From Dehalobacter restrictus DSM 9455 (GTDB lineage: Bacteria > Bacillota > Desulfitobacteriia > Desulfitobacteriales > Syntrophobotulaceae), in contig NZ_CP007033.1 in NCBI RefSeq assembly GCF_000512895.1, positions 2,591,001 to 2,655,000 on the forward strand: DNA of 64,000 nucleotides. The letters run 5' to 3'. Made by a program: the position numbers and the translations under genes. A model generated the notes under the pieces. That model had not been told where the DNA came from and ran no database searches. It was given only the letters and a program-made list of their open reading frames with translations. Shown piece after piece: positions 1 to 64,000 of this stretch (within the stretch, counting starts at the first letter, position 1; every line of letters begins with the position of its first letter).

Positions 1-596
1 GCCTTGGCCTGAGCCAGCTGGCCTTTATACGTTTCCAGAACCGCATCCGAAGCCGCCACAGCAGCCTGATCGAGCTCAGACTTGCTGACCGCACCGATTT
101 CATACAGCTGTTTCATATTCTCATAATTCTTTTTACTGTTTTCATAATTGGCCATATTGGTTTCATAGCCGGCCTGCGCCAGTTGATAGGCCGCTGAAGC
201 CTGGTTATAGCTGGACATCAGATCAGTTTTATCAAGACTGAAGAGTACCTGGCCTTTGCTGACCCGGTCCCCGACCTTGGCATAGACCGCGGTCACTTTG
301 GCCGGGGTGCCGATGACCACAGAAGCTTCTTTATCCGCTTCAACTTTGCCGCTTAAGGTAATCGCAGAGGAGATGCTCTGTTTATGTAAGGTCAACGCTT
401 CCACCGGGACATAATTCTGTCTGTTTTGTTCTGCCGCCTTCTTTTCCGCTGCGGATTGCGCTGCCCCGTAGATTCTTACCCCGATCAGAAGGACAAGCAG
501 GATTACGATCACGGTAATGATCATTTTCTTCTTCCCGGTCGGTTTTTTCAAGTCCGGGCTGCCACCCTGCTCAGACCGTTTCATTTTGAATTTCAT
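1..596 (-). CDS. HlyD/RND-type periplasmic adaptor subunit, partial (C-terminus beyond the left edge)
   Basis: The reading frame is open from an ATG at 596 to the window edge and encodes the first ~198 residues of a membrane fusion protein, the adaptor linking an inner-membrane exporter to the outside. A Lys-rich N-terminus is followed by one membrane segment (about residues 23-42). A biotinyl-lipoyl-like half then follows, with residues such as KVTAVYAKVGDRVSKGQVLF, and then a coiled-coil hairpin (Gln/Ala/Asn rich). A purine-rich GGGGGAG ribosome site lies just upstream and decides the start. The transporter partner should lie to the left, outside the window. A perfect 7-bp inverted repeat lies 80 bp upstream, suggesting control by a TetR-type repressor. 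It is separate from the disrupted adaptor at 6272-9343. Confidence 0.85.
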   Translation of the reverse strand, partial: MKFKMKRSEQGGSPDLKKPTGKKKMIITVIVILLVLLIGVRIYGAAQSAAEKKAAEQNRQNYVPVEALTLHKQSISSAITLSGKVEADKEASVVIGTPAKVTAVYAKVGDRVSKGQVLFSLDKTDLMSSYNQASAAYQLAQAGYETNMANYENSKKNYENMKQLYEIGAVSKSELDQAAVAASDAVLETYKGQLAQAK

Positions 597-677
597 TTTT
601 CTACTCCCCCGTAAATCAATATCTTTCTAAGTGTATTCTTTTTAGGACATATTCATGAATGTGATAGCCGTTAAAAA

Positions 678-693
678 CCGACTGGTCAGTCGG
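678..693. promoter_or_regulatory. Palindromic operator-like site (TetR-family type)
   Basis: CCGACTG-GT-CAGTCGG is a perfect 7-bp inverted repeat with a 2-bp spacer in the region between the efflux adaptor (start 596, minus strand) and the coiled-coil gene (start 885, plus strand). Operators of this length and spacing are typical of TetR/AcrR repressors, which often control efflux genes. No TetR gene is visible inside the window, so the regulator is an inference. Confidence 0.5.
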
Positions 694-884
694 CACGTCA
701 CCTCTCTTATCTTATCTTCCTTTGTGCCTTGGGTCAATGGGTCCAAGTTAGATATTACCAAATATTTTCTTCCCATAAATGGCAACATTATTTTGTAAAT
801 TTTTGGTATTTTATGGTTGTTTTTTCTTTTTTGTATTGCATAATATCTGTTAAAGGATCCATTTTGTTTTGGAGGGAAGCCGCT

Positions 885-1196
885 ATGTCCAATGATGAGT
901 TTCAGACTATCGTGCTTCGTGAAATCAGAGAAATGAAGAAAGACATTTCTCAACGATTTGATGGTATTAATCAACGATTCGATGGTATCGACCAACGACT
1001 GGATTCCATGGATCAACGACTCTGTAAGGTTGAACATAAACTGGATGTTGTTGTTGAGCAAACAGCCGGACTGATGGAATTTCGGACAGAGACCAATCAT
1101 AAATTAGACAAGATCTCAGATGACCAAAAATCGATTATCCAGGTACTTGGCGAACATGAAATTTCCATCAGATCCCTGCAGAGAAGGCCCGTATAA
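885..1196 (+). CDS. Small coiled-coil protein of unknown function
   Basis: This encodes 103 residues from an ATG preceded by a strong GGAGGGAAG ribosome site; a longer frame starting at 729 has no such site. The protein is almost entirely heptad coiled coil, with near-repeats QRFDGI, QRFDGI, QRLDSM, QRLCKV at about residues 22-52. Similar repeat proteins are common in Firmicutes, some annotated as phage or chemotaxis-like coiled-coil proteins, but I recognise no specific family. There is no signal peptide or membrane segment. A hairpin terminator follows at 1232. Confidence 0.65.
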   Translation: MSNDEFQTIVLREIREMKKDISQRFDGINQRFDGIDQRLDSMDQRLCKVEHKLDVVVEQTAGLMEFRTETNHKLDKISDDQKSIIQVLGEHEISIRSLQRRPV

Positions 1197-1231
1197 AACA
1201 AAGTCTCGACAATAAATCATTTTGATATTAA

Positions 1232-1268
1232 AAATCCTACGGATTCAAAACCCGTGGGATTTATTTAT
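1232..1268 (+). terminator. Rho-independent terminator after the coiled-coil gene
   Basis: The stem AAATCCTACGG / CCGTGGGATTT has one G-T pair and an 8-nt loop, and is followed by a T-rich stretch (TTATTTATT). It sits 36 bp after the stop codon at 1196. Confidence 0.75.
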
Positions 1269-1361
1269 TGTTGCGTCTGTTACGTCACAAAACCAAGCCC
1301 TCACCATCCGAAGCCCATCTGCATATGCTGTAATTAGACTCATAATGAAAGGGCGGGCGGC

Positions 1362-2243
1362 ATGGATAATCCGATCACCGAACGCACACCGCTTGTCATA
1401 GCGGCTGAAATAAAGATGATAACCTACCAAACTAAAAAAATATTGCTTACCAGCGCCATTGAAATCGGCCGTCATTTGCAGGAAGCCAAGGCCATGCTCA
1501 AACACGGGGAATGGATTAAGTGGCTGGAAGAGTCTGTGAACTATTCTCGCCGAACTGCCTCCAGGCTGATAAAGCTCTACGAAGAGTATGGGCCTAGCTT
1601 CCCTGAAGGATCCGACAGCTCAAATGGGACACCAGTGTCCCATTTGACTTACATCCAGGCTCTCCTCTTACTGGGTTTACCGGCAGAGGAGCGGGAGGAA
1701 TTCATCACGCACAATGACGTCGGCAGTATGACGAAACAGGAGCTGCAGCAGGCTCTTAAGGACAGAGATCAGGCCAATCAAGCGAAGGAGCAGGCGCTTC
1801 AGGAGAATCAGCTACTTAAAAAAGGGCTGGAGACGATCGACAGCACAATTTCCGAATTAAAAAAGGAGCACGCTAAGGCTGCATCAAGGCCAACGAATCC
1901 AGAAAATGTCAATGCAGAAGCGCAATCTGCCAACAATGCCTCCTCTGCCGGTAACGACCCCTCTGCAACGACAGCCCCTTTTACCCATAACCTTAAAACC
2001 GAACGCAACTCCGACGCTTATATCAAGTATGTAGAGAAATGCGATGCTTGCTGCAAAACGATCGCCGATACCTTCTTCGATCTGACGACAGCGCTCACCA
2101 ATCTGGCCCATATCGATCCGAACCTGAAAGAAGAAAAAAGAAAAGGGGCCAACCAGCTGATTGAATACATGGCAGAGACAATTAAAATGTGGCCGCCCCC
2201 GAAGAAGCCGCTCAGAGTTAATTCTGGATATTCAGCTGGCTGA
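1362..2243 (+). CDS. DUF3102-type protein
   Basis: This is a 293-residue soluble protein from an ATG with an AAAGGGCGGG ribosome site. Residues ~1-110 resemble the DUF3102 family: an N-terminal helix, then IGRHLQEAKAMLKHGEWIKW and a helix-turn-helix-like segment SRRTASRLIKLYEEYG. The family is found on mobile elements and beside nucleoid or phage genes; its function is unknown to me. The middle (about 125-165) is a Gln/Glu/Lys coiled coil, followed by a low-complexity Asn/Ser/Ala linker and a C-terminal helical part with CDACCK. A small frame starts just after its end, and a terminator at 2411 closes the unit. Confidence 0.7.
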   Translation: MDNPITERTPLVIAAEIKMITYQTKKILLTSAIEIGRHLQEAKAMLKHGEWIKWLEESVNYSRRTASRLIKLYEEYGPSFPEGSDSSNGTPVSHLTYIQALLLLGLPAEEREEFITHNDVGSMTKQELQQALKDRDQANQAKEQALQENQLLKKGLETIDSTISELKKEHAKAASRPTNPENVNAEAQSANNASSAGNDPSATTAPFTHNLKTERNSDAYIKYVEKCDACCKTIADTFFDLTTALTNLAHIDPNLKEEKRKGANQLIEYMAETIKMWPPPKKPLRVNSGYSAG

Positions 2244-2247
2244 AGCC

Positions 2248-2376
2248 ATGAACGTTATGAACTCGCTTATAGCAGGCGGGATATTCCTCACGGCAAACGG
2301 TGCCCTTACAGGGGTAAGGGATATAAAGGTCATCGAAACAACAACGGATGACCTTTATGATCCTCCACAAGCATAA
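2248..2376 (+). CDS. Possible small protein (42 aa) downstream of the DUF3102 gene
   Basis: A short frame from an ATG 5 bp after the preceding stop codon. The product has a hydrophobic stretch (NSLIAGGIFLTANGALTG) and an acidic tail. The ribosome site is weak, so expression would depend on coupling to the upstream gene. I recognise no family. It may be real because it fills the gap between the DUF3102 gene and the terminator. Confidence 0.3.
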   Translation: MNVMNSLIAGGIFLTANGALTGVRDIKVIETTTDDLYDPPQA

Positions 2377-2410
2377 GCGGGCAGTACCGGCCTAAAAGAT
2401 GAAGACCACA

Positions 2411-2465
2411 AAAACAGACAGCTCAGGCACTTTATTCGCCTGGTGGCTGTCTGTTTTCTTTTTGG
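2411..2465. terminator. Strong bidirectional terminator
   Basis: The 12-bp stem AAAACAGACAGC / GCTGTCTGTTTT has further pairing inside the loop and a T-rich 3' side (TTTTCTTTTTG). It lies between convergent units: the DUF3102 genes from the left and the DUF5667-type gene from the right. Confidence 0.85.
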
Positions 2466-2521
2466 GAGGCATTGCATTTTATGCTATTTGAATGATTCTC
2501 AGTTATCGAAAATATAAAGTC

Positions 2522-3856
2522 CTATCTTTTTCCTTGCCCTTTACCGTTATGTCCGTTATTTGAAGAGGTATTCGTGACTGTGTTCTGAATACTTTGAGCA
2601 TTGACGGTTCCACCACTTTCATCACTTGTGCCATCCACTGTTGTTTCATCCGAAGCAGGCTGGTCATCGGCTATGGCAGTCTGATCGCCAGTAACCGTTA
2701 CATCCTGATTATCTACAGTCGTTGCATCCTGTTCGTCCCCTGCTTCCAGGCTATCTTCCTGGTCGCTCACGGCTTGGCCCTTATTGGCCTTCTTATATTC
2801 TTTTATGTTTTGGGTTTGCTCTTTTAGGACTTCTTTCGTTTCCTTATTCGTCTCTACTTTGATCTTCTGAACATCTTTCCTGAGCTCCTGCATGTCGTTT
2901 TTGTACTGTTCAGCCTGTTCGACTTTTTCCAGGGCAACGGCAATGGCAGCCTCGTCACCTGAAGCACGGGCTTCACCCAACTCTGCTTTGGCCGCTGCAA
3001 ATTGCTGCACCGCATCCCCATAGGCTTTTTTGGCAGCCACATAAGCTTTGATCGCAATGGTGTTTTGAACTTCGGCTTTGATGATATTCTGCATGATCTC
3101 AGCCTGATCTTCTGTCAGATTGCCGCTGATTTTTAAGACGACTTTATCTGCATCGCGTTGAACAAGCTCAATGCTGGCAAGCAGATTGCTGATCACCGTA
3201 TTCTCTTCTATGTCAGTTGCTGCCGTGTCCTCTGCGACTGTTTCATCTGTGGAAGTCGTGACGGTCCCATCATCCGCAGCAGCGTCTGTAGCCGTCGTAT
3301 CCGTACCTTCAGCTACTTCGTTGTCTTCGATCATCTGCTGTACCTGGAAGTTGGCTTTCTTTATCGTATCCGAGTACGCTTTCAGAGCCTGTTCCATCAA
3401 ATCCAACTGGTTTTGTTCGGACATGATTTCCGCTTCGGCGAGCCTTTCATTGGCAAACTCAACGAGCAGTTCCGCTTTTCCTTCATCAGAAAAAGTTACA
3501 GCAACCTGGACACTTTCAATCATCTGTTCAAGTGAATAGAGCCAGCTGTCCGGCGTTACGCCGGCTTCATCTGCTGTCGAGGCCTGGACGGTGGAATCCG
3601 TTATTGTGGAGTCGGTTGTTACTGCATCTGTTGTTGTAGTATCAGTCGTCGTTAAATCGGTTGTTGCCGTGTATGTTGTCGGGTCAGCAGCTGTTGAATC
3701 TGTAGCGGGCTCTGTGGGCGTACCAGGAGTACTCGTTGAAACATCCTCGATAACTGTGGTTCCATCCGTGGTTGTTTCAGCAAATACACAGGTTGGAGCG
3801 ACCGCAATGATTAGAAAAACACAAAGAATTGAAACGAGAATCTTCTTACGGATCAT
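2522..3856 (-). CDS. Secreted Thr/Asp-rich DUF5667-type protein, c-di-GMP controlled
   Basis: I chose the ATG at 3856, because it follows AAAGGGGTAG and gives a clean signal peptide (MIRKKILVSILCVFLIIAVA, cleavage near CVFAE). A frame extending to 3889 would start inside the riboswitch. After a Thr-rich linker there is a helical domain of DUF5667 type (starting PDSWLYSLEQMIESVQ), then a further helical, Lys/Glu/Gln-rich part and an Asp/Thr/Ser-rich disordered tail ending in a basic GHNGKGQGKR. It is probably an extracellular or wall-associated protein. Expression is under a c-di-GMP-I riboswitch at 3862-3952 and a good promoter at 3966-3995. Exact function is unknown. Confidence 0.75.
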   Translation of the reverse strand: MIRKKILVSILCVFLIIAVAPTCVFAETTTDGTTVIEDVSTSTPGTPTEPATDSTAADPTTYTATTDLTTTDTTTTDAVTTDSTITDSTVQASTADEAGVTPDSWLYSLEQMIESVQVAVTFSDEGKAELLVEFANERLAEAEIMSEQNQLDLMEQALKAYSDTIKKANFQVQQMIEDNEVAEGTDTTATDAAADDGTVTTSTDETVAEDTAATDIEENTVISNLLASIELVQRDADKVVLKISGNLTEDQAEIMQNIIKAEVQNTIAIKAYVAAKKAYGDAVQQFAAAKAELGEARASGDEAAIAVALEKVEQAEQYKNDMQELRKDVQKIKVETNKETKEVLKEQTQNIKEYKKANKGQAVSDQEDSLEAGDEQDATTVDNQDVTVTGDQTAIADDQPASDETTVDGTSDESGGTVNAQSIQNTVTNTSSNNGHNGKGQGKR

Positions 3857-3861
3857 TCTAT

Positions 3862-3952
3862 CTACCCCTTTCGGTAGCCCGGCTGTCATAACCTTTCGGT
3901 GTTAGACCCGTGGCTTTGCGTCTCCGTCTTTCGACGGATTTGCCATTATCGT
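3862..3952 (-). ncRNA. c-di-GMP-I (GEMM-I) riboswitch
   Basis: On the minus strand the sequence contains the GEMM-I core: GGCAAA, a stem closed by a GAAA tetraloop (CCGTC-GAAA-GACGG), GACGCAAAGCC, then GGGTCTAA. A second arm carries the receptor-like GACAGCCGGGCTACCG. The order and the invariant bases match the Vc2-type aptamer as I know it. The 3' end runs into the GGGG ribosome site of the gene starting at 3856, which suggests control at translation. Whether c-di-GMP turns the gene on or off cannot be read from sequence alone. Confidence 0.88.
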
Positions 3953-3965
3953 TTTGGCTGAGGCC

Positions 3966-3995
3966 ATTATAGTACAGAATTACTTTGAAAATCAA
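3966..3995 (-). promoter_or_regulatory. Sigma-A-type promoter of the riboswitch transcript
   Basis: On the minus strand TTGATT (3990-3995), an 18-bp spacer and a perfect TATAAT (3966-3971) lie directly upstream of the riboswitch core. Transcription would begin about 10 bp before the aptamer. Confidence 0.8.
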
Positions 3996-4027
3996 TGTTT
4001 TTGGACTTATTCCAGACCAATGGGGTA

Positions 4028-4053
4028 TAAAAAATGAGACTTTCGTCTCATGG
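4028..4053 (-). terminator. Terminator of the ABC export operon
   Basis: On the minus strand the stem ATGAGAC-GAAA-GTCTCAT is followed by TTTTTTAT. It lies 138 bp after the permease stop at 4191. The stretch between them shows no gene. Confidence 0.85.
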
Positions 4054-4190
4054 TCGGGTAATTATAGAGCAATGCAACTTCATATTCAATAACAGATCGT
4101 TTCAAAATGCTGACCAATTTATTATTTATCATGTCAGTTCTTTTCTTAATGAGCTTAGAACAAATCTAAACAGGTTTATTAACGGAACTA

Positions 4191-5525
4191 TTATTCATAT
4201 CTCAACGCTTCAATGGGATCAAGTTTAGCTGCCTTATTGGCCGGATAGAAACCAAAAAATACGCCGATCGCCATAGAAAATAAAACACTAATAATTGTTA
4301 CCGGTATGGATATTGTCACAGGAGCCTTTAATACAACAGAGACAATCGTGCCGACCAGGGTGCCAATAATAATGCCGATGCCCCCCCCGATGCCGGAAAT
4401 GATGACTGCTTCCGTGACAAATTGAAATTGGATGTGAAAGTTTTTGGCACCTAAAGCTTTCCTGGTACCAATCTCTCTTGTTCTCTCGGTGACAGATACC
4501 AGCATGATGTTCATTACCCCAATTCCTCCGACGAGTAAAGAAATTCCGGCAATAAACGCAATAGCTAAGGAAATCGTACTAATAACACTTAAAATTGAAT
4601 TTAACTGCGTCTCCATACTATTTACCCTTGCACCCCATACTGAATTATTTTTATAAAGGTTATCAAAATAAGTCGTCAGCTGGGTTGTAAAAGCCAGTAC
4701 GTCCGTATCCCCGCTTGCCACTACCGTAATTCGGGAATAGTTCTTCTGGGACGCATCCAGATTTGCTGTGGATATCGGGATATAAAGATTAGTGGACAGA
4801 TCTTCCTCTGAAGCCGTGCTTACCTGACCCATACTTGATTGTTCATATTTATATACCCCTATAATCGTATACAATTCAATAGAATTGGTCTTATATATTT
4901 TTACGTCTTGGGAGAGCGGATCAGTGCCATCCGGAAACATATTTTCCACAAATTTATCGGATACGATTGCAACATTTCGATAATTTCTTACGTCTTTCTC
5001 TGATAGGTACCGTCCTTTTAGGATCTCCAAATTATTCGCCAATAAATAATCTGCGTTGGTTCCGGTCATGGTAATATTGGCATAGAGATCTCCATCTTTG
5101 GCAGTTGCACTACCAACAGAAGATTCCAACGATACACCTTTTATGTCAGCGGGAAAAGCTTCCTTTATTTGTTCAATCATTTTATCTGAAATCAAATCCG
5201 AGTCTTCAGGTTCCGAGGTATTTCCGCTTCCTCTCATTCCCGGAGGTCCTCCAGCTCCAGACGGTGCTCCGCCTGCCGCACCACTAACGGGTCCCAATAA
5301 AGACATCGTCCGTTGTTTTTCAGATTTCTCCCTAATTGAAATGGTAATGTTATTTGTCCCAAAAGAAGATAAATTTGAATTGACAGATGCCGTAACGGCA
5401 TTGCCGATCGTTACAATTGCAATTACAGAAGTGATACCAATAATGATCCCAAGCATTGTTAATAAGGCTCTCATTTTATTTGCTTTTAAAGAGGCAATGG
5501 CCAATATGATGTTTTCCAAGATCAT
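4191..5525 (-). CDS. MacB/FtsX-type ABC transporter permease
   Basis: The 444-residue permease has the MacB topology. One N-terminal membrane helix (MLGIIIGITSVIAIVTIG, about residues 24-41) precedes a large external domain of ~270 residues. Three C-terminal helices follow, with the conserved VTERTREIGTRKALGAK loop. The outer domain carries a Gly/Pro-rich insertion (about residues 82-105). MacB family members export peptides, toxins or lipoproteins by a mechanotransmission mechanism and need an adaptor. The ATG overlaps the end of the ATPase gene by 4 bp, so the two are translationally coupled. The adaptor of this operon is destroyed, so the pair may be inactive unless another adaptor substitutes. 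Confidence 0.9.
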   Translation of the reverse strand: MILENIILAIASLKANKMRALLTMLGIIIGITSVIAIVTIGNAVTASVNSNLSSFGTNNITISIREKSEKQRTMSLLGPVSGAAGGAPSGAGGPPGMRGSGNTSEPEDSDLISDKMIEQIKEAFPADIKGVSLESSVGSATAKDGDLYANITMTGTNADYLLANNLEILKGRYLSEKDVRNYRNVAIVSDKFVENMFPDGTDPLSQDVKIYKTNSIELYTIIGVYKYEQSSMGQVSTASEEDLSTNLYIPISTANLDASQKNYSRITVVASGDTDVLAFTTQLTTYFDNLYKNNSVWGARVNSMETQLNSILSVISTISLAIAFIAGISLLVGGIGVMNIMLVSVTERTREIGTRKALGAKNFHIQFQFVTEAVIISGIGGGIGIIIGTLVGTIVSVVLKAPVTISIPVTIISVLFSMAIGVFFGFYPANKAAKLDPIEALRYE

Positions 5526-6235
5526 AGGTTTGCCTCCTTAACCAATTGTCTATTGCTGCGAGAATTGTCACTGATGATCATTCCATCACTGATTGTTATC
5601 AGTCTATCCGTACGCTCCGCTAATTCATGATTGTGTGTGATCAGGACAATCGTCTTATGCTCTTCGCGATGGACTTTTAAAAAAATATCCATGACCAATA
5701 ATCCTGTTTGCGAGTCCAGCGCACCAGTAGGCTCATCTGCCAAAATAATTGACGGATCATTGGCTAAAGCCCTGGCGATTGCAACCCTTTGTTTTTGTCC
5801 TCCGGAAAGCTCATTAGGCATATGCATCATTCTATCCTTCATCCCAACCAGTTCTAATAAAGCCATAGCTCTTTGTTTTCTTTGTTCTTTGCGAATTCCC
5901 ATATAGAACAAAGGCAATTCTACGTTGTTTAAAGCGTTAATTCTAGGAATTAGGTTAAATGTCTGGAAGACAAATCCAATTTTTTTATTCCGTATTTCAG
6001 ATAATTGGTTTTGGTTCATATCCTGAATCGGAATTCCCCCAAGCTTGTAAACCCCGGACGTCGGCCGATCTAAAGCACCGATTATATTCATCAACGTGCT
6101 CTTGCCGGAACCAGAGGCCCCAACAACTGCTACAAATTCGCCTTTTTTAATATTCAAATTGATGCTTTTTAAAATTGTAAGTTCATTTGGCTTACCAATG
6201 TAGTACTTTTTGGTCAGGTCATTTATTTTTATCAT
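5522..6235 (-). CDS. MacB/LolD-type ABC transporter ATPase
   Basis: A complete ABC ATPase: Walker A GASGSGKST near residue 40, Q-loop (FVFQTFNLIPR), signature LSGGQKQRVAIARAL, Walker B IILADEPTGALD and H-loop LITHN. The length (~237) is normal for the MacB/LolD group. Either an ATG at 6235 or a GTG at 6241 could be used; the ATG is better spaced from GGGGTGG. It is followed without gap by the permease and preceded, 37 bp away, by the broken adaptor gene. Confidence 0.9.
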   Translation of the reverse strand: MIKINDLTKKYYIGKPNELTILKSINLNIKKGEFVAVVGASGSGKSTLMNIIGALDRPTSGVYKLGGIPIQDMNQNQLSEIRNKKIGFVFQTFNLIPRINALNNVELPLFYMGIRKEQRKQRAMALLELVGMKDRMMHMPNELSGGQKQRVAIARALANDPSIILADEPTGALDSQTGLLVMDIFLKVHREEHKTIVLITHNHELAERTDRLITISDGMIISDNSRSNRQLVKEANL

Positions 6236-7334
6236 GAACACACACCACCCCTATTTCTTCAATTCCCTGCTTCAGTTCGTTTCTGGCCTAGTCGGAGGTG
6301 TTCCTGTTCCTGCTGGTGGTGTCTGTTTTCCTGAAGATTGTGATTGATTGTTATTTGCCCGCTGAGCCTTAATTTCCCCAGCTGCAGCTTGATCAGTTCC
6401 TATATCAGCTTTTTGCCCTAGTATGACACTTCCTGGATTGGTAACGATCTTCATCCCATCTTGCAAACCTTCTCCGACAATTTCGATATTTGTGTCATTT
6501 TCAATTCCGGTTTTAACTGAAACTTGGATAACCGTATTGTCTTTTAGGGTATAAACTGTACTTTGACCATTTTTACCAGTTATCACTGTATCATAAGGAA
6601 CAGTATATACATTGTCCTTGGAAGTCACGATGATACTTAGAAAGGCATTCATTCCTATTTTCATCAAAGGATCCGGATTTGAAATTTTGACTTTGATTTC
6701 AAACTCAACATTAGTTGAACTGGAATCGCTGACCGCTTTCGGCGATATATAAGACAGTGTCCCTTTAAAACTATTATTTCCTGTAACATTGGTCTTGACC
6801 TGGACTTCTTGCCCCACCTTAAGCTTGCTGATGTTAAACTCTTTTACTTTTGCTGCAACAAATAAATCTCCTGCATCTTCAATCACAAAGAGTATTCCAC
6901 TAGGTGCTAAGCCAACTTCAGCATTTGATTCCGTTACAGTACCGCTGGTCGGCGCAACGATATTACAATCCGTCAGCTTCTTCTTTAAATCATTCTGATT
7001 TGTTTCAGCCTCATGATAAGTATCCTTAGCATTTTCCAGCGCATTTAAAGAATTGTTCAAATCTAGCAAAGACACAGCACCTTCTTCATAAAGTACTTTA
7101 TTGTTCTCATAATCAGTTGATTTCGTAGTAATATCCCTCTCTGCTGCCTTTTGTAAACGGTCAATAAAAATACATCATTTTTGGCCATTTAAAATGCAGC
7201 ACTTGGCCACTATTTTTACATAAATAGATTTATCCTGGTATTAAGTTAGGACCTGCTCCTGTAAAACCGGAAAGAGGGCGTAGCCCGAATGGAGGTTTTA
7301 CAGGAGCGTCGGCCTTTACCTACCCTTACTGAGA

Positions 7335-8084
7335 TTATTTTTTTAATATTCTTTCCCTGTGGTTAAGCCTGTAACTATCACCGTCCATATCAAATATTTC
7401 ACATTTGTGCATCAGCCTGTCCAGCATGGCTGCGGTTATTACCGGATCACCCATAAATTCTCCCCATTCTACAAGTCCTTTGTTTGATGTAAGAATGATG
7501 GATGTCTGCTGGTACAGCTGGTTTACTACCCCAAACAGCAAGTTTGCCTCATTTCTGTTTACCGGCTGAAATCCAACCTCATCAATGATGACCAATTCGG
7601 CGGCATAGAGTCTCTTTAGTTTGTACTTGCCCTTTACGGATATCTCCTGAGTTTTTAAGGCATGGATCAATTGATCCATATGGATGAATATTACTTTGTA
7701 GCCAGCATTTACTGCCGCAATTCCCAGCGATACTGCCAAGTGGGTTTTCCCAACGCTGGGCGGGCCTAAAAACATAATGTTAAATGCACTTTCCAGCCAG
7801 GTTAGTTCCTGTAACTGTACCATTTGCTTTTTGGTTACACTGGTCTGAAAAGCGAAGTCGAACTCTTCTATGGTTGCCATATAGGGGAATCCTGCGATTT
7901 TCAGTCTTTTTTCTCTGGCTTTATCCCATCTGGCCTGGCGTTCTTCAGCAAGCAGCATGTTTAGTGTCTTGAGCGTTGACCAATCTTCCATTTGAGCTTT
8001 TTCCATGATTTTTTCCAGGCCCTGGGAGGCTTTCTTTAGCGATAAGACGGACAATTGTTCTTGTACTTCCTGCAGGAGGGTCAT
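7335..8084 (-). CDS. istB: IS21-family helper ATPase IstB
   Basis: The 249-residue product is a DnaC/DnaA-like AAA+ protein that selects targets for the IS21 transposase. It has Walker [10 protein letters not shown], Walker [10 protein letters not shown] and the sensor region [14 protein letters not shown], with the usual IstB length. Its ATG overlaps the istA stop codon (8081-8084), the standard IS21 arrangement. The gene itself looks intact. Confidence 0.93.
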
Positions 8085-9142
8085 TGTGAGTCACCCCCCT
8101 TCGTGAACCGGGCATACTCGGATAACGGCCTTTTCTTGGTATTCATGTAGGTTTTTAGTAAAGTGACTTTAGGATTCTGGCTTACTTTCTCTTGTTCTAT
8201 CTGAAGGTTGGCTTCAAAATATTGAGCAGCATTGCGGAATTCTACTGCAGAAAAAAGACTATGCATCAGGCAATATTCCAGAGCTTTTTTGACTGTTGAT
8301 TCCGTATGGGTCGAAATTGTTTGTTCCATCAGGTTGAATTGGTCCCTGGCATACCTGGATTTTAAATAACGGATCTGGGTTAGGAAAATACAGGCATCCT
8401 CGCTTGAACCCAGCTTTTCAAGAAGATTATCTTGTAAATCGTCAAGTTTCTTAGTGTTATCCCGTTTATGGTTATTGTTTTGTACTAATTGCCCCTTGCT
8501 CTTTGAAATCTTATGTTCGGCGATAAGATATCCGTCAAAATCATCCCGGATTTTAAGGCTGTCGCCTTCTATGTCCAGGGTTACTTTCCGGCCTGGTTGG
8601 TAGGTTCCAAGAGGCAGCGTATACCGGTTCCCTTTGTAAAATATGGTATTGTTCTTATGCACATCTCTTGTTAGAATGGACTCATAAGATTTTATTGTTT
8701 GGGGTACCGGTTTTAGGAATAGTCTTTCTTGCTCAAAGACTTCTGCCGGTACTTTTTTTATTATGGAGTGAATTTTGGCGTTGCCGGTTCTTTCCAGCCA
8801 TTCGCTAAAACTCTCATTCCACATATCTATCTCTACAAATTGACGGTTCTTGGCAAAACCGTTTTTAAAGTATTTGACGGTTGCTTCAATTCTACCCTTG
8901 CTTTCAGGGTCGGCCCCGCGACAGAGATAGACTTCAAATCCGCTGGCTAACCTAAACTGTTCAAATTCTCGGGTGAAGATAATGTCACCATAGTTTTCAT
9001 CGACTGCCAGTAACCGGTCCTGATCAAAAACAAGTTCTTTTGGCATTCCACTCAGGGCTTCAAAACATTCCTGTAACACGTCCCATTTTCTATTTAGAGT
9101 GCTGTATTCGGTGGCCGCTTTTGCTGCATTTCTATTGGCCAT
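8081..9142 (-). pseudogene. istA: IS21-family transposase IstA, N-terminally truncated
   Basis: The frame encodes 353 residues, shorter than the ~500 usual for IstA. It begins within the terminal repeat (MANRNAAKAATEYS) and joins directly to a mid-protein segment. It reads through the second catalytic aspartate region (KELVFDQDRLLAVDEN) and the catalytic glutamate region (CRGADPESKGRIEATVKYFK) to the normal C-terminal Mu-type domain. The N-terminal helix-turn-helix and the first catalytic aspartate are missing. I infer a deletion of roughly 450-600 bp between the element end and the gene body. The remaining frame is open. Confidence 0.82.
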
Positions 9143-9371
9143 TTTTGCTGTATTTTATTATACCGCTAACACCTTTAAAGTCAGCTGGGCTTTATCTAAG
9201 TCCGTAGATAGTGATTCCGTATCCAATACTGCCATAATCTGACCTGCTTTCACCTTATCACCAACGTTGACACGAATTTCTTCAACAGGATATGTAACAC
9301 TGGAACAAACGTTCATTGTTTTGGCACTATAAATTGTCCCTGAGTAAGCGTCAAACCCATTCAGACGTGAG

Positions 9372-9656
9372 CTACATGAAGTCAGGCTCATCTACTCCAA
9401 GAAGATCGCACAGAGCATTGTTAGCCATTATCCTAAAATCATCATCAGATATGGTGTTAGCTTGAGCATATTCGAATACATTATCGACAGTGGTAACGAA
9501 TTTTCGCGCTAAACGAGAATCCTCCTTTTTCATCTTTGGAAAATGCTCAATAACATAGCCCGAATAATCTATTTCGAAGAGATATCGTGATATCTTTCCA
9601 TCTGCAAAATCGGAGATAAAGTCTATCATAAACGCCGTATGTTTTCCAACCTTCAT
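9372..9656 (-). CDS. Small IS66-associated accessory protein
   Basis: A 94-residue protein starting at an ATG that overlaps the tnpC stop codon by one base (TGATG), so the two are coupled. It has no membrane segment and is rich in charged residues, with ADGKISRYLFEIDYSGYVIE followed by a helical part and an acidic C-terminus. It lies inside the IS66 ends and so belongs to the element, although most IS66 members have only three genes. Function unknown. A GTG at 9671 is an alternative but less likely start. Confidence 0.6.
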   Translation of the reverse strand: MKVGKHTAFMIDFISDFADGKISRYLFEIDYSGYVIEHFPKMKKEDSRLARKFVTTVDNVFEYAQANTISDDDFRIMANNALCDLLGVDEPDFM

Positions 9657-11256
9657 CAGTCTTCCTCCCACACATATTTTTCCGGACTTGCGTTACCAAG
9701 CTGCGGGGTGAATACTTTCTTCGGCAAGGCTGCACTACCAGGTAAAAAGTCTGTAATTTCAGATATGTAACCTGCTCTTCCTAAGTTAGGGGCATTTGTA
9801 AAAATCCACGTTAAATATTCAAATGGATTCAAGCCATTTTCTCTTGCACTCACAATCAGGCTGTAATAAATGGCACTGGCCCTGGCACCGTTTGGTGTGT
9901 TAGTAAAGATCCAGTTCTTTCGACCGATTACAAAAGGTTTAATACTCCGTTCCGCACGGTTGTTTGAAATTTCAAGACGTCCGTCCAGCAGGTATCTCTC
10001 AAGATATTTTTGTTGGGACTTAGCATAATGTAGCGCTTTACAAGAAGGGTGTTAGGCAAAACAGCAAGCCCATTGATCCAATTGTAAAATTCATCAAACA
10101 CAGGCCCTGATAGGCGTTTACGCTCTTGAAGGCGTTTATCCGGGGCAAGGGAAGCAAACTGTTTTTCAAGGTGGAACAGTCTGTCTAAGTAAGCAACACC
10201 CTTTGCCGCATTGGACTGTGGTTGTTTTTCCTTGGGCAGGGTTTTAAAGGCATCGAAAAACTTCCGCCTAAGATGTGCCAGGCAGCCCACAACAATGATG
10301 TTTTTAGGAAGCTTATGATACCCTTCGTATCCATCTGTGTGAAGGTATCCTTTAAAATCTTTCAGAAATTTTTCAGGATGGGTATGTTTTCTGTCGGGCT
10401 TATAGTCATAAATTACAATCGGGTGTAATGTATCTCCGCTGGTACGATACAACCACATGTAACTCTTTGACTGCGCCGTCTTTCCCGGTTCTTTCAACAC
10501 TTGTAAGGTAGATTCGTCTGCATGCAACACTTCATGCTCACATAATCGTTGTTTCATCTCTTCATATATCGGTTCCAGCCAGTTTTCACTGGCCTTGATT
10601 AACCAGTTTGACATCGTCTGCCGGGAAAGCAGGATGCCTTTTTGTTTCCACTCTTGCTCCTGTCGGTATAGTGGGGACGCCATCATGAATTTCTGTATCG
10701 CGATATGGGCTATTGTCTCGGGGGATGCAAATCCGCCTTTAATGACAGGTTCCGGCATATCTGCTTTTATGATAGGAACATGTTCGGCAGTTCCTTCACA
10801 ATGACGGCAGGAATAAATATGCCGTACGTGCCGTGTAATGATTGCTTTGGCAGGAATGACCTTTAATTCTTCGCGAGTTTCCCTCCCCATCGTATGTAAC
10901 TGACTGCTGCAATTCGGGCAGATACAATCTTCTGCCGGAAGCGTGTGTTCAATTACCTCAACAGGTAAATCCTTTGGCAATTTATCCGTTGTGAGGCGTG
11001 TCCGTTTGCGATAATGCGCCTTTACCTCAGCAAGCTTCGGTTCCGGCACGGTCATATCGGCATTTGATTCGGCCTCGTTGAATATGAGCAGCTGAATACC
11101 GTCAGTCTGTTCACTTGATGCGCCAAATTGTTTATGCTTTGCAAGGCGGATCTGTGACATAAACCACGCGACTTGCTGTTCTAATTCAGCAATTTTGCGG
11201 TCCTTTTCTTCAATTATTTCAAGCAGTTTTCCTGCTGAAGTTTCTTGCGTTTTCAT
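9656..11256 (-). pseudogene. tnpC: IS66 transposase TnpC, frameshifted
   Basis: The first part (11256 to about 10040) has the coiled-coil leucine-rich start, the zinc-binding region (CICPNCSSQL, CRHC) and the catalytic aspartate regions (LHADEST and HTDGYEGYHK). Near 10041 one base appears to be missing: the frame turns to nonsense, while the next frame continues with GKALHYAKSQQKYLE and then NNRAERSIKPF, which holds the catalytic glutamate. The C-terminal tail runs to the stop at 9656. The enzyme therefore lacks its catalytic Glu unless frameshifting repairs it. Confidence 0.88.
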
Positions 11257-11331
11257 AAGTAAATCATACCAGAAAAACCGCGAAAAAGCTAGATTTCATG
11301 CGGTTTAAAGCACTCTTCCAAGATAAATATT

Positions 11332-11682
11332 TTAAGAGATTTGCCGCTCGAAAACTTCTTCCCGTTTGAGTTTTTTCTCCAGTTTCGCACCTTCGATAAG
11401 ATAAGATAATTCTTTGGTTTCAAGAACCATGGTGGCACTGTCTCCCTTTGCTGGCCAGCGAAAATGTCCGCGCTCCAGACGCTTGAAATACAACCAGAAT
11501 CCGTCGCCGTCCCATTCCAGAATTTTTATTCTGTTCCGATGACGGTTGCAGAACACGAACAATGCTTCAGAAAACGGATCGAGGGAAAAGTCGTCTTTAA
11601 CCAGCGCCATGAGCCCATTGATAGATTTTCTCATATCGGTATGCCCGCAGCAGATGTACACGGGTTTGTCATTGAATCTCAT
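11332..11682 (-). CDS. tnpB: IS66 family protein TnpB
   Basis: A 116-residue product typical of IS66 Orf2, with CCGHTDMRKSINGLMALV near the N-terminus, FVFCNRHRNRIKILEWDGDGF in the middle and the usual KRLERGHFRWP. Needed for transposition in this family, mechanism unclear. It begins directly at the end of tnpA (shared base at 11682). Confidence 0.92.
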   Translation of the reverse strand: MRFNDKPVYICCGHTDMRKSINGLMALVKDDFSLDPFSEALFVFCNRHRNRIKILEWDGDGFWLYFKRLERGHFRWPAKGDSATMVLETKELSYLIEGAKLEKKLKREEVFERQIS

Positions 11683-12035
11683 TACAGCATCCTCAATATG
11701 CGGCAGACTTTTTTCAGAAGTTCAGGATCTGTATGTGCATCCACGGTAACGTGACAGCCACCGACTTCAATATCCAGCGTTGATTTCACTTCTTGACCTT
11801 GGGAAAGTTGCATCCATCCTTCCGGGACACAGCTTACGACGGTTTCTTCCTTCCGTTCTGAAAGTTCCATACATGCAGCCTTTCGTAACTGTCGTTGCCA
11901 ATAAAAGTATGCATGCCTACTTATTCCTTTCTCCTGGCAGAAATCGTTAATGCTCTTGCCGCTGCATTGTCGTTCCTGTATCACCTGCATCCACTGTGAT
12001 CGTCGGTACGCTGCTGTGACTTTTTGTATATCCAT
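11682..12035 (-). CDS. tnpA: IS66 family protein TnpA
   Basis: A 117-residue product with a helix-turn-helix (SGKSINDFCQEKGISRHAYF) followed by YWQRQLRKAA, typical of IS66 Orf1. It is the first gene of the element, 121 bp inside the right end. Confidence 0.9.
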   Translation of the reverse strand: MDIQKVTAAYRRSQWMQVIQERQCSGKSINDFCQEKGISRHAYFYWQRQLRKAACMELSERKEETVVSCVPEGWMQLSQGQEVKSTLDIEVGGCHVTVDAHTDPELLKKVCRILRML

Positions 12036-12179
12036 ACAACCACTCCGTTATTAGTTGAAAAAGTGTGCAAACTTTTTCAACTTTTTCAACCCTATTTAAT
12101 GTGATTGTACTACCTTCAAGGCTGCTATTCTATGTGACGGTGTCTTTGACGCTTACACAACTTAAGGGATGTTTCCATA

Positions 12180-12201
12180 CACTAAGTTATTAAGCGTTTA
12201 C
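12180..12201. repeat. Orphan IS66-type terminal repeat
   Basis: CACTAAGTTATTAAGCGTTTAC matches the right end of the intact IS66 element at 18968-18989 in 18 of 22 positions (my alignment) and has the same orientation. It lies 24 bp outside the IS66 element at 9344-12156. It is probably the remnant of an earlier IS66 insertion in the lost 5' part of the adaptor gene. Confidence 0.5.
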
Positions 12202-12294
12202 GTTTTTCTTTTAGTATATAACAGAACCTCTACACGATGCTCTTATCCACATCAGCATAGAGGTTTGCATGATCTGAAACTTTCAAAAATTAAA

Positions 12295-13578
12295 CTATAT
12301 ACCTTTTTTTAGCCACTCATACTGGTTATACAATTGATATAACTCGATTTCCGCTTTTTGAACCTTATTTTTCTGGGATTCATAAGCTAACTTGCTATCT
12401 CCAAGCGATGTAGCAGAGCTGATCCCAATTTTAGAAATTAAGCCTAATTCATATTTCTTTTGGTATTCAACATAGTCGGAACTTTTTTTATCTAAATCCC
12501 TTATGGCTAGTTTTAGTTCTTCGTCTTTCGTGACTATTGAATCATAAAGTTTCTTAAAATCACTTTTAAATTGATCCTTAAGAACTTGTAATTTTCTGTT
12601 CTCTGTTGCCAAGTTTGCCTCCGCTTGTAACCGACTTGTGTCATCCTTATCTTTAGATGATAATCTATCCGCTGCATCATATTTTTGATCACAGCTGATT
12701 TGTTGTATTTTTATCCCATAGTTATTAGCTAATGCTTCTTCATAGTCTTTCGAATAATTAAGAGCACTTACAGAGTATTCCTTTAAGTTCGGTAGATCAC
12801 CAAAAGTTAGAGAAGTATTACTATCTTGCCCCAGCATCAAATTTGCTAAACGAATGATTCCTTCTATTTGAGTATTTGTAGCGCTTAACGAGTTTTTATA
12901 GCTTTCTAATTGATTATTAAAAGCAATTACACTACTATTAGTTACGATTCCTAATTTTTTCTGCAGTTCTAAAACTTCTTTCTTTTTGCTATTTGTGTCG
13001 ATTGAATTCTGTATGTCTTGTTTTTGTATCTGGAGTAAATAATAACTCAAAAAAATATCATCCTGAAAACTCTTTACATTAACGTAATTATTTTTCTCTG
13101 TTGTTAATTCTGCACTCTCAATTGTATAATCAACATCATTGTTTGAACTCGTTGAATCATATTGTACTGCTTGAGAGTTATTTGTAAGCCGTAATTGAGT
13201 AGCATTATAACTGTATAAATTTTTTATTAAAGTAAGATTATTGTTTAGCAACGCCAAGACGTTTGCTGGAATCCCTGCATCACTATATTGAGGAGTATTT
13301 GCGACAGAAGCTAGGTTGTTAATCTGTTGGCCAGTCTGTGCTATTTGATTTTCGAGCTGGTCTGTTGTATCTTCAGAATTTGATTTTAGTAGCTTAGTAA
13401 TTGCTAACGCTTCATTTTGAATTCGAACACTTGGACTTCTATCAAGGACTTCCTTTTGTATATCTTTAAATTCTATTTTATTAATAGGCATAGGATCAGG
13501 GGTTTTCAAATCAGCTCCGAAGCATAGAGCAGGCAACAATAACACAAATGCTAAAGATATATTAAGTACCTTTCTCAT
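12295..13578 (-). CDS. TolC-family outer membrane factor-like protein
   Basis: This encodes 427 residues from the ATG at 13578 (AGAGG site 8 bp before); a frame upstream to 13605 is less likely. A signal peptide (KVLNISLAFVLLLPALCFGA) precedes long helices rich in Asn, Gln, Lys and Ser, in a duplicated pattern as in TolC/OEP proteins. The C-terminal half has KYELGLISKIGISSATSLGDSKLAYESQKN, which I read as the second OEP repeat. TolC is the outer exit duct of MacAB pumps in diderm bacteria; related proteins in monoderm Clostridia presumably cross or sit in the thick wall. It is first or second in the MacAB-like operon. It is AT-rich compared with its flanks. Confidence 0.7.
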   Translation of the reverse strand: MRKVLNISLAFVLLLPALCFGADLKTPDPMPINKIEFKDIQKEVLDRSPSVRIQNEALAITKLLKSNSEDTTDQLENQIAQTGQQINNLASVANTPQYSDAGIPANVLALLNNNLTLIKNLYSYNATQLRLTNNSQAVQYDSTSSNNDVDYTIESAELTTEKNNYVNVKSFQDDIFLSYYLLQIQKQDIQNSIDTNSKKKEVLELQKKLGIVTNSSVIAFNNQLESYKNSLSATNTQIEGIIRLANLMLGQDSNTSLTFGDLPNLKEYSVSALNYSKDYEEALANNYGIKIQQISCDQKYDAADRLSSKDKDDTSRLQAEANLATENRKLQVLKDQFKSDFKKLYDSIVTKDEELKLAIRDLDKKSSDYVEYQKKYELGLISKIGISSATSLGDSKLAYESQKNKVQKAEIELYQLYNQYEWLKKGI

Positions 13579-13648
13579 GATTAACCTCTTCTTTCTAAAA
13601 TACATAATGTTAAATTGATATTACCCCCATCTGACTCATCAGTCAATA

Positions 13649-14461
13649 CTAAAAGAATAATTGCTTTACATTATAAATTTTCCATGCATTATCTTCGAAT
13701 TGAGCATATATTACAATTTGAGATCGATATAGATTATCTAATTTTACTTTGTTATTTTCAAGATATGCTTGGGATGCAGATGAATATTTTAAATCAAACG
13801 TATATAATAGCCTACATAATGTCATTTCCTGATTAAACCAAATTTTTGGAGTTATATTTTCCGATTGACCTATATAGTGACTAATTATTTGGTTATCCTG
13901 TAACTGTTTGTTAAATTTATCGATAAATTTATTTTCCGTGAATGTTTTTTGTCTTTCCATGGTATATAATTTCAAGCTTTTTTCGCCGTTATTACTTTCT
14001 TTATAAGATACATTGTACATGCTTGAAATAAAGGTATCCGCAATTGTGATCAAGGAAGTCACATTATTATCTTCTGCCTTTAGAAATTTTGTTTCCTTTG
14101 GCTTCACATAACCATCCGCTACTCTGTCAAAGAATTTATATACTTCTTTAATCTTAGAATCTTTTTCATCTTGGCTATTTTTTTGCGATTGTTGATTTAC
14201 AGGTTCATTGTCTGTACTATTTTCTTTCATGGGGTCATTTACACCCATTTTACTGTTATCTTCGTCTTTTTGTTTAGATTGACTATTGTCTACATTCCCA
14301 TCCGTGGTATTTTCCTGGGGTACTATTATCTGAAAGTCTGTCTTGGTTTCTGAAAGTTTCGGAGTATAATTTACCTGGTTTTTAGAGCAAGCCGAAATAG
14401 TAATAAGGAAAATAATCAAACTGTATACAGCAAAATATTTTAGCTTTTTTGGTATATTCAT
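13649..14461 (-). CDS. Lipoprotein of unknown function, head of the export operon
   Basis: The 270-residue protein has a classical lipoprotein signal (YFAVYSLIIFLITISAC, lipobox ISAC) behind a strong AGGAGG site. A Ser/Asn/Gln/Asp-rich linker follows (about residues 45-95), and then a ~170-residue C-terminal domain with an aromatic-rich end (YAQFEDNAWKIYNVKQLFF) of the kind found in NTF2-like or DUF4829-like extracellular domains; I cannot assign it. It lies 71 bp upstream of the TolC-like gene in the same orientation and shares its AT-rich base use. Confidence 0.7.
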   Translation of the reverse strand: MNIPKKLKYFAVYSLIIFLITISACSKNQVNYTPKLSETKTDFQIIVPQENTTDGNVDNSQSKQKDEDNSKMGVNDPMKENSTDNEPVNQQSQKNSQDEKDSKIKEVYKFFDRVADGYVKPKETKFLKAEDNNVTSLITIADTFISSMYNVSYKESNNGEKSLKLYTMERQKTFTENKFIDKFNKQLQDNQIISHYIGQSENITPKIWFNQEMTLCRLLYTFDLKYSSASQAYLENNKVKLDNLYRSQIVIYAQFEDNAWKIYNVKQLFF

Positions 14462-14985
14462 CTTGGTTTCCTCCTATCTCAATTTTAAAATATATCAACA
14501 GATTACTCTGTCAATTGCAGTATTTCTTAGAATGCAATATAATACATGTTTTTCGCAGGTTCTATCCAAAACTCACCCTATCATAACTCACTGAGTCCAT
14601 GCCCTTACATTCCTTCGTGATAAAAGCGGAGATAGCGTTTAAGCTTAAATACCGGGTCATGCCCTAATGGAGGAAATCTCCTTATCTCCGCTTTATCAGC
14701 GTGTTTCATGTCTCTTGCTTTGCTGCGTCATAGGCACTTTCCTTATCGGAAGTCAATGGCGGCGCAGCCGTTTTATGTACCCTTGACTCCAGCACAAACC
14801 AAAACCCTTGTAACAGGCTGCTTAAGCCACATTTAGGCTTAAGCAGCTTAACTGCAAACAGGGGAAATGAATCTTGAGTTTCACAACTTATGCTGCTTCT
14901 TTTATCTGATTTTTTCTGTATTCGCCAAGCACTAATTCTGCTTTGTATTCTGTTTGCTTTTTCACCAGGTTATATATCACTGTTA
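14462..14985. other. Non-coding stretch with an inverted repeat, 3' flank of the IS110 remnant
   Basis: No convincing gene. TGATAAAAGCGGAGATA (14618-14634) and TATCTCCGCTTTATCA (14683-14698) form an inverted repeat around a 48-nt loop. A short palindrome around AAGCAGCTTAA lies near 14840. The stretch may be the end region of the decayed IS110 element or an unrelated hairpin. Nothing else is seen. Confidence 0.4.
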
Positions 14986-16150
14986 TTATTTTCTTGGAAA
15001 TAACAACTTGTTTCTTCTTGAGGGGATTGTTTTCGCGGTTTTTAGGTATTGGTAAAGCTCTTTCATTTCATTGTTTACTGCAATCATGATCATGGCCATC
15101 CGGTATAAAACACTCCTTAAGTTTCTTCTTCCACGCTTTGAAATTAACTGTTGTGCTTTCACTCTTGCGGAGCTATCCTCAACAAGATTGTATCCGGCCA
15201 TTTTGCTTATTTGACGCGGATGGTCAAATCTCAATGGATCGCCTGTGTCTCCCAGAAAACTCGCTGCACTAACTACTCCTATGCCGGAGATGCCAAGAAT
15301 TATTCGCCATATTTTGTCTGAGCTAAGGCCAATTCCATAGCGTTTTCCAGCTGCTCAAGCTGTTTTGTTAATAGTTCCAGTTCCTCAATCATTAATTCTA
15401 ACTTGAGCTTTGCCGATACGCTTCCATATCTAACTCAGATGGAGTTTTCTCTCTACAAGCTGCTACGCCTTTTTCCTGCCTACGGTCTTTTTGACAACCT
15501 TCTGTATCTCGGCAAGTACCGCCTTAGTCTCCAATTCAAGTATCAACGATGTGAATGGACAGGATTTTAATACCTGCATGGACGCTTTCCCGTTCATTGA
15601 ATTTTTGAATACGATTTTAATTCCACGAAAGTTATTCATCCATTACTGCTGTTATCGTGTTTCTTAATGCGTTATACCGCTTCATCAAGCTGATCCTCTC
15701 GTTTGTTAACACCCTTAATTCCGTGAATATATCCTGGGGCATATATACTTCATAATACCTACCGTCACGCACAAGTTTTGCTATGGTTAGCACATCTTTT
15801 TTGTCGCTTTTAGTCTGGCTGTTGTCATCAAGTTCTTTGGCCCGCTTGGTGTGATACGGGTTAACCATGACCACGCATTATCAGATGGTCTTCCAGTGGT
15901 TTCCAATACCACCCTATCGGTTCCATTCCGAGGATTATATCGTTAAGTCTTTTGTTCTTGTAAATTGCTTACATGCTTACTAATATATTTCGAAGCCACT
16001 TTTATCGTTCTGGAATTTCAGGGCTTTCCCTAGTTCTATACCGCGATAATCCAGGAACCGTGCCCACTGCGTTTCTTTGGCGATATCTACTCCTACTATC
16101 AGTGTTCTTGGTGTTATTGCTTCTAATTTTAGATTGTTACGGTTCTTCAT
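14986..16150 (-). pseudogene. IS110-family transposase, decayed
   Basis: From an ATG at 16150 with a GGGGG ribosome site, the frame gives the RuvC-like first motif VGVDIAKETQWARF and then breaks after ~55 residues. A second piece (15874-15632) carries the DEDD middle with the KSDKKDVLTIAKLVRDGRYY motif. A third (15234-14986) carries the C-terminal Transposase_20 part (ISKMAGYNLVEDSSARVKAQ, then SKRGRRNLRSVLYRMAM). At least two frameshifts or stops separate them, so the gene is dead. On its 5' side lies the imperfect inverted repeat CCCCCTGATTTTCTATGATT / AATCATAGCAGGGGG (16158-16223). Confidence 0.85.
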
Positions 16151-16157
16151 CTGTTTA

Positions 16158-16223
16158 CATCCCCCTGATTTTCTATGATTTTTGTGCGTTTGCTAGGCAC
16201 ACATAAAATCATAGCAGGGGGTT
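16158..16223. repeat. Inverted repeat at the IS110 element start
   Basis: CCCCCTGATTTTCTATGATTTTTGTG and its imperfect reverse complement CACACATAAAATCATAGCAGGGGG are separated by ~14 bp, just upstream of the IS110 transposase start. IS110 elements often carry structured non-coding ends; some encode bridge RNAs from such regions. No function is claimed for this decayed copy. Confidence 0.5.
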
Positions 16224-16509
16224 GTTTATTTCTCAAAGATCATTTTCATTCATTACAGGAATGCTTGAATCAGCAAATATTGCATGATTATTTTACCCTA
16301 TTTTATAAATTAAAAGAATAGTCTGATTCATTTAAATTTTTTTATCCCGTTCGCTTTAGAAATAATGTTTTTCCTTTTTATTTCCCCTATGATATCGACA
16401 CAGTATTTTATAGACTCAAAAAAGAAACGAAGTAAGCGCTTAACAACAGAGTGCCTTTAAATATCAATTCAAATAAGCTATAATGGCAATCCTCAACCGG
16501 AGCGGCGAA

Positions 16510-18051
16510 TCATTTTTTACACTCTTCCTGTACTCGAGGCGACCAAGGCATCAGTTCTTCCAAAGCCTCCGGATTATTTCGATAATCTGTATCCGGCATG
16601 TACATGAGCAGATAGCTCAGGTATGTATAGACACTAAGCCCATTCGCCTTAGCGGTCTCCACAATACTGTACACAGCAGCGCTTGCGGAGGCACCCTTTG
16701 GGGTATCGGCAAATAGCCAGTTTTTTCTTCCTAGAGTAAAGGGACGGATGCTGTTTTCGGCCGCGTTATTGGAAATGGAACACCTTCCATCAAGTAGGTA
16801 GTTCTCCATATACTGTTTCTGGTTCTTTGCATAGGTCACTGCTTTGCCGAGGGCAGAGCTCTGCAGTATATGGAGGGAGTCCAGCCAGCACCAAAAGGCA
16901 TCTAGAACCGGCCTTTCCAGCTCAAGACGCTTGGCATATTTTTCTTCCGATGTAAGTTCGGACAGCCCATCTTCGATTTTAAACAGCCGATTGCAATAAT
17001 CCCGACCGATTTCCGCATTTGTTAGCGGAGAATCTTTCGCCCGGTTATCCGGGATGGCCTCTATGAACTTGCGGCGGAGGTGAGCCCAGCAGCCGCATCG
17101 AACAATTTCTGCCAGCTTATTGTATCCTGAGTATCCGTCGCTGTGCAGGAACCCGCTGAATCCCTTCAGATATTCGGCGGCATTTTCGCCGCTTCTTGTT
17201 GTCCTGTAGTCATACAGGATAATGGGCTCCTTCCCGTCTTCTCTAGTACGGTACAGCCACATGTAAGACTTGGACTGTGGCCTTCGGCCATTCTCCTTCA
17301 ATACTTGGACCGGTGATTCATCACAATGGAGGACATCTCGCTTCAGGAGCTGTTCCCGAAGGTATCTGGTAACGGGATACAGGTAATCCTGTGAGCACCG
17401 GATGATCCAGTTGGCCATCGTCGCCCTTGAGAGGGAAAAACCAAGCTGCTCCCAGTCCTTTTCCTGGCGGTAGAGTGGCATGGCATTCACGTACTTCTGG
17501 TACATGACATTTGCTACCGTGCTGGGCGATGCCAGAGAATGATGCATGAGAGAAGATGGTGTCAGTGCTTTTTCTATATAAGGTGTATCCGTATGCTTGC
17601 ATTTGAGACACTCATAGGACATTCGCACATACCGGATAATCTGCAATTTTGGTGGAATGTATTCCAGTTCCTCACGGACGGTCTCTTTACCAATCGGCTT
17701 GAGCGTGACTCCGCAGTTGCCGCAGTAAAGATCTTCCTCGGGAATCTCACATAAGATTTCTTTGACAGGAAGATCCTTAAGTAATACCTCCCGTTTCGTT
17801 TTAGCCTTTCGCCGCTTATAGCCGTTTACGTCCTTTACGACGGGTTCAGGGACATGAGGATCGGCTTCTAACTCTGCCTCATTGAACAGGCTAAGTTGGT
17901 CACTGATTTCCTCACGCGGCGTTTTTTCACTGGAACTGCCAAATTTCCCTTTGCGGAGAAGGAGCACCATCTCGGTAAGGTTACTTACCTGCTGTTCCAG
18001 GCTCTTTATTGTATTTTCCAGCTGCTCGATGTAGGTGTCCTTTGAAACCAT
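16510..18051 (-). CDS. tnpC: IS66 transposase TnpC
   Basis: A full-length 513-residue transposase: N-terminal coiled coil, zinc-binding region (YCGNCGVTL and CLKCKHTD), catalytic aspartates in LHCDESPVQVL and HSDGYSGYNK, catalytic glutamate in NNAAENSIRPF, and the usual tail (VETAKANGLSVYTYLSYLL). All expected motifs are in one frame, in contrast to the copy at 9656-11256. It lies downstream of tnpB and ends 78 bp from the left end of the element. Confidence 0.95.
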   Translation of the reverse strand: MVSKDTYIEQLENTIKSLEQQVSNLTEMVLLLRKGKFGSSSEKTPREEISDQLSLFNEAELEADPHVPEPVVKDVNGYKRRKAKTKREVLLKDLPVKEILCEIPEEDLYCGNCGVTLKPIGKETVREELEYIPPKLQIIRYVRMSYECLKCKHTDTPYIEKALTPSSLMHHSLASPSTVANVMYQKYVNAMPLYRQEKDWEQLGFSLSRATMANWIIRCSQDYLYPVTRYLREQLLKRDVLHCDESPVQVLKENGRRPQSKSYMWLYRTREDGKEPIILYDYRTTRSGENAAEYLKGFSGFLHSDGYSGYNKLAEIVRCGCWAHLRRKFIEAIPDNRAKDSPLTNAEIGRDYCNRLFKIEDGLSELTSEEKYAKRLELERPVLDAFWCWLDSLHILQSSALGKAVTYAKNQKQYMENYLLDGRCSISNNAAENSIRPFTLGRKNWLFADTPKGASASAAVYSIVETAKANGLSVYTYLSYLLMYMPDTDYRNNPEALEELMPWSPRVQEECKK

Positions 18052-18145
18052 AAAACGGCTTTTCTCCCAACGGTTTTTATGGTTTTATTATACCACAAAA
18101 ATGGGCTAAAATCCAGTAAATACGGCACTTTCAGCCGTTTTAACC

Positions 18146-18502
18146 TCAGCAAAAAGCGCCTGGTTTCACCTTCTTTATGGCTCTTGGCTGATCTATCTCC
18201 AGACCTTCCATCAGCCACTTGAACTCCTGCCATGTAAGAGACCTCACCTGATCTGCAGACCTGGGCCATTTAAAGTTTCCGTTTTCGAGGCGCTTATAAA
18301 GAAGTACAAATCCGTCGCCTTCCCAGAGCAAGGCTTTGATACGATTCCGACGCTTGCCACAGAACAGATAGAGACTGGATGCGAAAGGATCAATGCCGAA
18401 GGTTTCCTGGACAAGGGCTGCTAGTCCGTCAATAGATTTACGCATATCCGTATAACCGCAAGCGATGTAGATCTCTTTTGCTGCTGTAATGTCTCCTAAC
18501 AT
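18146..18502 (-). CDS. tnpB: IS66 family protein TnpB
   Basis: A 118-residue IS66 Orf2 protein with ACGYTDMRKSIDGLAALVQE, then YLFCGKRRNRIKALLWEGDG and KRLENGNFKWPRS. It overlaps tnpA by 7 bp, so the two are translationally coupled. Confidence 0.93.
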   Translation of the reverse strand: MLGDITAAKEIYIACGYTDMRKSIDGLAALVQETFGIDPFASSLYLFCGKRRNRIKALLWEGDGFVLLYKRLENGNFKWPRSADQVRSLTWQEFKWLMEGLEIDQPRAIKKVKPGAFC

Positions 18503-18852
18503 AGAGATTTTAAAGCTAGCAAAACGGCTTCAAGAGTTTTTTGGGATGTTCCTTCCTTGACTTCAACCGTTGCGGATGGAAGATGAATGATGACGGCAGC
18601 ACCAGTTCTTAATGTATCCACATGAAGTTTTGCAAATTCGACGGGCTTCTTGTTTTCAGGCTGTGTAGTCGGAAGTTGATGTAAATATGCTTTCATGCGG
18701 ATTTGTTTCAGCCAGTAGTAGTATGCCGATTCACTTATATTATTCTGTTGACACCAAGATTTTACGGTCATACCACTAGCCTGAAATTCCTTAATCAACC
18801 GCACCCACTGTTCCATACGGAACTGGATTTTAACTGGGGTTATTTCATCCAT
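18496..18852 (-). CDS. tnpA: IS66 family protein TnpA
   Basis: A 118-residue IS66 Orf1 protein with a helix-turn-helix (ASGMTVKSWCQQNNISESAY) followed by YYWLKQIRMKA. It is the first gene of the element. Near-repeats of CTTGAAAAACT lie between its start and the right end (about 18889-18930). Confidence 0.92.
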   Translation of the reverse strand: MDEITPVKIQFRMEQWVRLIKEFQASGMTVKSWCQQNNISESAYYYWLKQIRMKAYLHQLPTTQPENKKPVEFAKLHVDTLRTGAAVIIHLPSATVEVKEGTSQKTLEAVLLALKSLC

Positions 18853-19059
18853 TGTGATCCCTCCACTATCGTATTTCAGAGTACTTGAAAAACTTGAAAA
18901 ACTTTGACTTGAAAAACTCTGAAAACTTTGAAGTCTATTATCACATGGATCACCTTTTTACATAAGGCACTCTGTTGTTAAGCGCTTACGAAACGAATAT
19001 GTCTAACCTGGCAGTTGGTCTTTTCTTTACTCAAATGCTTAGGATTTGACAATTACATT

Positions 19060-19112
19060 ACAAGAAAAGGAGTATCGCAAATCACTTAAAAAGTAGCTTT
19101 GCGACACTCCCT
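19060..19112 (-). terminator. Terminator of the S-layer gene
   Basis: On the minus strand the stem GGAGTGTCGCAAA / TTTGCGATACTCC (one mismatch pair) has a 16-nt loop and is followed by TTTTCTTG. It is 42 bp after the stop codon and is strong, as expected for a highly expressed gene. Confidence 0.88.
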
Positions 19113-19153
19113 GCTTGTTTTGGTTAGACTCAATACTTAAAAGATACTATTTC

Positions 19154-22100
19154 CTATTCTGCAGTTTCAGTAATGGAAACTGTTTTTCCAGTTCTACCTG
19201 CAAAGTACGGAATGATAGCAGTACCACCAGTACCTTCTGTTGTATGGGTGAAGGACCAATTAGCTGCTGGAGCAAGGTCAATCCGCATCGATGCTCCCTT
19301 AGCGTAGTCTTTAACGCCGGCTGCTTGAACTAAGAGGTTAGATCCAAGATAATATGTCTTAGTTGTATTAGCAGCAATCTTAACGCCTTGAGTAGCTGGC
19401 GTATCACCAACGACAATAGTACCACCTACAGCAGTACCAACAGTATTTGCAGCAGCACCATCGTCAGTTGCATCCATCGGATCTGTGCCGGTGAATGTTG
19501 TGACTGCTGTATCATCGCTAGCATCACGCAGGATCCAAAGTTCATCGCTATCTGCATCGATACTTCCAGCAAGTACAAACATATCGATAAACCCAGCCTG
19601 GTTCATGAATACGTCAGTACCTCCATTATTAGTTACTTTGAATTGAATGAGTTTGGTGTTATTGGATCTCAGGCCAGTTAAAGTTGCTTCGCTATCGATT
19701 GCAATCGTAACGGCATGAGTACCATAGGTCAGAGCAGCAGGAGAAAGATTAGGTGTTCCTGTACTGGTTACAATGATCTTAGAAGAATCACCCTTACCGG
19801 TAATATCGCCAGCTGCTGCAACTGCCAACAGAACTGTACGTCCTGCAGTAGCCCCCGAAAGGATATCAGCTTTTACAGTGAAGGTCTTCTTGTTTGAAGA
19901 TCCTTTCATAACGCTGCCAGTGATGTCGGTCCACGTAATTGTCCCCGCAGCTGTGGGTTGGACAGAATCACCGACTTGAGTATCACCATCCCACAAAGTT
20001 ACATTTGCAAGGATTTGATCAAGAGTTTCTGCCCCAGCTCCAGCAAGAGTAGCTGTGAGCTTAACTTTTTTCATGTCTGTGAAATCTTCAGCACCTGCTT
20101 CAACAACGACTTTCCCTACAGGAGTCTGGCTTAAAGGTGAAGCAATTGTGTATGCTTCGAGAGATTTAGAGGCAATAGTAGCTGTAACTGTCAATGCTCC
20201 GCCGTTAATAAACTCTTTTGCCTGAGCTGAGCCAGGAATAGCAGCAGCTCCGTAGAGTGCTTGACCTGTTAGATTGCTGTCGGGCAGATCATAGACAAAA
20301 CCTACAGCTGCACCAGTACCATCGATTCTGCAATCAACACCGGTGTTATTTGCAACCCATGTAGCAGCAATCTGTAATTTTTTTGTCTGGCTAGCAGTGA
20401 TATACCAGTTAACATCAGTAAATGATACTATTGAACCAGAAGCAACTGCTGTAGCAGCAACAGGGCCAGCAATAATATTACCAGTATCCCCATCCTTGAG
20501 ATAGAACGCACCAAATACAGCGTTCTGGTTACCACCACCAGCAAATGTAACCTGAACATCAACATCGGTTACAGTCATTGGCTCGCCTTTCGACTTAACC
20601 AAGTATTCTCTGATAACACCAGCAGTGTTAGCTGTTGCTACAATTTTTGCACCTGTGTTCGGCGAGTTAACACTGGAAACAAGCTCTACGCTGCTGCCAA
20701 CAACATTGAAAGCAGCTACAGAGAACGCAACATTTGTGCCAGTCACAGGGATGTTAGAATTACTGTTCTTTCCAGTAGCTACTACATCATAGTTATTAGC
20801 TACTTTAAACTGAATAGTACCTGTACCATTGGACAAAATATCGCCCTTAAGTGTATAATTTACGGTTTGGCTCTTTGGAATTTCGATCGGAGAAGCACTA
20901 AAGTCAAAAAGAACCTTGTTATCTTTAACTGTGCCTAATACTGCTATTTTTTCATCAGTTGCTGATTTGTAGAGATAGAAATTTTCAAAGTTTTTGAGGT
21001 CATTTCCTGTAGAAGTTAAAGTGAGTGTTTTGATGAGAGATGCCTCGGTCCCATTTGATGCAAAATTAATATCTCCAAGAACAACTTGATTGGCACCAAC
21101 ATTAACGTTAGTAGCTCCGGCATTAGCACCGGCAGTAACTGTGAATGCACCAAGAGCAGCTCCTTTAATTGTAAAGGTATTGCCTTGGAAAGCAGAGAAA
21201 GATGCTAAGCTATTAGCTGTTGCAGTGGCAAATGCATCGGCTTCTAATCCCATTACAACAGTTCTAGTAGCACCAGCAGTATTCCTGATATCTACCGCAA
21301 TGGAGAAAGTCTTTGTAGTATTGGCAGGAACCGCGATAGATTTATTCAACCTGAATTGTGAATCGATCGGTGCAGCAGATGTCAAGACATCATTGCCCTC
21401 CAGGAGGTATGCTCTTGTAATATCAGTATTATCACCAGCAGCAGTCCCATATTCCTTTGCAACAACACTAGTAAAAGTAAAATCACTTGTACCAGCAGTG
21501 ACCTGGAAGGAAAGGACTTTGTTCAACGGTGAACTCTGATATACATCGCCACCCGCAGGTTGACTTGAAACAACAACTTTGGCAGTTGAACCAGGGGCAA
21601 CTGTTTCTTTGCCAACACCGGCTTTAACAGTGTCAGAAACAGCACTGGTTCCACCAACTGCAACCACTGTAGTAGCAGAAGTAACTTTGGAAATAAGTGT
21701 AGCGTTAGCTGCAACAGAGCTACCATTAGTCAGTGCAACAAAAGCATTAGCTTTAGCAGCTAAAGGAGCTACCGCAAGAGCATCAACAAGGCTCATGCCG
21801 TTAGCTACATATACTTTGCTGTAATCAAAGGTGAGCTTGCCAGCAACAGCATTATTTGTAGCAAAACGATCAGCACCGGCAATACGTTCTACACCTGCGA
21901 TATCTGCTACTTTTGCAGTGCCGCCAACAATGTATTTAGTTGTACCAACAAGATCAGCACTAGCAACAGTGCCATTACCATTGGCAAGTACGATCGCATA
22001 TTTGTTCTTGGCAGCATAGGATGCAACTGACAGAGCGTCAGGAATAGCATCAAAGCCAACAATAAAAGTACCTGCAGGGCTGGTCAATTTAGCATTGACA

Positions 22101-22528
22101 GCTTTTGCAGTTTCGATGCGGCCATTGCCCTTGAGTGCTTCAACAGTAACACCTGTCATAGCATCTACTTCAGCAGCGACGTCAGCGGAAATAGCACCGA
22201 CAACATAAACCTTGGTAGCACCGAGAGCTGCAATTTTAGCTTTTACAGCAGCGTCTAGGGAGCCTTTGAATGTTAAAAGGATCGGGGCGTTTTCCTGGCC
22301 TGCCAAAGGTGCAGCAGCCAGAGCGTCAACGAGGTTGGCTTGGTCGGCAGGAGCAAGTACAACTGTAGTACCCCATGTTCCTGCACTGGCGATATCAAGA
22401 GCGGTAGCAATGCGGTCTGCACCGGAAAGTCTGGTGCTGTCGGCTGTTGCAGCAAACATAGCAGCAGGCATCAGGGTCAGAACCATAGCAATGATAGCTA
22501 ATACGGCTATCTTCTTCGTTCTACTCAT
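19154..22528 (-). CDS. S-layer-like protein with three CWB2 repeats
   Basis: The 1,124-residue product starts with a signal peptide (VLAIIAMVLTLMPAAMFAA) and three CWB2 repeats (about residues 30-305; first TRLSGADRIATALDIASA, third VERIAGADRFATNNAV), the module that non-covalently holds surface proteins to an anionic wall polymer in Clostridia. The remaining ~800 residues are Ala/Thr/Val/Asn-rich, nearly Cys-free and low in charge. They repeat about five times a strand motif such as TVNYTLKGDI, KTFTVKADIL or KTFSIAVDIR, suggesting a chain of Ig-like domains. Length, composition, strong AGAGGAG site, long leader and strong terminator point to the main S-layer protein. It could instead be a large adhesin. 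Confidence 0.85.
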   Translation of the reverse strand: MSRTKKIAVLAIIAMVLTLMPAAMFAATADSTRLSGADRIATALDIASAGTWGTTVVLAPADQANLVDALAAAPLAGQENAPILLTFKGSLDAAVKAKIAALGATKVYVVGAISADVAAEVDAMTGVTVEALKGNGRIETAKAVNAKLTSPAGTFIVGFDAIPDALSVASYAAKNKYAIVLANGNGTVASADLVGTTKYIVGGTAKVADIAGVERIAGADRFATNNAVAGKLTFDYSKVYVANGMSLVDALAVAPLAAKANAFVALTNGSSVAANATLISKVTSATTVVAVGGTSAVSDTVKAGVGKETVAPGSTAKVVVSSQPAGGDVYQSSPLNKVLSFQVTAGTSDFTFTSVVAKEYGTAAGDNTDITRAYLLEGNDVLTSAAPIDSQFRLNKSIAVPANTTKTFSIAVDIRNTAGATRTVVMGLEADAFATATANSLASFSAFQGNTFTIKGAALGAFTVTAGANAGATNVNVGANQVVLGDINFASNGTEASLIKTLTLTSTGNDLKNFENFYLYKSATDEKIAVLGTVKDNKVLFDFSASPIEIPKSQTVNYTLKGDILSNGTGTIQFKVANNYDVVATGKNSNSNIPVTGTNVAFSVAAFNVVGSSVELVSSVNSPNTGAKIVATANTAGVIREYLVKSKGEPMTVTDVDVQVTFAGGGNQNAVFGAFYLKDGDTGNIIAGPVAATAVASGSIVSFTDVNWYITASQTKKLQIAATWVANNTGVDCRIDGTGAAVGFVYDLPDSNLTGQALYGAAAIPGSAQAKEFINGGALTVTATIASKSLEAYTIASPLSQTPVGKVVVEAGAEDFTDMKKVKLTATLAGAGAETLDQILANVTLWDGDTQVGDSVQPTAAGTITWTDITGSVMKGSSNKKTFTVKADILSGATAGRTVLLAVAAAGDITGKGDSSKIIVTSTGTPNLSPAALTYGTHAVTIAIDSEATLTGLRSNNTKLIQFKVTNNGGTDVFMNQAGFIDMFVLAGSIDADSDELWILRDASDDTAVTTFTGTDPMDATDDGAAANTVGTAVGGTIVVGDTPATQGVKIAANTTKTYYLGSNLLVQAAGVKDYAKGASMRIDLAPAANWSFTHTTEGTGGTAIIPYFAGRTGKTVSITETAE

Positions 22529-23059
22529 TTAGTCAAATCTCCTCTCTTTCTTTAAAAAGGGTTTTTTTTGTCTTCGGGAATACTCAATTCAATGTTTGTT
22601 TCATTTTTTTATGAATTCAGTCTCCCTTTTACTAGTTGCCGGAATCTCTTTCTTCACCCCCTTCAAAAGTGTCGCTTAGATTATCCTTAGACATTGCGCA
22701 ATATCTAAAGGCACCACCCAACTCGGGGGCGTCCCCCCTCTGAGCCTCGTTCCTCAGGGGCGGTTATCCCTTTAGACGTTCTATGGGTAAAGAGAAGCTG
22801 CGTAATGAGCCTCTCATACCTCCATATATTATTCTTTAAAGAACTCAATATTCCTGCATAAGAACACAACTTTTTTCACAGGAAACATTGGTATTCCTTA
22901 AGAAATTGACATAATCACCCAAATTAATCGCGCTATGTTATTCTACAATATTCGCGCAGAAATTTCCAGTGTTTTTTTAGTGACATTCTGTTCACAGTCC
23001 CTCTATAAAGACGATTTTTTGGCCATTTAACTGACGCAGGAGCCCAATTGCTTCTTATT
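22529..23059 (-). other. Long structured 5' leader of the S-layer gene
   Basis: A 531-bp gene-free stretch. On the minus strand, about 22840-22660 can fold. CTAAAGG (near 22770) pairs with CCTTTAG (near 22710). Inside this are the hairpin CTGAG...CTCAG and the G/C-rich hairpin GGGGG-GAC-GCCCCC. An outer hairpin GAGAGGC / GCAGCTTCTC (about 22822-22791) precedes it. I could not match it to a riboswitch class that I know. A long leader may stabilise the mRNA, as for other S-layer genes. A possible promoter lies near TTGAGT and AATATA (about 22825-22850), uncertain. Confidence 0.5.
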
Positions 23060-25819
23060 TTACAGTAATCCGAGCTGCCGCATCTCCGTCAAGACAGTAC
23101 TCGGCAATGCTTTTGCCCCGCCGATCGCTATCACCGTTTTACCTTTGTATGATGACAGCAAAACTTTTTGACTGGCAGACAGACCGCTTTGGGAAACGAG
23201 CAAAATATTGGATGAGCCTGTCGCTGCCAATATTCCTCCGGTCAGTGCATCGGGAAAATTCATTCCTGTAGCTATATATAGTACCTGTCCTGCAGTTTTA
23301 TGTTCTTGGAGAACGCCTGCAGACGTTGCATAACGATCCGCACCGCCGATTCTGACCGGGGAAGGCAGCTCTGACAGTACATTTCCGGAGACAGCTCCGC
23401 TCCCGCCGATCACTTCCGTAGCGGTAATGGCACTTTTCTTCAGAGCAAGCAGCGTCTCGCTGTTTAATATTCCGGAAGACGTCAATAAAATTGGTTTGCC
23501 TTCTACTGCCGCGAAAGAAGCCGCTGCAATTGCATCCGGAAAGTTGGCTCCGCTGACCACGACTGCCTGCCCTTTTGTGCCAAGCATGTCGGCGACAGCC
23601 GCAGCAGTGTCATATCGGTTGTTTCCGGCCAGCCGCTTTACAGCGGCAATATTGGTGAGCTTTGCTTCGACGGCAGCTGAAACAGCCCCCGTGCCGCCGA
23701 GAATAATAATTTCATTTGGGTTCAAATCCTGAACTGCCTGATAAACTTCCTGCGGCAGCTCGTTAGAGTATGTCAGCAGGATAGGTGCGTGGTATTTGTA
23801 AGCGAGCGGTGCTCCGGCCAGCGCATCGGGAAAATCATCAGCCCTGGCAATCACGACGGTATCCGCACCGGTCGGGAACGCTTCCCTTGCAATGGCTAAG
23901 GCTGTCATAATCCGGTCCGATCCGGCGATCCTGTCCGTATTAGAATTCGGACTCCAGCCAACTCTGTAAGTACCGGGCTCATAGATGGAGACTTCTACCT
24001 CTGCGGCGTTCGTTGAGAACCCTCCGCCAACTCTGATCCATCTCGATCCACTCCATCGATATAAATAGGCAAGATAGCCTGATTCTGATCCGTATGCATA
24101 TGAGGCGGGCAGTTCTGCTTTGACCGTCAGATTAAGGACTTTTTCAGGCAGTACTTCTCCCCAACTGATTGCAAACGCTTCACTGCCGGAAATGATCCCT
24201 TCAGGAAAACTGCCCGGAGATTTTGCTTCAGATATGGAAATGTTGATCTTTTTTTCCGTTCCGGTGCTGTCAACCTCCAGTGCAAAGGCTCCGGTCGGGA
24301 CGGTCAGCTCGACAGCCGGTTCCTCACCGGCACTGCCCGCAGCTACGATGCCGCCTTCCCAGCCCAGAACGGTTGGGGAGGCATATCTCTGCAAAGTTAC
24401 AAACGTCTTCAGCGCACGGTAGATATCCAATCTGCCGTACCCGTAGTCATCATCCCTGCCCTCCTGGCCGAGATCATAGGTGGATTCTATCAGGGCCTGC
24501 TTAATCTGATCGGCCGTCAATCCTGGATATTTGCTCCAGAGCAGGGCTGCAGCGCCCGTAACAAACGGTGCCGCGATCGAAGTCCCTGTCATATAGGCAC
24601 AACCCGTCTCTGTATTTGACCAGTAGTCGGTAAGGATCCTTTTTCCCGGAGCGGAAAGCAGCACCTCCGGTCCTGTCAGGGAAAAATCCGTAATCACATC
24701 AGAGGAATCCAAAGCCGAGACAGCCAAAACGTTCGGATTCGCCGCAGGATAAGACACCTCGCTGGTTCCCGCAACAGTCTGGTGGCTGTAGACTTGGGAA
24801 GTGCTTCCGGAAACATTACCCGAAGCTCCAATCAGCAGGCACCCTTTATCAGCTGCGTACTGCAGCGCGTCGTCAAGAATTTTGGTTTCTTCATCGGAAC
24901 CGAGGCTCATATTGATGATCTTAGCACCGTTATCGACGGCCCAGATAATACCGTCCGCGATGACGGCGTCCTCTCCTTCGCCGTTTCTATCCATGGCCTT
25001 GATCGGCATGATTTTCGCATTATAGGCGACTCCGATAATGCCTTTATTATTATTAAGGGCGGCGATCAGTCCGGCCACAGAAGTGCCGTGTCCGTTGTCG
25101 TCCTGTACAGCTGAGGCCGCGGTACTTCGTGTAATCGCGTTATACCCTTTCACAAGATTGCTGCCGTTTGCATCCGCCAGATCCGGATGATCGAGGTCTA
25201 CGCCGGTGTCAATCACGGCAATCACGACCCCTTGGCCGGTTACACCTTCTTGCCAGGCCTGATCGGCCCTTACCCTTTGCAGCCCCCACTGGTAACTGTA
25301 TTCGGGATCACTGACAGCTGTAGTGAAAACTTTCGTATCTACAACGCCTTCCGTCTGATATTTTTTACTCCAGGACGCACTTAGAACTCCCGGGACTTGA
25401 AGTGTTTTTTGCAGGATATCCGCTGCTTCATTTGTATCTTTGGTTCCTTCGAACTGCAGTGTGCAATAATCAAGCGGCCCGGTCCTTACCAGCTCGCCTC
25501 CGACAGCTTCAGCCAGTGTATTGAGATCGGTGTTCTTAGTTGTCTCAACAACCAAACGTACGGCTGCCGGATCGTATTCTTCCATTATAAACAGTTGTTC
25601 GCTGTTTTCGCTTAGGGTTTGCTCAGATTGGGCCGGCAGTGTTGAAGAATCAGATATCTCTATAGCAGCTGTGGCCTCCCCCAGGCCGTCTGGTATGCCC
25701 TGAAATACCAGAATAAAACAAAGCAAAAGTGCTGAAAAACTTTTTACGCTTAGAAGGGAATTTATTCTCAATCGGACCGTTTTTTGTTTTAGCGGATTTC
25801 TAGTGCTTATAAGCGGCAT
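23060..25819 (-). CDS. Subtilisin-family serine protease with three CWB2 repeats
   Basis: This encodes 919 residues behind a GTGAGGA site. A long N-terminal signal/membrane segment (SALLLCFILVFQ, about residues 29-40) is followed by a propeptide-like region (~85-165) and an S8 peptidase domain (~175-470). The triad is Asp204 (VIDTGVDLDHP), His244 (DDNGHGTSVAG) and Ser414 (MTGTSIAAP), with Asn335 for the oxyanion hole. A beta-rich linker with ZU5-like character leads to three CWB2 repeats (about 632-919). It is a wall-bound protease, perhaps processing the S-layer or other surface proteins. Its start lies 154 bp from the divergently transcribed GH18 gene. Confidence 0.92.
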   Translation of the reverse strand: MPLISTRNPLKQKTVRLRINSLLSVKSFSALLLCFILVFQGIPDGLGEATAAIEISDSSTLPAQSEQTLSENSEQLFIMEEYDPAAVRLVVETTKNTDLNTLAEAVGGELVRTGPLDYCTLQFEGTKDTNEAADILQKTLQVPGVLSASWSKKYQTEGVVDTKVFTTAVSDPEYSYQWGLQRVRADQAWQEGVTGQGVVIAVIDTGVDLDHPDLADANGSNLVKGYNAITRSTAASAVQDDNGHGTSVAGLIAALNNNKGIIGVAYNAKIMPIKAMDRNGEGEDAVIADGIIWAVDNGAKIINMSLGSDEETKILDDALQYAADKGCLLIGASGNVSGSTSQVYSHQTVAGTSEVSYPAANPNVLAVSALDSSDVITDFSLTGPEVLLSAPGKRILTDYWSNTETGCAYMTGTSIAAPFVTGAAALLWSKYPGLTADQIKQALIESTYDLGQEGRDDDYGYGRLDIYRALKTFVTLQRYASPTVLGWEGGIVAAGSAGEEPAVELTVPTGAFALEVDSTGTEKKINISISEAKSPGSFPEGIISGSEAFAISWGEVLPEKVLNLTVKAELPASYAYGSESGYLAYLYRWSGSRWIRVGGGFSTNAAEVEVSIYEPGTYRVGWSPNSNTDRIAGSDRIMTALAIAREAFPTGADTVVIARADDFPDALAGAPLAYKYHAPILLTYSNELPQEVYQAVQDLNPNEIIILGGTGAVSAAVEAKLTNIAAVKRLAGNNRYDTAAAVADMLGTKGQAVVVSGANFPDAIAAASFAAVEGKPILLTSSGILNSETLLALKKSAITATEVIGGSGAVSGNVLSELPSPVRIGGADRYATSAGVLQEHKTAGQVLYIATGMNFPDALTGGILAATGSSNILLVSQSGLSASQKVLLSSYKGKTVIAIGGAKALPSTVLTEMRQLGLL

Positions 25820-25973
25820 TTTTTGTCCTCACATTTTTGTGTTTTTGTATGTTTTTCACAAATTCGGCAAGATCTTATATTTTCCTGCATTTTGAACAGG
25901 ACTTTCGAGTCTGATGGCGAAATAAAGAGATATCCAGTTTTTTGCCAGACAGAATATATGGAGGAGAATCTTT

Positions 25974-28046
25974 ATGTCCAAGTTAAAAATGAATAGTCAT
26001 CAAAAAAAGCAAGCGACAAGCCTGGTTAGAAAAGGAATAGCGACTCTGACCCTGGCTTCTTTCTTTACGTGCAGCCTGTTTATGGGAACGGGAGAAACGC
26101 CTAAATCCGCCTATGCTGCAGACAGCAGTACCACTTCCTTTACCCGTTTTGCCGGAGAAACCAGATATGAGACCGCAGTCGAAATATCTTCAAATAATTG
26201 GACCAATGCCAGCAGCGTCGTCCTGACCCGCGGAGATGCGTTTCCGGATGCACTGGCCGGTGCCGTTCTGGCCAACAGCGCTGTAGTTGGCGGCGGACCG
26301 CTGCTGCTGACCGAATCCAACCGGCTGCGCCCGGAAGTCCTTCAGGAAATCCAGCGGCTGAATGCTTCCTCCATTTTCATCCTTGGCGGGACAGGGGCGA
26401 TATCGTCGGGCGTAGAAAATGCACTGAAGGCTAACGGCTTGACGACCTATCGGATCCAAGGAAACGACCGCTATGAAACGGCGGCTAATATTTCAACGAC
26501 ATCCGTGGAAAACAGTACCCGGGCTTTTCTAGCTTCAGGCAAAGTCTTTGCCGATGCGCTGAGCATTTCTTCCTACGCAGCAGCCAATGGAATCCCGCTC
26601 CTGCTGACCGATACGCAAAAAGTCCCCACGGCAACCCTGAATGCGCTGCAGAAGCTCGGTGTCACTGAAATTACCCTGATTGGTGGTGAGAGTGCCATCA
26701 GTGCTTCAGTTGCCGGGCAGCTCAAAACAGCGGGCTATACCGTCAGCAGACTGAGTGACCAGGACCGCTACAAGACCAATGTGGCGATATTAAAAAATCT
26801 TTCATATAATATGGACAAAATGGTTGTCGCGACAGGCGGTTCCTTCCCGGATGCATTGGCAGGCTCTGTGCTCGCCGCTAGAAACAATAACCCGATTCTA
26901 CTGGTTCCGAAGGACGAAAATGCCCTGCTGAATACGCCCACTACAGCTTATCTTGGATCAAACAGAGCCAGTGTGAATAATTTCTTTTTCTTGGGCGGTT
27001 TTGATGTAATCAGTACGGCAATACAAAATATTGTCCGGATCGGAAGCACCAGTTCCAAAATATCGCTGCAGTTCTGGGATGGCTATGCCAATAAAACAAC
27101 CTATGAAAACCAACTGTCCTATGTTCCGGGTGATCTGGCGGACTATATCGATATTCTGGTTCCTAACCTTTGCGGGGCTGTCCAGGCCGACGGCAGCTTT
27201 GCCTATCGGTTCAGCAGTGCCGAAACCCCAAAATATCTGGTATCTTTGGGCCAGAGCAAAGGTGCCCAGGTCGTACCGATGGTCATGAGCAGCGGCAGTA
27301 CGGCGGATTCCGTTCTTCAGAACGCGACCAAACGCAGTGCGTTTGTCAACAGCGCCACAAAAATGATTGCTGAAACCAATGCGGACGGCATTCTCGTCGA
27401 CATGGAAGCACTCTCCGAAAGTTCAGAGGAAGGCCTGACTGCCCTGATGCAAAGCCTGTATACGCAGCTTCATCCACAGGGAAAACTGGTCATGGTCTCC
27501 GTGATGTCCAAAACCTCCGCAACCGCTCAACCCTGGTACGACGAGTACGATTACAGCGACCTCGCTCAGTATGTAGATTATATTCAGATTATGTCTTATG
27601 ACAAACATTATTCGACCTCCGCTCCCGGCCCGATCGCGCCATTGGATTGGGTCAGAGAAGTTATCGCTTATGCCGTGACTGAAATTCCTTCGGAGAAGAT
27701 CCTGATGGGCGTTCCTTACTACGGAAGGGCCTGGAGAACGGAAGGAAGCGGGTGGGTATCCAAGGTTTTTGGCTGGGCAGTCGCAACGCAGACCGCTGAC
27801 CAGTTCTGTGCTACAATCACCCGAGAGACCACGTTGACAGACCCGATCGGCGTACCAACCTTTAAGTATGTCGATGAAAGCGACTACAGCAGGACAGCCT
27901 ATTTTGACGACAGGCTCAGCTGGGGAAAAAAACTGGATATCATGGATGAATATAACCTCGGCGGCATTGGCGGCTGGTCGATGGGCTGGATAAATGAAGT
28001 CAGCGCTCCGGAGCTATACCCGCTACTAAAAGAGCGGATTAACTAA
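25974..28046 (+). CDS. Wall-anchored GH18-family glycosyl hydrolase with three CWB2 repeats
   Basis: The 690-residue protein has a signal peptide (about residues 20-48, ending AYAAD), three CWB2 repeats (~57-350) and a C-terminal GH18 barrel (~362-690). The active-site motif DGILVDME (Asp471-Glu478) keeps the acid/base Glu478 and the preceding Asp476. The barrel also has SYDKHYSTSAPGPIAPLDW and GVPYYGRAW, typical of YaaH/CwlV-like chitinase-type hydrolases that act on peptidoglycan or GlcNAc polymers. A GGAGGAGA site precedes the ATG. It is divergent from the CWB2 protease and is followed by a terminator at 28321. Role: likely wall turnover or remodelling. Confidence 0.9.
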   Translation: MSKLKMNSHQKKQATSLVRKGIATLTLASFFTCSLFMGTGETPKSAYAADSSTTSFTRFAGETRYETAVEISSNNWTNASSVVLTRGDAFPDALAGAVLANSAVVGGGPLLLTESNRLRPEVLQEIQRLNASSIFILGGTGAISSGVENALKANGLTTYRIQGNDRYETAANISTTSVENSTRAFLASGKVFADALSISSYAAANGIPLLLTDTQKVPTATLNALQKLGVTEITLIGGESAISASVAGQLKTAGYTVSRLSDQDRYKTNVAILKNLSYNMDKMVVATGGSFPDALAGSVLAARNNNPILLVPKDENALLNTPTTAYLGSNRASVNNFFFLGGFDVISTAIQNIVRIGSTSSKISLQFWDGYANKTTYENQLSYVPGDLADYIDILVPNLCGAVQADGSFAYRFSSAETPKYLVSLGQSKGAQVVPMVMSSGSTADSVLQNATKRSAFVNSATKMIAETNADGILVDMEALSESSEEGLTALMQSLYTQLHPQGKLVMVSVMSKTSATAQPWYDEYDYSDLAQYVDYIQIMSYDKHYSTSAPGPIAPLDWVREVIAYAVTEIPSEKILMGVPYYGRAWRTEGSGWVSKVFGWAVATQTADQFCATITRETTLTDPIGVPTFKYVDESDYSRTAYFDDRLSWGKKLDIMDEYNLGGIGGWSMGWINEVSAPELYPLLKERIN

Positions 28047-28116
28047 TTTTTAACAGACTCCATGACGTTGATCTTAATTATCTGGCATGCTGAATTTACT
28101 TAACCAACCTTTGATT

Positions 28117-28274
28117 AGTCTGCATGCCACAGTTCCAGCGTCAAGCGGAGCAAGGAAGCGAAGCGCGGCCTTTTGACGGCCACGGATGGCCTAATGTCGC
28201 GATGCCATGGATGGCAAGGAGCGACGTGTCAAGGATGACACAACGGCCGAAAGCGGAATTGTGGCATGCAGACA
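28117..28274 (+). repeat. Dispersed palindrome-ended repeat, copy 1 (three inner hairpins)
   Basis: Ends AGTCTGCATGCCACAGTTCC and GGAATTGTGGCATGCAGACA form an almost perfect inverted repeat of 20 bp. Inside is a conserved block AAGCGGAGCAAGGAAGCGAA and then three short hairpins: GGCC-ACGGAT-GGCC, TGCCATGGATGGCA and GTGTCAAGGATGACAC. It lies between two GH18 genes, 70 bp after a stop codon and before a terminator. Related copies lie at 32804, 33206 and 40024. Confidence 0.85.
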
Positions 28275-28320
28275 GGCCCGATATACTTAAGTCTGACTGT
28301 AATTTACCTATTTGGTATTA

Positions 28321-28346
28321 GAGGGTGTTCACGCACCCTCTTTTTT
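28321..28346 (+). terminator. Terminator after the CWB2-GH18 gene and repeat copy 1
   Basis: The stem GAGGGTG / CACCCTC with a 6-nt loop is followed directly by six T residues. It would end transcription from the GH18 gene and separates it from the second GH18 gene starting at 28399. Confidence 0.9.
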
Positions 28347-28398
28347 CTTACTGAATATTCATATCAGAAGATAAGAAACTAAGAAGTGGGGTTTCAAG

Positions 28399-29379
28399 AT
28401 GACAACTAACCTTCAGTTCTGGGATGGATACGGCAGTAAGGCAGCTTACGAGAAACAATTGGCCTGCGTTTCCGGCAATCTTCTGAAATCGATTGATATC
28501 CTGGTCCCAAATTTTGCAGGGCCGCTGCAAGCGGATGGTAGTTTTGGCTATGTCTTCACCGATCCTGAAATACCGAAGTACCTGGTCGCTCTCGGACAGC
28601 GCAGCGGCGCCAAAGTGGTTCCGATGGTGCTGGGCAGCGGCAAGACTGCCGGGGATATGCTGCGTGATCCTCTGAAACGCAGTATTTTCAAGGAAAGCTG
28701 CCTGAAGCTCATCCGGGATACCGGAGCGGACGGGATTCTGGTCGATCTTGAAGCGCTCTCGTCCGATACCGGACCGGGACTTACCGCTTTAATGAAAGCC
28801 CTCTATGCGCAGTTATCCGCCGAAGGAAAGCTCACGCTCGTCTCTGTGATGTCCCGGACTTCCGACACAGCAGAGCCCTGGTGCGTTCAGTATAACTACG
28901 CCGAGCTATCCGGATATGCCGACTACGTACAGATCATGTCCTACGACCTGCATTATGCAACCTCTGCACCGGGTCCGATCGCACCGCTGGATTGGGTGCG
29001 CAGGGTCATGGCTTATGCCGTTACGCGGATTCCTCCCTCGAAGATCCTGATGGGTATACCGTTTTACGGTAGAACCTGGCGGCAGGACGGTACGCGCTGG
29101 TTATCCAAAGCGCTAGGTCTTTCCGCTGCCACGCGGACTGCTGAACACTTTCGTGCAGTAAGCACGAGAAAGACCTCTTCCTCCGATCCCATCGGTACAC
29201 CAACTTTTTGCTATACAGATGAACACGGTCATCGCTGGACCGTGTATTACGATGATAGCCGGAGCTGGGCAGGTAAACTCTGCCTGCTTAACGAATTCAG
29301 CCTCGGAGGGATAGGCTGCTGGTCCCTGGCCTGGCTCGACCAGACAAGCGCCGGACAATTTGCGGCACTGCTGGAATAG
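28399..29379 (+). CDS. GH18-family hydrolase without signal peptide or wall-binding repeats
   Basis: The 326-residue protein is a close paralogue of the GH18 barrel at 27050-28046, starting at the same point (TTNLQFWDGYGSKAAYEKQL versus KISLQFWDGYANKTTYENQL). The catalytic motif DGILVDLE is intact with Glu118, and SYDLHYATSAPGPIAPLDW is kept. There is no signal peptide or CWB2 module, so it should stay in the cytoplasm or be released otherwise, for example in a spore. It probably arose by duplication of the C-terminal domain. It has its own GGGG-containing ribosome site and follows a terminator. Confidence 0.88.
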   Translation: MTTNLQFWDGYGSKAAYEKQLACVSGNLLKSIDILVPNFAGPLQADGSFGYVFTDPEIPKYLVALGQRSGAKVVPMVLGSGKTAGDMLRDPLKRSIFKESCLKLIRDTGADGILVDLEALSSDTGPGLTALMKALYAQLSAEGKLTLVSVMSRTSDTAEPWCVQYNYAELSGYADYVQIMSYDLHYATSAPGPIAPLDWVRRVMAYAVTRIPPSKILMGIPFYGRTWRQDGTRWLSKALGLSAATRTAEHFRAVSTRKTSSSDPIGTPTFCYTDEHGHRWTVYYDDSRSWAGKLCLLNEFSLGGIGCWSLAWLDQTSAGQFAALLE

Positions 29380-29382
29380 ATA

Positions 29383-29994
29383 TTAGTATGCGCCCTTCCC
29401 CTTTATAACAATAAAAAGGGTCTTCCAAAGTATCTTCAGATCAAGGCCTAAACGCCAATTCTGGACGTATTCCACGTCATATTTCAGGGTTTCCGTAAGG
29501 GTCAGCTCACTGCGGCCGTTGACTTGGGCTAGACCGGTCACACCCGGCGGCATGTCCAGACGATGACGCTGTTCGTGCGTATACTGATCCACGATTTCCG
29601 GAACTTCCGGCCTCGGACCGACGATGCTCATCGTACCGTTGATAATATTCAAAAGCTGGGGCAGTTCATCCAGGCTGCTTTTCCTTAAGAATCTGCCGCT
29701 CTTCGTAATCCGCGGATCATCCTTATCCTGAAAGATGAAGTTGTCGGGATCAAACTTGCCTTCTTTTTTCAACTGCTCAATTTTTTCTTTCATCACAGCA
29801 TCGGCATTCGGAACCATGGTCCGGAATTTATAGATCGTGAAGAGCGCTCCATTCCGTCCGACTCTTTCCTGCCGGAAGACTGCGGGGCCTTTGGAATCGG
29901 CTTTGATCCAAAGGACAATCATCAGCCACAATGGGGATAACACAATGAGCAGCGGGATGGAAATCAACAGGTCTAAAACCCTTTTCGCTAACAA
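29383..29994 (-). CDS. Initiating sugar-1-phosphate transferase (PglC/WbaP C-terminal type)
   Basis: A 203-residue bacterial sugar transferase that moves a sugar phosphate from a UDP-sugar to undecaprenyl phosphate, starting the glycan. It has one N-terminal re-entrant membrane segment (LLISIPLLIVLSPLWLMIVLW), KFRTM, RKSSLDELPQL and the SIVGPRPEVP motif. It lacks the extra membrane helices of WbaP/CpsE, which fits the small PglC type. Start is TTG behind AAGGAGTGG. It is the last gene of the minus-strand cluster. A PglF-like dehydratase (47276) and a PglE-like aminotransferase (31287) suggest a bacillosamine-like first sugar, but this is inference. Confidence 0.9.
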   Translation of the reverse strand: MLAKRVLDLLISIPLLIVLSPLWLMIVLWIKADSKGPAVFRQERVGRNGALFTIYKFRTMVPNADAVMKEKIEQLKKEGKFDPDNFIFQDKDDPRITKSGRFLRKSSLDELPQLLNIINGTMSIVGPRPEVPEIVDQYTHEQRHRLDMPPGVTGLAQVNGRSELTLTETLKYDVEYVQNWRLGLDLKILWKTLFIVIKGKGAY

Positions 29995-30117
29995 ATTACC
30001 ACTCCTTGGGATTTTACTCCTTCACATCTTACAAATATTCTTACTATCTTTCGTAGGTGATTTCGAATAATTTCCTAAATTCTATAAGAAACGGAGGAGA
30101 AAGTCTGTTCTTCCTTC

Positions 30118-31287
30118 TTATAACCTGATCTTTTCAATAACACACTGTACGGCTTCAATGACATCCTGAACATCGGCATCGCTCATTCTGGGATAGAGCG
30201 GCAGGGAAATAATTCTCTCGTAGAGCGCTTCCGTCTTTGGAAAATCTCCGGGTTTGTAGCCAAAGGTATCCCGGTAGTACGGATGATACGGAAGCGGAAT
30301 ATAGTGAACGCTGGTGCCGATATTTTCTTCCTTAAGCAATTCAATAAACGCAGCCCGATCCACCGTAAGTTTATCGAGATTCAGCCTAATCATATACAAA
30401 TGGCGGGCATGACGGGCATATGCGAAATCAGTCGGAACCTCTATTTCGGGAAGCTTGCTGAAAGCAGCGTTATAACGCTGCCAGATGACTTCTCTTCTAG
30501 CCTGCATCGATTCCAGTTTGGCTAGCTGGGTCATCCCCATCGCAGCCTGAATATCCGTCATATTGTACTTGTATCCCGGGTATTCAATCTCATAGTACCA
30601 GGAGCCTTTTTCAGAAAATCTGTTCCAGGCATTCCGGCTCATGCCGTGGAGGCTCAGGACCCTCATCTTGTTGGCAAGCTCATCATCGTTGGTCGTCACC
30701 ATGCCGCCTTCACCAGTCGCCAGATTCTTCGTCGCATAGAACGAAAAGGCTGCCGTATCACCAATCGTGCCGACCATTCTGTCTTTATACTTCGTATACG
30801 TGCCATGAGCCGCATCTTCCAAAACAAATAGGCTGTATTTTTTCGCAATCACCATTATCTCATCCATCTCGCAAGGCAGCCCGGCAAGATGAACCGGGAT
30901 AATTGCCTTGGTCTTAGATGTTATCTTCTCTTCGATTTTTGCCGGATCGATATTCATCGTTTGCGGGTCAATATCCACCAGAACCGGAGTTGCCCCGCAG
31001 TGAATGATCACATTCGCTGAGGCTGCAAACGTCATCACCGTGGTGATCACCTCATCGCCCGCTCCGACTCCGGCAGCAAGCAGGGCGATATGCAGGCCTG
31101 CGGTGCAGGAATTCAGCGCAATGGCATGTTTGACACCGATATATTCGGCAAACCGCTTCTCAAATTCTCCGGTCTTTGGACCCTTGGAAATCCAATTTGA
31201 TTTCAGGCTGTCAACAACAGCTTCAATATCATCATCTTCAATCAGCGGTAGCGCATAGGGAAGGAACTGTTCGCGTCGTGGACTCAT
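30118..31287 (-). CDS. DegT/DnrJ/EryC1-family sugar aminotransferase (PglE/ArnB-like)
   Basis: A 389-residue PLP enzyme: the N-terminal substrate part YALPLIEDDDIEAVVDSLKS, the Asp of VLEDAAHGTY that holds the PLP ring, and the lysine in SFYATKNLATGEGG that forms the aldimine. The family adds an amino group to keto-sugars. Its sequence is closer in feel to 4-aminotransferases acting after 4,6-dehydratases (PglE, PseC, ArnB) than to the paralogue at 40162, so I infer it follows the dehydratase at 47276-45438. A 190-bp AT-rich gap lies upstream. Confidence 0.87.
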   Translation of the reverse strand: MSPRREQFLPYALPLIEDDDIEAVVDSLKSNWISKGPKTGEFEKRFAEYIGVKHAIALNSCTAGLHIALLAAGVGAGDEVITTVMTFAASANVIIHCGATPVLVDIDPQTMNIDPAKIEEKITSKTKAIIPVHLAGLPCEMDEIMVIAKKYSLFVLEDAAHGTYTKYKDRMVGTIGDTAAFSFYATKNLATGEGGMVTTNDDELANKMRVLSLHGMSRNAWNRFSEKGSWYYEIEYPGYKYNMTDIQAAMGMTQLAKLESMQARREVIWQRYNAAFSKLPEIEVPTDFAYARHARHLYMIRLNLDKLTVDRAAFIELLKEENIGTSVHYIPLPYHPYYRDTFGYKPGDFPKTEALYERIISLPLYPRMSDADVQDVIEAVQCVIEKIRL

Positions 31288-31476
31288 AAACTTACGCCTC
31301 TTTCTTAGTTTCAGTGTCTGTTATTATGTTATCGTGTTGTTCTTATTAGATTTTTTTGATTTATCAAATAAATTGTTTTTATACTTCGCTTATTCTTCAA
31401 TACTTTTAATTCCTTGTTCATTGGCTAATTTTTTATTGACTACTTTATTTTACTACGCTTTGGCCAAAAAACAACT

Positions 31477-32697
31477 TCAGGCTTTCTTCAAATGAAGCTG
31501 TTCAAGCCAGTCCCTGACGATGCTGTCCCAGGAATAGTGCCGGATGACATATTCCCGGCCCTTTTCGGAGAGTACCCTGCAGGTTTCCAGATCTGCCTTT
31601 AGGCGCAAGACCGTCTCGGCAAGAATTTTGGGATTCTCGGGTTCGAGCACCACTCCGCCGCCGCTTTCTTTGACAATCTCGGCACCTTCACCCTCTCCGA
31701 CATAGATCAACGGCTGACCGCTGGCCATTGCCGGGAATACTTTGGAAGGCCTTACCCCTTCCGACAGCTTATAGCGTCTGAGGGTCGAAAGACTGATACT
31801 GCTCAGCGAATAATAACGTGGAATCTCTTCGAGCGGCTGGAAATCGATGAAGCGGACATTGGGCAGATCCTTTTCCCGGGCAATCTGTTCAAGCCGCGGT
31901 CTTTCGGACCCGTCGCCGACAAACAGAAAAAATATTTCCGGCTCGGCACGCAGCAGATCGGCAGCCTCAAGCGCTGTCTCAATCCCATGGGCGTACCCCA
32001 TCGTCCCGGCATACAGGATCACGTATTTTCCCTGCAGACCAAGCTGCTGTTCCAGCACTTGGTCTTTGGGTCTCGGTTTAAAAAGTTCGGTATCGACGCC
32101 GTTAGGCAGGAATAAGATATCTTCAGCTTTGACCCCTTTCTTTTTCAACCCTTCCACAATCCCCTGGGTCTGCGCCGAAAGCTTAAATGCCTTGCGGTAA
32201 AAACAGCGTTCCAGCCACTCACACATGCCGATAAGCTGTTTATTCGTGACAAGTCCGAGCTGCACCGCGGATTCCGGCCACAGATCGGAGACATTGAAGA
32301 TATAGGGTGCTCTTTTGAAGAAAGAAGTAATGACAGCTGTAAAACCGATAAAAAGCGGCGGAGATTCCACAACGATCAGGTCTTGGGGACCGCTGCGGCA
32401 AATTCCCAAAAAAGCAGAAAAGACAAAAGAAAAATAGTTCAGCAAACGCAGCCAGAATCTGCCCCGCTTCACCGGATAGATGCAGGTTCTCAGAATAACA
32501 ATCCCTTCCATATCCTCACGCGCAAACACTTTCCCCCGGTATTCATCTGGGATGATCCCGGTGGGATGGTTCGGAAAGGCTGTCACGACCGTAACGGTAT
32601 TCCCCTGGTTCCGCAGACCTTTGGCCAGCTCCCAGAGCCTTACCTGAGCCGCCCCCTTCTCCGGCGGAAAATACTGCGTCAAAAGCAAAATACGCAT
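31477..32697 (-). CDS. GT4-family glycosyltransferase (WbuB-like)
   Basis: The 406-residue enzyme has the GT-B fold: an N-terminal half with QYFPPEKGAAQVRLWELAKG, and a C-terminal nucleotide-sugar binding half with YAGTMGYAHGIETALEAADL and a C-terminal EGEGAEIVKESGGGVVLEPE. The start resembles WbuB-type fucosaminyl/GlcNAc transferases, but the sugar cannot be told. No signal peptide; it acts at the inner membrane face. The gene is separated from the polymerase gene upstream by 700 bp of repeats. Confidence 0.85.
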   Translation of the reverse strand: MRILLLTQYFPPEKGAAQVRLWELAKGLRNQGNTVTVVTAFPNHPTGIIPDEYRGKVFAREDMEGIVILRTCIYPVKRGRFWLRLLNYFSFVFSAFLGICRSGPQDLIVVESPPLFIGFTAVITSFFKRAPYIFNVSDLWPESAVQLGLVTNKQLIGMCEWLERCFYRKAFKLSAQTQGIVEGLKKKGVKAEDILFLPNGVDTELFKPRPKDQVLEQQLGLQGKYVILYAGTMGYAHGIETALEAADLLRAEPEIFFLFVGDGSERPRLEQIAREKDLPNVRFIDFQPLEEIPRYYSLSSISLSTLRRYKLSEGVRPSKVFPAMASGQPLIYVGEGEGAEIVKESGGGVVLEPENPKILAETVLRLKADLETCRVLSEKGREYVIRHYSWDSIVRDWLEQLHLKKA

Positions 32698-32803
32698 ATT
32701 TATCTTTACTCCTAGATTAAACTTACTTTACTAAACCTATTTTGGCTGCTTCTTCTAGTACATTGATCTTTAAATAGTTTGAGAAATATGTTCATTTGGG
32801 TCT

Positions 32804-32960
32804 GGTCTGCGTGCCACATTCCGCTCTCGGCTGTTGCGCCATCCGTGGCTTGTCGCTCCTTGCCCTCCATAGCACCGCGACATTAGTCCATCCATGGACG
32901 TTAACAGCCGCGCTCCGCCTCCATGCTCCGCTTAACGCTGGAACTGTGGCACACAGACCT
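32804..32960 (-). repeat. Dispersed palindrome-ended repeat, copy 2 (three inner hairpins)
   Basis: Read on the minus strand it aligns end to end with copy 1: GGTCTGTGTGCCACAGTTCC start, AAGCGGAGCATGGAGGCGGA, three hairpins, then CAACAGCCGAGAGCGG and the closing GTGGCACGCAGACC. The first hairpin is GTCC-ATGGAT-GGAC where copy 1 has GGCC-ACGGAT-GGCC: both arms changed together. The shared flank CTAATGTCGCG follows in both. Confidence 0.85.
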
Positions 32961-33039
32961 AATTTAGGGTAATCAAGCCTGTATGAATGATTCGAGCAGG
33001 GAATTTGAGAACGTTGTGCTAGTAAAAAAGATGTACTAA

Positions 33040-33190
33040 GCGCTTCCAGCTGGACTGCTGATGCGGAACGCGGCGATGTCCATGGATAACTTAATGCCGT
33101 GATACCATGAACGCAACCCATAGATGGCCTAATACATGCCGACTTACATAAACGACCTTATAATCAGTCTGTGGGCCACAGAACAATTAT
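33040..33190. repeat. Degenerate piece of the same repeat family
   Basis: Contains GATGTCCATGGATAACTTAA and CATAGATGGCCTAAT, and a half end AGTCTGTGGGCCACAGAAC near 33170. Similar in order to the inner part of copies 1 and 2 but eroded. Confidence 0.45.
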
Positions 33191-33205
33191 AATGAACCTA
33201 TGATC

Positions 33206-33313
33206 AGTCTGCGTGCCACGGTTCCGCGAAAAGCGGAGCAAGGAGTGCGGAGCGCGGCATTTGCGCCATGGATGGCGCAATTCGCCGAAAAGCGGAATTG
33301 TGGCACGCAGACA
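33206..33313 (+). repeat. Dispersed palindrome-ended repeat, copy 3 (one inner hairpin)
   Basis: Starts AGTCTGCGTGCCACGGTTCC and ends GGAATTGTGGCACGCAGACA. It has the AAGCGGAGCAAGGAGTGCGG block and only one long ATGGAT hairpin, TTGCGCCATGGATGGCGCAA, so it is shorter than copies 1 and 2. It is in the same orientation as copy 1. Confidence 0.87.
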
Positions 33314-33397
33314 GGCCTAAAAATGCAATCAATCTGTGGCCCACAGACAAGCCCAAAAAATCGGATTAATCTGAGTCAACGAACTAGCCCTAACAAA

Positions 33398-34732
33398 TTA
33401 GTCAAGCTCGAGCCGGTACTTCCGCGAAAGCTTCAACACAACAAGCATCGCGCAGCTGAGCCAGAATATCGGATCCTCGAAGAAGCGTCCCTCAGCTTGA
33501 GAGCTGATAAATACGGTTGCAGCCCACAGCACATAGCCTGTGCCGGCAAAGTATTGGTTTTGCTCCTGAAACATACCGAGATAGTCATGTCCGAGGCTGA
33601 ACAATTTGGCCAGCCTGTACAGGATCGCTGCCCAGATCGCCGTGAGTACAGTTAGCCCCACGGCCCCCAGTTCCGAAGCAATCGTCAGAATGGTGGTGTG
33701 GGAGCGTGTCGCTCCGCCGGGGATATTCATGAGATCAAAATAACTCTGTTTAAACACAGTCTCGAAAGTGCCAAGGCCGGTGCCAATCAGCGGATGGTCC
33801 TTGAATATTGCAATTGCGGCCTTCCAGAGGTATAAGCGCTGCTCACTCGAGTATGCGAAACCCTTCGTTATCGTCAGCATCCTCTCCCAGATTTCCGGAC
33901 GAAGGAAAATCACGATCGCCCCGCAAAGGGCACCTAAACCAAGAACCCAGAGAACAGCCTTTTTGTTCGGCAAGAAGATCAGCGTGGCAATCAGAATCGC
34001 CAGAAGCGTCAGAAATCCACCGCGCGAACCGGTCAGTACTAATTCTGCCAGCAGGACAGCGAGACACGCCATATAAATCATTTTATGGCTTCTTTCCCGG
34101 GTATAAATCTGCAGAACAAAATTCGACGCAACCCCCAGAATGATGTAACGTGCAAAAATATTGGGGTCGACAAAGGTAGCATTGACACGCAGCGTCTGCT
34201 CAACCAGCAATTTGTCTCCCTGCCAGATCAGGTTCCCCGTAATTCCTTCATAGAAACTGACCAGCGCAAGCAGGAGTGCCATGATATGTACGGCTTTGAA
34301 AGGCAGCAGGGCGCGTTCTTTATCCATCAAAAGTGCGGCAGAGATAAACACAGCAAATAAAATCAGCAGCCGGATGGTTTCAGTAACAGTGTTGCCAAAG
34401 TTGGCGGAGTATACAACACTTATCCCACCGAGAATGATAAAAGCCAATAAAACAAGCGTCAGTGGATCTTTTAGAACCGCCCTAAGCTTTTTGCGCATCT
34501 CCTCCGAAAAAAACACGCGGGAAAATGCCGCCAGGATCAGAACGATACTGGTAAGCCTGGTCAGGGAGACCTCTCCCAAAATTTTTTCCAGAAAGCCAAG
34601 GTTCGGATACCAGTTAATCGATATTTCCAACGCAACTGCCACTGCCAGAGACGGCACAAGCCATAGCGGCTTTTTGACAGCCAGGTAACCAAGAAGTATG
34701 ATGGTCAACACGAATACCGGCCACTGAAGCAT
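33398..34732 (-). CDS. O-antigen polymerase/ligase-family membrane protein (Wzy/WaaL-like)
   Basis: I chose the ATG at 34732, since it has a GGGAGGAA site and gives MLQWPVFVLTIILLGYLAV; the frame extends to 34786. About 444 residues with ~11 membrane helices and a large external loop before the final helices containing HPLIGTGLGTFETVFKQSY, the Wzy_C-type motif. It should either polymerise lipid-linked repeat units or transfer glycan outside the membrane. It overlaps the flippase gene slightly. A second protein of this family is encoded at 38613. Confidence 0.85.
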   Translation of the reverse strand: MLQWPVFVLTIILLGYLAVKKPLWLVPSLAVAVALEISINWYPNLGFLEKILGEVSLTRLTSIVLILAAFSRVFFSEEMRKKLRAVLKDPLTLVLLAFIILGGISVVYSANFGNTVTETIRLLILFAVFISAALLMDKERALLPFKAVHIMALLLALVSFYEGITGNLIWQGDKLLVEQTLRVNATFVDPNIFARYIILGVASNFVLQIYTRERSHKMIYMACLAVLLAELVLTGSRGGFLTLLAILIATLIFLPNKKAVLWVLGLGALCGAIVIFLRPEIWERMLTITKGFAYSSEQRLYLWKAAIAIFKDHPLIGTGLGTFETVFKQSYFDLMNIPGGATRSHTTILTIASELGAVGLTVLTAIWAAILYRLAKLFSLGHDYLGMFQEQNQYFAGTGYVLWAATVFISSQAEGRFFEDPIFWLSCAMLVVLKLSRKYRLELD

Positions 34733-34751
34733 GTTCGATTCCTCCCAGTTC

Positions 34752-36167
34752 TTATTTTCGAAGACCCTTCTGAATAACAAATCCACCGATCTTCCGGAAA
34801 TCCTTGTCCAATATCACGAGCGCCAGGCAATAAATGACTCCAGCCGTTACAGCAGATAGCAGCGGATGAAAGCTGTTTGTCAACCAGGCGGTCCCTGCCA
34901 TCAGCAAGGAAGCAAATACGATTGACGGGAGCTGGCGCCAGATCCGAATCTTATAAACCCCTTTTCGGACCAACAGGTAGTATCCGCAAAAGATAAAGAT
35001 CTCGACAATGATCAGCGCATACGCAGTACCGCTGATCCCGTACAGCGGATTCAAGACCATAATCAGAATAAACATCAGGACTAGCGCAGAACCCTGCACG
35101 ATGGTTCTCTGCCACTGGTGGTTGGTGGTCGTCAGGACATCGCCGAGGGAAAAACTCATGCATTCCAGTGCAAAGAACCAGGATACAATCATCAGGATCG
35201 GAATCGATTCATCAAATTTTCCGGCATAGAGCCATGTTGTCAGCGGTCCTGCTAAAACAAAAATCAGGATGCTGCCTGGAATCCCAATCCCGGAAAGCAG
35301 CTTGAAGACCTTTTCAGTCGTATTCCGATGACCGTCCTTATCCGTTTCCCCAAGCTGATACAGCACAGGATAAAGCGCGCTGGTCATCAGGCTCGGCAGG
35401 AAAATCAGCATCAGGACAAGCTTGTACGCCGCAGAGTAAATCCCTACCTCGACATTGCTGGCCGTCAGTGACAAAACCAGAATACTGAGCTGGAAAAAGA
35501 CGTTATAGAATATCCGGTGGATCCCAAACGGCAATCCGTTCCTGACCATCAGCATCAGGCTGCTCCGTTCAACGCGCGGCCTGATTTCCCTTCTGAGGGC
35601 GAAAAACAGGAGTACACTAATCAGTATATACGTAAACAAATGGGTAAACGTAATTGCGACGACTCCCATCCCGGCAAAGATCACCGCAATGGTCAGTCCT
35701 CCGATCAGAAAGGTGGTCAAAAACTGGAAGGCTGCAGCCAGGTAGAGCTTCTGAACGGCTTGATAATAGTTATAGACCGACTGATTCAGCGCATTGAAAG
35801 ACACAGCCACGCCCAAAACGACAACCATTTCTTTGGTCGACGTATTGTATCCGGCTGGGAACATAAAGATGACCATTAATAGAAAACACCCAATGGAGAT
35901 TACGGACTTGACAAACAGCGTGTTGCCGAAATACCGCGGCAATTCGGCCAGGTTCCTCGAACAATCCTGCACCATGAGCTGGCTGATTCCAAGCTCCGCA
36001 AACAGAATAAACGTTCCGACGAACGCGTACGCTGTGGAGTAATCTCCAAATGGTCCCGGGCCAAGGTAGCGGGTAACAAATATACCCACCACGGCGGCAA
36101 TGGCCTTGGCAAGTACTCCTGATATTCCCAGGGCCGCAGCATTTTTAGCGATCAGGCGGGTATCCAA
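34752..36167 (-). CDS. Wzx-type polysaccharide flippase
   Basis: A 471-residue integral membrane protein with ~12-14 helices of the MATE/MVF superfamily. The start LIAKNAAALGISGVLAKAIA and the first loop FVTRYLGPGPFGDYSTAYAF are typical of polysaccharide biosynthesis flippases. It moves undecaprenyl-linked repeat units across the membrane. Start is TTG. It is followed by a polymerase gene, the usual Wzx/Wzy pairing. Confidence 0.9.
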   Translation of the reverse strand: MDTRLIAKNAAALGISGVLAKAIAAVVGIFVTRYLGPGPFGDYSTAYAFVGTFILFAELGISQLMVQDCSRNLAELPRYFGNTLFVKSVISIGCFLLMVIFMFPAGYNTSTKEMVVVLGVAVSFNALNQSVYNYYQAVQKLYLAAAFQFLTTFLIGGLTIAVIFAGMGVVAITFTHLFTYILISVLLFFALRREIRPRVERSSLMLMVRNGLPFGIHRIFYNVFFQLSILVLSLTASNVEVGIYSAAYKLVLMLIFLPSLMTSALYPVLYQLGETDKDGHRNTTEKVFKLLSGIGIPGSILIFVLAGPLTTWLYAGKFDESIPILMIVSWFFALECMSFSLGDVLTTTNHQWQRTIVQGSALVLMFILIMVLNPLYGISGTAYALIIVEIFIFCGYYLLVRKGVYKIRIWRQLPSIVFASLLMAGTAWLTNSFHPLLSAVTAGVIYCLALVILDKDFRKIGGFVIQKGLRK

Positions 36168-36264
36168 ACTCTATCACTTCTTCTTTAGCTTTTCTTTATT
36201 AGACTTTACGGTTTCTCTTGGATGCTTCGATCTATTTCCATCTTTTCAGTCATGTTTTTAAGCC

Positions 36265-37407
36265 TTAATTCTCAAATCTGCTGTAAATCTTCAGCAGCTT
36301 TTCCTCCATTTTGCCCCAGTTGTACTCTTCTCTGACAGCCTTGATGCCGTTATCGCCCATCTCTTTGCAGAGCTGCGGATCGGCCAGCAGGATGCCCAGA
36401 CCTTTGGCAATATCCTCAGGCTTGGTCGGATCAACAATGATCCCGCTGTTATAACTGGTCAGAAAATGCTGGATCGGAGGAAGATTGCTGCCGACAATAG
36501 GGATGCCGCAGCTCATGTATTCAAACTGTTTAATCGGTATGTTCTTAAAATATTTGGGCAGCGGCAGCAGCGTAACAATGCCAACCCTAGACTTTCGGAT
36601 ATACTCCTGAACCTCGATATGGGGCACCCGTCCTGTGAAAAGGATATTTTTGCTCAGATCATTTTCTTCAATGTATTGGGTGACGATTTCTTTGCCTTCT
36701 ACGTCATTAAAAGGCCCCACAAAAATCATCCGAATGTCCGGATACTTCTCCTTCAGCAGCTTGATAGCCTGGACAGTCATATATACGCCGCGCTCCAGGG
36801 TAATATCCCCCTGGTAAATGGCATCGTATTCCTTTTCCGGGAGTTCCGTTTCTTTTGGCGAAGCGTCAGCTTCCGGCGGTATAAATTCCGTAAAATTATA
36901 GACCACATCAACTCTGGGATTTTTGCCGGCAAACCGGTCTTTGACCGCATCATCTGCCGTGATAATCTGGTCAAATTTTCCAGCATAATACCGTTCACTT
37001 TTATCGACCAAAAAAGTAGCCAGGGGCCTCAAAATCCGCGGAATCTTCCTGGACATGCGCATCATATCCGGGTAATGCTCGTGGACATCGTAAATCAGCT
37101 TGCATGCAGGCAGCGCTTTTTTAATCTTTAACACTTTGTAGATTAGTTCAAAGTCGTGGAAATGGCAGATATCCGGTTGAAGTTCGATCGCTTTGGCAAC
37201 GACGGTATCCCCGAGCTTAAAACGGCCGTAAAGAGATCCCGCTCTTGGCACGCCAATGATCCGGATCCCCTGTTCCATATATTCAGTTCTCTCATCAGGT
37301 ACAATCAGGGTAATGTCGTCATATTTTTTCTTAAGAGACAAAGCCTGCTTGTAAAATATTCGGTTATCGAGGGTCGGATGACCCGTTGTGAGAATGCATA
37401 TTTTCAA
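36265..37407 (-). CDS. GT4-family glycosyltransferase
   Basis: This 380-residue GT-B enzyme has the N-terminal ICILTTGHPTLDNRIFYKQA and a donor-binding half with YQGDITLERGVYMTVQAIKL, IRMIFVGPF and LLPLPKYFKNIPIKQFEYMS. It acts in the cytoplasm on lipid-linked acceptors; linkage unknown. It starts with TTG behind AAGGAGGCAGG, overlapping the next upstream glycosyltransferase by 4 bp, so the two are coupled. Confidence 0.86.
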   Translation of the reverse strand: MKICILTTGHPTLDNRIFYKQALSLKKKYDDITLIVPDERTEYMEQGIRIIGVPRAGSLYGRFKLGDTVVAKAIELQPDICHFHDFELIYKVLKIKKALPACKLIYDVHEHYPDMMRMSRKIPRILRPLATFLVDKSERYYAGKFDQIITADDAVKDRFAGKNPRVDVVYNFTEFIPPEADASPKETELPEKEYDAIYQGDITLERGVYMTVQAIKLLKEKYPDIRMIFVGPFNDVEGKEIVTQYIEENDLSKNILFTGRVPHIEVQEYIRKSRVGIVTLLPLPKYFKNIPIKQFEYMSCGIPIVGSNLPPIQHFLTSYNSGIIVDPTKPEDIAKGLGILLADPQLCKEMGDNGIKAVREEYNWGKMEEKLLKIYSRFEN

Positions 37408-38600
37408 ACTGTCCTGCCTCCTGTTAAAGTTTGATAGACGCGGGCCGTTTGGGCCGCATTATTTGACCAGGTAAACTGATCTAGCACCGTTTGCCTGCCT
37501 GCCTCACCGAGCCTCCGGCAGTAAGCAGGGTCTCTGAGCAGCGCATCGAGGGCTCCGGAAAGATCTTCGACATTCCGGGGGGCGACAAGCAGACCGTTTT
37601 GGCCATGGATCAGCGCATCTTCGATTCCTTCGCCGCGGACACCGATAGCCGGCAACCCCTGGGCCATCGCTTCAATATAGACGACGCCGAAGCCTTCCTG
37701 CCAGCTTGGCAGACAGAAAATATCGGCCTCTGCCATCTCTTTCATCACTTCAGGATGGGTAAGCTTTCCGAGAAAAACAACCTTATCTTTGAGGTTCAGA
37801 CTTTCCGTCAAATCCTCCAGGGCTTTTCGCTCTTCCCCGTCACCTGCAATAAAATATTTGAGTGAAGGATATTTTTTGGTCAGAGATGAAACCGCCCGGA
37901 GATTCAGATCGATGCCCTTGGTTTTCTTAAGATTCGAAACACTCAGGATCCTGATTTCTTTTCGGGTATTACCGGAAATATCCGGCGGCGGTACACAGTC
38001 ATTCAAGTCGATACCATTATTGATAACCTCTGTCTTCGAGAAAAAAGCCTGGTCCCTGATGATATTCTTCAGTTTGGAGCTGACTGCAATGATTCTGTCT
38101 GTGCCCTCCAGTACCTCAAAAAGTCTCCGGCGGCATTTTTCATTTTTGGTCAGAGTTGACTGAAAGTCCTGCCCGTGGATGGTAACCACAAGCGGTATAT
38201 CATCGTCTTTCTTCAGTAAAAATGCCGCGTGGCCGTCGGGAAGGGCCACGTGGGCATGGATCAGATCAAATGGAAAGTCCCGGCGGATCTGGGCGATCTG
38301 CCTGCGGATTCCCTGGTACATGAAATAGCCCGACTGCTCCAGGAAATAGGAGCGCGGAAACTCGGGATAACACGGATAGTATACTTCAACTCCGTCCACC
38401 ACATCGTGATCGGGTATGGACGCATAGGCCCGCCACTTCGGCTGGAGTGCCGGCAGGGGCCAGGGCGCATACGGCACAGGCGATACGACTTTAATCTCGC
38501 AGCCTTGATCCTGCAGCGCTTTAACCTGCTTATGAATGAAAATGCCGTAAGCCGGATTCTGAGATGAAGGATACATATGAGAGATCACCAATATCTTCAC
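37404..38600 (-). CDS. GT4-family glycosyltransferase
   Basis: A 398-residue GT-B enzyme starting from GTG with KILVISHMYPSSQNPAYGIF, then VTIHGQDFQSTL, a donor site near ILSVSNLKKTKGIDLNLRAV, and PSWQEGFGVVYIEAMAQGLP with the E-x7-E pattern of GT4 retaining enzymes. It belongs to the repeat-unit assembly genes. It is adjacent (12 bp) to the second Wzy-like gene. Confidence 0.87.
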   Translation of the reverse strand: MKILVISHMYPSSQNPAYGIFIHKQVKALQDQGCEIKVVSPVPYAPWPLPALQPKWRAYASIPDHDVVDGVEVYYPCYPEFPRSYFLEQSGYFMYQGIRRQIAQIRRDFPFDLIHAHVALPDGHAAFLLKKDDDIPLVVTIHGQDFQSTLTKNEKCRRRLFEVLEGTDRIIAVSSKLKNIIRDQAFFSKTEVINNGIDLNDCVPPPDISGNTRKEIRILSVSNLKKTKGIDLNLRAVSSLTKKYPSLKYFIAGDGEERKALEDLTESLNLKDKVVFLGKLTHPEVMKEMAEADIFCLPSWQEGFGVVYIEAMAQGLPAIGVRGEGIEDALIHGQNGLLVAPRNVEDLSGALDALLRDPAYCRRLGEAGRQTVLDQFTWSNNAAQTARVYQTLTGGRTV

Positions 38601-38612
38601 CGTTAAACCACC

Positions 38613-39989
38613 TTACTCGAGGGAACTGAGGGGTCTTAAGGACGTATCGTTTATCCCCCTTTGCTCCGCAAACGAATTATAAGCCAGACCCATACAAATT
38701 GCAAAAAAAGTCATCAGCTGCAGATTGTAAAATATCCCCGCCATGATGTTAAACACAAAGATGGACGGCAGTACTGCGGCATACGCTGCCATAAACTGCA
38801 TCGGCTGGCTGAATGCGATCCCCCGTCCAGAGGCAGCAATCTTAGCGCGAAGGTTTCTGATACCAAGAATAAACGGGAGCAAAAAGAAGCTCAGATAGAG
38901 CGCCAGCCCGAAAAAACCGTACCTTCTGGCATACAGCGCATATTCATTGTCTACAAGTGTTGTCATTACGTATTTCTGCGTACCCCAGCCAAAGACCGGA
39001 GAATCCCAAATGCTGCCGATTGCCTTTCCCCAGCGGTCCAGGTGCCCCTGGAAAGAAGTGCTGTTGGAAAAATCCAACCCTTCCTGCAGCCTGTAGAAGA
39101 AATCACCTGAAGCCGTCAGGAAAAGAACTGCTGTCAGCACAAACAACGCCGCTATTTTAATCAGGACCTTTTTATTATGCCGGTGATAGACAAAAGCCCA
39201 AATGCTTAAAATCAGAAAAAGCAGCCCAATGCCGGCCAGAGCCGTCCGGGATATCGTCAGGAATTCCAGTTTGATCACAAAGCCGACCAAAATAAACAGC
39301 AGGACCGTAAATTTTCCGTGATCTTCACCGAAATAATAGCGTACTGTCAGATAAGCTAGCGTCATCACAGTAAATATCCCGAAGAAATTCGGGTTGTCAA
39401 AGGTGCCCTGCACCCTGGCCGGATTGCCGACCAAAAGCAGCTGCCAATGCTGCTGGTCAAAATAGGGCGACAGCCAGGTATTCATATTCAGCACGTTGAA
39501 ATGCTGCCCCCAGCCGAAAATAATCAGAAAAGCTAGGCCTCCGAGGAAAGCCTTGCCCAGGAAGTCAAATTCCTCTGTACGCAGATCGATGGATAAGGCC
39601 AGCGTTACGGCCAGATAATATTTACAGAATGTCACCAGTTCCATGACATCCCGGAGACCATAATAACCTGCTCCTTTGATGATCACACCATAGATGTTGG
39701 AAATGGCGTAAGAGAATACGAGCAAGATAAAGATCAGCAGAATCCACTTATGTTCTTGTTTGCGTTTTAACAACTGCTGTTTTTCTTCAGGGCTGAAGCG
39801 GAATCCTTTCGCTGCAAACAGCAGGATGTTCAGGCCAAAGGTACCGAAGAGCAGCAGCTCGTCCAATCGAATATTAGGAAGAGAAGGATGAATAGGAAAT
39901 GAAGGCAGGATCATTGCTGAGAGCATGGTCATCGCCAAAATAAAAAGCCTGGTATCATTCCTTCTCGTAATGCCGTTATTCCAAAACAT
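38613..39989 (-). CDS. Second O-antigen polymerase/ligase-family membrane protein
   Basis: The ATG at 39989 with AGGAGGCAT is preferred; the frame extends into a palindromic repeat to 40073, which would add a non-native N-terminus. About 458 residues with ~11 membrane helices and a loop with DSPVFGWGTQKYVMTTL of Wzy_C type. With two such genes in the cluster, one may polymerise and the other may transfer glycan to a protein or to the wall. No Wzz length regulator is seen. Confidence 0.82.
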   Translation of the reverse strand: MFWNNGITRRNDTRLFILAMTMLSAMILPSFPIHPSLPNIRLDELLLFGTFGLNILLFAAKGFRFSPEEKQQLLKRKQEHKWILLIFILLVFSYAISNIYGVIIKGAGYYGLRDVMELVTFCKYYLAVTLALSIDLRTEEFDFLGKAFLGGLAFLIIFGWGQHFNVLNMNTWLSPYFDQQHWQLLLVGNPARVQGTFDNPNFFGIFTVMTLAYLTVRYYFGEDHGKFTVLLFILVGFVIKLEFLTISRTALAGIGLLFLILSIWAFVYHRHNKKVLIKIAALFVLTAVLFLTASGDFFYRLQEGLDFSNSTSFQGHLDRWGKAIGSIWDSPVFGWGTQKYVMTTLVDNEYALYARRYGFFGLALYLSFFLLPFILGIRNLRAKIAASGRGIAFSQPMQFMAAYAAVLPSIFVFNIMAGIFYNLQLMTFFAICMGLAYNSFAEQRGINDTSLRPLSSLE

Positions 39990-40023
39990 TATGCCTCCTG
40001 TTTTACGTTCACTTTTTGGGGTT

Positions 40024-40130
40024 AGTCTGTTAGCCACACCACCGCTTTTCGGCTGTTGTGCCATCCATGGCACAAAAAGCCGCGCTACGCAATCCTGCTC
40101 CGCTTACAGCGGAACTGTGGCTCCCAGACT
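40024..40130 (-). repeat. Dispersed palindrome-ended repeat, copy 4 (one inner hairpin)
   Basis: On the minus strand it begins AGTCTGGGAGCCACAGTTCC, has AAGCGGAGCAGGATTGCGTA and one hairpin TTGTGCCATGGATGGCACAA, then CAACAGCCGAAAAGCGG and GTGGCTAACAGACT. It lies between the aminotransferase and the second polymerase gene, inside the operon. A lone half-end AGTCTGCATGCCAG lies at 40147. Confidence 0.85.
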
Positions 40131-40161
40131 GATTTCAAGAATATTAAGTCTGCATGCCAGT

Positions 40162-41286
40162 TTAGCTCTGTATTAAACAGTCGTTGATAACATGTACGAT
40201 TTCTTCTTGCTGCTGCAGGGTCAGTTCGGGATAGCACGGGATCGCCAGTGCATGTTCGCTGGCCTTTTCGGCCTCAGGGAAATCACCGGCCTTATAGCCC
40301 AAATACGCAAAAGCTTTCTGCAGATGAAGCGGAAGCGGATAATAGACCGCTGAAGCAATGCCTGCTTCCTTCAATTTCTCCATGACTTTTTCTCTCTGCT
40401 GGACTCTCATGACATACAGATGGAACACCTGGTAGGCCTCCGGGTCTTTGCCGGGAAGAATTAGTTTCTGCTGATCTGCCAGCGGTTTAAGCAGACTGTC
40501 GTACAGTTCGGCTTTTTGCCTGCGGGCTTTGTTCCATTCATCCAGATACTGAAACTTGACGCGGAGAATAGCAGCCTGGATCTCGTCCAGTCTGCTGTTA
40601 TAGCCAATCTCTTCATGGAAATATTTTGTCTTGGAGCCATGGAAACGGAACAGTCTGACCTTTTCCGCAATTTCATCACAGTTGGTCACCACCATGCCGC
40701 CATCGCCATAGCCGCCGAGATTCTTGGTTGGAAAAAAGCTGAATGTTCCTGCCGTTCCGTAGGCTCCGGCTCTTTTGCCCTTGTATTCGGCCCCGATCGC
40801 CTGTGCGGCATCCTCTATAATCTTAAGCTCATATTTTTGGGCCAGGTCCATGACCTTATCCATATTGACCATCTGGCCAAAAATATGAACAGGAATAATC
40901 GCCTTTGTCCTGGAGGTAATTTTGCTTTCCAATTGGTCAATATCCATATTCAGCGTGACCGGATCAATATCTACGAATACAGGTGTTGCCCCGAGACTCG
41001 CAACTGCCTCTGCCGAAGCAAAAAAAGTAAACGGCGTCGTGATGACTTCATCCCCCTGTGCAATGCCGCAGGCTTTGAGAGCCAGTACAAGCGCATCCGT
41101 ACCATTGGCAACAGCAACAGCGTGCTTTGTCCCGCAGTACGCTGCTGTTTTTTCCTCCATTGCTTTCACATTCGGTCCGAGAATGAAATGACAGGAGTCC
41201 AGAACCCCGAGTACCGCCTGATCAATCTCTTCTTTTATCGATAAGTACTGCGCCTTTAAATCCAAAAGTGGAATTGACACATGCAT
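40162..41286 (-). CDS. DegT-family sugar aminotransferase (WbpE/WlbC-like)
   Basis: A 374-residue PLP enzyme with IPLLDLKAQYLSI at the start, KIIEDAAQAIGAEYKGKRAG and the aldimine lysine in SFFPTKNLGGYGDGG. This form, with GAYGTAGTFSFFPTKNLG, is typical of enzymes that aminate the C3 position of UDP-GlcNAcA (WbpE, WlbC). Its neighbours WbpB-, WbpD- and WbpA-like genes support that. A strong GGGAGGATGC site precedes the ATG. Confidence 0.87.
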   Translation of the reverse strand: MHVSIPLLDLKAQYLSIKEEIDQAVLGVLDSCHFILGPNVKAMEEKTAAYCGTKHAVAVANGTDALVLALKACGIAQGDEVITTPFTFFASAEAVASLGATPVFVDIDPVTLNMDIDQLESKITSRTKAIIPVHIFGQMVNMDKVMDLAQKYELKIIEDAAQAIGAEYKGKRAGAYGTAGTFSFFPTKNLGGYGDGGMVVTNCDEIAEKVRLFRFHGSKTKYFHEEIGYNSRLDEIQAAILRVKFQYLDEWNKARRQKAELYDSLLKPLADQQKLILPGKDPEAYQVFHLYVMRVQQREKVMEKLKEAGIASAVYYPLPLHLQKAFAYLGYKAGDFPEAEKASEHALAIPCYPELTLQQQEEIVHVINDCLIQS

Positions 41287-41521
41287 CCTCCCTTTCTGAC
41301 GACCACAAATGGCCTAATGTCGAACAAAAATCCTATGAATACAAATTGTCTTGTTTAGAGTTCATCATACCGTGTAAGCGTTGGATAGAGTTGGCGCTTC
41401 GCTTATTCCATGGATGGCATGGAGCAACTGCAGACAATAATATATTTAGGGTACACCCTGCACGAGTTAATTTCAAGAATTAATATATTGTTTATCCTGG
41501 TAGGTCTCGGTAATACATTAG
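41287..41521. other. Intergenic stretch with repeat remnant
   Basis: About 235 bp without a gene. GACCACAAATGGCCTAATGTCG at 41299-41320 resembles the inner block of repeat copy 1 (ACGGATGGCCTAATGTCGCG), and CCATGGATGGCATGGAGCAA lies at 41408. Confidence 0.4.
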
Positions 41522-42382
41522 CTAGATCAGCTCATCTTCCGGGACATCCCGGACAGCCTTGGCTGGGAATCCTTTGTAGACTTTCCCGGCAACTGTATCT
41601 TTTGTGATGAGCGAACCTGCCGCGACAAATGTCTCTTCCGCCACCTCGATGCCCGGAAGCAGGATCGCTCCTCCTCCGATCCGCGCTGCCCTGCGGATTA
41701 CGGCTCCCTTGATATGTTTAAAACGTTTTTCGGTCCGCCCCATATAATTGTCATTCGTCGTTGTCACCATCGGCGCAATGAAGACATTTTCTTCAATCTC
41801 CATATATGCGGTAATGTAGGAGCCGGTCTGAATCTTCGTAAAAGATCCGATCCTGGTATTATTCTCCACAGCACTGCCGCTGCCGACAACAACTTTCTCA
41901 CCAAGTGTGCAACGCTCCCGGACCAAGGCCCTGTCTCCGATAAAGACCCCGTCGCCGAGCTCCGTACCGGAATAAATCACTGAGGAGCAGCCAATGGTAC
42001 ACTTTCTGCCAATTGTAAGCGGTGGCAGATCTTCCGTGTTTTTGACCGTACTGGTTGCCGCTGCGCGCGGCGGGCGTCCTATTGACGAATTGCTGCCGAC
42101 AAACGCACCTTCTCCAATCACTGTCCCCGGATATACCACGGTATGATCCCCTGCGACGACCCCGGCTTCCAAAACTGCCTGATTTCCCAAGGTGACATGG
42201 CATCCAAGTTTGACATCTTTACCAACCTTCACTCCATCCGCCAGTACACACCCCGGCTCCAGTATTGCCCCGTCTTCAATCACGACATTCTCCCCTATTA
42301 CGCAAAAAGGAGCGATACTTACCTGTTTCCCAATCATAGCGCTAGCCGCGATAACCGCTCCGGAATGAATTTCAGCTGCCAA
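41522..42382 (-). CDS. Hexapeptide-repeat sugar N-acetyltransferase (WbpD/WlbB-like)
   Basis: 286 residues of left-handed beta-helix built from hexapeptide repeats (IHSGAVIAASAMIGKQVSIA onwards). This is longer than usual for WbpD (~190), because the N-terminal helix resembles LpxA-like repeats. The C-terminal half has SYITAYMEIEENVFIAPMVT and VTTTNDNYMGR, a hallmark of the WlbB/WbpD group. It would acetylate the 3-amino group of the uronic acid sugar. Start is TTG. Neighbours are the aminotransferase and the dehydrogenase of the same pathway. Confidence 0.82.
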   Translation of the reverse strand: MAAEIHSGAVIAASAMIGKQVSIAPFCVIGENVVIEDGAILEPGCVLADGVKVGKDVKLGCHVTLGNQAVLEAGVVAGDHTVVYPGTVIGEGAFVGSNSSIGRPPRAAATSTVKNTEDLPPLTIGRKCTIGCSSVIYSGTELGDGVFIGDRALVRERCTLGEKVVVGSGSAVENNTRIGSFTKIQTGSYITAYMEIEENVFIAPMVTTTNDNYMGRTEKRFKHIKGAVIRRAARIGGGAILLPGIEVAEETFVAAGSLITKDTVAGKVYKGFPAKAVRDVPEDELI

Positions 42383-42579
42383 ATCAAACCCTTCTTTCTA
42401 TACAATTTAATTTATCAATATTCTAAGAACAAGCTGTCACTAAGAATACTTAGCTTGCACCAAGCCTTAGTCTCCTTTAGGTGTATTAGAAAGTCCTTAT
42501 ACTTTCTGAAACAAATAAATGAGGACGCTTTGCTATAAACATCCTCACATGTAGTGACTTCCACCTTGATAAATAACAT

Positions 42580-42822
42580 TTACATAGGGAAAGTTTCATT
42601 CCGTTCCCAGGATTCTACGATCCGGACTGCCTGATAATAGTCAAAGCCTTTGCCTAGCAGGTAAGCAACAAGGGCTGTTTCCATAACACCATGTCTCACA
42701 TTCACAGTCCCCACTTCTCTCATTCCATGCCTGACGGCAAGCTCGACCTGCATCATTGTCTGGTGATAATCCGGCATCATCGAATATGTTCCCGGTCCCG
42801 GTCCATCATAAGGAGGTCTCAT
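42580..42822 (-). CDS. Small protein of unknown function
   Basis: 80 residues with a Pro/Gly-rich start (MRPPYDGPGPGTYSMMPDYH) and a helical remainder with GMREVGTVNVRHGVMETALV and GFDYYQAVRIVESWERNE. ATG follows AAGGAGACAG on the minus strand. No signal peptide. I do not recognise the family. It lies between the WbpB-like and WbpD-like genes in the same direction, separated by ~200 bp on one side, so it may have its own role and not belong to sugar synthesis. Confidence 0.6.
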   Translation of the reverse strand: MRPPYDGPGPGTYSMMPDYHQTMMQVELAVRHGMREVGTVNVRHGVMETALVAYLLGKGFDYYQAVRIVESWERNETFPM

Positions 42823-42895
42823 TTTTCTGTCTCCTTTCCGGTTTTAGTGTACAATACAAATATGTGCCAACCGAAAAGGAAGTGCATGGTTTTTT

Positions 42896-43960
42896 CTAAT
42901 CTTCAATTAACGGAAGTTTAACCGGTACCCCGGTTTCCTGGCATTTATAGATGGATAAAATGATTTCAAGTGCTTTTCGTCCCTCTTCGCCGGGTACAGC
43001 GGGAGTCCCATTGGTTTGAACGGCCTGGATCATATCCTCAATGATCTCCCGGTGGCCAAATCCGTATACGTTAGGCGGATCAGTCTCCTGGGCAGCAAAT
43101 ATCTGCTCTTTTTCTGCTTCACTATCGGGGAATTCCCAAACCTCGACGCGGTTCACTGCAATCCCGCCGATCACAGCTGAGCCTGTTTCCCCAAAAACGT
43201 TCAGCGTTTCCTCGATATTCTTTGGATAAATCGTGGAAGCAGCCTCAATCAGCCCGATTGCGCCGTTCTTAAACTTCAGTACCGCTCCGGCGACATCTTC
43301 CATTTCAATATTTCTTAACGCGGTATGGGTATAGCCAAAAACGGATTCTACAGGACCGAACATCCACTGTAATAAATCAATGTTATGAATGGACTGATTC
43401 ATCAGGACGCCGCCGTCCTGCAGTTTGGTCCCTCTCCAAGGTGCCTGCAGATAATAGTCCATGCCCCGGTTCCAGCGGACAGTCGCCTGGCCATGTGTCA
43501 GTTTCCCAAAACGTCCTGCTTCCAAAGCGTTTTTCAGTAATTTAATTGATTGATTAAAACGATTCTGATGAATGACCGCCAGTTTGACACCGTTCTCCCT
43601 GCAGGCCCTGATCAGCAGATCTGCTTCGCGGAGCGTCATGGACATAGGCTTCTCGACCATCACATGCTTGCCGGCCCTGGCCGCTGCAATCCCGATTTCC
43701 GCGTGGCTTCCACTCGGGGTTGCGATCGTGACAATATCGATATCTTCTCTCTTCAAAAGATCGTGATAATCCAGATATGGCTTTGCCTTGTACTTGCTGG
43801 CAAAATCTTCAGCCCTTTCCGGCACAATGTCACAGACAGCAGCCAGCTCTGCGCCGGGAATAGCCATAATCGATTCCGTATGTTTCGGGGCAATTCTTCC
43901 GCACCCGATTACGCCAAATACTATTTTGTCTCCTGTCAAATTTCCACACGCTCCAATCAT
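42896..43960 (-). CDS. Gfo/Idh/MocA-family sugar dehydrogenase (WbpB/WlbA-like)
   Basis: 354 residues. A Rossmann fold starts at FGVIGCGRIAPKHTESIMAI, with PGAELAAVCDIVPERAEDFA, and the EKP motif lies in VMVEKPMSMTLREAD. The central part AVIHQNRFNQSIKLLKNALE and RWNRGMDYYLQAPWRGTKLQ match WlbA/WbpB, which oxidises C3 of UDP-GlcNAcA using NAD+. The start could be ATG at 43960 (no clear ribosome site) or a TTG at 43939. It lies 46 bp after the nucleotide-sugar dehydrogenase. Confidence 0.86.
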   Translation of the reverse strand: MIGACGNLTGDKIVFGVIGCGRIAPKHTESIMAIPGAELAAVCDIVPERAEDFASKYKAKPYLDYHDLLKREDIDIVTIATPSGSHAEIGIAAARAGKHVMVEKPMSMTLREADLLIRACRENGVKLAVIHQNRFNQSIKLLKNALEAGRFGKLTHGQATVRWNRGMDYYLQAPWRGTKLQDGGVLMNQSIHNIDLLQWMFGPVESVFGYTHTALRNIEMEDVAGAVLKFKNGAIGLIEAASTIYPKNIEETLNVFGETGSAVIGGIAVNRVEVWEFPDSEAEKEQIFAAQETDPPNVYGFGHREIIEDMIQAVQTNGTPAVPGEEGRKALEIILSIYKCQETGVPVKLPLIED

Positions 43961-44005
43961 AAAGGAAGGATAAAAGAAGCGTCTCTTTTGTCCCCGCTAC
44001 CTTAC

Positions 44006-45361
44006 TTAGATTTTGAATATTTTTTCACGCATCTGCCGAACGTCTTTGGTTGCATTGCGTGTATCGACAACTAACGGTGCATATTGGACGATTTGATCAT
44101 AGTCTATAGCACTGTGATCGGTGATAATCAGGACACAGTCGGCCTCCTGCAATACATTCGGGGTTAGCTGGATGCTTTCCAGATGCATGGTGCTGCCGCC
44201 ATGCGGCTCGATCACCGGTACGTAAGGGTCATGGTAGCTTAAGATGGCCCCTTCCTTGCGCAGAAGTTCCATGATGATCAGGGCCGGTGATTCGCGGACA
44301 TCCTCAATATCCTTTTTATAAGCGACACCTACGACCAGGAGTTTGGCATCCTTAACGCTCTTATTCATGGAATTTAAAGCCCGGTATACTTTATTGACGA
44401 CATAAGAAGAGACTTCAACATTGATCTCGCCGGCCAGTTCAATAAAGCGGGTATGAAAGTCATACTCTCTGGCCTTCCAGGTAAGGTAGAACGGATCAAT
44501 CGGAATGCAGTGGCCGCCAACACCCGGTCCCGGATAAAACGTATGGATACCAAAAGGTTTCGTCGAAGCAGCCTCGACGATCTCCCAAACATCAAGCCCC
44601 ATCCGATCGCATAATAGCATCATTTCATTCACGAGTGCGATATTGACTGCGCGGTAGGTATTTTCAAATACTTTGGTAAGTTCCGCTGCCGCCGGTGAAC
44701 TGACCGGTACGACATTTACAATGGTCTGTGCATATAAGGTATAAGCAATCTCCAGGCAGTAAGGCGTTACGCCGCCGACAACTTTGGAGGTGTTCTTCGT
44801 TGAAAAACGCTTGTTACCGGGATCAACTCTTTCCGGCGAAAAGGCCAAGAAAAAGTCTTGCCCGACTTTAAGCCCCGACTGTTCCAGAATCGGCAGGATC
44901 ACTTCTTGCGTGGTTCCAGGATATGTCGTACTCTCAAGTGTGACAAGCTGTCCCTGACGAATGGTTTTTCCGACTTCCTCAGCGGAAGCCTTCATATAAG
45001 AAATATCAGGATCCCTGGTAATGGTCAGCGGTGTCGGTACACAAATGATCACCACATCACAGTCGGCAAGTTTGGTAAAATCAGTGGTTGCCTGAAGGAT
45101 CTTTTTATCGACAAGTTCTTTAAGCTCCTCGTTCTTGACGTCTCCGATATAGTTTTCTCCGGCTGATACCATGGCAACTTTCTCTGCATTAATATCAAAT
45201 CCGAGAACTGGGAAACCAACCTTACCTTTCTCAACTGCCAGTGGCAGGCCAACATAACCAAGACCGATCACGCCGATCCGGGCGGTATGGTTTTCAATTT
45301 TCTTTTTGAGTTCCAGGGCAACAGGATGATTCTGCGTAATGACATTTTTAACTTCCAACAT
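44006..45361 (-). CDS. UDP-N-acetylglucosamine 6-dehydrogenase-like nucleotide-sugar dehydrogenase (WbpA-like)
   Basis: The 451-residue enzyme has the NAD-binding IGVIGLGYVGLPLAVEKGKV, the catalytic cysteine in GPGVGGHCIPIDPFYL and the C-terminal VGVAYKKDIEDVRESPAL, all typical of UDP-sugar 6-dehydrogenases of WbpA/WbpO type. These oxidise C6 to a carboxylate and so make the sugar acidic. It starts the WbpA-B-D-E gene set here. A strong AGGAGGAACT site precedes ATG. Confidence 0.88.
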   Translation of the reverse strand: MLEVKNVITQNHPVALELKKKIENHTARIGVIGLGYVGLPLAVEKGKVGFPVLGFDINAEKVAMVSAGENYIGDVKNEELKELVDKKILQATTDFTKLADCDVVIICVPTPLTITRDPDISYMKASAEEVGKTIRQGQLVTLESTTYPGTTQEVILPILEQSGLKVGQDFFLAFSPERVDPGNKRFSTKNTSKVVGGVTPYCLEIAYTLYAQTIVNVVPVSSPAAAELTKVFENTYRAVNIALVNEMMLLCDRMGLDVWEIVEAASTKPFGIHTFYPGPGVGGHCIPIDPFYLTWKAREYDFHTRFIELAGEINVEVSSYVVNKVYRALNSMNKSVKDAKLLVVGVAYKKDIEDVRESPALIIMELLRKEGAILSYHDPYVPVIEPHGGSTMHLESIQLTPNVLQEADCVLIITDHSAIDYDQIVQYAPLVVDTRNATKDVRQMREKIFKI

Positions 45362-45437
45362 AGAAGTTCCTCCTTATATCTGTGGTGCAAGCGTTTATCT
45401 GTGATGCAAGCGTTCATGATGGTCAAGACTGCGCTGC

Positions 45438-47276
45438 CTAAGTTTTTATGGTCTTCCCAAAGTCAGGAAGAAGTGTCCTGATGGAAGTGTTGATTTCCTC
45501 CCTGTTCATATAGCTGCCACGCTCGCGTATTTTCTGCACCAGTCCTTCGATCGCCTCGTGATCAATATGGTTGGGCCTTGCTACGAAAATACGTTTATGT
45601 TTCGTTGCCGTCGTGCCTTCTTCCGAAGTCAGAATCTCTTCAAAAAGTTTCTCTCCGGGTCTCACGCCGGTAAACTCAACTTGAATATCTTTACCCGGTT
45701 CAAAACCTGATAAACGGATAAGGTCCTTGGCCAGATCAACGATCTTCACAGGCTTGCCCATATCAAGAATAAAGATTTCTCCGCCTGAGGCCATCGCGCC
45801 GGCCTGAATGACCAGTTGGCTTGCTTCGGGGATGGTCATAAAGTAACGGGTCATCCTAGGATCCGTTACCGTTACCGGTCCCCCCGCCATAATCTGCTTT
45901 TTAAATGTCGGGATGACGCTTCCACGGCTTCCGAGAACATTGCCAAAGCGAACGGCGACAAACTTGGTCTCAGATCTCTTGTCATAGTCCTGGATGACCA
46001 TCTCGGCCATCCTTTTAGATGCGCCCATGATACTGGTCGGATTAACCGCCTTATCGGTGGAGATCAGTACAAATGTCCTGACTCCGGTTTTGTCAGCCGC
46101 TGCGGCCAGATTGCTCGTGCCCATCACATTATTTTTCAATGCTTCCTCAGGATTTACCTCCATCAGTGGCACATGCTTGTGCGCAGCTGCATGGAAAACC
46201 ACGTAAGGCTTGTACTTTTCAAAAACAAGGTTAACCTTGCCGGCATCCTTAATATCAAAAATTTCCGTCACTATCGGGGAATTCTTCAACTCCTGCTCAA
46301 TATCAAAAATACAGTTTTCCCCGTGTCCGGCCAGAATAAGCTTTGAGGGGAAAAACTTGACAATCTGCCTGCAAAGTTCCGATCCGATGGAACCTCCGGC
46401 ACCGGTCACCAGAACAACCTGGTTTTTCAGGTAACCTGCCACCTCTTCCAAATCCACCGATACCTGTTCGCGCCCGAGCAGGTCTTCGACCTGTACTTCC
46501 CTTAAAGAACTCACCGTAATCTTGCCGCTCAGGATGTCGTATACGCCGGGCATAATCTTTAAGACCGCCCGTGTCTCCTTGCATATTTCCACGATCTCCC
46601 TGACAGTCTCTCCATCGGCAGAAGGGATCGCGATGATAATCTCATCAACAGCATAGTCCTCAACAATCCGCCGGATGTCGTCACGGGAACCCAACACCGG
46701 AAATCCTTGAACATGAAGATTAATTTTGCTTTTGCTGTCGTCAATAAAACCGACGGGTACACCTTCTTGAAAATCTCTTTTCTTGAGTTCACGCAAAGCA
46801 AGAACGCCTGCGTCACCGGCTCCGATAATGAGTACTTTTCGCTGCGATTTGTTGGACACGGCAAAAATAGTATTCTCCTGGCGCATCCTCTGGCTGAACC
46901 GGAGTCCGCCGATCAAAACAATCAGCATCAGCCAAAAGTAAATGCTGACCGAATGCGGAAGTCTGAGCGGGGAAATAAAATAGACCGCCATAACTGTAAA
47001 CGCTGCACCGACGGTTACAGCGTAGACGATAGAAAGAAGCTCTCTGACACTGGCATATCGCCAAATATTTTTATACAACCCAAAAAAGTGGAACGTTACG
47101 ATCAGCACGAAGGTTGATACGATCGCGGCATTCAAATAAGTACCCAAATATTTAACAAACTCCACCTGCAGATCAGCCTCTTCGGAAAGGCGCAGGTAGA
47201 AGCTTAAAAAAAGGGCAAGATTAATCAATAAAGCATCGGTAAGCATAAAAAATAGGGTACGTTTGGGATGTGCCAC
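45438..47276 (-). CDS. Membrane-bound UDP-sugar 4,6-dehydratase (PglF/CapD/WbpM-like)
   Basis: 612 residues: four N-terminal membrane helices (about residues 9-130), a CoA-binding-like Rossmann segment (VLIIGAGDAGVLALRELKKR) and a second NAD-binding domain (VLVTGAGGSIGSELCRQIVK). The active site has STDKAVNPTSIMGASKRM: Thr-Asp-Lys and a Met in place of the usual SDR Tyr, as in PglF and WbpM. It removes water from UDP-GlcNAc to give the 4-keto-6-deoxy sugar. GTG start behind AAGGTCGG. First gene of the cluster. Confidence 0.9.
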   Translation of the reverse strand: MAHPKRTLFFMLTDALLINLALFLSFYLRLSEEADLQVEFVKYLGTYLNAAIVSTFVLIVTFHFFGLYKNIWRYASVRELLSIVYAVTVGAAFTVMAVYFISPLRLPHSVSIYFWLMLIVLIGGLRFSQRMRQENTIFAVSNKSQRKVLIIGAGDAGVLALRELKKRDFQEGVPVGFIDDSKSKINLHVQGFPVLGSRDDIRRIVEDYAVDEIIIAIPSADGETVREIVEICKETRAVLKIMPGVYDILSGKITVSSLREVQVEDLLGREQVSVDLEEVAGYLKNQVVLVTGAGGSIGSELCRQIVKFFPSKLILAGHGENCIFDIEQELKNSPIVTEIFDIKDAGKVNLVFEKYKPYVVFHAAAHKHVPLMEVNPEEALKNNVMGTSNLAAAADKTGVRTFVLISTDKAVNPTSIMGASKRMAEMVIQDYDKRSETKFVAVRFGNVLGSRGSVIPTFKKQIMAGGPVTVTDPRMTRYFMTIPEASQLVIQAGAMASGGEIFILDMGKPVKIVDLAKDLIRLSGFEPGKDIQVEFTGVRPGEKLFEEILTSEEGTTATKHKRIFVARPNHIDHEAIEGLVQKIRERGSYMNREEINTSIRTLLPDFGKTIKT

Positions 47277-47356
47277 GCTATCAGTTCCGACCTTTCAGGA
47301 CATAATTCGTTTTCACCGTTTATCAGTTTACTACAGTTTTCCTCATTTTACAATTC

Positions 47357-47392
47357 AAAAGGGGGACAAAGATCCGTCTCCTTGTCCCCCCT
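47357..47392 (-). terminator. Terminator of the CWB2 transglycosylase gene
   Basis: The stem GGGGGACAAGG / CTTTGTCCCCC is closed by a GC-rich loop and on the minus strand is followed by TTTTGAATTG. It separates the polysaccharide genes from the upstream surface gene. Confidence 0.8.
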
Positions 47393-47396
47393 CCTG

Positions 47397-49046
47397 CTAT
47401 ATTTTAACCATCTGGTATTTGATCCGGATAATCGCATTGTCACTGATGACGGATTTGCCTCCGAAAACCACCAGTTCCACATCCGGCGAGATACTCTGAA
47501 AATATTTCTCGGTATCGGAACCGGCTGCAGGCCCTTCCGTCGGAATCAGCAACAGCGGCGCATCCGTATTAGCAGCAAGCGCTGCTCCCGCCAAAGCATC
47601 CGGGAAACCCTCCCCGGTCGCCAGGTAGATCTTCTGGGCATCGGGATACAGGGACTGCACGACTGTAAGCGAAGTATTGTAGCGGTTATTACCGGCAAAA
47701 CGCCGGACTTTGTCCGCAGAGAGACCTGCGATACCGGTGATGCTGCCGGCGACCCCGGCAGATACCGCACCCTCCCCACCGGCAATATATAGCTCAGACG
47801 GTTTCAGGGTCTGTAGAAGTTCTGCGGTGGCCTGCGGCAGGCTGTCTTTTGCCGTCAATAGCAGCGGATATCCTTTGGCTGCGGCAGCTGAAGCAATACC
47901 TAAAGCATCCGGGAAATTTGATCCGGTCGCCACAGCAACTCCGCTGCCCTCAGGAAAATGAGACGCAATGAGCGCTGCGGTCTCATATCTGTCCTGACCC
48001 GCTATTCGCTCAAAATCTTCTGTCCAGGAAACAACTTCCTTCAGCCTGTTCTCCACCCGGGATGATAACGCAGTCTCACCGCCAAGAATAATCACTTTCA
48101 GTGGTTTCAGAACGGTTAAAGCGACTTCCACCCGCTGGTCAAGCTGATCCTTTGAAGTAAGAAGAATTGGCGCATGATTCTGTTTCGCCAGGGATACCCC
48201 GGCTAAGGCGTCTGCGAAAGCATCGGATCTCGCGATGACGACCGTCTCACAGCCGTAAGGCCACCCTTCATAAGCAATTTTTACAGCTGTGTCAATCCGG
48301 TCTATGCCGGAAATTCTTTTCACAGTTGAAAGCAGCAAATTGTTTTGACTCCTGGAGATCATGGGAAGGCCCAGCGTGTAACCGGCATAGTGAACCGGTT
48401 CGGGCGTTTTCCAGACAGAATTCTTTGACGGCAGTGTACCCGCCGGCAGCAGTGACTTCGACACCGGTGTGATACTGACGGGATCAGTCAGGCCCTCATA
48501 ATAATCAGTGGCAATCAGTTTCAAGATTTTATCCTGATAGGCTACCCTGCCTGAAGCAGCCGCAGTATTCGGATTATTGGTGATGGACCAGCTGTTGTAA
48601 GCCCAAATCGCAAAATACCAGTTTTCCAGTTTTCCGGGGTCGCCGTCTCCGATGGTCGGCGTCATATTCCACTTGGATTTCAGGACTTCAGCCCCGTAGG
48701 CAATATTATAGGCAATATCCGTTTTCAGGTGGTTAATCGTCTCCGAATCGGAAGGATCATATACCCCAATCTGCATAATGCCGAGGTAAGGCCTGCTGCC
48801 TGAGCCCCCCGTCACAACATTGCCCGAACTGTTCCATTGACGCCAGCCTGATTCTTTGAACGCAATCGCTTTGAGGATCTCCGCAGGGACTTTCTCCTCC
48901 AGGGCCACCTGGTCAAAGATCCGGGATATCTCCTCGGGAGTAGGATTCTGGTTTGCTGCCTGAACAGGCAGCGGCCTGGCCGGGATCAGCAGCAAAATGC
49001 TGAAAAGCACGGCCAGGAATAACCGGATATATTTTTTCGAACGCAT
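47397..49046 (-). CDS. Lytic transglycosylase-like protein with three CWB2 repeats
   Basis: This 549-residue protein has a signal peptide (FLAVLFSILLLIPARPLPVQ), an SLT-like domain (~35-185) with the likely catalytic Glu65 in AFKESGWRQW and YLGIMQIGVYD, and three CWB2 repeats (~244-549; VKRISGIDRIDTAVKIAYEG first). It cuts, or at least binds, peptidoglycan glycan strands and is held at the wall. A very close paralogue is at 49493. GGAGGTAATTA precedes the ATG. Confidence 0.9.
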   Translation of the reverse strand: MRSKKYIRLFLAVLFSILLLIPARPLPVQAANQNPTPEEISRIFDQVALEEKVPAEILKAIAFKESGWRQWNSSGNVVTGGSGSRPYLGIMQIGVYDPSDSETINHLKTDIAYNIAYGAEVLKSKWNMTPTIGDGDPGKLENWYFAIWAYNSWSITNNPNTAAASGRVAYQDKILKLIATDYYEGLTDPVSITPVSKSLLPAGTLPSKNSVWKTPEPVHYAGYTLGLPMISRSQNNLLLSTVKRISGIDRIDTAVKIAYEGWPYGCETVVIARSDAFADALAGVSLAKQNHAPILLTSKDQLDQRVEVALTVLKPLKVIILGGETALSSRVENRLKEVVSWTEDFERIAGQDRYETAALIASHFPEGSGVAVATGSNFPDALGIASAAAAKGYPLLLTAKDSLPQATAELLQTLKPSELYIAGGEGAVSAGVAGSITGIAGLSADKVRRFAGNNRYNTSLTVVQSLYPDAQKIYLATGEGFPDALAGAALAANTDAPLLLIPTEGPAAGSDTEKYFQSISPDVELVVFGGKSVISDNAIIRIKYQMVKI

Positions 49047-49077
49047 TAATTACCTCCTAATCAGAAACACAGAAACC

Positions 49078-49200
49078 GCCGCTCCTTACCATCCATGGCC
49101 CCGGCAGCTCTTTGCCGTCCGTGGCAACGCTGCACCAGTCTATCCTTGGACATCGCGGCATTAGACCAGTCAAATGCTTTGTCATCCTGACGCATTCGAC
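49078..49200 (-). repeat. Degenerate piece of the palindromic repeat family
   Basis: On the minus strand it reads CTAATGCCGCGATGTCCAAG then GGCCATGGATGGTAAGGAGC, which matches the inner parts CTAATGTCGCGATGCC and GCCATGGATGGCAAGGAGCG of copy 1. The terminal inverted repeats are not preserved. Confidence 0.5.
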
Positions 49201-49336
49201 ACCAGGCACATCGTATGCCATCTTCGTAGCCGTCACAAAACTTGAAAGAAGTTTAGAGTAAATAAGTTCGTCTTAGAGACAGATTTTCCTTCCCCAAAAT
49301 TTTTCCAAATGGCTGAAAGCCGCATAAACGCTCATA

Positions 49337-49372
49337 AACAAAATTCCGACAAGAAGTGCTGCTTGCCGGAAA
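49337..49372 (-). terminator. Terminator downstream of the second transglycosylase gene
   Basis: On the minus strand the stem TTCCGGCAAG / CTTGTCGGAA has an 8-nt loop and is followed by TTTTGTT. It is 120 bp after the stop codon at 49493. Confidence 0.7.
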
Positions 49373-49492
49373 AGGTCAATATTATTCCATTTAATGGATG
49401 ATCTTGCTTGCAAACCTTCTCATCAAATTGACTGGTTATGGACTGATTATTAACAGATTCTTGACGAATCTATCATTGATTTATGGATTGAA

Positions 49493-51121
49493 TCACATCT
49501 GTCTGAGTAAATATTTTACGCGGGTAACCGTATATTCCGAAATGGAAGCTTCCGGGCCGATCACTTTAACATTTGTAGAAGAAGCCATCTTTTTTAGATA
49601 ATTTTCTGTTGGCCCGTTTGTCGTGAATCCCTGCGGAGAAATCAGCAATAGACAGGCATTCTTCGTTGCAGCCAGGGCGCCAGCGGCGAGAGGATCTGCA
49701 AAATCGAGTCCGGTAGCCATATAAATCTCCTGCGTACTGGGAAAGAACGCTTCCGCAATCATCACCGAAGTCTCATAACGGTTGCTCCCGGCAAAACGAA
49801 CAATATTCCCCGCAGACAATCCGGTTGTCTGGGTCAGGGCTGTCACTACTTCAGCAGTAATGACTTTTTCCCCGCCGCCAATATAGATCTTTCCCGGTGA
49901 ACGTTTGCTTAAGTCCTGTCTTGTAACCTCAGGCAGGCTCCGGGTTGAAGTCAGCAGCAGAGGCATTTCGTTGGCAGCTGCAGCTGTGGCCAGACTTAAC
50001 GCATCCGGGAAATCCAGACCCGTAGCAATAGCCACGCTGGCATCTTTGGGAAAATCAGCGGCAATCCGTACCGCTGTCTGATAACGGTCCGCCCCGGCAA
50101 TCCGAGAAACATCAGAGGTCCAGGTCAAAACGGCCTTGAGTCTAGTCTCAACTGGTTTGCTGACAGCCGTCTCTCCACCCAGAATAATCACTTTTGCCGG
50201 CTTTAAGGTATTCAACACCTCAATGACACCTTGATCAAGTTGATCCGGGCTCGTAAGCAAAATCGGTGCGTTATATTTTTTAGCCAGAGGTACGCCGGCC
50301 AGAGCATCAGGAAATGCATCTGAACGGGTAAGAATGACGGTCTGGGCACCACTCGCCCATCCGTTCAAGGCAATTTGATTGACCGTGTCTATCCTGTTCT
50401 GACCTGAGATTCGGGTGGTTGTGCCAACTGTGCTGGAAGTCAAGTCTCCCAGGGTATACGGTTCAGGTGTATTCCAGATCTGACTGCTGCTCGGAAGCGT
50501 GCCAAGCGGCAGAAGTTCGGCGGGAACCGGCGTAATTTGGACAGGTACGACAATACCCGGAAAATATGCTGTTGCGGCTTTGCGAATGATCGCGTCCTGA
50601 TAAGCTACCTCGCCTCTGGCAGCAGCATTATTCGGGTTGTTGTACGCCAACCAGCCATGATAGGCCCAAAGCGCAAAATACCAATTCTCCAGCTTGTTAC
50701 GGTCCCCATCACCAATCTTCGGCGTCATCTGCCATTTTTCATTCAGCAGTTCCGCACCGCGGGAAATATTATAGTCGATATCATATTTAAGTTTATTAAC
50801 TTTTTCGGTATCTCCAGGATCATAACTGGTAACCTGCATGATTCCGAGGGCAGGATTCGAGGTGCCGTCTGTGCTGCCGGTTACCACTTCACCATTTTGA
50901 TCGAATTGTCTCCAACCCGATTCACAATAGGCAATTGTTTTTAGCAGTACGCTCGGAATTCCTTTGCTTCTGGAAATCGTCTCAAGCTTCTGAGCAACGA
51001 CCTCCCGGGAAGGATTCTGGTACGTCTGAATCTCTGCCCCAGATGCCCCGGAACTATAGACCGGCAAAAACAATATTACGATCAGCAGAACCGCAAGCGC
51101 TCCCGGCTTTCTCTTGAACAT
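49493..51121 (-). CDS. Lytic transglycosylase-like protein with three CWB2 repeats (paralogue)
   Basis: 542 residues with the same layout as the gene at 47397: signal peptide (LAVLLIVILFLPVYSSG), SLT-like domain with Glu67 in AYCESGWRQF and LGIMQVTSYDPGD, and three CWB2 repeats (~240-542). The linker TPVPAELLPLGTLPSSSQIW is also shared, so the two arose by tandem duplication. A GGGGAGAG site precedes ATG. Confidence 0.9.
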   Translation of the reverse strand: MFKRKPGALAVLLIVILFLPVYSSGASGAEIQTYQNPSREVVAQKLETISRSKGIPSVLLKTIAYCESGWRQFDQNGEVVTGSTDGTSNPALGIMQVTSYDPGDTEKVNKLKYDIDYNISRGAELLNEKWQMTPKIGDGDRNKLENWYFALWAYHGWLAYNNPNNAAARGEVAYQDAIIRKAATAYFPGIVVPVQITPVPAELLPLGTLPSSSQIWNTPEPYTLGDLTSSTVGTTTRISGQNRIDTVNQIALNGWASGAQTVILTRSDAFPDALAGVPLAKKYNAPILLTSPDQLDQGVIEVLNTLKPAKVIILGGETAVSKPVETRLKAVLTWTSDVSRIAGADRYQTAVRIAADFPKDASVAIATGLDFPDALSLATAAAANEMPLLLTSTRSLPEVTRQDLSKRSPGKIYIGGGEKVITAEVVTALTQTTGLSAGNIVRFAGSNRYETSVMIAEAFFPSTQEIYMATGLDFADPLAAGALAATKNACLLLISPQGFTTNGPTENYLKKMASSTNVKVIGPEASISEYTVTRVKYLLRQM

Positions 51122-51214
51122 CCGTTTCTCTCCCCGTCTTAATCTTTTTAAGACTTATCTTCTCAGCTCCTAGAATTCGCCATCGTTCAGTTAAATCCTG
51201 CAATATTTTGCCGG

Positions 51215-51889
51215 CTATATTGCCGTTTCGCCCGTAATCAGCCAGCTCTGACCAATTTTAATCAGATTCGCCCTGACATGCACCTGATGTTCCTGCTCTT
51301 CCCCCAAAGGATACTGCTCGTCCAAGTCGTAATCTCTGGCCGTGTAACGGTAAACAGCATTAACTGTCGCCGAAAGCTTGTCGGCAGATTCGATTTGCAC
51401 GTCATCAAAAATAATATTGCCTACATCCAGTCCGATTCCTCTGGAAATAAATCCTTCCGCTTTCTGGATATGCTTCTCCATCAGTTCTCCAGTGTAGGCA
51501 TTGGCAATCGCAATTCTGAACGCAGTCATATCTTTGGCCTTCCAGGCATCAAAGAGTATTCCCAGACCCTGTTTATACTGTGCAATAACCGCTTCCTGTT
51601 CTGCCTCAGTCAAGGCGCTTGTGCTTTCGTCAGTACTGTTATTTGTACTGTCATTTGTACCATCAGCTATGCCGTCAACAATGCCATTTCCTTCGATAGA
51701 CAAGTCCGGAAGAGCATTCTGAACAGCATCACCGTTCTGAACGGTGCCTACCTTGGCCGCGTTGTCCTTTTCAGCCGGAGAATTTACTTCCGGGTTCAAA
51801 GTCGTTGACCATAAAAAGTACCCCCCTGCGCCGAGGCACACCCCCAGAACAAATACCAGTACTGTGATCAACCAAAATTTTTTACGCAT
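51215..51889 (-). CDS. Membrane-anchored extracellular protein of unknown function
   Basis: 224 residues: one N-terminal membrane helix (FWLITVLVFVLGVCLGAGGY), then an Asn/Thr/Ser/Asp-rich linker (~45-95) and a C-terminal domain (~100-224) beginning AVIAQYKQGLGILFDAWKAK and ending IGQSWLITGETAI. The C-terminal part looks like an NTF2/SnoaL-like alpha-beta domain, from pattern only. Two such proteins are side by side (see 52252). GAGGGG site. Confidence 0.65.
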   Translation of the reverse strand: MRKKFWLITVLVFVLGVCLGAGGYFLWSTTLNPEVNSPAEKDNAAKVGTVQNGDAVQNALPDLSIEGNGIVDGIADGTNDSTNNSTDESTSALTEAEQEAVIAQYKQGLGILFDAWKAKDMTAFRIAIANAYTGELMEKHIQKAEGFISRGIGLDVGNIIFDDVQIESADKLSATVNAVYRYTARDYDLDEQYPLGEEQEHQVHVRANLIKIGQSWLITGETAI

Positions 51890-51912
51890 AAAATCACAAT
51901 CCCCTCAATAAT

Positions 51913-51943
51913 GGATAGAATGGTAACTATTTCCATTCTATCC
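51913..51943. promoter_or_regulatory. Perfect inverted repeat upstream of the membrane-anchored protein gene
   Basis: GGATAGAATGG and CCATTCTATCC are an 11-bp inverted repeat with a 9-nt loop, 24 bp upstream of the start codon at 51889. On neither strand is it followed by a T run, so it looks more like an operator or leader hairpin than a terminator. Confidence 0.5.
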
Positions 51944-51998
51944 GTTCTACGGGGATTTTAAACATGGTTCAGCCTATTTTTATTACAGGACTGTGGAC

Positions 51999-52133
51999 CT
52001 ATTCTTCCTTATCCAATCTCTTCATAATTACGGACAAGGCTCCGACCCCCAATTGAATCAGGGAAGGGAAGCTCTCAAAATACCCCAGCGCCGTGCCCAG
52101 AGAGCCAAAATGAATCAACAGAATAAACAGCAT
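51999..52133 (-). CDS. Possible small membrane protein (44 aa)
   Basis: A short frame from ATG at 52133 giving one hydrophobic helix (MLFILLIHFGSLGTALGYF) and a short Lys/Glu tail. The coding pattern is plausible, but no ribosome site is visible, and the upstream terminator at 52153 leaves no obvious promoter. It could be the 3' remnant of a larger gene. Confidence 0.35.
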   Translation of the reverse strand: MLFILLIHFGSLGTALGYFESFPSLIQLGVGALSVIMKRLDKEE

Positions 52134-52152
52134 AATGACAAGGTTAAAAATC

Positions 52153-52203
52153 AAAAAAAGTTATCCTAATCTCATGGAGGTTTGAGACAGGATAACTTTT
52201 TTA
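52153..52203. terminator. Bidirectional terminator
   Basis: The 14-bp perfect stem AAAAAAGTTATCCT / AGGATAACTTTTTT with a ~21-nt loop and A/T runs on both sides ends the gene at 52252. Confidence 0.88.
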
Positions 52204-52251
52204 GAAGCGCTTCAAATGTTGTTTCAGGCGCCCATCAATGCATTAGGAATG

Positions 52252-53031
52252 CTATTCAGAACGTTTCGTGGCAAAAGGAGTTGCCCCGTAAACCTTGGAA
52301 CTCATATCATCCCGCAGCAGATGCGCGTCCAAATCATGAATCTCGAGATGGAATTGTTCAATTCTTACTTTGTCCTTACTGTCAAAGGCATCGATCCCTC
52401 TATTCAGAAGATTTCTGAAATATACATCAAAGGTTGACGCCTGACTGGAATTGACCTCATTTTCCATTTGCTTTTCCCATAAGGTCTTATGGAAAACAAT
52501 GTACTTCTTAATATCCTGTTCGTTCATCTGAGGCCCTGCGGTGACACCGTACAGATAACCATCCGTGTACTGGTGGATGTTCCAGGCGGCTCCGAAGGCA
52601 AGAGTCCTGGATGCATCGCTGAGCGCTCTCTCGCCAAAATACTCCTCAAGCGAAGGCGCAATATTCAAAAGACTCAGATCCGGTTCCCTGTACTTTTTGA
52701 CTTCATTCGTGCTGCTGGCAGAATCGTCTGTGCCGTCAGCCTGATTGGGTGCTGTAACGGTATCTCCTGCAGTACCTTCTGCAGCCGGTGTTCCCCCGGT
52801 ATTGGGTGAAACCGTACTTTCTTCACCCTGAGCAATGGTCTGATCAGCATCCGTCTCTCCACCGGCATAATTGACCGGGGGCGTCTGGATAACCACTTGG
52901 TCCTCTGGTCCAACTACCTGGCCACGAAATACTTTCCAGGCAGTGGGCCCATAAATTCCGCCAATAATGATTACCCCCGCCAGAACAACAGCCCCTGCAA
53001 GAGTTAGGATGCTTTTGCGGCTGAAATTCAT
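52252..53031 (-). CDS. Membrane-anchored extracellular protein of unknown function
   Basis: 259 residues with one N-terminal helix (ILTLAGAVVLAGVIIIGGIY), a Thr/Ala/Gly/Asp-rich linker (~50-105) and a C-terminal helical domain beginning REPDLSLLNIAPSLEEYFGE. It has the same anchor-linker-domain architecture as the neighbour at 51215, but the domain is different by eye. AAGGAGGAAAAAGG before ATG. No family recognised. Confidence 0.65.
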   Translation of the reverse strand: MNFSRKSILTLAGAVVLAGVIIIGGIYGPTAWKVFRGQVVGPEDQVVIQTPPVNYAGGETDADQTIAQGEESTVSPNTGGTPAAEGTAGDTVTAPNQADGTDDSASSTNEVKKYREPDLSLLNIAPSLEEYFGERALSDASRTLAFGAAWNIHQYTDGYLYGVTAGPQMNEQDIKKYIVFHKTLWEKQMENEVNSSQASTFDVYFRNLLNRGIDAFDSKDKVRIEQFHLEIHDLDAHLLRDDMSSKVYGATPFATKRSE

Positions 53032-53184
53032 CCTTTTTCCTCCTTACTATAGGTATTTTCTGTATAATATTACCAATAGCAAAGAGAAAAGCTTGTCACA
53101 TTGAGGATAGTAAACAACCTATTTTCTGTGAAAGTACTTTATTTTCCGCCGTTTTTTCCGGGCAGCATCCATTTACTTACCCGG

Positions 53185-54141
53185 TTAACTGTAATTCTTC
53201 TTAATATCATAAAGTTTGTCCAAATTATTGCCTGCTGAAAGCAGGCGAAGCTCCTGACCTTCTTTCTGATACCGGCTGACAATATCGGTCAGATAATCCA
53301 TCAGGCTTTCGCCAATTTCTTCATGTCTTAACGCAAATTCAATGGTTGCTCTGACAAAACCAAGTTTGTCCCCGACATCATATCTTTTCCCTTCAAAATT
53401 GTAGGCATACACATCCTGAACCTTGCTCAACTGCGCAATTGCATCCGTCAGCTGAATTTCTCCATTTCTTCCCGGAGGCAATTCCGCGAGGATATCAAAA
53501 ATTTCCGGATTAAGAATATACCGGCCCATGATCGCAAGCGGAATATCAGGCGCTTCCTCCGGGGTCGGCTTTTCAAACATGGCTTCCGCCTTGTACAGTC
53601 TCGGAGATATTCTGCTGCCATCAATAATCCCGTATTTGGACACTTCTGCCGGCAGTACTTCCTGTACGCCAATCAGATTGCTGTTATAAAGCTCGTAGTA
53701 CCTAATCATTTGTTTCAGACAAGGCTCTTCCGAATAGATCACGTCGTCTCCCAAAAGAACGGCAAACGGCTCATTGCCAATAAATCTTCTGGCACTGTAG
53801 ACGGCATGACCAAGCCCCAGAGCTTCTTTTTGGCGGACATAATGGATATCGACCATCTCAGCAATATGTTTGACCATATCGAGCAATTCGGACTTTTCTC
53901 CGTTTTTTAGAAATAGTTCAAGTTCTACAGAACGGTCAAAATGATCCTCAATGGCTCTTTTGTTTCTTCCTGTGACAATAATGACATCTTCAATACCGGA
54001 TTGAACCGCTTCTTCAATGATGTACTGAATGGTCGGTTTGTCTACGATTGGCAGCATTTCTTTGGGTTGAGCTTTGGTCGCAGGAAGAAATCTTGTACCC
54101 AATCCAGCCGCGGGTATGACTGCTTTACGAATTTTCTGCAA
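53185..54141 (-). CDS. galU: UTP-glucose-1-phosphate uridylyltransferase
   Basis: 318 residues starting TTG (AAGGAGGAAAAATC before it). It has the nucleotidyl transferase signature [39 protein letters not shown] and [20 protein letters not shown]. It makes UDP-glucose, the donor for glycans and for the glycolipid synthase at 55865. Length and motifs are normal. It stands alone, ~150 bp from its neighbours. Confidence 0.95.
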
Positions 54142-54245
54142 GATTTTTCCTCCTTTTTTTTATTGTTGCTTTGGTTGTTTTTGAACAATCCGAGTTTAGT
54201 ATGCCGAATTTATCTTACTTTTATGTTTTTTTCTGAATGGACGTC

Positions 54246-54278
54246 AAACGCCTCAAATGATTACTCAATGAGGCGTTT
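54246..54278. terminator. Hairpin after clpP
   Basis: AAACGCCTCA and TGAGGCGTTT form a 10-bp stem with a 13-nt loop between clpP and galU, both on the minus strand. The tail is not T-rich, so it may be a weak terminator. Confidence 0.5.
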
Positions 54279-54330
54279 CCGATATCCAGGATTTTCTTCA
54301 GGGTTTTTTATGAAATTTTTTTAAGAGATT

Positions 54331-54960
54331 CTATTTTAGCGGGTTTTTCTTCTTTTGCTCAAGCAGTGCTGCTTTTTCCAGTACCCGGTCAACAATTCCG
54401 TATTCTTTAGCTTCTTCAGCGGACATATAGTAGTCACGGTCCGTATCCTGCTCGACTTTGTCCAAAGGCTGGCCGGTTCTTTCGGCAAGAATCCTGTTCA
54501 TTTTGTTTTTCGTTTTCAGCAACTGTTTGGCGTGAATTTCAATTTCTGTAGCCTGCCCCGATAAACCTCCCCCAGCAATTAACGGCTGGTGAATCAGGAT
54601 CTCAGCATTCGGCAGGGCAGTACGCTTACCTTTCGTGCCGGCAGCAAGCAGGAAGGCACCCATACTGGCAGCCATTCCAATACAAATGGTCTGTACATCA
54701 GGCCTGATGTACTGCATCGTGTCGTAGATGGCCATCCCGGAAGTAATGGACCCTCCGGGACTGTTGATATAGACAAAAACGTCCTTTTCAGGATCTTCCG
54801 CCTCGAGGAAAAGCAATTGCGCAACTACAACATTGGCAACGTTATCATCGATTGCTCCGCCCAGGAAGATAATACGGTCTTTGAGGAGCCTAGAATAGAT
54901 GTCGTAAGAACGTTCACCGCGATTCGTTTGTTCAACTACCATCGGGATAAGATAACTCAT
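54331..54960 (-). CDS. clpP: ATP-dependent Clp protease proteolytic subunit
   Basis: About 209 residues from the ATG at 54960, which has a GGAGGGAAC site (upstream in-frame ATG at 54978 is less likely). The catalytic triad is Ser99 (GMAASMGAF), His124 ([10 protein letters not shown]) and Asp172 (DTDRDYYMS), as in other ClpP. It forms a 14-subunit chamber working with ClpC/ClpX. It is not next to clpX or tig here. A CtsR site lies in its promoter region. Confidence 0.96.
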
Positions 54961-55016
54961 ATTTGTTCCCTCCATCATTGATTGTTAATTTTGATATGTC
55001 TCTATTTTATTACAAA

Positions 55017-55033
55017 GGTCAATAAAGGTCAAA
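55017..55033 (-). promoter_or_regulatory. CtsR operator
   Basis: GGTCAATAAAGGTCAAA is a direct repeat of a GGTCAAW heptad with 3-bp spacing, the standard CtsR heat-shock repressor site (on the minus strand TTTGACCTTTATTGACC). It overlaps a possible clpP -35 (TTGACC), 57 bp from the clpP start. It also lies 186 bp upstream of the divergent hsp20 gene, so it may serve both. Confidence 0.88.
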
Positions 55034-55218
55034 TAATTTGGACAACTTTTGGTCATTTTTTTGTTCGAATTATTTCATTCATATTATTTGATTAATTGCC
55101 AATAGTACGTTCGTCTAAACATTGAGACGGTATATAAATCATCTGTCAGGTTAAGATAATCCTAGTACGATTGATAAAAGCATTTGATACAAATCCAAAA
55201 ATATTGGGGGCTGGAAAT

Positions 55219-55668
55219 ATGAATCTTATACCATTCCATCCAATGCGCAATGCAGATCAGATACGCCGTGAAATCAATAGGCTTTATAGTTTTCCATATA
55301 CTTTTTTCGAAGACGAGTTCGCTCCGCGCTTGGCCGTTCCATTTACCGACATCTATGAAACCGACGAAGAGATCATTGTTTCCTGCGATCTGCCAGGACT
55401 GCAAAGAAGAGAAGATGTAGGCATTCAGATTGAAAACAACATGATAACCATCAGCGGTACTTTAAACCGCGAACAGCATGTGATTCAGGAAGATCGCCTA
55501 CACAAAAAAGAAAGGTATACCGGTCAATTCCGCCGCTCCGTCTCTCTTCCGGCGACCGTTTCCATTGATAATGTCAGGGCAATTTATAAAAATGGTGTTT
55601 TGAATGTATTCCTGCCCAAAACAGACAGCAGGGAGAAAAAGTCTGTGCAGATTGAGTTTCAGTATTAG
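55219..55668 (+). CDS. Hsp20/alpha-crystallin family small heat-shock protein
   Basis: 149 residues from the ATG at 55219, which follows GGGGGCTGG; the frame opens earlier at 55171. The alpha-crystallin domain (~40-145) has PFTDIYETDEEIIVSCDLPG and the closing YKNGVLNVFLPK. A holdase chaperone for unfolded proteins. The upstream region has a 5-bp inverted repeat CGTCT / AGACG around 55111-55128 close to a possible -10 (TATAAA). Confidence 0.92.
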   Translation: MNLIPFHPMRNADQIRREINRLYSFPYTFFEDEFAPRLAVPFTDIYETDEEIIVSCDLPGLQRREDVGIQIENNMITISGTLNREQHVIQEDRLHKKERYTGQFRRSVSLPATVSIDNVRAIYKNGVLNVFLPKTDSREKKSVQIEFQY

Positions 55669-55675
55669 TAGATCG

Positions 55676-55705
55676 CGAAACTGTGGCCCATAGACTATTA
55701 TAAGG
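55676..55705 (+). repeat. Short 3'-end fragment of the palindromic repeat family
   Basis: GAAACTGTGGCCCATAGACT just after the hsp20 stop matches the closing end of the repeat family (GGAACTGTGGCNNNCAGACT). No other part is present. Confidence 0.35.
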
Positions 55706-55864
55706 TCGTTTAAGTATGTCTTCCTGCCAGAAGATTGCTTGTGTAGTTATTCCTATTTGCCAAAAAATAATAAATAAATTTATGTTGGTTATCGACCATA
55801 AACTGTTATAATGTATAAGGATAACTTTCAGCATCTTATGCTTTTAATTGAAGGGAGAATATTC

Positions 55865-57001
55865 GTGCCTAAAGTAATGATTTTCTCTGCGTCTACAGGA
55901 CATGGACATAATCAGGCCGCAGACTGTCTGAAAAAGGAGCTTGAAGCTTCAGGCTATTCCGTCCGGATTGTAGAACCCTTAAAAAAAGAAGAAAGCTGGA
56001 TCATGGAAGCTCTTATCGATGACGGTTATCATATACTCGCAACAAGATTACCGAAAATGTACGGTAAACTATATAAGATTACCTATAACGAGTTCTTAAA
56101 TAAAAATGTCAAAAGAATTTTAAACAGGGCCATGGATAGTGTCATCGAACAGCTGATTCAAGAGTACAAGCCAGACCTGCTTATTACCACCCATCCTCTT
56201 CATGTCGGTGTTGTTTCCTATTTAAAAGCATCCGGACGCTTAAATCTGCCTTTTATTTCGCTGGTTACAGATTATATGGCTCATCAGTTTTATGTGAATA
56301 GTTTTGTTGATGCCTACATTGTTGGTTCATGTTACACCAAGGATACGCTTACGGAAAAAGGTGTTCCTGAAAATAAAATACACATTTTCGGCATTCCGGT
56401 ACGGGAAGAATTCCGTCAGCCCCGCCTTGTCAGAAACAATGATGTATTTACACTGCTGATCATGGGCGGGAGCATGGGCATCCCCTATATCAAAAAATGC
56501 CTGAAAACGCTTATGGAAAACCGGCATCATCTTCGCATCCTGGTAGTATGCGGAAGCAATCGCAAGCTTTGGACTGATCTTGCAAAAAAGTACACAGGTA
56601 CCTTTAACGCCAAAGATGTTGTCATTTATGGTTTCACATCGAACATCTATGACCTGATGGACCAGTCCGATGTGATTATCACAAAACCCGGCGGTCTGAC
56701 TGTCTCGGAAGCGATCAACAAAAATATCCCCATCATTATTCCATTTTTTATTCCGGGACAAGAAGAAGAAAACACCGAGATTCTAGTTAAAGCAGGTGTT
56801 GCTGTCAGAACCTCAAAGATCTCCGAACTTAATCCTCTGATCGACAGTTTCTGTCTAAATCCCGGTTTACTTGAAGAAATGCGTAAGAATGCTGCGGACT
56901 TGGCCCGACAGCTTTCTCCGGGTAGTATCGTAGGGTTGGCTGATCAGCTGCTGTATGAAGGCCCTCAAGTCAAAGAATATCTGAGAGCGCATCAAAGTTA
57001 A
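55865..57001 (+). CDS. Processive diacylglycerol glucosyltransferase-like enzyme (UgtP/MGDG synthase type)
   Basis: About 378 residues from a GTG with a GAAGGGAG site; the frame opens at 55811. The N-terminal MGDG-synthase region has FSASTGHGHNQAADCLKKEL; the C-terminal half has the UDP-sugar site MGGSMGIPYIKKC and ITKPGGLTVSEAINKNIPII. Family members add glucose or galactose to diacylglycerol, making glycolipids and the anchor of lipoteichoic acid. It needs UDP-glucose from GalU. A terminator follows. Confidence 0.86.
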   Translation: MPKVMIFSASTGHGHNQAADCLKKELEASGYSVRIVEPLKKEESWIMEALIDDGYHILATRLPKMYGKLYKITYNEFLNKNVKRILNRAMDSVIEQLIQEYKPDLLITTHPLHVGVVSYLKASGRLNLPFISLVTDYMAHQFYVNSFVDAYIVGSCYTKDTLTEKGVPENKIHIFGIPVREEFRQPRLVRNNDVFTLLIMGGSMGIPYIKKCLKTLMENRHHLRILVVCGSNRKLWTDLAKKYTGTFNAKDVVIYGFTSNIYDLMDQSDVIITKPGGLTVSEAINKNIPIIIPFFIPGQEEENTEILVKAGVAVRTSKISELNPLIDSFCLNPGLLEEMRKNAADLARQLSPGSIVGLADQLLYEGPQVKEYLRAHQS

Positions 57002-57014
57002 TATTTCTACGCAA

Positions 57015-57066
57015 AAAGCAAAGCGGTGCTGCAAAACTACTAAAGTAGTTGGCGACACCGCTTTCT
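57015..57066 (+). terminator. Terminator after the glycolipid synthase gene
   Basis: AAAGCGGTG and CACCGCTTT form the outer stem; an inner hairpin ACTACTAAAGTAGT lies in the loop. Followed by CTTAATG. It is a compound hairpin. Confidence 0.65.
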
Positions 57067-57100
57067 TAATGTTAAAAGACAAAGAAACCAAAGAAGGTAG

Positions 57101-57146
57101 GGCTACGCAATGTACAACCGCTTTCGGCTGTTGTCTTCATCCGCGT
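57101..57146 (-). repeat. Fragment of the palindromic repeat family
   Basis: On the minus strand GACAACAGCCGAAAGCGGTT matches the conserved 3' block CAACAGCCGAAAAGCGG of the repeats at 32804 and 40024. The ends are missing. Confidence 0.4.
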
Positions 57147-57165
57147 ATTTATTTAAAATCTCTAT

Positions 57166-58545
57166 CTAATTCCTGCCGGAAAGCGGAATATATTCCCGCC
57201 TTGGAGCAACGCTTTTATAGGCCGGTCTAACAATCTTACCATTATTCACAATCTCTTCGATCCGGTGGGCGCTCCATCCTGACATTCTGGAGATCGCAAA
57301 GATCGGGGTAAACAGTTCCAGCGGAAGCCCCAGCATTTTATAGACAAAACCGGAATAAAAGTCCACATTAGCGCTGATGACCTTGCCTGACTTGTTATGG
57401 CCCAGGACAATATCGGGAGCAAGTTTTTCCACTCTGCTGAATAAATCATACTCTTCGGCTAGACCTTTCTCTTGAGCGAGCTTCCCGGCGTATTCTTTAA
57501 GCAGGACTTCCCTCGGATCAGAAATCGAGTAGACGGCATGGCCAATCCCGTAAATAAGGCCAGACCTGTCAAAAGCCTGTTTATTCATAATCTTCATCAA
57601 ATAAGCCTTGATTTCATCCTCATCCTGCCAGTCTGTGACATTTTGTTTAATGTCTTCAAGCATATTGTAGGTTTTAATATTGGCGCCTCCATGCTTGGGA
57701 CCTTTTAAGGCGCCAATAGCAGCAGCCATGACCGAATAAGTGTCCGAACCGGTCGAGGTAATGACATGCGTAACAAAGGTCGAATTATTCCCGCCGCCGT
57801 GTTCGGAATGCAGGACCAGGGAAATATCCAGCAGGGCAGCCTCAAGCTTCGTGTATTTACTGTCCGGCCGGAGCATGTGAAGAATATTTTCCGCTGTGCT
57901 GAGATGAGGCAGTGGACTGTGCAGAAATAGGCTCTTGTTTCCATGATAGTGCGCACAGGAGTGATAGCCATACACGGCCAGCAAAGGCATCCAGGCAATC
58001 AGTTTCATGCATTGTTTCAGGACATTTTCGATGGAATTGTCATCGGGGTTGTCATCATAGGAATATAGGCTCAGGATGCTCCTGGCCAGCATATTCATGA
58101 TATCCTTGCCCGGGCTTTTCAGGATAGTACCCCGGACAAAGTCCTCGGGCAGTTTTTGATATGCCGTCAGCACCTGTTCAAAATCCTTCAGCTCCTCGGC
58201 GTTCGGAAGATGCCCGAACAGAAGCAAATAGCTCGTTTCTTCAAAGCCGTATCTTTCGTCTTTGATAAAGCCGTCGACGATGTCATTAATATCGATACCT
58301 CTATAGGTTAATCTTCCCGGAACAGGAATCTTTTCTCCTTCGTCTATAATATAGGAGTGCACTTCACCAATCTCGGTCAGACCGACGAGTACGCCCTTGC
58401 CTTCAAGATCACGCAAGCCCCTCATTACTTGATATTTACTATATAGCTCAGGATTGATTTTACTGCTGTCTATCGCTTTCTGCGTCAGTTCTTTAAACAT
58501 TTTTGTTTCAAATTGTTCGAATTGTACGGACTCTGTTTGTTCCAT
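57166..58545 (-). CDS. gltA: Citrate synthase
   Basis: 459 residues of the citrate/2-methylcitrate synthase family. Active-site parts are visible: LHSEHGGGNNSTFVTHVITS with the first His, GIGHAVYSISDPREVLLKEY with the second His, and SANVDFYSGFVYKMLGLPLE with the Asp. The long N-terminus (~50 residues before RGLRDLEGKGVLVGLTEIGE) is typical of the larger clostridial form. It condenses acetyl-CoA and oxaloacetate. A strong AGAGGAGG site precedes ATG. Confidence 0.93.
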   Translation of the reverse strand: MEQTESVQFEQFETKMFKELTQKAIDSSKINPELYSKYQVMRGLRDLEGKGVLVGLTEIGEVHSYIIDEGEKIPVPGRLTYRGIDINDIVDGFIKDERYGFEETSYLLLFGHLPNAEELKDFEQVLTAYQKLPEDFVRGTILKSPGKDIMNMLARSILSLYSYDDNPDDNSIENVLKQCMKLIAWMPLLAVYGYHSCAHYHGNKSLFLHSPLPHLSTAENILHMLRPDSKYTKLEAALLDISLVLHSEHGGGNNSTFVTHVITSTGSDTYSVMAAAIGALKGPKHGGANIKTYNMLEDIKQNVTDWQDEDEIKAYLMKIMNKQAFDRSGLIYGIGHAVYSISDPREVLLKEYAGKLAQEKGLAEEYDLFSRVEKLAPDIVLGHNKSGKVISANVDFYSGFVYKMLGLPLELFTPIFAISRMSGWSAHRIEEIVNNGKIVRPAYKSVAPRREYIPLSGRN

Positions 58546-58628
58546 TTCCCTACCTCCTCTGGATCATAAAGAAAGCTCGGCTGGCACCAAGCCTTCAGCG
58601 ATAACATTCACCATTTATTCTTCCTGTC

Positions 58629-58657
58629 ATTATAATTCGTTTTCGCTTTGAAGTAAA
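58629..58657 (-). promoter_or_regulatory. Putative citrate synthase promoter
   Basis: On the minus strand TTTACT (58652-58657), ~17 bp, then TATAAT (58629-58634), about 85 bp before the start codon. The -35 match is 4 of 6. Confidence 0.45.
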
Positions 58658-58777
58658 TGTATTATAATGACTAAGAGCGACCATCCTATTCGCAGACAAG
58701 TCTAACAAAGCCAGACTATAAATCAAAAATTCTATGATCAAAAAATTATTATATCATTATCATTTGAGGTCAAGCTT

Positions 58778-60034
58778 ATGAAAAGAAGACTCCTGATTAT
58801 CCTCCTCTGCACAGTCGCTGTCCTATTCATTGCGGGCGGTCTGATCGCCTACCAATATACCAACCAGATTTCTTTTCAAAATCCTCCGGATCCTTCTTCG
58901 CTTCCGGAATCCGAGCCGCAGCCTTCCTATGTGGATATCTCTATCGCTTCCGTCGGCGACATCCTGATTCATAACACGGTCTATATGGCCGCTTACGATT
59001 CTTCAACAGGTCTGTATGATTTCAGCAGCCAGTTTCAGTATGTTAAATCCTATCTTGGAAATGCCGATATTACCGTAGCCAACCTGGAAACCTCGCTTGC
59101 CGGGCCTGAGCAGGGCTATTCCGGTTATCCCAAATTCAATACCCCTGATTCGATCGTTGATGCTCTGAAGGAATCGGGCATTGACATTGTTACCGCAGCC
59201 AACAACCACCGTTTAGATCAGGATATCACCGGATTCTACCGGACGATCGACGTTGTCAAAAACAAGGGACTGGATATTATCGGCGTCAAGGCTACCGAGA
59301 AGGAAACCACCTATGTCGTCAAGGACATCAAAGGTGTTAAAGTGGCGTTTGTCAATTTTGGCTACGGCTATCCGCAATATGACGGCAGCCTGAGCATCAA
59401 TGGTCTTATCCTTCCCGTCAACATGACCGGACTGATGGATACCTTTGACCCGCAGGATTTTGACAGTTCTGCGCAAACCATTAAGGCGAGAATCACCGAA
59501 GCGAGACAGGCCGGAGCGGAAATCGTCATTTTGTGTATGCACTGGGGAGATGAATATCATCGACTGCCTAGTACCTTTCAGCAGGACTTGGCCTCCGTAC
59601 TGGCTGACTGCGGCGCAGATGTGATTTTTGGAGGCCATCCGCATGTGCTCCAGCCCTTCGTATTTTTGGCCACAGACAACAATGGAACTGTTCCGGTTTT
59701 TTATTCTCAGGGAAATTTCATCTCAGATCAGCGTCAGGAAACCGTCGATAACATTTATACCGAACAGGGAATCATCGCCAATGTGACGATCAGGGTATAT
59801 CCAGATCACACCCATCAAGTTCTCCAGGCGGACGCCGTTCCTACTTGGGTGAATAAAAAACGCCTGAATAATCAATTGATTTATGAGGTTATACCCGCCA
59901 AAGCTGCTCTGGACAATCCGGGACTGTATCCCCTTCTGAAGGATGCAGATCTGGAACGGATCCGGTTCTGCAGGGACACTGTGCAGAAACTAATGCCTGA
60001 AGCAGGAAAAGAACTCGAATCCCAATCCAACTGA
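58778..60034 (+). CDS. CapA-family (poly-gamma-glutamate capsule type) extracellular protein
   Basis: 418 residues with one N-terminal membrane segment (LLIILLCTVAVLFIAGGLIA), a Pro/Ser-rich spacer, and a CapA metallophosphatase-like domain (~50-345). This has VGDILIHNTVYMAA, VANLETSLAG, AANNHRLDQD, ILCMHWGDEYH and FGGHPHVLQPF, the metal-binding motifs of the family. In poly-gamma-glutamate systems CapA works with CapB/C, which are absent here; many lone CapA-like proteins have unknown roles. Transcribed away from citrate synthase. Confidence 0.88.
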   Translation: MKRRLLIILLCTVAVLFIAGGLIAYQYTNQISFQNPPDPSSLPESEPQPSYVDISIASVGDILIHNTVYMAAYDSSTGLYDFSSQFQYVKSYLGNADITVANLETSLAGPEQGYSGYPKFNTPDSIVDALKESGIDIVTAANNHRLDQDITGFYRTIDVVKNKGLDIIGVKATEKETTYVVKDIKGVKVAFVNFGYGYPQYDGSLSINGLILPVNMTGLMDTFDPQDFDSSAQTIKARITEARQAGAEIVILCMHWGDEYHRLPSTFQQDLASVLADCGADVIFGGHPHVLQPFVFLATDNNGTVPVFYSQGNFISDQRQETVDNIYTEQGIIANVTIRVYPDHTHQVLQADAVPTWVNKKRLNNQLIYEVIPAKAALDNPGLYPLLKDADLERIRFCRDTVQKLMPEAGKELESQSN

Positions 60035-60056
60035 AATAAAAGGGTTAGAACCGTAA

Positions 60057-60104
60057 AAATAAACCTATGCGCATATGTTCATATGTCCATAGGTTTATTT
60101 CTTT
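60057..60104 (+). terminator. Terminator after the CapA-like gene
   Basis: AAATAAACCTATG and CATAGGTTTATTT form a 13-bp stem; an inner CATATG-rich palindrome fills the loop. Followed by CTTTATC. Confidence 0.85.
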
Positions 60105-60186
60105 ATCACCTTGCCTCCCCGGACTTCATAGAATAAAATAAAACAAATCAAATATCTTACAAATCAGCCTGCGGGGGGGATCCGGC

Positions 60187-60276
60187 ATGTACGCCTATAC
60201 ATTTAAATATGGTCAGCGTGCAGCGTTCTTTGTTGTCATTATTCTGGTACTTATTACTCTTGAAGTGCTGCTTTAG
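60187..60276 (+). CDS. Very small membrane protein (29 aa)
   Basis: The ATG at 60187 follows GCGGGGGGGATCC and the frame gives an N-terminal MYAYTFKYGQRA and then one hydrophobic helix (AFFVVIILVLITLEVLL). The layout recalls small sporulation or membrane peptides of the YjcZ type, but I cannot assign it. It lies between the CapA terminator and bioY (convergent). Confidence 0.6.
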   Translation: MYAYTFKYGQRAAFFVVIILVLITLEVLL

Positions 60277-60304
60277 TCCAATATTAACCCAAATCGATGC
60301 TGTG

Positions 60305-60928
60305 CTAGTATTTTTCCATCGGGACAATGGCTTTGGCAGCTGCTGCTCCGACGAGTGACTTCAGAATATCTCCGACAATAAAGGGTATATAGCCCATAAA
60401 GAGGACTCCGGCCAGGGTAACTGTCTGTCCGGTCGACCAAAGCCATATGGCCAGGGATATTAACCCCGGAACATAGACAAGGACAAGCTGGGCAAAAAGG
60501 ATAATGCCGGTCAGCGGCAAAGCTTTACGGTTTTGGGTTCTGGAATCAATCATACCGCCGATAAACAGTGCTGCAAGGATAAAACCAAACACATAACCAA
60601 TTGTCGGTCCGGCAAGCGCCGCCGCTCCGCCTTTGAAACCCGCAAACCACGGAATTCCTGCCAAACCGCCGACAGCATAGATTGCCATACTGATACCGCC
60701 CCATTTTCTACCCAGCAGCACAGCAGCCAGGATCACCCCAATCTGGGAAGCCACCAAAGGCACGGGAGTAAATGGCAGGTAGATTTTCACCTGGGCAAGC
60801 AGGCCGGTCAGGCAGGCCAGACTTACTGCCAGAGCAATTTTGGCAAACGTCGTTGACTGCGTGCGCCATTGGAAATAGGACAAACGTTTTTGACGGTAAA
60901 CTTCGAGCGTATGCGAATTTTGAATCAT
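60305..60928 (-). CDS. bioY: Biotin transporter substrate-binding membrane protein BioY
   Basis: Start at the third of three consecutive ATGs (60928), best spaced from GGAGGA. About 207 residues with six membrane helices and the BioY features PFTPVPLVASQIGVILAAVL and YAVGGLAGIPWFAG. It binds biotin for an ECF-type importer and fits the neighbouring birA and acetyl-CoA carboxylase genes, whose enzymes need biotin. No BirA operator is visible upstream. Confidence 0.93.
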   Translation of the reverse strand: MIQNSHTLEVYRQKRLSYFQWRTQSTTFAKIALAVSLACLTGLLAQVKIYLPFTPVPLVASQIGVILAAVLLGRKWGGISMAIYAVGGLAGIPWFAGFKGGAAALAGPTIGYVFGFILAALFIGGMIDSRTQNRKALPLTGIILFAQLVLVYVPGLISLAIWLWSTGQTVTLAGVLFMGYIPFIVGDILKSLVGAAAAKAIVPMEKY

Positions 60929-61062
60929 CATCATTCCTCCGTTCTGTTCTTTCATGTAATAAACTATATTCTCAGTACTATATCATTAGGACGCTTCGTT
61001 TTCAATGCCATTTTCCATGTAAATACTGTATTCATTTTGGGAACCGCGACCGTACTTCTCGT

Positions 61063-61881
61063 TTAATCGTGTAGGGCCACAGAAATTTCTCCCGAAATGA
61101 TCGCTTTGATCTCCCCTGTCTGCGCCAGCCTTACGACTAGTTCCCCTTTAGGCCCGAGGTCGATTACCTCAGCGGTCTGCACCGGCCCCTCCCTGTTTTC
61201 GAGAACCACTTTTCTGCCTATGACTTCGGAACGCTCCCTGCAGATGGTTAAGGTCCTGCCTAGATCAACCGTGCTGAGGTATTCCAGGTAAAGCGGTTCA
61301 AATCCATTTAGGATTCCGGCTGTCAGCCTGGTCCTGTCGTGTTCCCTGCCCGTCTCGAGACGTAAAGAAGTCGCTGTGGATTTCAGTTCATCAGGAAAAT
61401 CCGTTTCAGCAAGGTTCACATTCAGACCGATGCCGATCACCACTACCGGGGTCCGCCTGCTGCTGACCGACATTTCCGTCAGAATCCCTCCGGCCTTCTT
61501 TCCGTTCAGGAATAGATCATTTGGCCATTTGATGGTGATTCCTCTTCCAGGGAAAGAAATAGCTGCTTCGTCCACTGCCAGACATACTGCCGCTGCGCCG
61601 GCCAGCGTCAGCTGGGGTATCACATCCGGCGGAAGTTGAGGTTTCAAAATGATTGACATCCAGATCCCCTTGCCTCCCGGTGACTGCCACTTTCGGCCAA
61701 AACGTCCCCGGCCGGTCGTCTGCTGTTCACTGATGATCACAGTTCCTTCTTCTTCAGCCAAAGCTCTGCGGGCTGCTTCACAGTTGGTGGAGTCCAGCAC
61801 GTCAAAACAGAGGATCTTTCTTCCCAGAAAAGTTGTCCGGAGGTATTGTGTTATTTTTTCAGGGCTGAGAGATTCGTTCAT
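61063..61881 (-). CDS. birA: Biotin-[acetyl-CoA-carboxylase] ligase, without DNA-binding domain
   Basis: 272 residues. The ligase core has the biotin-binding TTGRGRFGRKWQSPGGKGIW, the DSTN substrate site (LDSTNCEAARRAL) and KWPNDLFLNGKKAGGIL. A C-terminal SH3-like part follows. The N-terminal winged helix of bifunctional BirA is missing: the protein begins right at the linker to the catalytic domain. It attaches biotin to the AccB carrier. The ATG shares one base with the accA stop (TAATG). Confidence 0.92.
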   Translation of the reverse strand: MNESLSPEKITQYLRTTFLGRKILCFDVLDSTNCEAARRALAEEEGTVIISEQQTTGRGRFGRKWQSPGGKGIWMSIILKPQLPPDVIPQLTLAGAAAVCLAVDEAAISFPGRGITIKWPNDLFLNGKKAGGILTEMSVSSRRTPVVVIGIGLNVNLAETDFPDELKSTATSLRLETGREHDRTRLTAGILNGFEPLYLEYLSTVDLGRTLTICRERSEVIGRKVVLENREGPVQTAEVIDLGPKGELVVRLAQTGEIKAIISGEISVALHD

Positions 61882-62825
61882 TACTCGGTATAAGCCCCTA
61901 TCCTGCGGTATTTCTGATAACGCCTTTCAAGAACATCATCGAGTTGTTCCAGCATGGTTCTGAACGGGACCTTTAACAAATGTTCCTTGATCACGGCAGC
62001 CATCGCCTCGGGATCATGGTGGGCACCGCCCAAAGGCTCCGGCAGAACCTTGTCGATCAGGCCCATTTGCTGCAAATCCTGAGCAGTAATCTTCATGATC
62101 TGGGCTGCCTCTTTTGCTCTGGAGGAATCCTTCCAAAGGATACTGGCAAAACCTTCAGGAGACAGTATGGAATAGATCGAATGCTCCAGCATCCAGATCT
62201 CGTCTGCGATCGACAGGGCCAACGCCCCGCCGCTGCCTCCTTCTCCCAGAACAATGGAAATGACAGGCGTCCGCAAACTGACCATTTCCATCAGGTTGCG
62301 TGCAATCGCTTCCCCCTGGCCCCGTTCCTCCGCTCCGATACCGGGATCAGCCCCTGGTGTATCAATAAAGCAAACCACGGGCCGGTGAAATTTTTCCGCC
62401 TGCTTCATGAGCCTTAACGCTTTACGGTAACCTTCGGGATTTGTCATCCCGAAATTTCTTTTGACATTTTCTTTGGTATTTCTGCCTTTTTGCTGGCCAA
62501 TGACCGTTATCGGCAAATCGCCCAGTCTGGCAACGCCGCCGACAATGCAGGGGTCATCCCGGTACATCCGGTCTCCATGCAGCTCAATAAAGGAGTGAAA
62601 AATTCTCTCGATATAATCGAGCGTGGTGGGTCTTTCCACCATTCGGGACAGGGCCAGCTTATCCATCGCCGTCAAATTCAAGAATGCTTCCTTTTTCATC
62701 CTGGTAAGCTTCTCTTCTAATCCCTCAATCTCTGATGAAAAGTCGGCTTGCTTATCTTCAGCAAGCTTCCTTAAATCACTGAGCTTATTATTCAGTTCCG
62801 CTAATTCTTTTTCCCGCTCGAGCAT
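61881..62825 (-). CDS. accA: Acetyl-CoA carboxylase carboxyltransferase subunit alpha
   Basis: 314 residues from the ATG at 62825 (GGAG 7 bp before); a GTG at 62831 is also in frame. A coiled-coil N-terminus is followed by the crotonase-fold domain with [40 protein letters not shown] and the oxyanion region [19 protein letters not shown]. It forms the carboxyltransferase with AccD. Confidence 0.95.
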
Positions 62826-62846
62826 AGCCACACTCCGTCTTTTTGC

Positions 62847-63743
62847 TTAACGCCTGTAATGAAGCTTAATCAGGCGAGACAAGGTTAGTTTGAGGTCCTC
62901 TCTGGCCACGATTTTATCAATAAAACCGTGTTCCAGCAGAAATTCTGCTTTCTGAAAACCTTCCGGCAACTCCTGCCTGATGGTCTGTTGAATGACCCGC
63001 TTGCCGGCAAAGCCGATCAGCGCGTCGGGTTCCGCCAAAATGATATCTCCCAGCATTGGGAAGCTGGCCGTGACGCCGCCCGTTGTCGGGTCGGTCAAAA
63101 CCGCGATATACAGTCCTCCCTGCCGGCTGTGTCTGCCAACGGCTGCAGATGTTTTCGCCATCTGCATCAGGGAAAACATTCCTTCCTGCATCCTGGCCCC
63201 ACCTGAAGCAGTAAAAGCAATGATCGGCATTTTCCTTTCAGCAGCAAATTCAAAAGCCCGGGTCACTTTCTCGCCAACGACCGAACCCATGCTGCCCATC
63301 ATAAAGTTACTGTCCATCACCGTAATCACAGCATCCTGGCCATGAATCTTGCCATACCCTGTCAGTACAGCTTCCGAAAGGCCCGTTTTCTCCTGGCCAG
63401 CGCTGACTTTCTCTGCATAGCCTTCAAAGTCCAGCGGATTGACGCTTTTCATCTCCTGATTAATTTCTTTAAATGTACCGGTGTCCATGATCAGATCGAC
63501 TCTTTCCCAGGCTCCCATCCTGAAATGGTAGCCGCAGCGAACACAGACCTTGTTATTATTACTGAGATCCTTCGTGTAAACTGTCTCTCCGCAATTCTGG
63601 CATTTTGTCCACAGCCCGTTCGGAATGGCAGGCAAAACATTCTTTTCCCCCTGCCCCTCTATCTCTGCCGGCAACGGCTGACTATTATTCTGTTGTATGG
63701 TTAGATAACGCGGTTTCTTAAAAACCCTGTTTAATTTAAACAT
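62847..63743 (-). CDS. accD: Acetyl-CoA carboxylase carboxyltransferase subunit beta
   Basis: 298 residues from ATG at 63743 (a TTG at 63752 is possible; ribosome site weak). Zinc ribbon CQNCGETV...CVRCGYHF, then the crotonase-fold with [20 protein letters not shown] and [20 protein letters not shown]. Pairs with AccA, encoded 22 bp downstream, in the usual accC-accD-accA order. Confidence 0.95.
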
Positions 63744-63779
63744 GAGCACCAACCGTAATCATTTTTTTATTGGTTGTCA

Positions 63780-64000
63780 TTACGCTCCATAGTCAAATTC
63801 TTTGGCAATGAAGGATGTGTCAATTTCTGCGCACCTAAATTTCGGGTTATTCAAAATCTGAAACAGAAATTCAATATTGGTGTCAATGCCTTCAATGATA
63901 AACTCATCAAGAGCCCTGCGCATTTTACTGATGGCTTCATTCCTGTCCTGGCCGTGCGTAATCAGTTTCGCGATCATCGAATCATAGGTCGGCGGGATAT
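63780..64000 (-). CDS. accC: Biotin carboxylase, C-terminal part (cut by the window edge)
   Basis: The visible 73 residues (PPTYDSMIAKLITHGQDRNE to the stop) match the C-terminus of the ATP-grasp biotin carboxylase, with DRNEAISKMRRALDEFIIEG and the typical TNIEFLFQILNNPKF. The rest lies to the right. It heads the acetyl-CoA carboxylase genes seen here. Confidence 0.93.
   Translation of the reverse strand, partial: IPPTYDSMIAKLITHGQDRNEAISKMRRALDEFIIEGIDTNIEFLFQILNNPKFRCAEIDTSFIAKEFDYGA

Follow-up and report, generated by a model that had tools for sequence, protein, structure and literature searches.

A c-di-GMP-I riboswitch before a secreted DUF5667 protein gene, most likely a translational ON switch, and its two leader types within one genus

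By analogy, the nearest tested precedent for the locus described here comes from Bacillus thuringiensis, where Bc2 RNA, a class I riboswitch equipped with an antiterminator, acts as an ON switch before the collagen adhesion protein gene cap (PMC4933901). As at the studied locus, the c-di-GMP-I aptamer of Bc2 stands ahead of one gene for a surface protein. Its sign is the one predicted here, and its terminator/antiterminator resembles the leaders of three relatives from the same genus (G003, G005, and G006). The studied leader differs in having no terminator, in using the Shine-Dalgarno sequence as the predicted switching strand, and in preceding a gene for a DUF5667 protein instead of a collagen adhesion protein. 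Bc2 is also a closer precedent than the class I riboswitches of C. difficile, which are described as transcriptional OFF switches (PMC11477304). As in the studied genome, many switches there occupy one Firmicute genome, some of them before secreted or surface proteins. The first-pass annotation of this DNA had stated that c-di-GMP controls surface proteins in C. difficile in the same way; the analogy is loose because the switches there are transcriptional OFF switches. As a caution, in the B. thuringiensis RNA Bc1, c-di-GMP changes the shape and hardly alters expression (PMC11218506). According to the rule of Barrick and Breaker, a start codon within 15 nt of the aptamer marks direct translation control (PMC2258182). 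A search of one literature library found no paper on DUF5667 and none on c-di-GMP riboswitches together with Dehalobacter.

The riboswitch-gene unit and other riboswitches of the genome

The window, that is, the whole 64-kb stretch of DNA that was analysed, contained the following elements at the locus.

4034..4051, minus strand: intrinsic terminator with a 7-bp stem and a T run, from a terminator scan
3966..3995, minus strand: sigma-A-type promoter TTGATT-18-TATAAT, 10 of 12 consensus matches
3870..3954, minus strand: c-di-GMP-I aptamer (RF01051), 92.1 bits, kept in five genus members
3865..3871, minus strand: Shine-Dalgarno sequence AAAGGGG, assigned from the sequence and from a context resembling that of orthologues with a terminator in the leader
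2522..3856, minus strand: gene for a 444-aa secreted protein, from a DUF5667 match, orthologue alignment, and structure prediction

The terminator (4051-4034) ends an upstream MacB-type permease gene with MacB_PCD and FtsX domains and separates it from the riboswitch unit. Transcription is predicted to start at the A seven bases past the promoter (+1, about 3959), and the four genus relatives have similar promoters as judged by eye. The aptamer lies on the strand of the gene in its 5' leader, and is directly upstream in the four relatives as well. It ends at 3870, 13 nt ahead of the start codon (ATG at 3856), and the Shine-Dalgarno sequence at 3871-3865 is 8 nt from that codon. The promoter at 3995-3966 and the contiguity of aptamer and ribosome site were as the first-pass annotation had read them. 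A start at 3889, inside the aptamer, was given in the ORF list and was rejected; the G003 and G005 orthologues begin at the residue equivalent to 3856, which is almost certainly the true start. Near the locus, window positions 7335-12035 hold an insertion-sequence-like gene cluster (IstB-like ATPase with integrase, and IS66-like TnpB/TnpC; by eye, from the ORF list). A search of a plasmid collection gave no match.

The Rfam match to RF01051 (c-di-GMP-I) at 3954-3870 covered the full model (1-87) with 92.1 bits and an E value of 4.4e-17, against a gathering cut-off of 35 bits, and was the sole above-cut-off Rfam match in the window. When Vc2 numbering was mapped by hand onto the covariance-model alignment, the ligand-contact bases were all canonical (G20 at 3944, A47 at 3917, and C92 at 3874). 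The GUCGAAAGAC loop and the receptor helix of the GAAA tetraloop/receptor fit the model with no broken pairs. The core is fully canonical, and its score is near the top for the class among the matches listed. The c-di-GMP-I-GGC variant (RF03167), which has G at the A47 position, was rejected, as the studied aptamer has A there and scored lower with that model (76.3 bits). The presence of the c-di-GMP riboswitch and gene pair, already called at first pass, is certain, and we infer that the aptamer binds c-di-GMP in vivo.

The genome, a single contig of 2,943,336 bp, had 14 RF01051 matches including the studied one. It also had 16 GGDEF and five EAL domain matches, indicating that c-di-GMP signalling is present. 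The other riboswitches precede genes for a GGDEF-HD protein, an HD-type protein, a Golvesin_C protein, other secreted proteins, and NhaB antiporters. In a simple T-run hairpin search of the 160 nt after the aptamer, a terminator was found for 10 of these 13, with one doubtful (L021 at 1953978, a weak distal hairpin); the same test found none within 160 nt past the studied aptamer.

L021 comprises two near-identical aptamers 105 nt apart (1953978 and 1953873, minus strand) before a gene for a 698-aa secreted protein, and a third copy lies nearby at 1951645. The flanks ACUUAU and AUAAGUUUUUU could lengthen P1 into a terminator, and the aptamers could be tandem OFF switches. Canonical c-di-GMP-I riboswitches with terminators were also seen at L015, L016, and L020 (430779, 16365, and 283996) and at L121 and L122, followed by genes for sigma-region-4 proteins or by excisionase-like or integrase genes of mobile-element type, with no obvious target. 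The L016 version also occurs in G003 and G004, and pemK RNA (RF02913) matches fall within L016 and L020.

In 5/5 genus members, NhaB Na+/H+ antiporter genes are preceded by divergent RF01051 aptamers of 50-57 bits.

960025-960116 of the genome (G000), minus strand: NhaB-linked divergent aptamer L023 (RF01051)
39866-39957 of the genome (G000), minus strand: NhaB-linked divergent aptamer L024 (RF01051)
In relatives: NhaB-linked divergent aptamers L114, L115, L116, and L117 (RF01051)

In these aptamers, G20 is replaced by U, GACGC(U)AAAG contains an additional U beside A47, and C92 is followed by A. Their altered pocket, together with a terminator and one gene family common to all of them, suggests a variant with a changed ligand or affinity; the class II model (RF03170) did not match them. 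Two weak RF01051 matches, L025 (2323876-2323961, plus strand) and L119 (37 and 36 bits), have largely lost the pocket and have the same GACGCUAAAG feature, and the next gene encodes another ion-transporter-like membrane protein.

The secreted protein and its pairing with the aptamer

At its N terminus, the 444-aa protein has a signal peptide that ends in VFA-E. A variable linker rich in Thr and Asp leads to DUF5667, and another linker separates this domain from a short beta pair, after which come a long helical hairpin (aa 249-359) and a tail ending NGHNGKGQGKR. DUF5667 (PF18915) matched aa 99-190 with 85.9 bits and an E value of 2.8e-24 (Pfam gathering cut-off 27 bits), and it was the only Pfam or NCBIfam domain above cut-off. 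Both the signal peptide and the family assignment proposed at first pass held. Besides the domain that defines the Pfam family, the protein has a further helical region, extended linkers rich in Thr and Asp, and a basic tail. AlphaFold predicted a helical protein with a mean pLDDT of 57, in which the helical hairpin was of high and the Thr/Asp-rich linkers of low confidence. The structural neighbours of this low-confidence model were generic helical hairpins with Z of at most 8.6 (colicin receptor-binding coiled coil, BAR, and Vipp1), and a sequence search of solved structures gave nothing beyond chance. No sortase, SLH, CWB2, LPXTG anchor, or adhesin domain was found with Pfam and NCBIfam. 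Judged only from export, composition, and c-di-GMP control, the product is probably a cell-envelope or matrix-associated protein of the sessile state. The general adhesion or matrix idea is plausible, and a role as an adhesin is only a guess.

Conservation of the aptamer residues had been set beforehand as a check, together with a search for the same pair in relatives. The aptamer was kept, directly upstream of the DUF5667 gene, in 5/5 sampled genus members. The orthologues of G003, G004, and G005 are 77-79% identical, and in G006 the gene is degraded, with only about the first 100 codons retained after the aptamer. In these relatives, CWB2 cell-wall-binding protein genes precede the DUF5667 gene (L028, L029, and L035; from Pfam in G003 and G004, by eye in G006), and in the window a MacB-type ABC operon occupies their place. 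G004 additionally has a frameshifted fragment of a second DUF5667-gene copy (L038, G004:C2 398634-398890) about 9 kb upstream of the intact gene.

DUF5667 was found in 33 of 62 genomes of the class. Rfam scans of ~1.5 kb on each side of the best-matching homologue per genome detected a c-di-GMP-I-type riboswitch in no genome outside the sampled genus except G044, and a class-wide DUF5667-c-di-GMP regulon was not supported; for second copies, pairing was checked among the matches listed. Near the homologues of other genera of the family (G007, G008, G009, G010, and G020) there was no Rfam-level riboswitch. In G044, from a neighbouring family, a c-di-GMP-I-type match (RF03167 model, 63 bits) lies about 110 nt before the DUF5667 gene; the two may have been paired independently and with a different platform. 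At this site (L082, G044:C177 1296-1371; genus g15, family f2) the riboswitch is followed by GGGGGGUUUUUUU, and an RsgI-like ORF lies upstream (by eye). The aptamer-DUF5667 pair is mainly genus-specific.

Expression platforms and regulatory sign

The leaders of G003, G005, and G006 carry a terminator and antiterminator. Downstream of the aptamer, G003 and G005 have GGGUAAC...GGGUACCUGUUCC...GGAGCAGGUAUUUUUUU, and G006 has a comparable element. After the aptamer of the window and of G004 comes only GAAAGGGGUAGAUAGAAUG, with no terminator (the SD type). GGGUA directly 3' of the aptamer is invariant in 5/5 genus members, and the remaining platform diverges. In the terminator types, GGGUA was computed to pair with UACCU of the terminator 5' arm as an antiterminator (-6.6 and -11.3 kcal/mol) or, in a mutually exclusive way, with UUGCC of the aptamer 3' strand; the antiterminator helix excludes the terminator and the aptamer-3'-strand hairpin alike. 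Transcripts of intermediate length folded with the antiterminator. The minimum-energy folds of full-length leaders contained the terminator in both states, indicating that the switch must be kinetic (co-transcriptional). With ligand bound, the aptamer strand would be kept in place and GGGUA released, so that read-through would be favoured and the switch would be ON.

In the window, a hairpin was predicted between the aptamer and the ribosome site.

3862..3877, minus strand: predicted switching hairpin CUACC-GAAAGG-GGUAG, -5.9 kcal/mol alone

In it, the Shine-Dalgarno sequence is paired with bases of the aptamer, A91-C93 among them. At low c-di-GMP, A91-C92-C93 would pair with GGU at the Shine-Dalgarno end, and the resulting CUACC/GGUAG hairpin would hamper ribosome loading. 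At high c-di-GMP, C92 would contact the ligand, the aptamer would close, and the Shine-Dalgarno sequence would be freed. The same GGGUA strand, once released in the terminator-type relatives, would form the antiterminator, so the sign would be the same. Opening the Shine-Dalgarno sequence of the window and G004 was computed to cost 3.4-4.0 kcal/mol in the free state vs 1.1-1.9 kcal/mol in a bound-like state (for the window, 3.7-4.0 vs 1.3-1.7 kcal/mol, 2.0-2.7 kcal/mol cheaper), a small and model-dependent gap in which the bound-like state is a hand-made folding constraint that still lets the Shine-Dalgarno sequence pair weakly with the start region.

We hold with moderate confidence that a single secreted DUF5667 protein is controlled by the riboswitch at the level of translation, and that the switch is most probably of the ON type. 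Translational control fits because the ATG lies within 15 nt of the aptamer (PMC2258182), and this leader has no terminator within 160 nt, unlike 10/13 other riboswitches of the genome. The ON sign is likely, if unproven, since the free-state hairpin occludes the Shine-Dalgarno sequence and binding is predicted to release it, and since Bc2 provides a class I precedent for this sign ahead of a surface-protein gene (PMC4933901). For the studied leader, both sign and mechanism are what we infer from these points.

A translational OFF switch, which we consider rather unlikely, would have the ligand-bound aptamer, with its last conserved bases touching the Shine-Dalgarno sequence, block the 30S subunit and open at low c-di-GMP. 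Such blocking is conceivable because the Shine-Dalgarno sequence begins at the aptamer 3' end; the ATG, 13 nt from that end, is also inside the 15-nt rule (PMC2258182), and the C. difficile class I switches are OFF, though transcriptional (PMC11477304). However, it is the free-state hairpin that occludes the ribosome site, with release predicted on binding, the antiterminators that accompany the same gene in terminator-type orthologues are of the ON type, and the CCUC able to pair with GGGG (about 3963-3960) is upstream of the predicted +1.

It is improbable that the leader is decaying, with an aptamer that binds c-di-GMP and has become a weak or near-constitutive switch after terminator loss. 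The small predicted energy difference, the absence of the terminator from the window and G004 only, the degraded gene of G006, and the Bc1 precedent of a shape change with hardly altered expression (PMC11218506) would agree with decay, but the core is fully canonical with a score among the best of its class in the matches listed, and two species hold the SD-type leader with 94% identity over 3967-3870. Finally, although the GEMM-I fold is shared by cGAMP riboswitches and c-di-GMP-I aptamers, the former typically have A at position 20 and the studied aptamer has G, making it very improbable that it senses a different dinucleotide such as 3',3'-cGAMP.

Origin and meaning of the two leader types

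The AAAGGGGTAGATAGAATG of the window resembles the AAAGGAGTAGAAAAATG before terminator-type genes with a score of 11, the best of 74 control start sites reaching 9, and the riboswitch-free homologues of G009 and G010 have similar GAGTAGAAA contexts. Both results fit a deletion that joined the aptamer to a native Shine-Dalgarno sequence. In the rpoB tree, (G006,(G004,(window,(G003,G005)))), the window and G004, the two with the SD type, are not sister lineages, and the SD type is not a clade. A single terminator loss was rejected on this separation, and two losses, a sorted duplication, or recombination would be needed.

Sliding identity revealed that the window allele is a mosaic, in which the leader and the first half of the gene are closest to G004 and the 3' part to G005. 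Identity with G004 was 94-99% over 3967-3870 and 3567-3368, compared with 85-88% for G003 and G005, and identity with G005 was 92-100% over 2985-2686. This mosaic favours recombination between lineages as the simplest account of how the leader types may have moved. A sorted duplication is possible, as G004 holds the fragment of a second gene copy. Our fuller account, put forward tentatively at a little short of even confidence, is that there are two exchangeable leader types, in which excision of ~100 nt fused the aptamer to the native Shine-Dalgarno sequence, GGGUA serves as ribosome site, the ON sign was kept, and recombination spread the result. If this is true, the GGGUA strand turned from an antiterminator into a ribosome site with the sign unchanged.

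The genus offers natural pairs in which the same aptamer and gene are joined by either a transcriptional platform or a translational one, and with them a direct test of platform conversion and of the survival of regulatory sign, and this platform swap is the part most worth a specialist's time. The pair also puts a secreted protein from an unstudied family under the control of c-di-GMP, which suggests an attached-state programme in a Dehalobacter-like bacterium.

Follow-up and report, generated by a model that had tools for sequence, protein, structure and literature searches.

TolC-like proteins of monoderm Firmicutes have been described, in the accessible part of a 2022 paper, as encoded in pump operons, and a seat in the S-layer was suggested for them (PMC8809574). 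In the same text, a barrel model of the C. difficile TolC-like protein showed an omission, and assembly in the absence of BAM was posed as a question. Our literature searches on monoderm TolC-like proteins recognised no other paper. An earlier note on the DNA analysed here had called outer membrane factors unexpected in a single-membrane cell with an S-layer; this was not right, since the accessible part of PMC8809574 already presents such proteins from monoderm Firmicutes.

The DNA in question (the window) is a stretch of 64,000 nucleotides from Dehalobacter restrictus DSM 9455, taken from positions 2,591,001–2,655,000 of a genome that forms a single contig of 2,943,336 bases. It carries a gene for an OEP/TolC-type protein, here called the duct gene, together with a lipoprotein gene, the genes of a MacAB-type pump, S-layer-type genes and several insertion elements (Table 1). 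A secreted Thr/Asp-rich protein with a DUF5667 domain is encoded at 2522–3889, downstream of the MacB gene.

Table 1. Position, strand and characteristics of the features found around the duct gene of the window
Feature	Position	Strand	Remarks
MacB/FtsX-type permease	4191–5525	−	72–75% identity with the permeases of L103, L188 and L189
MacB-type ABC ATPase	5522–6241	−	
MacA-type adaptor gene, 3' part	6272–7151	−	50–58% identical to the adaptors of L103, L188 and L189
IS21-family element inside the adaptor gene	7152–9171	−	Family assigned by eye; Mu-type transposase domain in Pfam; flanked by AAAGG
MacA-type adaptor (MFP) gene, inner fragment	9172–9343	−	5' end missing at the IS66 edge
IS66-family element between the duct and adaptor genes	9344–12156	−	No target duplication seen by eye
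Stable RNA hairpin after the duct gene	12220–12270	−	z −2.65; no T-run
Duct gene, OEP/TolC-type, without outer-membrane beta-strands (predicted)	12295–13605	−	436 aa; signal peptide by eye
Orphan lipoprotein	13649–14461	−	270 aa; precedes the duct gene at a distance of 43 bp; lipobox ISAC by eye
Broken IS110-like transposase	14900–16215	−	Recognised by eye
Second IS66-like element, between the S-layer-type gene and the lipoprotein	16510–18852	−	By eye; ORFs resemble those of the first copy
S-layer-type protein	19154–22528	−	First 305 aa share 82% identity with the S-layer-type protein whose gene precedes the duct gene in G052
Subtilase with three CWB2 domains	23060–25819	−	95% identity with its positional counterpart in G051

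The earlier note had claimed an OEP/TolC-type protein within 12295–14461. For its gene, a start at 13578, behind a AGAAGAGG-like site identified by eye, is likelier than one at 13605. The Pfam OEP profile matched residues 322–426 of the protein at 23.7 bits (cut-off 22), with one repeat matched, and taken alone this would be a marginal match. A second OEP match in the genome (L002) was rejected as another duct because it sits within the adaptor of an RND pump (L003, 9331–10596); a score of this size can therefore be a coiled-coil cross-match. Structure prediction, which the note had proposed as a check, was run with AlphaFold2 on 14 input sequences and gave a model with a pLDDT of 78.7. In VIA-align, rows 1–29 for this model were all TolC/OprM/CusC-type (Z 13.5–21.7) and the following row had Z 11.3; the predicted model aligned with 9tg4_A at Z 21.7 and an rmsd of 2.9 over 307 residues. 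TolC-type entries likewise filled rows 1–42 in Foldseek. The two-repeat long-helix fold and the tip turns were both present in the predicted model, with helices at 155–217/223–257 and 322–386/401–433. For the AlphaFold model of a Paradesulfitobacterium relative (L094), VIA-align rows 1–29 were also TolC-type (Z 12.8–18.1; next 9.5), and the tip glycine was retained in both repeats in nearly all OEP rows examined. The claim was thereby borne out by the Pfam match, the TolC fold and the family evidence, and membership of the TolC family is settled by the latter two.

The AlphaFold2 model of the duct protein contains no beta-strand of at least 3 residues, and the same was found for the L094 model. 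In repeat 2, four residues (318–321) link helices 296–317 and 322–386 (block mean pLDDT 81 and 89) at the place where TolC has its membrane hairpin. The top of repeat 1 (about 80–151) was modelled as a helical stretch with a block pLDDT of 46–66, and its form is uncertain. Missing from the predicted model are the four beta-strands that each chain contributes to the outer-membrane barrel, and the protein was therefore filed as a barrel-less homologue and not as an outer membrane factor. Repeat-2 length was measured as the distance from anchor to tip, after removal of the adaptors L042, L057 and L062, and came to 144 for TolC, 134 for CusC and 92 for the window duct.

The generality of this shortening was assessed in a phylum sample of 398 genomes, with a BamA match in 101 and an OEP match, adaptor cross-hits included, in 287. 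For the 30 top-ranked PF02321 loci, all from BamA-positive genomes, the repeat-2 distance was 130–172; this sample leans to full-length OEPs by construction because these score higher in Pfam. Repeat 2 was short in 28 of the 30 top-ranked OEPs of BamA-negative genomes, drawn from 53 genomes hand-picked for strong OEP matches and with the fragment L157 counted, vs 0/30 of the BamA-positive ones (Fisher test, 8e-15, kinship of the genomes being ignored). All 28 distances were below 110 and 26 were exactly 93. The other two OEPs (L140 and L154) were long. L140 is full-length and comes from G162, an assembly of 450 contigs in which BamA gave no match; either a missed BamA or contamination is possible. 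Among the matches listed in BamA-negative genomes, three began before profile position 60 (G162 twice, G155 once). In the A-type rows from BamA-negative genomes, all 44 distances were 60–93, the window's own copy (L004) included, and 27 of the 30 remaining rows gave 85–104, the exceptions being L047, L048 and the wrong ORF L036; L036 and the fragment L058 were retained in these counts. L047 and L048 are proteins of about 700 aa with a long repeat 2 from genus g8 of the host's family, and the only Pfam match of L047 is OEP. A short repeat 2 is accordingly a near-rule among the BamA-negative OEP samples examined.

Short barrel-less OEPs were also seen in five BamA-positive genomes (L082, L083, L084, L091 and L093, in G373, G129, G452, G201 and G082, respectively), and barrel loss is therefore not confined to monoderms. 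In G129, G201 and G452, all BamA-positive, a short OEP gene lies less than 2 kb from a full-length one. In a FastTree phylogeny of 138 rows, from which L036, the fragments L058 and L157 and L004, which duplicates the window duct, were left out, the full/short trait requires three changes, and the branch holding the short forms has a local support of 82.

The MacA-type, ATPase and permease genes that the earlier note had placed after the duct gene are present downstream on the same strand, the adaptor gene being HlyD-type in the domain search. They are not contiguous with it, however: IS66 and IS21 elements intervene and the MacA gene is in two pieces. Adaptor, ATPase/permease and duct genes are found together without interruption in G051 and G053, and intact adaptor genes are present in relatives. 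As its adaptor gene is broken, the window's own pump is probably dead. An HAE1-type RND pump with its adaptor lies at the window edge (L003, 6047–10596) and has no OEP gene beside it. The duct could be idle, or borrowed by this RND pump.

The lipoprotein that the note had seen preceding the pump genes is also there, with its lipobox recognised by eye. Searches of the other 81 class genomes gave no homologue for it, nor did 204 loci at E 1; no Pfam family scored above its curated cut-off, and DUF3828 gave no match even at E 1. The PDB matches, to calmodulin, have the appearance of chance, and a lipoprotein upstream of the OEP gene in L170 was unrelated by eye. A YbjP-type role of the lipoprotein thus lacks support from its sequence.

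From upstream to downstream, the window order is subtilase-CWB2, S-layer-type gene, [IS66-like, IS110-like], lipoprotein, OEP, [IS66], MFP, [IS21], MFP, ABC and MacB, with the CWB2 S-layer-type gene on the strand of the duct gene. In G051 and G053 the order is CWB2-OEP-OEP-MFP-ABC-MacB, with two S-layer-type genes in front in G051. In 9 of the 12 loci of the host's family the duct gene is preceded on its own strand by an S-layer-type gene, at most two ORFs separating them, and the three loci that differ are those of genus g8; in the other family the count is 0/8. The S-layer label came from phmmer with queries that included a subtilase, and identity to the window was checked in G051, G052 and G057. 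The genome has 33 CWB2 matches, roughly 11 genes at three each, from which a chance adjacency of S-layer and duct genes would be expected at a few percent per locus, the genomes being related and not independent.

Identity between the window and G051 spans 57–95% over the neighbouring genes and is 95% for the subtilase, 79% for the ABC protein, 75% for MacB, 64% for the N-terminus of the S-layer protein and 58% for the adaptor part; the two OEPs are only 22–36% identical, in pieces. High identity of the neighbours with low identity of the OEP points to a conserved cluster that was invaded by insertions and whose duct gene is either highly divergent or replaced. The earlier suggestion of an AT-rich and possibly acquired segment held as to composition: in the base composition scan, the GC3 values of the duct and lipoprotein genes (0.265 and 0.269) were the two lowest of 59 long ORFs (mean 0.492, sd 0.088) taken from the window and from L003, the two sharing 10 kb. 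Composition is not diagnostic of acquisition, since the OEP genes at the same place in sister genomes are AT-rich too (GC3 0.30–0.37), which makes it a weak sign, and horizontal transfer argued from it alone was rejected. In the FastTree phylogeny the window OEP joined, on a long branch with a local support of 91, the OEPs of another family of the order (f2), a placement that is weak. Its repeat-2 length of 92 also resembles that of f2 (92–93) vs 60–66 in the host's own family. Judged from these sequences, replacement of the duct gene is plausible.

Flanks were retrieved for 20 of the 30 BamA-negative top loci, those of G162, G130 and G390 and the seven lowest-ranked being left out. Within 4.5 kb on the same strand, an MFP gene was found in 19 and an RND gene in 17 of the 20, most commonly in the order MFP-RND-OEP and often with TetR next. 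The spacing R-x3-L-x6-[ST], which the accessible part of PMC4446572 gives for the RLS motif at the adaptor tip, described for OMF binding, occurred in 17/17 adaptors of RND loci and in 22/40 of all adaptors examined; the MacB-type adaptors in this set, including those from the host's genus, lacked it apart from one seemingly misplaced match in L103. Among the A-type loci, an MFP gene was nearby in 7/20, and 12/20 had no pump gene within 4.5 kb on the strand, some of these loci ending at contig edges. For the named loci, MFP was nearby in 4/12; the two sets overlap, L094, L096, L097 and L098 for example sharing contigs with L180, L176, L182 and L184. Two duct genes lie close together in L188 (6786–9122), L189 (4952–7944), L104 and L105. 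All four ducts of G051 and G053 are minimal (315–319 aa), the top being nearly or wholly absent from both repeats. In L177 (G052, 8814–14401) the S-layer/duct place is kept and the pump cassette is different, with a two-component system, a longer adaptor and an ABC protein 52% identical. The pump cassettes behind the S-layer gene seem to have been exchanged.

Based on the fold, the missing strands, the operon partners and the gene order, we consider it probable that the gene encodes a barrel-less TolC homologue acting as a BAM-independent helical duct, which would lead from the adaptor through the wall towards the S-layer. The duct gene would belong to a large group of TolC homologues that lost the outer-membrane barrel and kept, as predicted, the helical tube and the helical hairpins that meet the adaptor. 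The membrane hairpin of repeat 2 would have become a tight turn and that of repeat 1 a helical stretch of variable length. Three copies may form the tube, which would meet the adaptor ring of either a MacB or an RND pump tip-to-tip; substrate would then cross the thin wall in the direction of the S-layer. As there would be no beta-barrel to insert, BAM machinery would not be required. The open top of the duct is proposed to meet the S-layer because the gene of the host's family usually stands behind S-layer-type genes, and in several genomes before MacA-ATPase-MacB. The earlier idea of a conduit through wall and S-layer gains support from this conserved linkage, export itself being putative. 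More tentatively, the barrel-less TolC homologues may form a single ancient lineage of ducts that cross the wall of single-membrane Bacillota, BAM-free since the hairpins were gone, with the S-layer of the Dehalobacter family serving as a collar that replaces the outer membrane in a tripartite pump.

Explanations that retain a barrel fit the envelope and strand data poorly. If the host had an outer membrane, the duct would be an ordinary TolC, and D. restrictus does stain Gram-negative; the accessible part of PMC11448272 that reports this also gives it a protein S-layer and places it among strains without LPS or BamA genes. No match to BamA or LpxC was found in the host genome (99.98% complete) or in any of the 82 class genomes, 54 of them at least 90% complete, compared with 7/14 and 4/14 control genomes in which BamA and LpxC, respectively, were found. 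These results and the published entry support the single-membrane cell with an S-layer assumed by the earlier note and, with the lack of barrel strands in the model, largely contradict the ordinary TolC, which is most improbable. A hydrophilic beta-barrel with its seat in the S-layer, the picture given in 2022 for the monoderm proteins, would suit the C. difficile homology model, which has its omission in a hydrophilic barrel. That model was built by homology to TolC-type structures (both points from the accessible part of PMC8809574), neither of the two AlphaFold models has a strand of at least 3 residues and repeat 2 is too short for a hairpin; this arrangement is very unlikely here.

Two further readings concern the use of the protein. 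That the window copy is a relic, with duct, lipoprotein and MacB frames intact but idle in a decaying, IS-ridden locus, is a serious possibility at somewhat less than even chances, and it is compatible with the barrel-less duct as the explanation of the family. It would account for the two IS copies that interrupt or adjoin the adaptor gene, the lost 5' end of that gene and the broken IS110-like gene and second IS66-like copy nearby. Against it, the OEP and lipoprotein frames (436 and 270 codons) are open, a good ribosome site was seen by eye and a promoter match of 10/12 lies upstream, although shuffled sequence yields such matches about as often (17 found vs 13.6 expected); moreover, the RND pump in L003 (6047–10596) could use the duct. 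Descent from TolC to a secreted coiled-coil protein that is no longer a duct, such as a wall or S-layer spacer, would fit the S-layer linkage, the 12/20 A-type loci with no pump genes nearby and the strong drift within the genus (22–36% in pieces). Against it, the tip glycine is kept in both repeats of nearly all rows, and MFP genes adjoin 19/20 BamA-negative phylum loci, with RLS-type tips in 17/17 RND loci; we therefore regard it as unlikely. For the barrel-less duct, hairpin loss would simply answer the question on assembly without BAM raised in the accessible part of PMC8809574, since nothing barrel-shaped would have to be inserted. On this view, tripartite pumps with their outer end in the wall or S-layer are predicted, and hairpin loss would mark, at the level of structure, cells from which the outer membrane has disappeared. 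Named loci in Paradesulfitobacterium, Ca. Dichloromethanomonas and Anaerocolumna offer places to test it.

Compared with E. coli TolC of MacAB-TolC, the duct shares the two-repeat helical fold, the long helix pairs, the tip glycines and the MacA/MacB-type partners, and differs in its predicted lack of a membrane barrel, in a host without outer membrane genes and in the broken adaptor gene. YbjP, described in the accessible part of PMC13082787 as a lipoprotein partner of E. coli TolC, resembles the window in that a lipoprotein accompanies a TolC-type duct, whereas the window lipoprotein lacks a DUF3828 match. The S. pneumoniae system Spr0693-0694-0695 is likewise a monoderm MacAB-like pump, with an adaptor tube proposed to reach the peptidoglycan; the accessible part of PMC5768738 describes no OEP partner for it. 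The proteins of PMC8809574, in the part accessible, are also OEP-type, come from single-membrane hosts, are encoded in operons with adaptor and transporter and have a proposed S-layer seat. They were modelled with a remaining hydrophilic barrel, whereas here no strands are predicted and nearly all OEPs sampled from BamA-negative genomes have lost the repeat-2 hairpin. What this analysis adds is the predicted complete loss of strands, the nearly constant repeat-2 length, the agreement of this loss with a lack of BamA, and the gene order of S-layer, duct and MacAB, which ties the duct gene to S-layer-type genes within the host's family.
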